A stretch of 32,457 nt of DNA from Planctomycetaceae bacterium (lineage in GTDB: Bacteria; Planctomycetota; Planctomycetia; Pirellulales; Pirellulaceae). Position numbers and translations under genes: made by a program. Position 1 is the first letter of the stretch; the number at the start of each line of letters is the position of its first letter. Under the pieces are notes generated by a model. The model was not told the DNA's origin. It saw only the letters and a list, made by a program, of their open reading frames with translations, and searched no databases. This document shows, one piece after another, positions 1 through 32,457 of the stretch. The stretch covers positions 1-32,457 of the forward strand of contig SKKK01000512.1 in NCBI GenBank assembly GCA_007121535.1. The letters run 5' to 3'.

Positions 1-168
1 GGTTCCCGTCCAACACGCCGGAGGCTAGCGCCTGGCCGCTCACGGGGACAGCCACCGGTTCCCGTCCAACACGCCGGAGGCTAGCGCCTGGCCGCTCACG
101 GGGACAGCCACCGGTTCCCGTGCAACACGCCGGAGGCTAGCGCCTGGCCGCTCACGGGGACAGCCGAC
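1..168. repeat. Tandem repeat, three copies of a 56-bp unit
   Basis: The same unit begins at positions 1, 57 and 113. Copies 1 and 2 look identical. Copy 3 has a C-to-G change near 122 and diverges after about 165, where the FabZ-like gene's stop codon region begins. Each unit contains AGGCTAGCGCCT (arms AGGC/GCCT around TAGC) and an ACGGG/CCCGT pair bridging adjacent units, so each copy could fold. There are no variable spacers, so it is not a CRISPR. It lies immediately downstream of the minus-strand dehydratase gene and may extend beyond the window edge. Confidence 0.95.
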
Positions 169-170
169 GG

Positions 171-611
171 CTATTCTTTCGCCGATCGTTGGGACTTGGC
201 CATGGTGCAGGCGAAGTCGAAGCGTGCGGCTAATTTGCCTTCGCAGCGGATCGTGGCGGTCATGAAGAAGGCGTCGGCCAGACGTTCGTTCAGTCGGACC
301 TGCATCTCGATCGTTTCTCCCGGCCGAACCATGCGTTTGAAGCGGACATCGTTCATCCGCGTCGCCACGGGAACCCCCTGGCCCTCTTCCATCCAGGCGG
401 CCAGCAGGATCGCGCCGGCCTGCATGGCGGCTTCGCACAGAATCACGCCCGGCACCAGCGGAAAATCGGGGTAATGGCCTTGAAAGAAGAACTCATCGGG
501 GCGGAACGTCTTGCGGCAGACGATCTGTTGCTGATCGCGTTGAACGACCTGGTCGACCAGCAGCATGGGGGCGCGGTGGGGAATCAGGGCTTCGATCTCT
601 TCACGGTTCAT
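171..611 (-). CDS. FabZ-like 3-hydroxyacyl-ACP dehydratase (hotdog fold)
   Basis: The 146-residue product is predicted to dehydrate 3-hydroxyacyl-ACP to trans-2-enoyl-ACP in the cytoplasm. The FabZ signature is clear: HRAPMLLVD at residues 12-20, then GHYPDFPLVPGV, with catalytic His46 and Glu60 14 residues apart as in E. coli FabZ (His54/Glu68). The length is normal for the family. The ATG at 611 directly abuts the TGA of the upstream flavoenzyme gene, so translation is probably coupled; a GAGGT within the end of that gene can serve as ribosome binding site. It is the last gene of the FAD-FAD-ACP-KAS cluster. It could be the housekeeping FabZ, but its position with two CrtI-like genes and a private ACP argues for a specialised paralogue. 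Confidence 0.9.
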   Translation of the reverse strand: MNREEIEALIPHRAPMLLVDQVVQRDQQQIVCRKTFRPDEFFFQGHYPDFPLVPGVILCEAAMQAGAILLAAWMEEGQGVPVATRMNDVRFKRMVRPGETIEMQVRLNERLADAFFMTATIRCEGKLAARFDFACTMAKSQRSAKE

Positions 612-2066
612 TCAGGATACCTCGACGGCACGGGGCGCCGCACCAGAGGACTGGGACAACAGCAGCGAATCGATATCGTTGGCCACGATCACGCCGTAAT
701 TGATCGCGCCCAGCCAGCCGGACATGATGATGCCCACGCTGCCGGCGTGGTACAATCCGCCGATCTGTTCGGGCAGGGCGCGGCTGACGGCCAGCCCTTC
801 GAACTTGGTGCCGAAGCTGGCGCCGGCCAGGTGCTGGGTATAGTGCTGGAACGTTCGCGGCGTGGCTGCTTCGACGTGGGCGATCCGGTCTCGGCAGTTG
901 GGAACGTATTGCTCCAGGGCGTCTAGCGTCGTTTCGATCAGATCGCGCTTGCTGGCTTCGTATTCTTCGTCCGGCATATCGGCCCAATCCTCGTAGCGAG
1001 CGTTGGTGCTGGAGACGATCGCATAGCGGGGCCGAGCGTGAGGCCGCATTCGCGGGTAGTAGAACGAGAACGTCCGGCTGGTGATGTCGCGGCTCAGCAA
1101 CAGATCGGTGCGGAACTGCCGTGCCGTCGAACTGAACAGCAGGTCGCCCGTCGATTCGTCGACGTGTTCGCCGGGCTTCAGCGCCATGTAGACCTGCGTG
1201 CTGGACGTGTTCAATCGCACGGCTCGAGCCTGGTTCACAAAGTCGGGGTCGAAATTCTGTTCGCCGACCATGCGAAAGATGGTCGAGCGGAGGTTCGCGT
1301 TGGAGACCACGGCCGAAGCGTGGATCGTGCGGCCATTGACCACCACCCCCCGGACTCGGCCGCCCGCCGCCAGGATCTTTTCTACGTCGCAACGGATGCG
1401 CACGTCGACTCCGTTGCCGCGCAATTGATCGTGCATCAATTGGACCAACCGATCGGTACCGCCTTCGAAGATGTACACGCCTTTGGACATGAAATTCGAA
1501 AACACGATGCCGTAGGTGATGGCCGGATCTTCCAGCGTCGAACCGTTGGCATAGACGATCGGCTCCATCAACAGGCGGATCACGTCGTCGCGGCCCGGAA
1601 AGAACCGTTGAAACAACTGACCAACCGTCATCTGCTGGTCGTCATAGAAGTTCATCCCCCGCGCGGTGTCGAAAAACGCCCGGACCGTTGCCGGGTCGAT
1701 CCCGAACTGCTGGACCAGCAGCCGTGTAAAGTCTTCTCGATCGTAGGTGGTGGTCAGCGAGAACATCGGATTGTCGAAGCGGATGTTCTTCAACTGGACG
1801 ATACGGTCCGCGATCTCGCGATTCCAGTAGCGGCGGCAGCTTTTGACCATCCCCACGGGAAATCCGTGCAGCGAGATATCGAAAATGTGTCCGCCCGGCC
1901 GCTTGAACCAGGTGGCCAGCCCGCCCAGCTTGTAATGCTGTTCCAGCAGCAACACGGAATAACCGGCTCGGCCCAACACGTTCGCAGCGGTCATGCCGCC
2001 CAGCCCGGAACCGATCACAATCACATCGTAACGATCTCGAACGTCTTTCAGGAAGTCTTTCGGCAT
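612..2066 (-). CDS. CrtI/CrtISO-type FAD-dependent oxidoreductase (first of a tandem pair)
   Basis: This 484-residue protein belongs to the phytoene desaturase / carotenoid isomerase / retinol saturase family of flavoproteins. The N-terminus has the FAD-binding Rossmann motif GSGLGG (residues 19-24) with an acidic Glu42 after the second strand. The C-terminus has the second FAD-contact block, containing [19 protein letters not shown]. Family members add or remove double bonds, or isomerise them, on long polyene or isoprenoid chains. No carotenoid genes (crtB, crtE) are nearby; instead the neighbours are an ACP, a ketoacyl synthase and a dehydratase, so the substrate may be an acyl or polyene chain (inference). 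The ATG at 2066 lies 9 nt after the preceding gene's stop, with only a weak upstream AAGGA. Confidence 0.85.
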
Positions 2067-2075
2067 GGCGGGGCG

Positions 2076-3464
2076 TTAGTCCTTCAAACAGTGCTGGTTG
2101 GCGATCGAGATCCCGCTGACGATCGATCCGATGATCCCGACGAATCCCTGATCGGTACCGCACAGGAACACATTCTTCAAGTGCGTCGTGCCATCCAGCC
2201 GTTTCTCGGGCGCTCCGTAGACCGCCCCGTTGTCGTGCCAGGTAAAGCGGCGGATGGTGCTGGGCGTGAACATGTCGGTATCGATGACGTTCGCCCGGTA
2301 GTCGGGCATGAAACGCACGGCCGAGGCGGCCAGGCGGTCGAACCAATGCAGCTTCGCCAGCCGATACTGCGATTCGGACAGCGACGTCCAGCGATCGAAG
2401 CTGGCCAACGCCGTAATCCGGATCACCCCATCCGGCAACTGGCCGTCGGACAGATCGTAGGCGTAGTTGTTCGGGGAACAGATCACCCCGGTGCGCACGT
2501 CGCACAAGTCCTCTTGTGGCATCTGCCAGTGGAATCGATCCGAATCGTTGAAGAAGACGATCGTCCGGTCGTAGCCCAATTCCGCAGGCTGCTTGTCCAG
2601 AATCGAAATCGACTCGACAAAGGACAGCCGGCCGGCCCGGTCCGTTTCCACGCAACTGATGTCGTCACACAGACGCATGGTTTCCACGTAGCCGGCGGAC
2701 GACAGGATCCGCCGCGCCTCGATCTGCTGGCCGTCGTCCAGCACCACGCCGACGGCGCGGCCATCCCGGACGACGATCCGGCTGACCCCGCTGCGCAATC
2801 GCAACTCGCCGCCCAACGAGCGGAATCGTTTGACCAGATTCCGCAGGATCGGCCGCACTCCGCGAAACGGCCTGGCAAAACCTTCCAGAAAGATGCTGCG
2901 GAACATGATGCAAAACTGGCCGAACGCCATATCCCGCTCGCATGGATTCCCGTACCACATCAACGGGCACAGCAGGGCTTCGATCAACAGCGGATCTCGC
3001 AACGTCTGGCCCAGGACTTGACGAGCCGACAGATTGAAGTGTTCCTGCTGCAAATCGTCGTAATCCACCAGCTCGCGAAGCAATTGCTGGAAACGGTCCT
3101 TCTCGTGAGGGAAACGCGTGGCGATTTGCGATTCGAGCAACTTGATGTCGTTGTTGAACTGCAGTTCCATGTCCGGGAAGCGGATCGCCGATCCGATCTG
3201 TGGAGCCAGCGTGAAGTCTTCCCAGCGGAAACGCAATTGACGCAATAAGCGGGCGAACGGCCCTTTCTTGGTCCCCTTCGGCGTGAAATTCGTCACGGCG
3301 TGCAGACCCACGTCGTAATCGCGCCCCCGCAGACGGTAGAACGAATTGAGTCCGCCGATGGTGTAATGACGCTCCAGAACGCAGACCCGCTGGTCGTAGT
3401 AGGCCAGTCGGATACCGGCTGCCAGGCCTGACATTCCCGCGCCGATGATGATCGTGTCGTACAT
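2076..3464 (-). CDS. CrtI/CrtISO-type FAD-dependent oxidoreductase (second of a tandem pair)
   Basis: The 462-residue product begins MYDTIIIGAG, with the dinucleotide-binding GAGMSG at residues 8-13 and Glu31 ending the second strand. It ends in the family's C-terminal FAD motif, around LCGTDQGFVGIIGSIVSG. I chose the ATG at 3464 because it puts the Rossmann strand directly at the N-terminus, as in relatives; an in-frame TTG at 3503 would add 13 residues. It resembles the next gene in overall plan, but the two differ clearly in sequence, so they are probably not a recent duplication. It lies between the ACP gene (about 50 bp upstream) and the first-listed flavoenzyme. Predicted role: desaturation, saturation or isomerisation of an acyl or polyene chain. 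The actual substrate cannot be read from sequence. Confidence 0.83.
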   Translation of the reverse strand: MYDTIIIGAGMSGLAAGIRLAYYDQRVCVLERHYTIGGLNSFYRLRGRDYDVGLHAVTNFTPKGTKKGPFARLLRQLRFRWEDFTLAPQIGSAIRFPDMELQFNNDIKLLESQIATRFPHEKDRFQQLLRELVDYDDLQQEHFNLSARQVLGQTLRDPLLIEALLCPLMWYGNPCERDMAFGQFCIMFRSIFLEGFARPFRGVRPILRNLVKRFRSLGGELRLRSGVSRIVVRDGRAVGVVLDDGQQIEARRILSSAGYVETMRLCDDISCVETDRAGRLSFVESISILDKQPAELGYDRTIVFFNDSDRFHWQMPQEDLCDVRTGVICSPNNYAYDLSDGQLPDGVIRITALASFDRWTSLSESQYRLAKLHWFDRLAASAVRFMPDYRANVIDTDMFTPSTIRRFTWHDNGAVYGAPEKRLDGTTHLKNVFLCGTDQGFVGIIGSIVSGISIANQHCLKD

Positions 3465-3517
3465 CAGCAATCGTCGGTTCGCATTCCAGGGATTCGCCTC
3501 CAAGCTGGAAAACGACG

Positions 3518-3769
3518 CTAAATATCCTTCATCAGCGGCGTCAGGTACTCGACCGTGCTGGCCATGCTGGCCAGTTGACCGTAATCCTCTTCCGGGATCT
3601 GGATGCGGTGCCGCTTCCGCAGCTCCATCACGATGTCCAGGAAGTCCATGCTGTCCATTTCCAGTTGTTCGCGGAAAGAGACATCGTCCTGCAGGCTGTC
3701 CAGATCTTCATCCGGAGCGATATTCTCCAAGATGTCCAGAACCTGCCCACGAATCTCTGCGGGTGTCAT
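3518..3769 (-). CDS. Acyl carrier protein
   Basis: The 83-residue acidic protein carries the acyl chain during synthesis. The 4'-phosphopantetheine attachment site is Ser40 in the conserved D-S-M motif, followed by the acidic helix II (FLDIVMEL). Length and acidity fit the family. The ATG at 3769 is preceded by GGAGG at a normal distance. It lies between the ketoacyl synthase (92 bp upstream) and the tandem flavoenzymes. The central D-S-M and the D-rich N-terminal half resemble specialised ACPs of secondary lipid clusters more than the usual housekeeping DSLD motif; that is a weak argument for a dedicated carrier. Confidence 0.9.
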   Translation of the reverse strand: MTPAEIRGQVLDILENIAPDEDLDSLQDDVSFREQLEMDSMDFLDIVMELRKRHRIQIPEEDYGQLASMASTVEYLTPLMKDI

Positions 3770-3861
3770 ACCGTTTTGCCTCCGTATTTCAAGATGATTC
3801 GTTTTCGAACGCCGCCATCCGGCATCCCTGACTGTACACCGACCGTCCTAGGAACCTTCGT

Positions 3862-5121
3862 TCAGAATCGTTTGACGATCACCACGGAATTGATTCCGAG
3901 CATTCCGAACGAGTTGTTCAAGACGTAGGTGGGGCTTTTCACCTCGCGTGCTTCGTTCAAAACCAGGCCCTTCAGTTCGCATTCCGGGTCCAATTGATCC
4001 ACGTTGATGGTTGCATGGCATACCCCGTCTTGAAAAGTGGCCAGGTTTCCGGCCAGCTCCAAAGCACCGGCCGCGCCCATGCTGTGACCGATGAAGCTCT
4101 TGGTGTTGTTAAAGCACGTCCGGTCGGAACTGCTGAAGACGCGGCGCAGCGCTTGGCACTCTTGCGAATCGCCGCTGGTCGTTCCCGTCGCATGCGTGCT
4201 GACGATGTCGATCTGTTCGGGGACCAGCCCCGCGCGCTTCAAGGCCAATTGGACGCATTCCGCCTGGCGGTCCGGATTGGGCAGCACAAAATCCGTCGCG
4301 TCCGTGTTCATCGCATAGCCCACCAACTCGCCATAGATCCGGGCGCCACGACGACGAGCGTCGTCCAGGCGTTCCAACGTGTACACGCAACCACCTTCGG
4401 ATACCACGATGCCATTGCGATCCATGTCAAAAGGCCGCGAGGCTCGGGTCGGATCGGTGTGTTCAGCCAACGCCCCTTGGCTGCGAAAGCTGGCAAAGAT
4501 CCCGAACGTGCGAATGCTCTCCGAAACACCGCCGCACAGCGCCAAATCGCATTCGTTCAGCCGCAGCATCTGCGCGCCTTGGATCAATCCCGCGTTGCCC
4601 GCCGCACAGGCTGCACCGATCGTGTAATGCGGGCCGGTAATACCCATGTTCAGCGCCACCTCGCCCGCCGGATTGTTCGCTACCGTGCGAGGATTGTGAT
4701 GATGGGACCAGAAACTCGTGTCGTAATCGTAGCCTTTGATCTCAAAGATTTCGTTTTCGGTTTCTACGTTGCCGTGCTCGGTGACCCCCAAATAGATCCC
4801 GACTCGTGACTTATCGATGTTCGGCCAATCCAACCCGGAATCGCGGATCGCCTCGTTACTGCAATAGACCCCCACACTGCCCGCTCGCGTCCCGCGGCGG
4901 AGATCTCTCCGAGCTTGATAGCGGCGCTCGTCAAAACGGCAGATGCCGGCAAACGTCTTGCCCACGTAACGGATCTCGTATTCCGATACCCCGCTGCGCC
5001 CGTTCAACAGACTCTCTCGAAACTCGCCCAGCGAGTCTCCGTTGGGTGCCGTCAATCCGATCCCCGTCAATACGATCCGTTGATTGTCCGGCAAATGACT
5101 CGACGAAGTAGTCGCGACCAT
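3862..5121 (-). CDS. Beta-ketoacyl-ACP synthase (KAS II / FabF-like)
   Basis: The 419-residue thiolase-fold enzyme catalyses decarboxylative Claisen condensation of an acyl group with malonyl-ACP. The full catalytic triad is visible: Cys172 in GAACAAGNAG, His310 in STHATGT and His346 in FIGHSMGAAG. The spacing closely matches E. coli FabF (163/303/340). An N-terminal extension of about 14 residues precedes the first strand. The ATG at 5121 has a good AGGAAGGA ribosome binding site. It may be the first gene of the 5121-171 unit, with a possible promoter at 5225-5253. An intact Cys makes it a true condensing enzyme rather than a chain-length factor. It may be housekeeping FabF, but the context favours a cluster-specific enzyme. 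Confidence 0.9.
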   Translation of the reverse strand: MVATTSSSHLPDNQRIVLTGIGLTAPNGDSLGEFRESLLNGRSGVSEYEIRYVGKTFAGICRFDERRYQARRDLRRGTRAGSVGVYCSNEAIRDSGLDWPNIDKSRVGIYLGVTEHGNVETENEIFEIKGYDYDTSFWSHHHNPRTVANNPAGEVALNMGITGPHYTIGAACAAGNAGLIQGAQMLRLNECDLALCGGVSESIRTFGIFASFRSQGALAEHTDPTRASRPFDMDRNGIVVSEGGCVYTLERLDDARRRGARIYGELVGYAMNTDATDFVLPNPDRQAECVQLALKRAGLVPEQIDIVSTHATGTTSGDSQECQALRRVFSSSDRTCFNNTKSFIGHSMGAAGALELAGNLATFQDGVCHATINVDQLDPECELKGLVLNEAREVKSPTYVLNNSFGMLGINSVVIVKRF

Positions 5122-5224
5122 ATTTCCTTCCTAGCAAGCCCCTGATCGAACCCGCAACGCAACGGCGCGGAGCAGCCACTCGATTCTTTGGTCCGCCAAA
5201 AACTCGACGAACTCGGCACCTATG

Positions 5225-5253
5225 AAACTACCCATTTCCACAGATCTTGACAA
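5225..5253 (-). promoter_or_regulatory. Possible sigma70-type promoter for the KAS-ACP-FAD-FAD-FabZ unit
   Basis: Read on the minus strand, TTGTCA (5253-5248) is followed after exactly 17 nt by TAGTTT (5230-5225). The -35 box is near consensus and the -10 box is weak. It lies about 100 bp upstream of the ketoacyl synthase ATG, in the 144-bp gap after the OleD-like gene. This is a pattern match only; the genes may instead be transcribed through from the upstream gene. Confidence 0.3.
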
Positions 5254-5265
5254 GCGCCCCGGCTG

Positions 5266-6270
5266 TCAGTTTCCCGATTTGTCCGCTGATAGCTCCGCCG
5301 CCAAGCGCACCATGCCCTCGGCCGTGGAAACCTGCGGGACATAGCCAAAATCGCTCTTGGCACGACCGATGTCAAAATAGTGGTTCTTGGCCAACTGGGA
5401 CGCAAGAAATCGCGTCATCCGAGGTTCGCTGGTCCAACCCAACGTGCGGTAGATCGTCTCCAGTACGGCGCCGACCCGCCAGGCCGCTCGGAAGGAAATG
5501 CTTTTTTTGACCGGAGGCAATCCGGCCAAACCCAGGATTTCGTTGATCCAACCCCAACAGTTCACAGCCTCGCCCTGGCTAAGAAAATAGGCTCGACCGG
5601 CAACCGGTGAACCCGGCGTCAAGGCATCCGCCGCCATCAGATGGGCCGCGGCCGCATTATCGACATAGATCATGTCGACCAGGTTCGTCCCGTCGCCGAC
5701 CCGCCGCAGTTGGCCGCTACGAGCCCGCTGCAACAGCCGAGGGATCAAGTGGGCGTCTCGCGGCCCCCAAATCAGGTGTGGGCGAAGGGCGCACGTCAAG
5801 AGTCCCTGCCGCCCGTTTACTTCCAGGACATGTTGCTCGGCAAGTGCCTTGGTGTGCTGGTAGTGGCACAGCCATCGACCGGGGTAAGGCACCGATTCGT
5901 CCACGCCATCTTGATCGCTGCCATCGAACGTGACGCTGGGACTGCTGGTGTAGACCAGGCGGCCGACACTACTTCGCAGGCAGCCGGCAACGACGTCTTG
6001 CGTCGCCAACGTATTGATTCCATGAAAATGATCCCAAGATCCCCAAATTCCGGCGACGGCGGCACAGTGGAACACGACATCCATGCCGTGGCAGACGACC
6101 GCGGCCATATCCGGATCGCGGAGGTCGCCTTGGACCGTCTCGACGCCCAGCGATTCGAGCGCCGGATAGTAGCCTCGCGACACGCAACGGACGCGGTCGC
6201 CTCGAGCGACCAATTGTTCGACAAGGTATCGGCCCAGAAAGCCACCGGCACCGGTAACGAGCGCTCTCAA
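5266..6270 (-). CDS. OleD-like NAD(P)-dependent 3-oxoacyl reductase / 3-beta-HSD family epimerase-dehydratase
   Basis: The 334-residue extended short-chain dehydrogenase has the NAD(P)-binding GAGGFLG at residues 7-13. Its catalytic Tyr137/Lys141 are in YQHTK, with Ser around 110 in YTSSPSV. The segments GIWGSWDHFHGIN, YTSSPSVTFDG and LRPHLIWGPRDAHLIPR are typical of OleD (2-alkyl-3-oxoalkanoate reductase of olefin biosynthesis) and related 3-beta-hydroxysteroid dehydrogenases. I chose the TTG at 6270 because a perfect AGGAGG lies at 6277-6282 and the Rossmann strand begins at once; upstream in-frame codons have no support. No OleA, OleB or OleC gene is present. With an ACP, a ketoacyl synthase and FabZ next door, it may supply the ketoreduction step. 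A sugar epimerase role is a less likely alternative. Confidence 0.75.
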   Translation of the reverse strand: MRALVTGAGGFLGRYLVEQLVARGDRVRCVSRGYYPALESLGVETVQGDLRDPDMAAVVCHGMDVVFHCAAVAGIWGSWDHFHGINTLATQDVVAGCLRSSVGRLVYTSSPSVTFDGSDQDGVDESVPYPGRWLCHYQHTKALAEQHVLEVNGRQGLLTCALRPHLIWGPRDAHLIPRLLQRARSGQLRRVGDGTNLVDMIYVDNAAAAHLMAADALTPGSPVAGRAYFLSQGEAVNCWGWINEILGLAGLPPVKKSISFRAAWRVGAVLETIYRTLGWTSEPRMTRFLASQLAKNHYFDIGRAKSDFGYVPQVSTAEGMVRLAAELSADKSGN

Positions 6271-6276
6271 TTTATT

Positions 6277-6282
6277 CCTCCT
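6277..6282 (-). promoter_or_regulatory. Ribosome binding site that decides the TTG start of the OleD-like gene
   Basis: AGGAGG on the minus strand ends 6 nt before the TTG at 6270-6268. No ATG or GTG is better placed, and the family's GxxGxxG motif starts seven residues after this codon. Confidence 0.7.
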
Positions 6283-6307
6283 AACACGGGCTGAAGCCAA
6301 AACCGAA

Positions 6308-6356
6308 GTAGGTTGGGGCTCCGACCCGACCCGGTCGGGCCAGAGTCCCAACCTAC
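6308..6356. repeat. Nested inverted repeat (GTAGGTTGGG type)
   Basis: GTAGGTTGGGGCTC (6308-6321) pairs with GAGTCCCAACCTAC (6343-6356) with one mismatch. An inner CCCGACC/GGTCGGG pair extends the stem. The element sits between the acyltransferase gene and the start of the OleD-like gene. It looks like a mobile or dispersed palindromic repeat rather than a terminator, because no T-run follows on either strand. Confidence 0.8.
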
Positions 6357-6433
6357 AATGATGCGCGCACCGTGCGAGCACCGTACGGCCTTAGACACGA
6401 AGTTGGGCTGACACCCGCAACCCAGGTAGCTTT

Positions 6434-6512
6434 CGTGCTCGTACTCGTACTCGTGCTCGTTATCTTAATCGACTTCCCGCCATCAAGTACGAGTACGAGT
6501 AGGAGCACGAGT
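6434..6512. repeat. Inverted repeat made of CTCGTA/TACGAG hexamers
   Basis: The left arm (6434-6460) is built from repeated CTCGTA-like hexamers. The right arm (6487-6512) is its reverse complement with one clear mismatch over about 21 bp; the loop is about 26 nt. A hexamer-built palindrome of this size is unlikely by chance. It lies 26 bp past the stop codon of the acyltransferase gene, so on the minus-strand transcript it could form a large 3' hairpin, but there is no adjoining U-tract. Confidence 0.85.
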
Positions 6513-6537
6513 GAAAACCATCCGTTCGATAATAGTC

Positions 6538-7323
6538 TTACACCACCCGGATCGACAAGCTGGGTGTGTCGGGCCTTTGTTTCAGCCATCGGACGGCGGG
6601 GCGAGGTCTGCTGCATCCTTGGATCTGACCTTGGCGTCGCTGGCCGGATACGGCCCACTGCTCCGCCTCGTCAGACAAATGATTCAACATCGTTTCGGCA
6701 TGAACTCGATACGATTCCAGGCCTTCGCGATCCAGGTCGGGTGGGATGCGAATTTGCGGCCCGGTCACGATGCGAGCCCGGGTAAATGGCCGAGGCAATG
6801 CGAACCGGTCCCAAGTTGGCATCCGCCAAGGTCGATCGTAACCGATCCCAAAGGGCACAAGCGGTAATTTCAACTTGGAAGCCAGAAAGATGCAACCGGG
6901 CGCCAGACAGCGACGCGGGCCTCGAGGCCCATCGGGGGTGATGGCCAGGTTCAGCCTCCGGCTGGCTCGCGCCAATTCGCGTAACGCCGCGTCCCCCCCG
7001 CTTCGCGTCGAGCCGCGAACCGTGTGAAAACCCATGTGCCGAGCCGCCTCGCACAACCAGTCGGCATCGCGATGGCGGCTGAGCAGCATGGCGATGTCGC
7101 AATGCGGCCGTAGATAAAAAGGGCACGGGATGTATTCGTGCCAAAAGATGTAGATCATCGAGGGCTGGAAATCCTCGTTCGTAGGATCGATCGACGGATC
7201 GTACATCAGGACCTGATAGTCCAGCGTGCTCATCCACTGCCGAACAAAGGTATAAACCGCCAAACCACCCAGCTTCCCTTGCCAATGCTTCTGTGCTGGC
7301 TGCCGATGCTTTTTTCGCCCCAT
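6538..7323 (-). CDS. DUF374 family lysophospholipid acyltransferase-like protein
   Basis: The 261-residue protein matches the DUF374 branch of the LPLAT superfamily. It has FWHEY at residues 60-64 in place of the HX4D block, RGSTRSGG at 103-110, TPDGPRGPRR at 129-138 and a C-terminal WDRFALPRPF. These proteins are thought to transfer acyl groups in envelope lipid or lipid A-type metabolism at the inner membrane; the exact substrate is unknown for most of them. The ATG at 7323 has an AAGGAAG ribosome binding site. It lies 61 bp downstream of dapF and upstream of the OleD-like gene on the same strand, so it could belong to either group. If it acts with the acyl-ACP cluster, it could be the step that hands the product to a lipid (inference). 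Confidence 0.82.
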   Translation of the reverse strand: MGRKKHRQPAQKHWQGKLGGLAVYTFVRQWMSTLDYQVLMYDPSIDPTNEDFQPSMIYIFWHEYIPCPFYLRPHCDIAMLLSRHRDADWLCEAARHMGFHTVRGSTRSGGDAALRELARASRRLNLAITPDGPRGPRRCLAPGCIFLASKLKLPLVPFGIGYDRPWRMPTWDRFALPRPFTRARIVTGPQIRIPPDLDREGLESYRVHAETMLNHLSDEAEQWAVSGQRRQGQIQGCSRPRPAVRWLKQRPDTPSLSIRVV

Positions 7324-7384
7324 CCAATTGCTTCCTTGCTGCGAAATTCGTTTTGAAGAAGGTCCCCGTAGACGACGACCCTGA

Positions 7385-8224
7385 TCAGCTCTCAGGCCAC
7401 TGACCTTGAAAGACCTCCTCGGCCGGTCCTGTCATGTACACATGACTATCCGAATCGTCCCACTGGAGAATCAGATCTCCCCCGCGAAGGTGATTGACGA
7501 TACGTCGTCGGGTGCGGCCGCTCAGCACGCCGGCGACGCAGACGGCGCTGGCGCCGGTCCCGCAGGCCCAGGTCTCCCCTGAGCCGCGTTCCCAGGTCCG
7601 CTGACGCACTTCGCCCGGTCCGATGACTTCGACGAATTCGACGTTGACCCGAGCCGGAAATTCCGATGCGGTTTCGATTTGGGGTCCTAACCCCAGAACC
7701 AGCTCATCCGTAGCTTCGGGGACGAAAATCACGCAATGCGGATTTCCCATCGATACGCACGTGACGTTCCAGCGATGTCCGGCGACTTCCAAGGGCACAT
7801 CGACGACGGGCGAGCCGGGTAGGGTGGTCGGGATTTTCGAGCCTTCGAGAATCGGCGGCCCCATGTCCACTCGAACCTGCCGGACCAGCCCCTGATGCGT
7901 CTGGACTTGGACTGCCAGCACTCCCGCCCCGGTTTCGATCCGCAACAGTTCGCGGCGGCACAAGCCGTGATCGTACACGTATTTGGCCACGCAACGGATG
8001 CCGTTTCCACACATCTCTGCTTCCGATCCGTCCGCGTTGAACATCTGCATCCGCGCATCGGCCGACTCCGAAGGGCGGATCAGGATCAGCCCATCACCGC
8101 CAACGCCGAAACGCCGGTGCGAGATCCGCCGCGCCAATTCCGGCAAGTCGTCGGGAACGTCTTGCGTGAAACAATCGAGGTACACATAGTCGTTCCCGGC
8201 TCCGTGCATCTTGGTGAATCGCAT
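7385..8224 (-). CDS. dapF: Diaminopimelate epimerase
   Basis: The 279-residue, cofactor-free racemase converts LL- to meso-diaminopimelate for lysine and peptidoglycan synthesis in the cytoplasm. The N-terminal [17 protein letters not shown] is diagnostic. The two catalytic cysteines are Cys72 in [10 protein letters not shown] and Cys221 in [14 protein letters not shown], in mirror-image domains. Length is typical. The ATG at 8224 follows a GGAGA site. It is the third gene of a probable minus-strand unit behind the glycosyltransferase and the AsmA-like gene (48 bp gap). An intact dapF fits a bacterium making DAP-type peptidoglycan or at least DAP-derived lysine. Confidence 0.97.
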
Positions 8225-8272
8225 CGGGAATGTCTCCGAGGGTTTTCGTCTTGTGGTCTCATGGAATACCCG

Positions 8273-11200
8273 TCAACGTGCCCGGCCGATCGGGAACCAG
8301 CCTACCTGGTTTCCCACGGCCGCTTCGGGGAATAACTGTTCCAGGGTCTCGCGGACCATCGGCAGGGGTTCTCGAGTCATGTGCGGCTGATCCAGGGTGC
8401 CGGTGGCACGGATCAGCAGCAGTTGCTGAGCCGCTTGGTGCAGCAAGGCGCGCAGCGCGGCCGGTTCCCACTCGCGCCGGCCCACCAGCGTATAGAACTT
8501 CATGTCGATCTGTCGATCCATGTTCATCTCGCCGTGCCCCTTCAGACTGATCGCGTCGCCATGAAAGTCGATCCGATCGAAGTACAGGTGCTCGCCCTGG
8601 ATGCGGAAATCGATGTTGCTGCTGGTAAAGGCTGTTCGATCGGGCGGCCGAATACTCAGCAGCTTCAGCAACGCCAGCATCACCGGGACTTCGTAGATAT
8701 CCGCTTCGTACAGCCGCATGAATCCGTCGCCGCGCCACGTATGGCGACCTTGCGCCGTCCCTCGCAGATTAACGACGACATTGGCCTTGCCGCGAATGTC
8801 TCGTTCCACGTGCGAGACCTCGGTGGCGAATTGTTGCAGATCGCCACCTTCCAACGCCGCTCGCAGATGGAAGGGAAGCTGGTCATCCAGCCCGACGGCG
8901 ATATCGGCCGAGATGGTTCCGCCAAAGGCTTGGGCGACCAGCGAGCGAGGCGGCGCGTCGATTTCTCCGCCTCCCGCGTCGGCGCCCAACACGACGCGAT
9001 CCGCTTGGATCAGCAAAGGGCCGCGGATCTGAGTGAGCTGGAGATCCTGATGGATCAAAGAATCGAGCTTAAGGTCTCCGCGACTGAAAAAGTCGTTGCC
9101 GTCGCTTCTGCCCTTCAGACGCACTTCGCCGTGGATTTGCTCCAGAGCCAATCCGCAAAACAGGCCGACGTTCTCCAAATCCACGTTCAGATCCCACGAG
9201 AAACTAGGGGGGCGTTCGTGTCCGCCGCGGATCGCCAACGCTCCGTGAATGCTGACATCGCCTCGCGGCGACAGCCGATCGATGGCCTTGCCCCAGCCTC
9301 TGGGCAACGCGCCCATCAGTTCGCGATCGAAACGAGCCCGCTCGATCACCAGATTCGTCACGTCGACAAACCATCGATCGTCCGATTCGAAGCGGCACCA
9401 GCCGTCCAGGCTGATCGAGGTGTTTCCCGATCGAGCGGACATCCGCTGCAACTGGATATGGCCGTCGCGGTAGGTGACGATTCCCGTCAGATCGTTCAGA
9501 CGTTGCGGAAACGCTTTGGGCGACAGCGCGATGCCGCGGCCTTCGTCCTGCAAGCGTTTCTTCCACTCGCGTGCCTGGATCTCGATCGACAGGTCATCCG
9601 TAGCCGATCGGTACTGCAGCACAACCCGCAGATGATCCAGAGCGCCTTGCGGACGCAGCTCCCGCCAGACTCGTTGGGCACTGGGATGCAGCGCATCACG
9701 CAAATCGTCCTCCAGAGGGATCTCCGTGCCCGTGAAGTTCAACGTCAGCAGGCTGCCGCCATCGTCGGTGGGCGTCCAACTGCCGTGGCATTCGATGTAT
9801 CCGCTGCGGTTACGACCCGACAGATTCTGGAAAGTCCAGCCCTGGTCGTCCCAAACGATCGTACCGCGAATCGAGCCCAGCGGGTAGGCAAAACGATCGT
9901 ACCGCATGGTACAGTTGTGCAGATCGATCTTGACCAGCCGGTGAGTCGGGCCGTCGGGATGCCGGCGCTCGAAACGCCCCGCGATCGTCAAGGCGCCGCC
10001 CGGACGCAACGATTCCAGAACCCTGCGAGCGTCGGCATCGACCACGGCGTTCAGGAGTTTTTCGTCCAGGGGAATCGGGCGGGGACTGGCGATTTCCAAC
10101 CAACCGGTCGGTGCGCTGGACACGTGGTCGAATCGACCATTGATGGTCACCGGCTGTTCGCTGGCAAACGCGCCCAGCTCGATCGACACGACGTCCCGAG
10201 CCAGCGTGATCTGGCCTTGCGTTCGCTGCAGTCGATAGGGAAACTCGTGATAGACGAACGATACATCATGGCACGTGATCTGAGCGCGAGGCTGCCACTG
10301 CCGGCCGTCGAAGTCCAGATGCAGATCGACGTCGACCAACCCCTGCGGCGAATACTCGTCCCAAACTCCGGCCAGTGCCGATGGCAAGAGCCGGGCGAAT
10401 TCTCGATCCACGCGCAAGCGTTGCACTCGTGCTTCCAAAGACATGGGACGGCTACCGCTGAAGTCCTGCCCCGTCCACGATAATTCCAGTTCGGTCGCTC
10501 CATTGCGCGCATAGAAGCTCTCGATGGCCAGATGTCGATCGTCCCAGCGGAATCGGGCGCGTCCGTCGTACAGCCGGAAGGGTAGCCGCGCGTCGTGGAT
10601 ATGGCCGTCAGCCCACTGACCTTGAACGGCGAAACGGGCCGGCGACTCGGTGCGCGAATCGCCCAAGACTTGAAAGTCCATCGAAACCCGGCCCTCGACG
10701 CCCTGCAGCGGCTGACTCCAATGACGCCACGATTCCGGGATGATGCGATGCAACGGCCGGGACAAGGTCAACCCGCTGATCCGCCCGCGAAAGTCCCAAG
10801 CTCCCGATTCGACAGGCAGCAGCGCCTCGAATCGAAGTTGCTCCACGTGATCGGCGGACCCGCTGCCGTGCAATCGCAAGGCTTTGCCCGTCGAGGCCGT
10901 GGCCGACGAGTGCTGTCCAACGTCATCGAGCGGAGCGATTTCCAAGTGCAAATCGCGGAGCGAAAAAGCCTGCGAGTCAGAACCCTGGCCGATCGTCAAA
11001 TGCACCGTGGCGTCCTGCATGCTGATGTGCGGGGTGCGAGGCCCGAAGCGAGGCGGAGGCCAGAGGTGGACCAGATCGCATTGGCCCTGATCGTCCAAAC
11101 GGCCGCGGAGATGCACGCCGCGCAATCGAAGTCGATCGGCGGACGGCAGGTGACCGTGAACCAAATCCTGCAGCACGATCGCGCTGTGCGCCATGATCTC

Positions 11201-11488
11201 GTGGACGTAAACCACCGGCTCGATCTCCGGCCGCCGATAGATCGCCAAGCCCTGGATCTCGATCCCGCGGCCTTCGATCAGCCGAGCGTCACGAACCGTG
11301 ACGTGATAGCCCGGATAATGATTCGCGAATCGCTGTTCGATCTCGATTCGGATCGCGTTGTCCACCTGACGTTGCAACAGCAACCAACCGCATAGCACCA
11401 CCAGGCCCAGCAGCACACCCAGCATCAGCAACTGTCGCAAGGCGCGGTGCAATCGCGTGAAGAACCCGATTTGCTGGGATTGGCTCAC
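8273..11488 (-). CDS. Very large AsmA-like membrane-anchored protein
   Basis: The 1071-residue protein has one N-terminal membrane helix at about residues 18-38, then a long beta-rich periplasmic part. Its C-terminal quarter has the AsmA-like pattern (FDRIDFHGDAISLKGHGEMN and an Asn-, Gly- and Asp-rich strand-turn rhythm). Proteins of this type (AsmA, TamB, YhdP) are proposed to bridge the envelope and move lipids or help outer-membrane assembly. I chose the GTG at 11488: it overlaps the upstream stop as GTGA, has AGAGGA about 10 nt before it, and puts the membrane helix near the N-terminus. The frame stays open for 267 more codons upstream, but that stretch lies over the glycosyltransferase gene. 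Exact function unknown. Confidence 0.72.
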   Translation of the reverse strand: MSQSQQIGFFTRLHRALRQLLMLGVLLGLVVLCGWLLLQRQVDNAIRIEIEQRFANHYPGYHVTVRDARLIEGRGIEIQGLAIYRRPEIEPVVYVHEIMAHSAIVLQDLVHGHLPSADRLRLRGVHLRGRLDDQGQCDLVHLWPPPRFGPRTPHISMQDATVHLTIGQGSDSQAFSLRDLHLEIAPLDDVGQHSSATASTGKALRLHGSGSADHVEQLRFEALLPVESGAWDFRGRISGLTLSRPLHRIIPESWRHWSQPLQGVEGRVSMDFQVLGDSRTESPARFAVQGQWADGHIHDARLPFRLYDGRARFRWDDRHLAIESFYARNGATELELSWTGQDFSGSRPMSLEARVQRLRVDREFARLLPSALAGVWDEYSPQGLVDVDLHLDFDGRQWQPRAQITCHDVSFVYHEFPYRLQRTQGQITLARDVVSIELGAFASEQPVTINGRFDHVSSAPTGWLEIASPRPIPLDEKLLNAVVDADARRVLESLRPGGALTIAGRFERRHPDGPTHRLVKIDLHNCTMRYDRFAYPLGSIRGTIVWDDQGWTFQNLSGRNRSGYIECHGSWTPTDDGGSLLTLNFTGTEIPLEDDLRDALHPSAQRVWRELRPQGALDHLRVVLQYRSATDDLSIEIQAREWKKRLQDEGRGIALSPKAFPQRLNDLTGIVTYRDGHIQLQRMSARSGNTSISLDGWCRFESDDRWFVDVTNLVIERARFDRELMGALPRGWGKAIDRLSPRGDVSIHGALAIRGGHERPPSFSWDLNVDLENVGLFCGLALEQIHGEVRLKGRSDGNDFFSRGDLKLDSLIHQDLQLTQIRGPLLIQADRVVLGADAGGGEIDAPPRSLVAQAFGGTISADIAVGLDDQLPFHLRAALEGGDLQQFATEVSHVERDIRGKANVVVNLRGTAQGRHTWRGDGFMRLYEADIYEVPVMLALLKLLSIRPPDRTAFTSSNIDFRIQGEHLYFDRIDFHGDAISLKGHGEMNMDRQIDMKFYTLVGRREWEPAALRALLHQAAQQLLLIRATGTLDQPHMTREPLPMVRETLEQLFPEAAVGNQVGWFPIGRAR

Positions 11489-12768
11489 GGGCAGGTATCC
11501 TCTTTGGACCGCGAGTCTTGACGTGACCACCACGTCCCGACGATTCCTGCTGCCAGGACCAACAAGGCCATCATCGCCGGCTGGCGATAGCGGATCGAGC
11601 CCACAAAGATCATGTGCAACGCGGTGAAATAGAGGGCGGGCAGAAAACAAAGCTGATACGGCCAGCCGGCGGAAGCCCAGCGCCAAGCGCCGTAAGCCCC
11701 GGCCACAAGCAGTGGAACATAACCCACCAAGACCAACAGACCGAACTGCCAGTTCCCCAAGGATGGCTCGTTGGGCCATACATTCCAAATCCGCAGAAAC
11801 TTGACACCCGCCAAACGCAGTGCGTCCATCGGATGAGCCACCGCCCAACGCAAAGCGGCGTCCCGCATTTTCCGGTCCAGACGCCGCTCGAACGATCGTT
11901 CCCATTCCCGTTGCCCGATCCCCGACGCCGCGTCCTCCTGTCGCAATCGCTGGCGAAATTCGTCGACAAACGTCATGTCGCTGGCCCCCGTGGCTTGCGG
12001 ATTCCAGCCGTCGTACAGGCTCTCGCCCACCTGCAAGGTCGTCGGCACGAAATGGCCCGTGACCCTCGCGTTGCGAATCCACCATGGCGCCATGGCCAAG
12101 ATCAAGCCCAATAGCATCCAGACGCCGATCCGCAGCGCACGCCGTCGCTGCTGTGCGTCCAGATAGGCGACGGTTAATGCCAGCGGAGTGAACAGCAGCC
12201 AACTGGGGCGCACCAGCGTTGCGGCGCCGGCGGTCAGACCGGCAAGCCCCGCTCCCAGTGCTTGAACGTTGGGTTCGTCGCTCCGCCAAGCCAGCGTTGC
12301 TAGCAGCAGTTGCAGCAGCATCAAGGGAACGAACGGCGCTTCGGACAACACAAAGGTGCTCATCGCCACCGCCTCGGGATACAAGGCGGCTGCCCAGGCT
12401 GCCAGGACGCCGCTACGGCGGCCGAACAGCACCCAAGCCAGAGCAGCGGCGGCCGCCACGGCAACGGTCCCCAACGCGGCCCCAAGGAATCTGCCCCAAA
12501 CAACGGGGGGCTGGCCGTCCGCCACCCAAAACAAAGGGGCCAGCAGCAGCGGATAACCGGGCGTGCGAAAGACTCGCCGCTCAGGATTCATCGCGTACGG
12601 TTCGCCGTTGGCGATTCGCTCGGCAAGAACCCAATAGCTTTCGCTGTCCGGGAAACCGAACTCCTGGTGCTGCGGCAATCGATCCTGCCACCAAACGCCA
12701 GCCGCCAAACGTAGAAGCAACGCGACGATCAGCGCCGGCAGGATCGATTTGTAAAACCCGGAAAACAC
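11485..12768 (-). CDS. ArnT/PMT-type membrane glycosyltransferase (GT39/GT83-like)
   Basis: The 427-residue polytopic membrane protein has many hydrophobic segments. An early periplasmic loop contains DSESYWVLAERIANGEPYAM, and RTPGYPLLLAPLFW follows, as in PMT_2/ArnT-like transferases that use polyprenyl-phosphate sugars. The acidic pair in the first loop (PDSESY) is the expected catalytic region. I chose the GTG at 12768 because CAGGAAG lies at normal distance and the first membrane helix follows directly; a longer in-frame start at 12903 would run through the palindromic repeat. Its stop overlaps the AsmA-like start by 4 nt, so the two are co-translated. Sugar donor and acceptor are unknown; a role in envelope glycan or lipid modification is likely. 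Confidence 0.78.
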   Translation of the reverse strand: MFSGFYKSILPALIVALLLRLAAGVWWQDRLPQHQEFGFPDSESYWVLAERIANGEPYAMNPERRVFRTPGYPLLLAPLFWVADGQPPVVWGRFLGAALGTVAVAAAAALAWVLFGRRSGVLAAWAAALYPEAVAMSTFVLSEAPFVPLMLLQLLLATLAWRSDEPNVQALGAGLAGLTAGAATLVRPSWLLFTPLALTVAYLDAQQRRRALRIGVWMLLGLILAMAPWWIRNARVTGHFVPTTLQVGESLYDGWNPQATGASDMTFVDEFRQRLRQEDAASGIGQREWERSFERRLDRKMRDAALRWAVAHPMDALRLAGVKFLRIWNVWPNEPSLGNWQFGLLVLVGYVPLLVAGAYGAWRWASAGWPYQLCFLPALYFTALHMIFVGSIRYRQPAMMALLVLAAGIVGTWWSRQDSRSKEDTCP

Positions 12769-12796
12769 GGTGATCGGCTTCCTGAAAAACTGGAAT

Positions 12797-12930
12797 CTTC
12801 TGCGCACACCCGAGGCTGGAAAAAACTGGAAAAATTGGGACAGGCACCTTCGCGCCCACAAATCTTCCGATGCTTTCGCGGTTCTCACCGGAGCCGGTCC
12901 CATTTTTCACGGTCGCCTCGTGCGCAGAAG
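12797..12930. repeat. REPIN-like nested palindrome
   Basis: Outer arms CTTCTGCGCA (12797-12806) and TGCGCAGAAG (12921-12930) are perfect complements, extended inward by CGAGG/CCTCG. Inner arms AAAAATTGGGACAGGCACC (12830-12848) and GGAGCCGGTCCCATTTTT (12890-12907) pair imperfectly. The GGGACAGGCACC/GGAGCCGGTCCC pair resembles REP sequences mobilised by RAYT-type (Y1) transposases; no such transposase is in the window. It lies between the glycosyltransferase and the HzsA-like gene, directly upstream of the former's ribosome binding site, where it could affect transcription. Confidence 0.82.
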
Positions 12931-12981
12931 GACGCGGGATATTAGGGCAAACGGTCCGTCAAGGTCAAGATAGACCTGCTG

Positions 12982-15900
12982 CTAAGGACCGGTCGGGTCA
13001 TCGTACCGTTTCTTGCCCGCTCGGATCGCATCGCGAAACTGCGATTCAAGCTGGCGGCGCTGTTGGTACTGCTGTTCGCGCCACAAGTCGATGCCGCTCA
13101 ACTGAAAACCCTCCATGCCCACGTCCGGGCGCTGGGCCAGTTGCGTCTGACCGGCGCGCAGGATCTCCAACGCCTGGACGTAGTCCGGATCGTCCACGCG
13201 GTCAAAGCCGGCCAGGATCGGGCTCAGTTCCGGTCGGTCGAAGCTGACCAGCGGCCCCTGGTTGCGGGCGTGATCGAACTGGAGGCCCAATTTGTGGCCA
13301 GTCAGCCGCTCCAACTGGCTGATTTGAGCCCTGTCCAGTGGCGATCGGCCGCCGGGATGGTTGGGGTACGACGTGGAATAGTCCGGGTAGAAGACGGCGT
13401 TCAAATCGATCCAGGTGACCACGCGAGCGAATTCGTCCGGGCTCAACTGGACCGGCTCGTGCGAGGGTTCCTCGTTTCGCAACACGCGGACCAGGCGGCT
13501 GGCATGCGAGCCCCACGAGTACGCGGGTTGCGTCTCTGCAGGCCCACCGCCCACCACGCGAATCATGCCCTTGCGCCACAGCTCGTTGTACGACGTGTTG
13601 AAGACCAAATTGCGATCGGCTGCCAAATTCAAGGCCTCGCCGGCCGCCTGGCCGTAATCGTGGCAACTGACGCAGTGTTGCTCGAAAATCGGCTGGACTT
13701 CGGTCATGTAGTTGAACGTTTCGGTCTTGCCACGCCACCCCGTCATGGGGTGCGGCGCGTGGCTGAGCGCTATCCCGACCGGTTGTTTCCCGTCCAGCAA
13801 AGGCGCCGATCGACGATCGTCATGACAGCCGATACAGCCGGTGGTCTCGCCCGATTGAACGACCGTCCCGCTTCGCATCGACTGGATCATCATGCCGTCT
13901 TCGTCCAGCAGTTGAAAATACAGAAAGGTATCCGAGGGCACAGTGAAATGAGCCGACCCGTCCGCCTCGACGGGCACGGTACCCAGGATGCGTTTCGTCT
14001 CGAAGCTGTGCCAATTCACGCCCGGATGATGGACCCCCTGACCGCCCCAGGATCCCGGAACCCAATAACGTTTCTCAGGCGATTCCACCACTCGCACCGA
14101 CTTGATCGTGCCTCGCGGTACGCCGCTCATCAACGAACCCTGATACACGTCCTGAATGTAGAAGGTACCCTCGGCCTGATGGAAATCCCGCCGCGGAGGG
14201 ATGACGGTCGGTCGAACCGTAGGCCCCAGCGGACTGGGGTTGAAGCAACCCGGCGGCTCGGCGTGCAACAACAGTTCGTTGCCGAACACGTCGACCAGGA
14301 AGATCCCCGTACGATTGTTGACATCACGCGTGCCGCCGCTGCCTTCGGTCAGTCGGGAAACCAAAAAGAACGAATCGCACAGCGGGTACGGATCCTTATA
14401 CTTCGGCGCGATGCCCATGAACACGTCCCAGGCTCCGTTGGCCGTGCCGGGGTCGCGCACCAAATCCATCGCCTCGGGCGGCCAGATCCGCTGGACCGGG
14501 GCGCGGCCGTCCATGCCCACTCGACGGTCGATCAACGCCAGCGCGCCCCAGGACAGATCGTGGCACGACGAGAAAATACACAAAGCCTGGTGCGTGCCCG
14601 GCACGGCGCGCGCGTCGATCACCGCACCCGGCGCCGGCGTGTTGTTGCCCCAATAGATCGCCTGGTTGGTACCGTCCGGACTGACCGTCCACAACGCTTG
14701 GGCATCGCCGAAGTTCCGGTCGACATATTCCCAGCGGTCGTACAGGATACGGCCGTCGGGCAGGATGTCGGTCGCGCGGTCGAACAGCGTATTCTTGGTG
14801 ATCTGGTGGATATTGGCGCCGTCGGCTTCCATTCGATACAGGTTTGCGCTGATGTGCCGATTGCACATGACGTATTTCGGTTCGCGAGTCGAGCTGAACA
14901 CGATCGAATCGTCGGGCAGGTACAACGGGTGGATGTTGTCCGAGTCGGGCAGATGAGTCAACTGCCGGAGCCCTGTGCCGTCGGCGTGGATCTCGAAGAT
15001 GTGAAAGCTGGTCTGCGGATCGGTCCGCATGGAAAAGATGATCCGCCGGCCGTCCCAGTGCACTCGCGGATCTCGGATGACGCCCGCTTCGGTCTTCAAC
15101 AACGTGGTGATTCGACCGCCATCGCCCAGATCGATGGTCTTGAGCGCACCGCCCGGTCGAAAATGCCCCTGATTGAATTCGTGGGGCGCGTCGGGAGAAA
15201 AATTGTGGGTGTTGTGGTGGTCGTACGTGTACTGCTGCCGAACCACATAGACGATCTTGCGTTCGTGGACCGCCGGGTTCGCCACCAAGGCTTCTCGGCG
15301 CAAGGCTTCGAAATCGTCGGCTAAATCCTGATTTTCGCCGCCGTCGGCCCGGGCCATCGCCGTTTGCAGATCATCCAGACGGGTCAAGTATTCCTGGCCG
15401 TGCGGATAATCGTCACCCCAGCGAGCCATCAGATACTGGATCGCTTGGCGCAGCGGCTGGAATTCGGCCTCCAGCCGTCGGTGCAGCCGCGCCGCGTTTC
15501 GAACCCGCGTGGCTTCGGGATCGAGCGTCGCTTGGGCTCGGAAATCGTCGAACGTGATGTGCCCCCAACCCCCCGTGTGCTGGTCGACCAACCGCAGGAA
15601 CACCCGTTGCCCGATCCATGGCGTCAAGTCCCACTGGACTCGATGCATGGTCTGGCTGTTGCGGCCTCGAGCCTGCAAGACCTCGGTGCCGTCTTCGATA
15701 CACAAGGCCACGCGAGTGCTCTGATGAGCCCCGCCACCGACCAGCATCGAGGCGTACGGGCCGGTGACCACCATCACCGGCGATTCCACGATACCCGTTT
15801 GCGTGTCGTCCGGTCGGTCGCTGTCGGATCGCTCCAGCGTGCTCAGATAATACTCGCCCTGCTTCGTGTAAGGGACCTGATGATGGAATTCGAACTCGCG

Positions 15901-16062
15901 ATTGCTGACCAAGCGATCGAATCGACCCTCGACCACCTCCCAGCCCTGCAGGTCGCCCGTCTCGAAATCGAAACGCAGCAACTCGTCTGATTCCGCCGCC
16001 CACGCGGCAACCGCCGTCCAGGCGAACCAAACCACCATCCAGTGGCCACAAATTCGAGTCAT
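12982..16062 (-). CDS. Secreted HzsA-like protein: PD40 beta-propeller with two c-type heme sites
   Basis: The 1026-residue protein begins with a signal peptide (cleavage probably after AWAA, about residue 22). Residues about 25-170 look like a galactose-binding or lectin-like beta-sandwich. TolB/PD40-type propeller blades follow (HIFEIHADGTGLRQLT, NLYRMEADGANIHQIT, DILPDGRILYDRWEY). The C-terminal part has two heme motifs: CIGCH at 743-747 and CVSCH at 797-801. This order matches the hydrazine synthase alpha-subunit family (HZS_alpha), which also occurs in planctomycetes that do not perform anammox. No hzsB/hzsC gene is adjacent, so hydrazine synthesis should not be assumed. The ATG at 16062 has AGGAGA upstream; a TTG one codon earlier is less likely. 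Located in the periplasm or outside, with probable redox or carbohydrate-related function. Confidence 0.8.
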   Translation of the reverse strand: MTRICGHWMVVWFAWTAVAAWAAESDELLRFDFETGDLQGWEVVEGRFDRLVSNREFEFHHQVPYTKQGEYYLSTLERSDSDRPDDTQTGIVESPVMVVTGPYASMLVGGGAHQSTRVALCIEDGTEVLQARGRNSQTMHRVQWDLTPWIGQRVFLRLVDQHTGGWGHITFDDFRAQATLDPEATRVRNAARLHRRLEAEFQPLRQAIQYLMARWGDDYPHGQEYLTRLDDLQTAMARADGGENQDLADDFEALRREALVANPAVHERKIVYVVRQQYTYDHHNTHNFSPDAPHEFNQGHFRPGGALKTIDLGDGGRITTLLKTEAGVIRDPRVHWDGRRIIFSMRTDPQTSFHIFEIHADGTGLRQLTHLPDSDNIHPLYLPDDSIVFSSTREPKYVMCNRHISANLYRMEADGANIHQITKNTLFDRATDILPDGRILYDRWEYVDRNFGDAQALWTVSPDGTNQAIYWGNNTPAPGAVIDARAVPGTHQALCIFSSCHDLSWGALALIDRRVGMDGRAPVQRIWPPEAMDLVRDPGTANGAWDVFMGIAPKYKDPYPLCDSFFLVSRLTEGSGGTRDVNNRTGIFLVDVFGNELLLHAEPPGCFNPSPLGPTVRPTVIPPRRDFHQAEGTFYIQDVYQGSLMSGVPRGTIKSVRVVESPEKRYWVPGSWGGQGVHHPGVNWHSFETKRILGTVPVEADGSAHFTVPSDTFLYFQLLDEDGMMIQSMRSGTVVQSGETTGCIGCHDDRRSAPLLDGKQPVGIALSHAPHPMTGWRGKTETFNYMTEVQPIFEQHCVSCHDYGQAAGEALNLAADRNLVFNTSYNELWRKGMIRVVGGGPAETQPAYSWGSHASRLVRVLRNEEPSHEPVQLSPDEFARVVTWIDLNAVFYPDYSTSYPNHPGGRSPLDRAQISQLERLTGHKLGLQFDHARNQGPLVSFDRPELSPILAGFDRVDDPDYVQALEILRAGQTQLAQRPDVGMEGFQLSGIDLWREQQYQQRRQLESQFRDAIRAGKKRYDDPTGP

Positions 16063-16235
16063 CAACGGATTCTCCTATCGCGAAAGCCATCGCCGACGGG
16101 TTCGGAAAACACGTTCAGCTTTCCAACTAAAACCGCTGAAAACCTTGTTTTTACCGCGTTCCCAGCGTTTCTTATGATTTTCTGTTCCCCGCTGCACTAC
16201 CGTTCGTACAAAAGTTCGTGCCGCCCGTACAATGA

Positions 16236-16267
16236 AAAAGGCCAGTCGGGATGGTAGCCCGCTGGCC
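16236..16267 (-). terminator. Intrinsic terminator on the minus strand
   Basis: On the minus strand GGCCAGCGGG pairs with CCCGACTGGCC (one bulged base) around a 7-nt loop and is followed at once by TTTTT. That is a classical Rho-independent terminator. It lies 174 bp upstream of the HzsA-like start, so it would stop minus-strand transcripts coming from the pseudogene region and isolate the HzsA-like gene; a leader attenuator is possible if the promoter lies above 16267. Confidence 0.65.
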
Positions 16268-16936
16268 CAAATCCACCTATCCCAGTTGCAAGACGACGTG
16301 AACCCTTGACCCATTCTAACGGCCCCGCCCGCAAACGCCAAGCGGCTACAACACGAAGCTGGCGAGTTCACGGCAAGTCGGGCACGAAGCGGCCATCCAC
16401 ATGGCAGCGGCGGCCACGTGAAAGGGCGCTTCTGCCTCCAACAGTCGCCATTGCAGATCTTGGCCCTACCGGGTTACACTGAACGAACAAGTCGGTCATA
16501 CCATAAAGATCCACCGTTTATACGATTTGGTTTCTTCCAGGATGGTCGGGATGCCGTTGATGATGAAGTTCTTCCGATCAACCACGTGCAGACTCGCAGC
16601 GAAGCACCCGGCCAGATATTCGTTGATGGAATCGGGCGAAAGGGGTCGGGAGTCGTTTTCGGGTAACCCGCTTCCCATGTGGTAAATCGTTGGCCGAAAA
16701 CGACTCCCGACCCCGTTGCGTCCCCGTGCAAGGCTACCCTCAATTGGAAAGAGACGCCTGGCCGGCTGCTTTTCAGTGGCGTTGGATACCTGCTGTACGG
16801 CTAAGCCTCCAATTGGCCGGAATGCCTCCCGCCGCCATTTTGCAAGCGCCTCCGCTATTTGGCGCTCCAGGGTTATGCGGAGACCGTTGTGCGAGAACTC
16901 TGTGGGCCGATCATTGCCGCCTGCCGCGTGAGAAAT
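16268..16936. other. Gene-poor stretch with repeat and an unrecognised short reading frame
   Basis: I find no convincing intact gene here. A 60-codon minus-strand frame (16496-16678) encodes a protein-like stretch around SINEYLAGCFAASLHVVDRK, but its 5' end runs into the inverted repeat at 16642-16714 and I see no good start or ribosome binding site. It may be the tail of a lost gene. The 16715-16936 part shows nothing I can identify. Confidence 0.4.
16642..16714. repeat. Long inverted repeat, GGGGTCGGGAGTCGTTTTCGG type
   Basis: The arm at 16642-16662 (GGGGTCGGGAGTCGTTTTCGG) is the exact reverse complement of 16694-16714; the loop is about 31 nt. Two 21-bp perfect arms cannot be chance. The size and structure fit a dispersed REPIN-type element. 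It lies in the gene-poor area upstream of the HzsA-like gene and differs in sequence from the palindrome at 12797-12930. Confidence 0.9.
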
Positions 16937-17480
16937 TTATAGCATGTCACCTTCGAGGCGGTAGATCCCGAGGAAATCGTCGAAGTCGATTTCCTCGGGG
17001 TCTTTGGTACTGTCTAGTTTGATGTCCCGCATCCTTTCGTCGTCTACCACCGTCAGTTCGCTTCCCTCAATGCGCCACCTCTTACCCTTTTCCGCGACCA
17101 TCTCCGTGCTGTAGATGAAACTGGACGTGACAATCCAGTCGCCCTGGAGTTAAGTCCTGGGCTGCCCACGTACAATACGCCTTGACGGTGCAACAGGGCC
17201 CGCGGCGAATCGGTTTCGATGACGGCCACCCGCTCGCCAAAACGGCAAGCGTTCCGAGGAGGGACGTCCATAAGAAGGTAACGGTGTTCGTCGCAGCGTT
17301 CCAAATCCGCACCGTGTTGTCGAAGCTGGCGGACAGGATCAGCTTGCCGTCCGCCGTGAAGACAACATTGCTGACGGGAGCCCGATGTCCGATCAACCGG
17401 TGCTTTATCTTCCCGGTCTCAACATCCCAGAGAGTCAGCAAAAGCGTCCTGACTATCTCGGATTCGCAACAACAGGCTGG
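16937..17480 (-). pseudogene. Broken WD40-repeat / TIGR03067-domain gene
   Basis: The upstream part encodes WD40 blades (LTLWDVETGKIKHRLIGH, then APVSNVVFTADGKLILSASFD with VRIWNAATN) but has no clear start. Around 17245 the sense appears to change frame, and around 17140 it changes again. The 3' part reads LQGDWIVTSSF, then KRWRIEGSELTVVDDERM, LDSTKDPEEIDFDDF and GIYRLEGDML before a stop at 16937. That last part fits TIGR03067, a short beta-rich domain common in planctomycetes, function unknown. An in-frame TAA just before LQGDW and the frame changes indicate decay, or errors in the sequence. The original may have been one WD40-TIGR03067 protein or two neighbouring genes. Confidence 0.7.
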
Positions 17481-17577
17481 GGCGGGTCTCTTCGGACGGT
17501 TGCGTCATCCATCCGCTCCTATCAGAATTACCGGGTCTGGCTTCCAAATCTTTCACGAGAATCTTAAGATTTATCCG

Positions 17578-18579
17578 TTAGCGGTTTGCGTCCACCGTGG
17601 TGCTCCGGGCGGCTCGGAAGGACTGTTGGTTGGTTTCCAGGGTCAACGGACCGGCGTCAGCGCCGCCGGGCGGGTAGATCGACTGATGGTACCCCTTGTA
17701 GGTTTCTGTGCGAAGATTGGCAACCATGGCATGTCCGCTTCGCCGCGCTCGTTCCGATCGCAAGGCGCTCAGATCGATGGGGCCGACCACGATCTTCTCG
17801 CCGGCGCCAGGGTCGGCTTGCGTCAAGATCCGGCCGTCATAGTCGACGATCATGCTGCCGCCGGGCCAACTGAAAGGCGGGTAATGCTTCAGGCTGCTGG
17901 CTTGGTTACTGGCCACGACGTACGCCATGTTCTCCAAGGCCCGGCAGCGGTTGACGGTCGTCCACCAGTCCATCGGCGACGCCGTACCCCAAGGGTCCAT
18001 GTACGCAGAGACTCGAATCAATACTTCGGCGCCGCCCAGCGTGAGTTGCCGGATCGCTTCGGGGAACAGCCAGTCGTAACAGATGGCCGCCCCGATGCGA
18101 CCGATTTCCGTTTCGGCGACCGGGTACAGGGGCTGGTCGTACCCGGTCAAGTCATGCGGGCTGGTATGCAGTTCCCAGGGAGTCCAAGTGTGGACCTTGC
18201 GATACTTCGACAGGATGCCGTCCGGACCGATCAGGCACGTCGTGTTGAAGACGTGGCCCGGCCAACGAGCGTCCGATTCCAGGAACGTGCCGGTTTGGAT
18301 GTAGACTCCCAAGTGCCGAGCTTTCTGCACGTAGCGGTCGGTGTGTTCGTTAGGGATCGGGATCGCAAGCCGTTGGAACAGGTGTTCGACGTCCGGATAG
18401 ATCGGCGCGGCGTGAGCGAACTCGGGGAAGACGACCAACCGGACATCGAACAGCGGTCCGTAGCCGGTGACCGCATACTCGACCATGTCCAGCATGTGCT
18501 TGACGCGCGGCGCGATTTCGTCTCGAGTGCGCGGGTTGGGTAGATCGATCTGACAGGCGGCGGCGTAGTAACGTTCCAT
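17578..18579 (-). CDS. Nitrilase-superfamily carbon-nitrogen hydrolase
   Basis: The 333-residue cytoplasmic enzyme has the Glu-Lys-Cys triad: Glu53 in VFPEF, Lys128 in KYRKVH and Cys167 in AAICYDWLFPE, with a probable second Glu in WELH at about 136. It hydrolyses a non-peptide C-N bond in an amide, carbamoyl or nitrile compound. The segments resemble amidase and N-carbamoyl hydrolase branches, but the substrate cannot be assigned. The ATG at 18579 comes 6 bp after the stop of the large lipoprotein gene, so the two are surely one transcript; the TAGGA across that stop can act as ribosome binding site. The C-terminal 20 residues are low-complexity. Confidence 0.88.
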   Translation of the reverse strand: MERYYAAACQIDLPNPRTRDEIAPRVKHMLDMVEYAVTGYGPLFDVRLVVFPEFAHAAPIYPDVEHLFQRLAIPIPNEHTDRYVQKARHLGVYIQTGTFLESDARWPGHVFNTTCLIGPDGILSKYRKVHTWTPWELHTSPHDLTGYDQPLYPVAETEIGRIGAAICYDWLFPEAIRQLTLGGAEVLIRVSAYMDPWGTASPMDWWTTVNRCRALENMAYVVASNQASSLKHYPPFSWPGGSMIVDYDGRILTQADPGAGEKIVVGPIDLSALRSERARRSGHAMVANLRTETYKGYHQSIYPPGGADAGPLTLETNQQSFRAARSTTVDANR

Positions 18580-18585
18580 GGAATC

Positions 18586-21500
18586 CTAGGGTCCCAGAAT
18601 GTGACGGGTGTTATAACGAGTTCGATATTCGCGGGTTTTGGGCGTATCGGGGTACTGCTCGTCGGGCCCGTACGGGTATCCGCTCATGCCTTGAAACGGC
18701 AGCGGTTCGACCGTATCGGGATAGGCGGTGTACAGGTCCATGTCCTTGCAGTAGCTGTGAGTCTTCAGCACGAACGAGCGGTGCATGCCGTCGGGCACCG
18801 GACCCAGTGCGGCGGGATCGAATTGCAGGGTCAATCCATCCCCGTGAGCCATGATTACAAAGCAGTCGTCAGCTTCCTGCAGCAGTTCCGCGACCTCCCC
18901 GTAGCGCGTGTAGTGTCCGGCCATCAACTTCCAGCCCGCCGTCCGGTCGATGTTTTCATAATCGACCAAGTTCGGTTGTCGCCCGTCGGGCGAGTATTCG
19001 CGGGGATATCCCAAGAAGTGCAGGTCGGCGCTGCTGGGGCCGACCTTGGTGATTCGCATTTCGGCCGAAGGATCGTGCAGAGCCAAAAAGGCGCAGTCCC
19101 AATACAGTTCCATATTGCTGCGGATTCGCAGGAAGCGATCGGTGGTCTGCAAATGTCCGGTCATCTCCAGCGTCATCATATGTTCGATGCCTGCCGGGTA
19201 GCCGACTTCGCGGAACAACTCCACCCACGTTCCGTCGCGTTTCACTTCGATCGTCGGCGCCTCGCAACGCAATCCGGCCTGATGGATGGCATAGTTCGAC
19301 GACGAGTAGCCGTAAGCGACCCAACCGTACAGCACAAGGATCGGCCGGTCCTGATGGGTCAGCTCCGCCAGCCGATCGCCGAAATCGAGTTCGACCCAAT
19401 GAGGATCGGCCAGCCCCAGAAACCGAGGATCGCGACGTGTCGCACCGGCATATCGTCGATCGACCTGCAGTATCTTATCCGTCACGTCAACGCCTCGATG
19501 GTCCACCGCAGCCACCGGGGGGATCGTATCGTGGAAGCAGAACATCTTGAACTCGGGCGGCGGCACCCCGATGGCCATCATCTCGTTCGGATACACCCGA
19601 GTGCCCACCGGATGGTCCACGGCCAGCAACTTGGTTTCATCCAGGTACGTGACCTCTTCCAGCCCATTGACCACCTGCAGCACGTAGTAGCCATCCAGTG
19701 GCTCCAGCGCGGGCAAGGGCAGGTACTCGGACGGATCTGGAGTTGCATAGACGCCCGGTTCCAACAGGTACCCCAACCCGCCGACTCCGCCGAAATCCGC
19801 AACGAACTCGAAGCGACTGCCCGTCCACGCAAACAGATAGGGGCACGATGAAGTCTTGCGGTTCAATTGCTCGACGGTTTGCACGCGGTTCGAGGCCAAT
19901 TCCAATTCGGCTTGCAGCACCGCGTCGGGCCAGATGATCCGCAGCCAATCCAGTTTGGTGAAATCGCCCAGACCGGCATGAACTCGCAGCGGCGGCATGG
20001 CGACGGGGCCCGACCCGCCCCCGACGAAGTGCTGTTGAAAAACGTCGCCCGTCTTGATCTCGACTCGTGCCCCGATTCCCGAATGATTGGATCGAGCCAT
20101 CTGGTCGGCGGGGCGAGTGCCGGTCAGATCCAACTGGATCCAGTGCCCGCCGGGCGTGATGTTCTCCAGCAGCATCGGGCGGCGTCCGGTGGCCGCAATC
20201 AACAGATCACAAAAACCGTTGCCGGTGAAATCGGCAACGACACAACTGGCGTCGCCCCCCGTCTCGATCGCCGGCAGCAGCAGTTCCGGGTTCAGATCGG
20301 CAGCGTCCACGAAACCGCCGTTCGGCCATTGATTCAGCAGCACCACGGGACCGCGCGTCCCGTCGCGGCGCCGGGCGTCGCCCAGCACCAAGTCCAAATC
20401 GCCATCGTTGTCGATATCGACAAACTGGCCCCCGGTGCCGCCCAAATGGCCCCACGCCGCCGTAAACTCTTTGTCCAGGCGAAATCGGCCATGGCCGTCG
20501 TTGCGCATCAGTTTCATGCCCGAATCGGTGAACAGCAACAGGTCGCGGTGCCCCGTCTTGTTCGGATCGCCGCTGATCCCGCTGATCACGCCCTGCACGT
20601 CCAAACCGACGTCGGCGCCATCGATCCAGCGAAAGGCCCCTACCCGATCGTTGATCCAGACCTTGATCGATCCGTCGGCCAGGATGCAGATCAGATCCAA
20701 GTCGTAATCGTTGTCCCAATCATCGTAGATGATCCCGGTGACGGCCACGTCGGGGAACTGCAATTCGAACGCCTCGGCAGCTTCGTCGAAGGTGCCGTCC
20801 CGATGGTTCAGCAAGACGCTGGATGGCGCGGCTTGGCTGTTCCGGTCCGCCGGAACGTTCCCGGCCGACGAACGAAAGGCCAGCAGATCCAGATCCCCGT
20901 CGCTGTCCAAATCGACCAGACGCGCCAGATGGGTCAGCGCGTCGGGACCCGCCACCATCTCTTCCGAAGCGCGGTGGAAATGCCCGCTGCCGTCGTTCAG
21001 CAGCAGCATGTCGCTGCCCGCCCGCCCCAACCACAGATCGACGTGGCCGTCGTTATCGACGTCGCCGAAACAGGGTGAAACGCCGTGCGAACCGATGGTC
21101 TGCCCTTGGTTGAAGTTTCCTTGTCCGTCGTTGATCCAGATCATCGTCTGACCCTTGGGGCCGCAAGCGGTCAGACACAGATCCAAGGCGCCGTTGCCGT
21201 TGACATCCGCCACCGCGATCCCCGGCAACAGGATCTCGCCACCTGACCAATCCCACGCCTGCAACGAGACATCCAGCTCTCGAACCTCGGGCGAAAAGAC
21301 GGGTGGACGGATCTCGCCGGACGGCGGTCGCTCCAAAGGCAGGTTGTCGGCGCCCAGGATCATGTAATGCTTGCCTGCCCCGCCATACGCGGTCGCAACC
21401 GCAAAGCTGCCGGCGGACAATTCGGCCGCTTGCAGTTGGCGGAACCGATCCAGCAGCGGCATGACCTTGTCGCTGCGATCGGTGCCGCGATACTGCATCG

Positions 21501-22086
21501 CCAAGCGGTAGATGGCCGATACGAACCCCGGATTTCGCTCGACCACCTGCTCCAGCAACTGCACGCCGCGTTCGGTCTGGTCGTCCGCCAGCGAAACCTC
21601 CGCCAACTTGTACTTCGTGTGCAGATCGTCCGGATCTGCCTTGTGCGCTCGCTCGAAAAACTCGATGGCCTTCTTCGTTTCGCCCAAATACTGGTAGTAC
21701 ATGCCCAGCGAGAACAACGACGCGACGTGGTGCGGATCCACGGCCAGCACCTTTTCGAATTGCTCCCGGGCGATGTCCAGGGCGTCCCGAGCCTCGATTT
21801 CCCCTTGCAGATTCAGGTAAGCCAGTCCGAGATTGAAGATGGCAGCGACCCAGGAGGGATGCGCCCGGACCACCTTTTCGTATTCGGCGGCGGCATCTCC
21901 GTACCGGTACTGTTCCATCAAGGCGTTGCCTCGATTGAAGCTGGCCAGTGCTTGCACGACTTGCGGGTCGTCGAAAGACAACGTGGCGTCCCGCGTCGGG
22001 GCATCTGCGGTCACGTCGTCCGCCGGTCGGACGCCGCAACCAAGCGGGGACAGCATCAAGGCGATCAGCAGATACTTGCGAGTCAT
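18586..22086 (-). CDS. TPR / FG-GAP (VCBS) / UnbV-like large lipoprotein
   Basis: The 1166-residue exported protein has a hydrophobic N-terminus ending LSPLGC with Cys17, an imperfect lipobox. Residues about 40-225 are tetratricopeptide repeats (AIFNLGLAYLNLQGE, SLFSLGMYYQYLGE, AIEFFERAHKADPDD). A series of calcium-type FG-GAP/VCBS blades follows (DVNGNGALDL, DVDNDGHVDL, DLDSDGDLDL, DIDNDGDLDL). Then comes an ASPIC/UnbV segment (GIGARVEIKTGDVFQQHFVGGGSG) and a long C-terminal domain of unknown role, rich in Tyr and Trp. Such proteins are frequent in planctomycetes and acidobacteria and are presumed surface or periplasmic. The ATG at 22086 has AAAGGAAAG upstream. It is the first gene of a unit with the nitrilase-like hydrolase. 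Function unknown; the architecture suggests protein or glycan binding. Confidence 0.8.
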   Translation of the reverse strand: MTRKYLLIALMLSPLGCGVRPADDVTADAPTRDATLSFDDPQVVQALASFNRGNALMEQYRYGDAAAEYEKVVRAHPSWVAAIFNLGLAYLNLQGEIEARDALDIAREQFEKVLAVDPHHVASLFSLGMYYQYLGETKKAIEFFERAHKADPDDLHTKYKLAEVSLADDQTERGVQLLEQVVERNPGFVSAIYRLAMQYRGTDRSDKVMPLLDRFRQLQAAELSAGSFAVATAYGGAGKHYMILGADNLPLERPPSGEIRPPVFSPEVRELDVSLQAWDWSGGEILLPGIAVADVNGNGALDLCLTACGPKGQTMIWINDGQGNFNQGQTIGSHGVSPCFGDVDNDGHVDLWLGRAGSDMLLLNDGSGHFHRASEEMVAGPDALTHLARLVDLDSDGDLDLLAFRSSAGNVPADRNSQAAPSSVLLNHRDGTFDEAAEAFELQFPDVAVTGIIYDDWDNDYDLDLICILADGSIKVWINDRVGAFRWIDGADVGLDVQGVISGISGDPNKTGHRDLLLFTDSGMKLMRNDGHGRFRLDKEFTAAWGHLGGTGGQFVDIDNDGDLDLVLGDARRRDGTRGPVVLLNQWPNGGFVDAADLNPELLLPAIETGGDASCVVADFTGNGFCDLLIAATGRRPMLLENITPGGHWIQLDLTGTRPADQMARSNHSGIGARVEIKTGDVFQQHFVGGGSGPVAMPPLRVHAGLGDFTKLDWLRIIWPDAVLQAELELASNRVQTVEQLNRKTSSCPYLFAWTGSRFEFVADFGGVGGLGYLLEPGVYATPDPSEYLPLPALEPLDGYYVLQVVNGLEEVTYLDETKLLAVDHPVGTRVYPNEMMAIGVPPPEFKMFCFHDTIPPVAAVDHRGVDVTDKILQVDRRYAGATRRDPRFLGLADPHWVELDFGDRLAELTHQDRPILVLYGWVAYGYSSSNYAIHQAGLRCEAPTIEVKRDGTWVELFREVGYPAGIEHMMTLEMTGHLQTTDRFLRIRSNMELYWDCAFLALHDPSAEMRITKVGPSSADLHFLGYPREYSPDGRQPNLVDYENIDRTAGWKLMAGHYTRYGEVAELLQEADDCFVIMAHGDGLTLQFDPAALGPVPDGMHRSFVLKTHSYCKDMDLYTAYPDTVEPLPFQGMSGYPYGPDEQYPDTPKTREYRTRYNTRHILGP

Positions 22087-22305
22087 TCGGCTTTCCTTTG
22101 TCCAGGCGTCCCGATAGGGAGCCTCGTTGATCGATTACGTATTTGGCACATCAAACGACGCCTTCCAGTCTTGCAGAAGTTCGATCGCTTCGCAATCGTG
22201 TCTTGGTGAGGACGACCTTTGAGTCCGGTGTCAAAGCTGAAGCTGAGTGCCGCGTTGCAGGCGGTAAGGAATGCTCCATTGGGCGGGCCTCGTGGCGGTA
22301 CCTGC

Positions 22306-22780
22306 CTACTCCACTTTGTTTACCGCCCAGTTTAACTCCTTGAAGGGGTTCTTCAGAGCGTAAAGTCCGTCGGGGAAAGCGGCCCAGACAGTCAAGGCTT
22401 CCAGGAAGTCCTTGGGATCCGTCATCGTGACTTCCGCTTCATAGTCGACCTTCACCAGGATCGCATGGTCGTTGGGAAGTTTCAGTGGCATGTGAAACAC
22501 ATCGATGCTGTCCTCTTCCACCACCTAGGAACTTCTCCAGTTCATCGCTCCAAGATGATGGAGATCCTCCGATATCCCCGGTGCCGATGTAGAACCTCGG
22601 CTCCAGCGGCAACCGCCCGGCCTCCTCGCGCAATGTGGGCGCGATTTGGTTGAAAACTCCGTGGGAATCGGAATAGTGCATGAAAAGAAAGGGGTCTTCT
22701 ATTTCATCCTTGACAAGCGGGAAGTCAACTCCGGTCTCCTTCTCCTCATTCAGTCGCCGAAACCATGACGCAGCAGGCAC
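22306..22780 (-). pseudogene. Frameshifted gene of unknown function
   Basis: The 5' part (from GTG at 22780) reads sensibly through RFYIGTGDIGGSPSSWSDEL to EKFL, then becomes Gly-rich nonsense. In another frame, starting near 22524, the text continues as VEEDSIDVFHMPLKLPNDH and DPKDFLEALTVWAAFPDG to a stop at 22306. Joined, they give a product of about 155 residues, acidic and globular in composition. A single-base slip near 22525 explains it. A stop lies two codons upstream of the GTG, so the gene cannot extend much further. I do not recognise the family. It may be a real pseudogene or an assembly error. Confidence 0.55.
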
Positions 22781-22850
22781 CCATCACCGTCATTCTTCAA
22801 AAACAGCATCATTTACTAGAAAAAACGGCCCAAGTTAAGGAGTCTGTCAA

Positions 22851-23683
22851 ATGCCAACCCTCCACTTCCATCCGATTTTACCAAACCGTGCCACGAACAT
22901 CCAGCCGGATGTCACCAGCGCCTCGCGAACCCCTGTTTCGACATCCAGGCAGACAGTCAGGCGGATGTGCAGGTGTTGGACGTTCAGCCCAGCGACCGGC
23001 ATCTGCTGTTGATGGTCCGCCACGAGGCCAACCGGGCCGGACGGCAAGACACCAAGGAGAAGTTTCTCTGCGGCCACGACGAACGGCACTGGTTCGTTGC
23101 CGGCGTGTCGGACAGCGTTCCGGTCAGCAGCGTAGTGACGGCCAAGGAGGCGTTGAAGCCGGATGCGGTGCGGAGCCGAGAGCGGGGAAAACGAGGCAAA
23201 CGGGCCAAACGACAAGGACGCAAGACAGACGTGTTCATCCGGCAGGGCGAGTGGTTCTTCATCCCCGCGCCGGACGTTCAGGTCAACCAGAAGCTGATTC
23301 TGACCAACGAACCGATCCGCCGAGGCCGCGGCAAGCCCCACGTGTGTGAGGAACTGTACCGGGACGGCGGGACGACGGTCTACGTCTGCCGCCAACATCC
23401 CAACGGCCTGACGGTGGTCCACTACCGGAAGTTGCTGAAGGTCAAACCAGGAGCCGCCAAATGGCGTTGGCAGGTGATGCGCCGCGACCCCGTCGCCTAT
23501 GTGCGCGGCCGGATCAGCCATCCCGATCATTCCACCAACGCCAACAGCCTTTCGGCCAAGGCGGCTCCGCTGAGAAAGGCCCCTTCCACTCGCGGCCCCG
23601 AGCACCAGTCGCCGCAGGCTCCGATGTTCGCGTCGCGGTCGAACAGATACCGGTCAGGCAGCGGTTCCGTGGGCAGTGCATAG
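22851..23683 (+). pseudogene. Conserved-looking hypothetical gene, frameshifted at the 5' end and cut off at the 3' end
   Basis: An ATG at 22851 with a strong AAGGAG site starts a frame beginning MPTLHFHPILPNRATNIQP. The sense then moves to another frame near 22925, which runs from CFDIQADSQADVQVLDV through HEANRAGRQDTKEKFLCGHD and a basic linker (residues RGKRGKRAKRQGRK) to VYVCRQHPNGLTVVHYRKLL. After RGRISHPDH (about 23523) the frame simply reads antisense through the opposite-strand flavoprotein gene to a stop at 23683. So the gene looks joined to foreign sequence at about 23523-23527. An in-frame GTG at 22967 could give a 238-residue product. The presence of VFIRQGEWFFIP suggests a beta-rich DNA- or nucleic-acid-associated protein, but I cannot name the family. 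Confidence 0.55.
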
Positions 23684-24549
23684 CGCCAGCGGTGGGCGAC
23701 GACATAGCTGGGGATTGTTGCCCGCGCGCCAGTCGCATCCCAGAAGGCGCCCAAGAGCGGCTCCCGAATCGCTTCGGGTGGCTCTTCGAGATGGCCCTGG
23801 GTCCAGTGCGCGGACGCGTGCAAGATCCAGGTTTCCAGGTCCGAATTCCGCCCCGGCTTGCTGCTGTTCCTGGCGATCCATGAGAGTGGCGAATCATGCA
23901 CGAAGGCTCCATCGCAGGCGAGATCGATCCGAGCCGGAAACTGGACCAACAATGCCCAGCAGCCGGCGATTTTGACGGACGATGCCCGGCGGGCCAAATG
24001 GAGCGATCCCTGAAGCAGCTCTGCGGCCTGTGGAGCCGGCGCGGAGATGACCACCACGTCATACCGGCCTATTTCGCTGCCCGTCTCGTCGGAAACAAGC
24101 CACTTGTCCTGGCAGCGCGACGGCGCCGCCACGCGCGTGTTGGTGCGGACCTCCAGGTTCTCGGCCAAGTGCCGGCAAATCGCATTCATTCCGGGACAGG
24201 CGACGAAGCGGGCCGTCGCTGACTTGTCTTGCTCCTTATTTTGGTCGCAAAGCGATACGATTCGACCGGTCCAACGCTGGACGAGACCAGCGTGCTGCCA
24301 GGAGTCTACGCAATTCTGGAATCTTTGGTCACGCACCGTAAAATATTGTGCGCCGTGATCGAAAACAGCGCCGTTGTCGCTACGGCGCGTGACCATGCGC
24401 CCACCCACACCACGGCTCTTTTCAAAGACGGTCACGGGAAGACCGTGGTCGGCCAGAGAGCGGGCGCAGGTCAGACCGGAGATGCCCGCGCCGACCACCG
24501 CCACGGTTGGTTGCGGTCGATTCGTCGGGCCGTTGATTTGCATGACCAT
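23527..24549 (-). CDS. Renalase-like FAD-dependent amine oxidase
   Basis: The 340-residue flavoprotein has the FAD-binding GAGISG at residues 20-25, then FEKSRGVGGRM with the acidic residue ending strand 2 and the GG-R motif. The segment DHGAQYFTVRDQRF is typical of bacterial renalase-like proteins, and the C-terminus has the second FAD block (GACGDWCSGPRVEGAFLSG). Relatives oxidise dihydropyridine isomers of NAD(P)H or unknown amines. The ATG at 24549 is the outermost; a second in-frame ATG at 24543 is two codons in. It is transcribed away from the desaturase-like flavoprotein gene at 24769, with a nested palindrome between. Its 3' end meets the truncated hypothetical gene tail to tail. Confidence 0.85.
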   Translation of the reverse strand: MVMQINGPTNRPQPTVAVVGAGISGLTCARSLADHGLPVTVFEKSRGVGGRMVTRRSDNGAVFDHGAQYFTVRDQRFQNCVDSWQHAGLVQRWTGRIVSLCDQNKEQDKSATARFVACPGMNAICRHLAENLEVRTNTRVAAPSRCQDKWLVSDETGSEIGRYDVVVISAPAPQAAELLQGSLHLARRASSVKIAGCWALLVQFPARIDLACDGAFVHDSPLSWIARNSSKPGRNSDLETWILHASAHWTQGHLEEPPEAIREPLLGAFWDATGARATIPSYVVAHRWRYALPTEPLPDRYLFDRDANIGACGDWCSGPRVEGAFLSGAALAERLLALVE

Positions 24550-24651
24550 CGTTCAGGCATAAAAAGGAGACGCTTGTCCGCTGACCACGGAGGTCGTAAG
24601 TTGCTTTCGCCTGTGGTATATTACCGCGTCATCAAGCCTGACGGAAGCGGA

Positions 24652-24715
24652 GTGAGCGGTGTCGCGCCGCCAACCGGTCGGATTGAAGACCGGCGGCTAA
24701 AGTCATCCCGCTCAC
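24652..24715. promoter_or_regulatory. Nested palindrome between two divergent flavoprotein genes
   Basis: GTGAGCGG (24652-24659) pairs with CCGCTCAC (24708-24715). Inside it, GCCGCC plus ACCGGT (24666-24678) pairs with ACCGGCGGC (24689-24697). It lies 54 bp before the ATG at 24769 and about 100 bp from the divergent start at 24549. It could be an operator, a 5' leader structure of the plus-strand gene, or a small dispersed repeat. A TATATT at 24617-24622 is a possible -10 box, but no convincing -35 is spaced with it. Confidence 0.5.
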
Positions 24716-24768
24716 CGGTGGGGACGAACGCGATGTGTGATGAGAGGCGACAGTTGGGAGACGGCAAG

Positions 24769-26022
24769 ATGGTGGATGCAGATGTCTTGATCGTCGGCGG
24801 AGGCCTAGCGGGCCTTTGCTGCGCTCGGCGGCTTTGTGGGGCAGGCGTCACGTGCCGCGTGCTTGAGGCTTCGGACGCAGTCGGCGGGCGCGCAAGGACG
24901 GATCGCATGGATGGCTTTCTCTTGGATCGCGGTTTTCAGGTTCTGCTGACGGCCTATCCGGAAGCGCAGCAAATGCTGGACTATGGGGCCTTGGACCTGC
25001 ACCCGTTTGAGCCTGGGGCGCTCGTTCGCCACGGTGGCAAGTTCCAGCGTCTGGTTGATCCGTGGCGGCGCCCGAGGCATCTTCTAGCGACCGCGTTTTC
25101 CTCCGTCGGTACGCTGGGCGACAAGCTGCGGATCGCAGGCCTGCGGCGGCGCGTGGGCCGGTTCACGCTGGAAGAACTGTACGAGCGGCCGGAGCAGACC
25201 ACAGCCGAACGACTTCGAGACGAAGGTTTCTCGACCAGAATCATCGAGCGATTTTTCCGGCCGTTTCTCGGCGGCGTGTTCCTCGATCGTGATTTGGAGA
25301 CCTCCAGCCGGCTATTCGCGTTTGTGTTTCGCATGTTCGCCAGCGGTGACGCGGTCCTGCCGTCCCAGGGCATGGGTGCCATGGCCCGGCAACTGGCCGA
25401 GCGATTGCCGCCGGGAACGGTCTGCACCAACTCAGCCGTGGCGCGGTTGGAAGAGCACGGCGTACATCTGGCCGATGGCCGTCAACTCAGCGGCAAAGCG
25501 GTCGTCGTCGCCACAGAAAGCCCGGCCGCCGCGAACTTGCTCGGTGAGCCACAACCACCTGCGGGGCGAAGCGTCACGTGTCTGTATTTTGCGGCCGAAC
25601 GGCCTCCGTTGGACGAACCGATTCTCGTGCTCAACGGAGAAGGGCTGGGAGTCGTCAACAACCTCTGTGTGCCGAGCCTGGTGAGTTCCACGTACGCACC
25701 GCCCGGAGCGGCCTTGGTCTCGGCGACGGTGCTGGGCATCCCTGCGATCGATGATCATCACTTGGAATCCTCCGTCCTTCAGCAATTGCAGGAGTGGTTT
25801 GGCAACCAAGTTCAAACGTGGCGGCACTTGCGGACGTATCGCATACCGTTCGCCCTGCCTGCCCAATCCCCCCCGGCACTTTCGCCAGTGGCAAAATCCC
25901 CCAGAAAACGTGACGGGATTTGGCTCTGTGGCGATTATTTGGACACCGCGTCCATCCAGGGAGCTATGGTTTCCGGACGGCGAGCAGCGGAGGAGATCCT
26001 GTCCACCCAAGCGGTAGAGTAG
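24769..26022 (+). CDS. FAD-dependent oxidoreductase, phytoene-desaturase / protoporphyrinogen-oxidase-like
   Basis: The 417-residue flavoprotein begins MVDADVLIVGGGLAGL, with GGGLAG at residues 10-15, Glu at the end of strand 2 (RVLEASDAVGGRART) and the conserved DRGFQVLLTAYPEA segment seen in plant and cyanobacterial desaturase-like amine oxidases. The C-terminal FAD block is GIWLCGDYLDTASIQGAMVSG. I chose the ATG at 24769: GGGAG lies 8 nt before it and the Rossmann strand follows. The frame is open far upstream; a TTG at 24574 behind AAAAAGGAG is notable but would add 65 residues of non-family sequence. Substrate unknown. It diverges from the renalase-like gene, and the two may share regulation. 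Confidence 0.83.
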   Translation: MVDADVLIVGGGLAGLCCARRLCGAGVTCRVLEASDAVGGRARTDRMDGFLLDRGFQVLLTAYPEAQQMLDYGALDLHPFEPGALVRHGGKFQRLVDPWRRPRHLLATAFSSVGTLGDKLRIAGLRRRVGRFTLEELYERPEQTTAERLRDEGFSTRIIERFFRPFLGGVFLDRDLETSSRLFAFVFRMFASGDAVLPSQGMGAMARQLAERLPPGTVCTNSAVARLEEHGVHLADGRQLSGKAVVVATESPAAANLLGEPQPPAGRSVTCLYFAAERPPLDEPILVLNGEGLGVVNNLCVPSLVSSTYAPPGAALVSATVLGIPAIDDHHLESSVLQQLQEWFGNQVQTWRHLRTYRIPFALPAQSPPALSPVAKSPRKRDGIWLCGDYLDTASIQGAMVSGRRAAEEILSTQAVE

Positions 26023-26183
26023 ATCACGATTGATTTCAACTGGATGATCGAGGCGAACCAGCCTAAACGGAGTTCGGCGTGACAAGTATCAAGATTCCGC
26101 GTCCCGTCCAAGGCGCGGTGCGAAGCCAGTTCTCTTTCCTCGTAAAGTGATGAGATCGAATTCCTTCGCCAGCTCGAACGTGG

Positions 26184-26382
26184 CCCGTCCCACGGCGCAG
26201 CCCAGTCGTCGTAGTACGGATGGATCTGAAACCCGTCAAAGCCCGCGATCGGTGTTTCCGTCCACTGCCACACGTTGCGCGTCCAGGCTGTAGGTGGCGT
26301 GGAAACACTGTCGAATCTGCTCGCGCTTCTCTGTTGCCTGTCCTTGGTTCAAAATTGTGGTTCTGGTGTTTCTCAAATCCAT
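26184..26382 (-). pseudogene. Remnant of ovoA-type 5-histidylcysteine sulfoxide synthase, middle deleted
   Basis: A frame with AGAGAGG upstream starts at ATG 26382 and reads NTRTTILNQGQATEKREQIR then CFHATYSLDA, which fits the N-terminus of OvoA. At about 26278 the sense jumps, in a different frame, to NVWQWTETPIAGFDGF and then IHPYYDDWAAPWDG, the formylglycine-enzyme-like core block of the same family. In OvoA these two blocks are separated by several hundred residues. Downstream of 26184 the sequence decays. So this is a short pseudogene left by an internal deletion. The family makes the sulfoxide precursor of ovothiol A from histidine and cysteine using non-heme iron; nothing active can be made here. 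Confidence 0.7.
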
Positions 26383-26392
26383 AGAACCCTCT

Positions 26393-28648
26393 CTATTCCA
26401 ATTCAAGCCGGAATTCTGCCACTCCCACCGTGACGATACCGAGATAGCCATCGACGGTCACGCGGTCGCCGTCTTGAAGCAGATCAAGGGCGTTCGGCAC
26501 GCCGTTCACACAGGGTATACCCAACTCGCGGGCGATGATGGCACCGTGGATGAGCATCCCGCCTCGGCGTTCGACCACGGCCGCCGCCAGCGGGACCAAA
26601 TGCGTCATCATCGGTTGAATCGCGTCGCAGACGAGCACTTCGCCGGCGTGAAAGCTGCCCAGGTCTTCCGGGCCGCGGATCATCCGCACGCTGCCTGACG
26701 CCAGTCCGTGGGCTGCCGGCTGTCCCACCAATTGCCGTGGCGTCTCGCCGGACGCCCGTGGTGACAATGGTGCGGGGTGTGGCAGGGCAGCGGGCAGGAG
26801 CAAAGGTGCGTCGGCAGGGTTTCGAAGCGCCGCGCAGATCATCGGCACCGCGTCCGCGCGGACTTCCGCGTCCGGGTTCAATCTCTCTGCGACTTTCAAA
26901 CGGGCGCCGGCAACTTGCAAGGCTCGCAGAAGCTGACTTTCCACGCGGGCCAGCAGTAGGTTATCGTCGTCGCGAAGTTGCCAACTCAGTCGAGCCAGTC
27001 GCAGCACTTCCCGCGCCTCGTCATGTCGCGCTGCTCCCACGGCGTCGAGCAAACGCTGTTCGAGTTCCTGAGTCGCGGGCTCCTCACGGCTTTCAACGCT
27101 CGCAGCCGACGAGTTTGTCTGGGACGCCAACTCCAGGATGTTTCGCAGCAAAGGCGCTGGGTTGTCGATCAGGCGGAGACCGCCAAAGGCCACATCCATG
27201 AACTGACGCAGCAGTGTCTGAAACGCTTCCAGGAACTGGCAGCCTCCGCCGAGGGCGGAAAGTTGACTCGCCCAGGCCTCCCACTCGAAGACGCTCGCAG
27301 CCGACGATGCGTGCGCCGCTTGCTGGAGAGTTCGCTGCAGTTCCGGAAACTCCTGCACCTGCTGCGCCAGGACTTGCAGCAAACGATTCCGTTGCGAGGC
27401 CAGCATGTCTTCGCCCCGCAGCAGGCCCACAAACTCGTAGGGATCCTGCGGATGCACGGCGTCGTTGAAGTACATTCCCAGGTAGCGCACGCCGTGGGCA
27501 AAAGGGATGAATTCATCCCAGTAGATCCTTTTCCAGCGTTCGAGAAGGGCCTGTCGGGACTGGATGCAGTCCGCCAGTTCCGCGTCGTCGATGTCTTCCA
27601 ATGACTCGGCAGCCAGGCGGTCGCCTAGCGCGCAAAGTTCGGGAATCAACTGCTCGGCCACGCGCTGGCAGAGTTGCTGGAGCCGTTGCTTGTCGGGCCG
27701 CAAGGTCAGATACCAGGGACGCTTGTCGTTCGGATCGTGCCGAACGCTGGTGATCGGCCGGGCTTGCAGAACCGTCAGGCAGCTACCGCGACCTGTCCAC
27801 TCCACGTCAGGGCACCAGCCCAATTCGCTTTCCACCTGATCGAGCAGCAGTAACAGCGACTCCAAGTCCTGCGGCTGTAGCAGCGGCTCGTTCTGCGCGG
27901 GGCCCTCACGTCGACCCGGCCGAAACGTGACGACTTGACGCGCCGCGCGGTGAATCAGCCAGTGGTCCGGGTCCACGCTCCCGTCGACCAGACCGGAGCA
28001 GGGTCCGGGAACCGCTTCAATCACGGCGTGCTCGTTCTGGTCCTTCCGGGGATCACGGCCGAAAGCGACGCCGGAGCGGTCTTCGGTTCGCATTTCCTGG
28101 ATCAACACGGCCATCCGGCTCCGGAGCGGATTGAGGGCCAATTCCTGGCGGTACAGCAGCGCCGCATCCGACCACAAGGACGCCCACACCAGGCGAACCG
28201 ATTCCAAAACGGCTTCTTCGCCGACGACGAACAGAAACGACTCGTGCAGCCCCGCAAAGGACCGCTGGGCCGAGTCTTCTCCAGGAGCCGAGGAACGTAC
28301 TGCCAAAGGTGTACCGCTTCCCAAGGTCCGAACCGTTCGGCAGATCGACTGGACCACGGCAAGCGGCAATCTCGCCGCGGAAAACCGGTTGCGAATCCGC
28401 AAAGCGGCGTCCCAGACCTCTTCCCAGCGCAGTTCCTCAAAAGGCTTCCGGCCGAGTTCCATCTGAATGACGCGCTGCAATTGCGACTCCCGGAGGAACT
28501 GTTCGTAGGCCGCCACGGTAACGCAGAATCCGGGCGCGATCCGGAAGCCCGCTTGCTGCAGCCGCGCCAGTTGGGCCGCCTTGCCTCCGATTCGCTGGTC
28601 GTCGCACGAGGCGGCAGCGAGCGGGATCACCCACGGATCGGAGTCCAT
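26393..28648 (-). CDS. Rifampin-phosphotransferase-like ATP-grasp / phosphohistidine enzyme (PPDK_N plus PEP-utilising domains)
   Basis: The 751-residue protein has an N-terminal ATP-grasp of the pyruvate phosphate dikinase type: GGK with Lys23, RSSAPGED with Arg118, metal-binding Glu283 in DVEWTG, and LQARPIT with Gln295/Arg297. A helical middle part (about 330-620) follows. A swivelling phosphohistidine domain has the catalytic His701 in GGMLIHGAIIARE. The C-terminal TIM barrel of true PEP synthase is absent, so the order matches rifampin phosphotransferase (about 860 residues), with a shorter middle. Expected chemistry: ATP gives AMP and Pi, and a phosphate goes through His701 to an unknown substrate bound by the middle domain. 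The start overlaps the PNPOx-like gene by 22 nt, showing tight coupling. Confidence 0.85.
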   Translation of the reverse strand: MDSDPWVIPLAAASCDDQRIGGKAAQLARLQQAGFRIAPGFCVTVAAYEQFLRESQLQRVIQMELGRKPFEELRWEEVWDAALRIRNRFSAARLPLAVVQSICRTVRTLGSGTPLAVRSSAPGEDSAQRSFAGLHESFLFVVGEEAVLESVRLVWASLWSDAALLYRQELALNPLRSRMAVLIQEMRTEDRSGVAFGRDPRKDQNEHAVIEAVPGPCSGLVDGSVDPDHWLIHRAARQVVTFRPGRREGPAQNEPLLQPQDLESLLLLLDQVESELGWCPDVEWTGRGSCLTVLQARPITSVRHDPNDKRPWYLTLRPDKQRLQQLCQRVAEQLIPELCALGDRLAAESLEDIDDAELADCIQSRQALLERWKRIYWDEFIPFAHGVRYLGMYFNDAVHPQDPYEFVGLLRGEDMLASQRNRLLQVLAQQVQEFPELQRTLQQAAHASSAASVFEWEAWASQLSALGGGCQFLEAFQTLLRQFMDVAFGGLRLIDNPAPLLRNILELASQTNSSAASVESREEPATQELEQRLLDAVGAARHDEAREVLRLARLSWQLRDDDNLLLARVESQLLRALQVAGARLKVAERLNPDAEVRADAVPMICAALRNPADAPLLLPAALPHPAPLSPRASGETPRQLVGQPAAHGLASGSVRMIRGPEDLGSFHAGEVLVCDAIQPMMTHLVPLAAAVVERRGGMLIHGAIIARELGIPCVNGVPNALDLLQDGDRVTVDGYLGIVTVGVAEFRLELE

Positions 28649-29142
28649 TGCCGAACCTCCTGAAAACGGGTGACGTGCAAGTACCGGATGATGTCCACGC
28701 GGAACAACGCGGTCGTGGGTGACCTGACGAATAGCTCCAACTGGGGATGACGACCGATAAGTAAGTTTGTCTCGTGCTCAAACTCGGCACCCGGCGAAAC
28801 CTGCCTGGCTCGACCGGTGGCCGTGATGGCTTCGATTTGCATCATGTCTTCGCTCGAGCGCGAGCGGCTGTCGATGACCAGCGCGACGCGTTCACAGTCG
28901 CAGAGCAGTCGATACTTGCGCGTGGTGATCGGCGTAGCGAAGACTGCCGAGCGCAGATCCTCGGTCACAGCCAGTGCCACCAGTGACCCATACGGTTGCC
29001 CTCCGCCTTGCGTGCAGAGCACCGCGTAGGGCTGTTCCTGCACCAGGTGCGCGACCAGATTGCGCAACGCATCGTCCTCGTTGGTATCGCCCAGGGACGG
29101 TTGCCGGGACGCTGCCGATTCAAGCAAGGGCTCATCTGTCAT
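28627..29142 (-). CDS. PNPOx-like FMN-binding split-barrel protein
   Basis: The 171-residue protein fits the pyridoxamine 5'-phosphate oxidase-like flavin split barrel. The strands run through YAVLCTQGGGQPYGSLVALA, FATPITTRKYRLL and CERVALVIDSRS, with an Arg/Lys-rich cofactor-binding segment at about 74-78. Such small proteins bind FMN, F420 or heme and reduce or sense small molecules; this one is not clearly PdxH. The ATG at 29142 is chosen because the fold starts soon after it and CAGGG precedes it; the longer in-frame extension is Cys- and Arg-rich shadow sequence. Its last 22 nt overlap the start of the phosphotransferase-like gene, so the two form a two-gene operon. Confidence 0.78.
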   Translation of the reverse strand: MTDEPLLESAASRQPSLGDTNEDDALRNLVAHLVQEQPYAVLCTQGGGQPYGSLVALAVTEDLRSAVFATPITTRKYRLLCDCERVALVIDSRSRSSEDMMQIEAITATGRARQVSPGAEFEHETNLLIGRHPQLELFVRSPTTALFRVDIIRYLHVTRFQEVRQWTPIRG

Positions 29143-29341
29143 GTCGTGTACCCTGGTCCAACTGCTGATACTGCGGCCACTTTCTTGTGTACGGGATCGC
29201 CGGCGCTGCGTCAAGGCATCCACTTCGCAAGTGTGCGTTACATGAGCAGCGAGAACACGGCTCGCAAACGGCGGGTGCGCGGTTACGTGGCAAAATACAG
29301 TGAACAGCAGCCGGCGGCGGAAGCAAGATGACATAGCTTCT

Positions 29342-29629
29342 ATGGATGTTGGAGATCGAGCCCCCGATTTCACTTTGCGATCGCTGACCGGTGCGCAGCT
29401 TACGCTGGCCGAGTTTCGGGGAAAGCAGGCGGTGGTATTGTTTTTCTACCCCACCGGATTCATGCTGTTCAACGATCGGACGTATCCCAACTTCATCCGC
29501 TTGCTGCAGATGCTGGAGGTTCCGGCGCGAATGAGCGACATGAGCTTCAGTTTTTGCAGGCGATTGTCATCCCGGATCAGCGTTACGATCGCACCGCCGC
29601 GGCTTGCCCGAAAACGCGGGTGTGCTTGA
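29342..29629 (+). pseudogene. Chimeric fragment: AhpC/TSA peroxiredoxin start joined to COG2907 flavoprotein piece
   Basis: From ATG 29342, residues 1-34 (MDVGDRAPDFTLRSLTGAQL then LTLAEFRGK and VVLFFYP) are the N-terminus of a peroxiredoxin. At about 29446-29450, without a frame change, the text becomes TGFMLFNDRTYPNFIRLLQ and MSDMSFSF, which is an internal block of COG2907 amine-oxidase-like proteins (usually DTGFIVFN...TYPNF...MSFS). The peroxiredoxin's catalytic Cys is missing, as is the FAD-binding start of COG2907. After about 29560 the reading loses meaning. It looks like an illegitimate join of two genes. No ribosome binding site precedes the ATG. Confidence 0.68.
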
Positions 29630-29776
29630 CAGTGCCTGCGGTCCATGTCAGGCTACAGGAAACCTGACTTGGATGACTGAGCGGCCGCGGCTGAATGCCG
29701 AGGGCGTCGTGTTTATGGCCATGCGCGGCAAGGCCGACAAGATTCAGTCAGCGAACGGCCGACCAGGAGAAGATCG

Positions 29777-31147
29777 ATGACCAGAACCAGCCATGCGGCG
29801 ACGAAAGTTCCGCTTTCCGTGATCGTGCTGCTGTTATGTTTGCCAGCCGTGCTGCTCGGCCAGACGCAAGAGCATTGGCCGCAATTCCGCGGGCCGGGCG
29901 CTCGAGGCGTTGCAAGCGGCCAAAACCTGCCCGACCGTTGGTCCGCCACCGAGAATATCGCCTGGAAGACCGATCTGCCAGGCCGCGGGTGGTCGTCGCC
30001 GATCGTCTGGGGACAACAGGTCTTCTTGACGACGGCGGTCAACCGCGGAGAACTGGAACAACCGATCAAAGGACTGTACTTCGGCGGTAACCGGCCGAAG
30101 CCGCCGGATGTGCAACTGGAGTATCAGGTGATCTGCCTGGATCTCGAATCCGGCGAAATGCTTTGGCAGCAGACCGTCGAGGAGGGTTCGCCGGACAGCC
30201 CCATCCACGTGAAGAACAGCTACGCTTCGGAAACGCCGGTGACGGACGGCCAGCGGGTCTACGCTTACTTCGGCAACCTGGGCTTGTATTGTTTCGACCT
30301 GGAAGGTCGTCCGGTATGGTCCAAAAGGTTCGAACCAAAAACAACTCGGTTCGGCTGGGGCACGGCGGCGTCGCCGGTGCTGCACGGCGACCACTTGTAC
30401 ATCGTTAACGACAACGAACAGCAATCGTATCTATTGTGCTTGGACAAACGTACGGGCCAGCAGGTGTGGCGCGTCGATCGCGACGAAGGCAGCAACTGGT
30501 CCACGCCGCTGATTTGGCAAAACGATCACCGGACGGAAATCGTGACGGCTGGCACCGACAAGGTCCGGTCCTACGACCTGGAGGGCAACTTGCTGTGGTG
30601 GTTCACGGGGATGTCGGTGATCACCATCGCCACGCCGTATGCGGACAACGGCCTGTTGTACGTCAGTTCCGGCTATGTGCTCGACGGCCGGCGCCCGCTG
30701 TACGCGATTCGAGCCGGGGCGTCCGGCGACATCTCGTTGGAACCCGGCCAGACCAGCAATCCGTTCATCGCCTGGTGCCAACCGATGGCTGCGCCCTACA
30801 ACCCGACGACGCTGCTGTACGACGATCAAGTCTATGTGCTGTACGACCGCAGCATGTTCGCCAGCTTTCGAGCGTTGACGGGCGAGGTGGTATTCGGACG
30901 CCATCGCATCCCGCAGGGGCACCACTTCACCGCATCGCCCTGGGCCTACGACGGCAAGGTGTTCTGCTTGAACGAGGATGGCGCGACGTTCGTCTTCCGA
31001 GCGGGCGACGAATTCGAGTTGCTGCATACCAACGAGCTGGCCGAAGACGATATGGGCATGGCGACGCCGGCGATCGCCGGAGACCGGCTGTTGCTACGCA
31101 CCTCGGCTCGGTTGTACTGCATCCGCCAAGCAACGCTTGGTCAATGA
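29777..31147 (+). CDS. Secreted PQQ-type beta-propeller protein
   Basis: The 456-residue protein has a signal peptide (basic start, then LSVIVLLLCLPAVLLG, cleavage near residue 28) followed by WPQFRGPGARGV, the hallmark opening of planctomycete PQQ-binding-like propellers. Repeated blades show the pattern YQVICLDLESGEMLWQ, YLLCLDKRTGQQVWRV and GLYCFDLEGRPVWSK. These proteins are exported; most have no proven enzyme activity and may be scaffolds or dehydrogenase relatives. The ATG at 29777 has AGGAGAAG directly upstream. The gene is intact, in contrast to the debris on both sides. Confidence 0.88.
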   Translation: MTRTSHAATKVPLSVIVLLLCLPAVLLGQTQEHWPQFRGPGARGVASGQNLPDRWSATENIAWKTDLPGRGWSSPIVWGQQVFLTTAVNRGELEQPIKGLYFGGNRPKPPDVQLEYQVICLDLESGEMLWQQTVEEGSPDSPIHVKNSYASETPVTDGQRVYAYFGNLGLYCFDLEGRPVWSKRFEPKTTRFGWGTAASPVLHGDHLYIVNDNEQQSYLLCLDKRTGQQVWRVDRDEGSNWSTPLIWQNDHRTEIVTAGTDKVRSYDLEGNLLWWFTGMSVITIATPYADNGLLYVSSGYVLDGRRPLYAIRAGASGDISLEPGQTSNPFIAWCQPMAAPYNPTTLLYDDQVYVLYDRSMFASFRALTGEVVFGRHRIPQGHHFTASPWAYDGKVFCLNEDGATFVFRAGDEFELLHTNELAEDDMGMATPAIAGDRLLLRTSARLYCIRQATLGQ

Positions 31148-31314
31148 GCGGCAGGGCGTTTTCGATGCCGGACGGGAACAGATAGACCGCGTACCTGTGT
31201 CATCACTCGCGCTTCGTGAACGTCACGAGTCAGGGGTTGTTCGCAGAAGCAGTGCAGGCCCTCCTTCATAGTGCGAACGCACGCTGAAACATGGGTATGG
31301 TCAGGCGTGCTCCT
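31141..31314 (-). pseudogene. Gfo/Idh/MocA-type oxidoreductase fragment
   Basis: The minus strand reads STPDHTHVSACVRTMKEGLH then CFCEQPLTRDVHEARVMTQ, the conserved block of the NAD(P)-binding domain with the E-x-P-L motif (usually EKPL; here EQPL). A stop codon lies two codons upstream and the frame loses family sense after about 31195, so only about 40 codons of the gene survive. The end overlaps the 3' end of the propeller gene on the other strand. Confidence 0.68.
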
Positions 31315-31370
31315 TCAACAAGGGAAGAAAAAACGCGAACCCTGCTTTGTCAAATCCGTCCAGCGGGGTT

Positions 31371-31742
31371 TCAGGGACACACGACAACTTGAAGCGGTTG
31401 ACGTAGGATGGAGGCCACCGGATGTTCGAGTGACGCTGGAGCCCGATCGGTGAGAATCTCTATCGACAGATCCTGAAACCGTTCCATGTAGTTCTTAGCC
31501 CTTTGCTGGTTGCCCTCCAAGGCATGGACTCGCACCAAGCCGTAGAACGCCGGCTTCAGATCAGGTTCCAGCCGGACGGCTATTTCAAAATTCTTCCGCG
31601 CCTGTTCATAATTCCCCAATTGGTAGTGAATTTGGCCAAGCATGCTGCGCGCCTCGACAAGCGCGTGCGGGCGGCGGTACACGGAACGTGATCCGCCGCG
31701 TCCGCATGAGCGCTCAGGAAGCGCTGCTGCGGGCGAGCCCAC
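31371..31742 (-). pseudogene. Tetratricopeptide-repeat gene fragment
   Basis: Codons in the middle of this frame give two good TPR units: ARSMLGQIHYQLGNYEQARK with FEIAVRLEPD, and LKPAFYGLVRVHALEGNQQR. The N-terminal part is Arg/Ser-rich and unlike any domain, with no plausible start, so this seems to be the 3' tail of a larger TPR gene whose front was lost or lies in a different frame upstream. The stop at 31371 may be genuine. It is not closely similar to the TPR region of the large lipoprotein at 18586-22086. Confidence 0.5.
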
Positions 31743-31862
31743 CTCGCAGTTGCCGGAGAGGAGGTTTTCGTGCGGCCGAAACCACAGGCGAAGAACAATT
31801 TGCGAACGTGATTCTCGTTCAGGTCGCGGACGTGGCGGGCCGTTAAGTGGTCCCCGAAAAAG

Positions 31863-32457
31863 TTACCTCTTTCCCATGCAGACGATGTGGCCGTCCTTCG
31901 TGGCGATGAGCAACCGTCCCTTCGCGGCAATCAACCCGTCAAAAACCGGGGGAGACGTTAGTGGGTAGGCTGCCAGTTCGTTGCCGCTCTCGACCGAAAT
32001 CGCCTTGAGCATCCCTCCCATCCGCCCTTCCAGCGCCGCCAGGGGATCGTCCATAGGAACGACGTCCGGGGTGCCGGCCAGAAAAAGCACATTACCGGCA
32101 AGAACCATGGCCTCCACGCGCAGGTCCACCCATGACGTCCACAAGGCGGGTCGAGCGCGGGAGAACCCGGGTCCCTTGTCGTGCGCCGCATCGCCGAAAA
32201 GGTTGACCTCCGGCCGTTCACTCGACGGATACTCGACCTCCCACAACAGGGGCTTCGGATCTCCTTCCCCGCGGTAGAAGAGCGGCTCGTTGTCGTTGTC
32301 ATCGGCGAACAACAGGTATCCGTTGCCGGGGAATTGCATGGGACTGTGCAAGTTGCGGGTGGTGTAGTGCTTGACCGTGTACGTGCATCGCTCGTCAAAC
32401 ACCAATAGCTGGCCGCTCTTGGGCGCCTGGACGGCAAGGTGGTAGCCCGGCCAGATA
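31863..32457 (-). CDS. PQQ-type beta-propeller protein, C-terminal part (5' end beyond the window)
   Basis: The frame is open to the window edge; 197 codons are visible before the stop at 31863. The text contains HLAVQAPKSGQLLVFDERC, then HSPMQFPGNGYLLFADDNDN, WVDLRVEAMVLAGNVLFLAGTPD and, near the end, LTSPPVFDGLIAAKGRLLIA with DGHIVCMGKR, all typical of large planctomycete PQQ-binding-like propeller proteins. It probably belongs to a protein of more than 500 residues, likely exported. The end is complete. Confidence 0.8.
   Translation of the reverse strand, partial: IWPGYHLAVQAPKSGQLLVFDERCTYTVKHYTTRNLHSPMQFPGNGYLLFADDNDNEPLFYRGEGDPKPLLWEVEYPSSERPEVNLFGDAAHDKGPGFSRARPALWTSWVDLRVEAMVLAGNVLFLAGTPDVVPMDDPLAALEGRMGGMLKAISVESGNELAAYPLTSPPVFDGLIAAKGRLLIATKDGHIVCMGKR

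Follow-up and report, generated by a model that had tools for sequence, protein, structure and literature searches.

Results

The window (the whole stretch of DNA that was analysed, 32,457 nucleotides) contains a real gene on its minus strand, to which all features given below belong. The open frame spans 12982..16065; from the ATG at 16062, the start picked in the earlier note, it encodes 1026 aa plus stop (12982..16062). We call the product an HzsA-like di-heme propeller protein on the basis of the open frame, the Pfam family PF18582 (HZS_alpha), the AF2 model (pLDDT 88.6) and the match of its fold to chain 5c2v_D. A Pfam scan (E 0.01) gave HZS_alpha, Cytochrome_CBB3 and PD40 as the sole matches. 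The first scores 119 bits against a cut-off of 26.6 and covers profile positions 1-98 of 98; the PD40 match is weak.

The N-terminus, MTRICGHWMVVWFAWTAVAAWA, was judged by eye to be a plausible Sec signal peptide, as had been claimed (putatively aa 1-23, 15994..16062; a hydrophobic stretch ending AWA). It is followed by a beta-sandwich module, aa 25-180 (15523..15990), recognised from the strands of the model and from orthologue comparison. The earlier note counted this sandwich as HzsA architecture, which proved incorrect: HzsA can be aligned only from aa 265 onward by structure, and from aa 298 by phmmer. The module is foreign to HzsA and optional (31 of the 71 orthologues examined, out of 80 orthologue loci, nine of which were missed by the motif filter), and it is also found on a sulfatase and on DUF7133 proteins. 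The match of this module to the MAM-domain chain 8yt7 (Foldseek E 7.9e-5) is just a hint.

A helical linker (aa 182-266, 15265..15519; secondary structure of the model) leads to the beta-propeller, aa 267-615 (14218..15264), which is supported by the model, the fold match and the alignment, with PD40 weak, and which carries the family-specific residues H282, C400, R443-W-E-Y, D448 and H501. The HZS_alpha middle domain (PF18582) occupies aa 651-748 (13819..14112). Both CXXCH motifs claimed earlier are present: CIGCH, aa 743-747 (13822..13836), aligns with the site of heme alpha-I, and CVSCH, aa 797-801 (13660..13674), with that of heme alpha-II. The second lies in the C-terminal cytochrome c domain, aa 785-890 (13393..13710), identified by profile search, model and fold match; His868 (13459..13461) is the aligned counterpart of His772, the distal alpha-II ligand of HzsA. 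The model ends in a helical extension, aa 905-1015 (13018..13350), and the fold match to HzsA stops at aa 908.

To our knowledge, hydrazine synthase was long believed to have no relatives. The earlier note allowed that the resemblance to HzsA might amount to generic PD40 and cytochrome c domains; the profile and the fold agree on more than that. Superposed on Kuenenia HzsA (5C2V, chain 5c2v_D), the predicted fold gives Z 31.5 at 2.7 A over 565 residues, with an identity of about 24% in the structural alignment. A PDB search with a profile built from 29 paralogues hits HzsA at E 3.5e-66, covering the propeller, the middle domain and the C-terminal heme domain. The protein is a true relative of HzsA, and the kinship is not confined to those two common domain types. 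It shares with the Kuenenia protein the propeller, the HZS_alpha middle domain, the C-terminal cytochrome c domain, two CXXCH motifs and the distal alpha-II histidine; it differs in lacking Tyr591, in its other conserved pocket residues and in the added N-terminal module, and its gene is unlinked to hzsBC and has many paralogues.

The earlier proposal to compare ligands with Kuenenia HzsA gave a negative answer for the catalytic site. Tyr591, the HzsA ligand of heme alpha-I (Tyr at H+4), is found in 12/12 anammox proteins, 0/64 orthologues and 0/28 paralogues, and is Arg in the protein under study; five fragmentary ORFs were left out of the residue comparison. The distal alpha-II histidine is kept in 12/12 anammox proteins, 27/28 paralogues and 55/64 orthologues, and is absent from clade-I-type proteins (0/4). 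The zinc ligand Cys303 of HzsA corresponds to Asn; it is a poor criterion of HzsA, since Cys occurs in only 5 of the 12 aligned anammox proteins. The orthologues have in common H282, C400, R443-W-E-Y, D448, H501 and E739; RWEY, H282, H501 and E739 are invariant (64/64), and HzsA is without these polar residues.

One may ask whether the gene encodes the HzsA of an unrecognised anammox bacterium. The HZS_alpha domain, the HzsA fold, the two hemes, the alpha-II histidine and the presence of HzsBC-like genes in the genome would agree with it. However, against the HzsA equivalog NF052339 the protein scores 64.9 bits, below the cut-off of 800, which 27 of the 392 genomes of the phylum do pass. The loss of Tyr591 in 64 of 64 orthologues is also against it, as is the absence of gamma-Cys165 and gamma-Asp168 from the partner proteins (see below). 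Furthermore, no HAO-family match (PF13447) was obtained in this genome (G000, 95.3% complete), and up to 39 HZS_alpha copies per genome are ill-suited to a single metabolic enzyme. We regard this reading as refuted by sequence and its probability as close to nil; judged from sequence, the protein is not itself HzsA.

The genome has 32 HZS_alpha matches. The signal is not due to chance, since none of 14 control genomes has any. Accessory modules were scanned on 29 of the 32 paralogues (those on C340, C119 and C136 are cut by contig ends or have an incomplete propeller): F5/8 type C on at least 10, Laminin_G_3 on 3, NPCBM on 2 and FGE-sulfatase on 3. The planctomycete-specific cytochromes PSCyt1-3 are reported from PVC bacteria as large heme-protein families that carry carbohydrate-binding modules of the Laminin_G_3, NPCBM and F5/8 type C kinds (PMC5615132). 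The HZS_alpha paralogues resemble them in being a big heme-protein family with such glycan-binding modules; in contrast, a Pfam scan of our protein found no PSCyt/PSD domain, and it has the HZS_alpha fold instead. A search of open-licence PMC articles, preprints excluded, found no paper describing a multi-copy HZS_alpha family with glycan-binding modules, which is not proof of absence.

These modules allow a reading in which the protein is a non-catalytic heme protein, either an electron relay or a surface protein that would attach to glycans and hand electrons on. Binding modules are numerous on the paralogues, the bis-His heme II is kept, and heme II is absent from 3 of the 28 paralogues in the alignment, so that function varies within the family. 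On the other hand, the dense invariant polar set, absent in HzsA, resembles a binding or catalytic site, and heme motif 1 is retained in all 28 paralogues and all 64 orthologues. We consider such a role rather unlikely.

No hzsB- or hzsC-like gene was found in the 32 kb window by Pfam scan or with a betagamma profile, in agreement with the claim that these partners are not adjacent. The broader statement that other hydrazine synthase genes are missing holds for the window, but the genome contradicts it: in addition to its 32 HZS_alpha matches, it contains an HzsBC-like fusion on C617 (853 bits), unlinked to the gene under study, and an alpha-CRTAC1-betagamma operon of published type on C206. 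Alpha and betagamma are at least 13 kb apart in this genome, and the C617 protein could serve some other paralogue instead. Among the orthologue loci, a betagamma gene is near the alpha gene at 11 of 80, many loci being cut by contig ends. The C617 protein falls in a clade with 99/98 support, 10 of whose 12 members come from alpha-orthologue loci.

A strong HZS_alpha match and a betagamma match of at least 540 bits, a threshold set after the scores were seen, occur in the identical 11 of 40 relatives with no discordant genome; the Fisher values (4e-10; by genus 3e-8) are too small, given the late choice of threshold and the kinship of the genomes. In the phylum sample, without G000 and 27 anammox genomes, both are present in 19 genomes, alpha only in 8, betagamma only in 1 and neither in 336; thus strong betagamma is missing in 8 of 27 alpha-bearing genomes.

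With a profile of nine adjacent betagamma proteins, a PDB search gave E 3e-48 for 5c2v_B and 3.7e-35 for 5c2v_C. Gamma-Cys165 and gamma-Asp168 are absent in all 15 aligned betagamma proteins outside the clade-I type; the Cys count is limited to these 15, which have no Cys nearby, because the column is misaligned in clade-I-type proteins, one place off the Cys of their motif RQCG. At the gamma-His144 position C617 has Ser, and only one of nine betagamma proteins from loci of the HzsA-like type has Trp; PMC12758564 reports Trp there for clades I-III.

The last position bears on a peroxide-driven oxidative system, in which betagamma would be a di-heme CCP/MauG peroxidase modifying alpha or a bound substrate. 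CCP_MauG Pfam matches in the betagamma proteins of L118, L182 and C617, and weak PDB matches of the betagamma profile to cytochrome c peroxidases, speak for it; but the strongest PDB relatives spanning both halves are HzsB and HzsC, and the Trp reported in PMC12758564 is not the rule here. We hold this to be improbable.

Discussion

Homologous non-anammox systems are already in print. PMC12758564 (Hagglund et al. 2025) describes HZS-like alpha/betagamma pairs of clades I-IV; alpha-His772 is reported missing in clade I, and in clades I and II the alpha gene is separated from betagamma by a CRTAC1 gene. Our case agrees with clades I-IV in the fused HzsBC-like partner, the loss of Tyr591 and the HZS-like fold, and the operon on C206 is consistent with clade I. 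The family of our protein differs from clade I in retaining the His772 equivalent, and from clades I/II in that relatives of the local CRTAC1-like gene occur at 0 of 80 orthologue loci. Membership in clade I was considered and rejected: the protein is on a separate branch, the histidine is kept, and the window has no betagamma gene. PMC10732223 reports an HzsA-like gene and an HzsBC fusion in Phycisphaerae MAGs from the Oslofjord tunnel and proposes alternative substrates; there hzsA-like is directly upstream of hzsBC-like, whereas here it is alone. The earlier suggestion of an undescribed periplasmic redox enzyme is still plausible; related non-anammox systems have been described.

In a tree of alpha proteins, which took in 16 of the 64 orthologues and 6 of the 12 anammox proteins, our protein and the clade-I-type proteins are on separate, fully supported branches. 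The family is a well-supported sister branch of hydrazine synthase with a different active site; its members occur in MAGs of Planctomycetota, Verrucomicrobiota, Lentisphaerae, Kiritimatiellae, Hydrogenedentota and Armatimonadota.

The neighbours of the gene are non-catabolic, and each is found again at between 0 and 3 of the 80 orthologue loci. Some orthologue loci hold an FGGY kinase, a DeoC-family aldolase, Fe-ADH, Dak1, a LacI regulator or a sulfatase. Such sugar-type neighbours are scarce (FGGY at 4, DeoC at 3 and Gfo/Idh at 12 of 80 loci), and, besides betagamma and further HZS_alpha genes, the top neighbour family is found in at most 12 of 80 loci. Sulfatases adjoin several orthologues, but this is given little weight because sulfatases occur in all 40 relatives; the counts ranged from 3 to 44, with 43 candidates scored in each genome.

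These neighbours bear on a further reading, in which the protein would act on inorganic nitrogen compounds or NO without making hydrazine. Common descent with hydrazine synthase and the alternative substrates suggested in PMC10732223 are in its favour; however, the genome has no HAO-family protein, the partner lacks the features of the gamma-I site, the informative neighbours are of the sugar type, and glycan-binding modules are hard to account for. We give this reading a low probability.

We presume, with more caution than conviction, that the HzsA-like protein would serve as the alpha-type component of a periplasmic alpha/betagamma redox system that is related to hydrazine synthase but not part of anammox. 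The different active site and its status as one of about thirty genomic copies make another redox job, perhaps in sugar breakdown, probable. Alpha and betagamma would act jointly in the periplasm. Heme alpha-I, held by the ordinary CXXCH histidine, would be the putative catalytic site, lined by the family-specific residues; two conserved segments, aa 281-300 and aa 448-452, are modelled with low confidence, as expected if they become ordered around a heme missing from the model. Electrons may exit via the bis-His heme alpha-II or the betagamma hemes. The reaction probably oxidises a small sugar-derived compound, and the paralogues with glycan-binding modules may be alternative specificity or targeting subunits; a link of the system to glycan breakdown is possible.

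A bolder proposal, which we find fairly unlikely, is that in some planctomycetes the system is modular: thirty or more exchangeable alphas with varied glycan-binding modules would share one or two HzsBC-like betagamma cores in the periplasm and oxidise many sugar compounds, and hydrazine synthase would be a specialised offshoot of an older HZS-like superfamily. Knowing the role of the HzsA-like protein would show which chemistry gave rise to hydrazine synthesis and would give a function to a large heme-protein family of these genomes. Meanwhile, an HZS_alpha match should not be taken as a sign of anammox.

Upstream of the gene, beyond 1.5 kb with gene remnants, is a tight CRTAC1-like/CN-hydrolase pair. 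Its likeness to the CRTAC1 gene in operons already published for HZS-like systems made it a candidate part of the system; it was rejected, as relatives of either gene occur at 0 of 80 orthologue loci.

Relation of the window protein to HzsA

The open frame at 12982-16065 (-), with its start ATG at 16062, encodes 1026 residues: a putative signal peptide (read by eye from the sequence) at the N-terminus, a beta-sandwich module (aa 25-180), helices (aa 182-266), a beta-propeller (aa 267-615), the HZS_alpha middle domain (aa 651-748), which ends in CIGCH (aa 743-747), a cytochrome c domain that contains CVSCH (aa 797-801) and a C-terminal helical tail. The two CXXCH motifs and the N-terminal sandwich of the earlier note are thus present; however, the sandwich is an accessory module rather than part of the HZS_alpha architecture. 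It was found in 31 of 71 orthologues examined, and related modules are seen on the C-terminal part of a sulfatase (L050) as well as on DUF7133 proteins (L052, L053, L054).

Hydrazine synthase alpha was the only match of the window protein among PDB sequences (E 3.3e-12), and in a PDB search a profile built from 29 of 32 paralogues reached HzsA at E 3.5e-66, spanning the propeller, middle and C-terminal heme domains. The AlphaFold2 model (64 sequences as input, mean pLDDT 88.6) aligned with 5c2v_D over 565 residues (2.7 A, Z 31.5), while the next structural rows were TolB propellers at Z 25. The kinship therefore far exceeds common propeller and cytochrome c domains, and the objection that the likeness might be limited to generic PD40 and cytochrome c domains is not sustained.

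Judged from its sequence, the window protein is nevertheless not a hydrazine synthase. It scores 64.9 bits with the NCBIfam equivalog for HzsA (cut-off 800), and anammox HzsA above 800 bits is present in 27 of 392 planctomycete genomes. In the alignment to HzsA suggested earlier, Tyr591, the ligand of heme alpha-I according to PMC12607021, is found in 12/12 anammox proteins, 0/64 orthologues, 0/28 paralogues and 0/4 clade-I-type proteins; the Cys303 position is Asn in the window protein (Cys in just 5/12 aligned anammox proteins). His772, the distal ligand of heme alpha-II, is kept (12/12, 55/64, 27/28 and 0/4, respectively). A search of the source genome for the HAO family (PF13447) gave no match.

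H282, C400, R443, W444, E445, Y446, D448, H501 and E739 are invariant in 64/64 orthologues and missing from the 12 anammox proteins; most of these putative pocket residues are also frequent in paralogues (R443 26/28, C400 23/28, E739 26/28). Segments 281-300 and 448-452 are conserved, yet have low pLDDT in the model, from which we infer that they may order around an absent heme or ligand.

Copies and spread

HZS_alpha occurs at 32 places in the source genome, every one above the cut-off, and in 0/14 control genomes; same-genus genomes have 37, 39 and 30 copies, and another genome (G010) has 36. The 29 scanned paralogues carry extra domains: F5/8 type C (10), Laminin_G_3 (3), NPCBM (2), FGE-sulfatase (3) and HEAT (3). 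Three paralogues (L031, L036, L037) form a deep branch with heme motif 1 and without heme motif 2.

The orthologue search of genome contigs gave 403 pattern matches, 363 of them relatives. The best 80 of these 363 (46-92% identity, mostly MAGs) belong, by record title, to Planctomycetota, Verrucomicrobiota, Lentisphaerae, Kiritimatiellae, Hydrogenedentota, Armatimonadota and others. MAGs of the CSSed isolate series make up most of the nearest named records. One in-frame stop interrupts the orthologue of a same-genus MAG (L105 / L084, 476-3565).

The proposed betagamma partner

No hzsB- or hzsC-like gene was found in the window, which agrees with the remark that such partners are not adjacent. 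The broader claim that other hydrazine synthase genes are lacking fails genome-wide, considering the HzsBC-like gene on contig C617, the operon on contig C206 and the 32 HZS_alpha places.

At 11 of the 80 orthologue loci, many of them cut short, a betagamma protein of ~614 aa (propeller and two CXXCH) adjoins the orthologue or sits one to two alpha genes off. The profile of the adjacent proteins (A3) matches HzsB (3e-48) and HzsC (3.7e-35) in the PDB. The C617 copy scores 853 bits; its contig has no HZS_alpha match and its neighbours are unrelated. A four-CXXCH cytochrome c554-type protein is encoded ~2 kb before it (L191, 5595-7265 (+)). The C617 betagamma protein falls in a clade of 12 (support 99/98), 10 of which come from loci of window-type alphas. 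HzsC residues Cys165 and Asp168 are missing in it and in 14 other non-clade-I proteins.

Contig C206 (L016, C206:1-17000) carries at 3258-9702 (-) a complete clade-I-type HZS-like operon: an HzsA-like alpha (632 aa), a CRTAC1-like FG-GAP/UnbV protein (574 aa) and a 10-CXXCH HzsBC-like protein (987 aa; HzsB 8e-30, HzsC 6e-23). This is the alpha / CRTAC1 / betagamma layout published as clade I in PMC12758564. The alpha tree separates anammox plus clade I (100/99) from all others (100/99), the window orthologues being a clade of their own (100/100); the betagamma tree shows the same split (98/96 and 99/98). Paralogues L010-L012 group with FGE-bearing alphas (L113, L118, L160, L175), which elsewhere adjoin window-type alphas; alpha genes are together in some species and dispersed in the source genome.

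Among 40 relatives, HZS_alpha has a best E <1e-27 in 11 genomes, and A3 reaches at least 540 bits (a line chosen post hoc, with the scores already seen) in the identical 11; four further relatives have weak HZS_alpha only (best E 1e-11 to 1e-13) and lack a strong A3 match. The Fisher p of 4e-10, or 3e-8 by genus (8/37), is too small because the genomes share descent. The same applies to the phylum sample (p 2e-24), where, leaving out the source genome and 27 anammox genomes, both occur in 19, alpha only in 8, A3 only in 1 and neither in 336. Copy numbers in the source genome are strongly unequal, with 32 alpha places against a single betagamma of the C617 type; the genome also has the pair on C206 and a distant protein on C486.

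Discussion

PMC12758564 reports distant alpha/betagamma pairs outside anammox, concludes that they make no hydrazine and speaks of few alpha homologues, and PMC10732223 proposes a wider HZS-like family with other substrates. The PVC cytochromes with carbohydrate-binding modules, as described in PMC5615132, belong to other families. Our literature search found no paper on HZS_alpha expansion with binding modules, on the retained His772 or on alpha/betagamma co-occurrence. The system is thus of a known kind, and the variant is undescribed in the literature searched.

Apart from betagamma, the neighbours of orthologues vary. Sugar catabolism is suggested by the gene content of some loci: L182 (LacI regulator, alpha, betagamma and sulfatase, and close by Fe-ADH, FGGY kinase and DeoC-type aldolase), L159 (SDR, DeoC, FGGY by similarity, alpha), L130 (DeoC, alpha, sulfatase) and L175 (Dak1, FGE-alpha, alpha, betagamma, Gfo/Idh). 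Such loci are few among the 80, and sulfatases are present in all 40 relatives. Considering these loci and the glycan-binding modules on paralogues, sugar-derived substrates are our leading guess, and no more than a guess.

Other genes of the window

Between the window gene and the carbon-nitrogen hydrolase gene, 16066-17577 holds gene remnants, interrupted by stops in every frame. One is a WD40-repeat fragment, located near 17245-17441 (-), and the other a short piece near 16960-17130. At 17578-22086 (-), a TPR, FG-GAP and UnbV_ASPIC protein (1166 aa) and, 6 bases on, the hydrolase are probably encoded as a two-gene operon. The same-strand gene run at 612-8224 (-) encodes two FAD amine-oxidase-type proteins, a beta-ketoacyl synthase, a 3beta-HSD/SDR, a DUF374 protein and diaminopimelate epimerase; together they may form a pathway for lipids or polyketides. 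The flavin amine oxidase-type protein at 24229-26022 (+) is related to hydroxysqualene dehydroxylase HpnE, at 108 bits, which is below the cut-off of 283.
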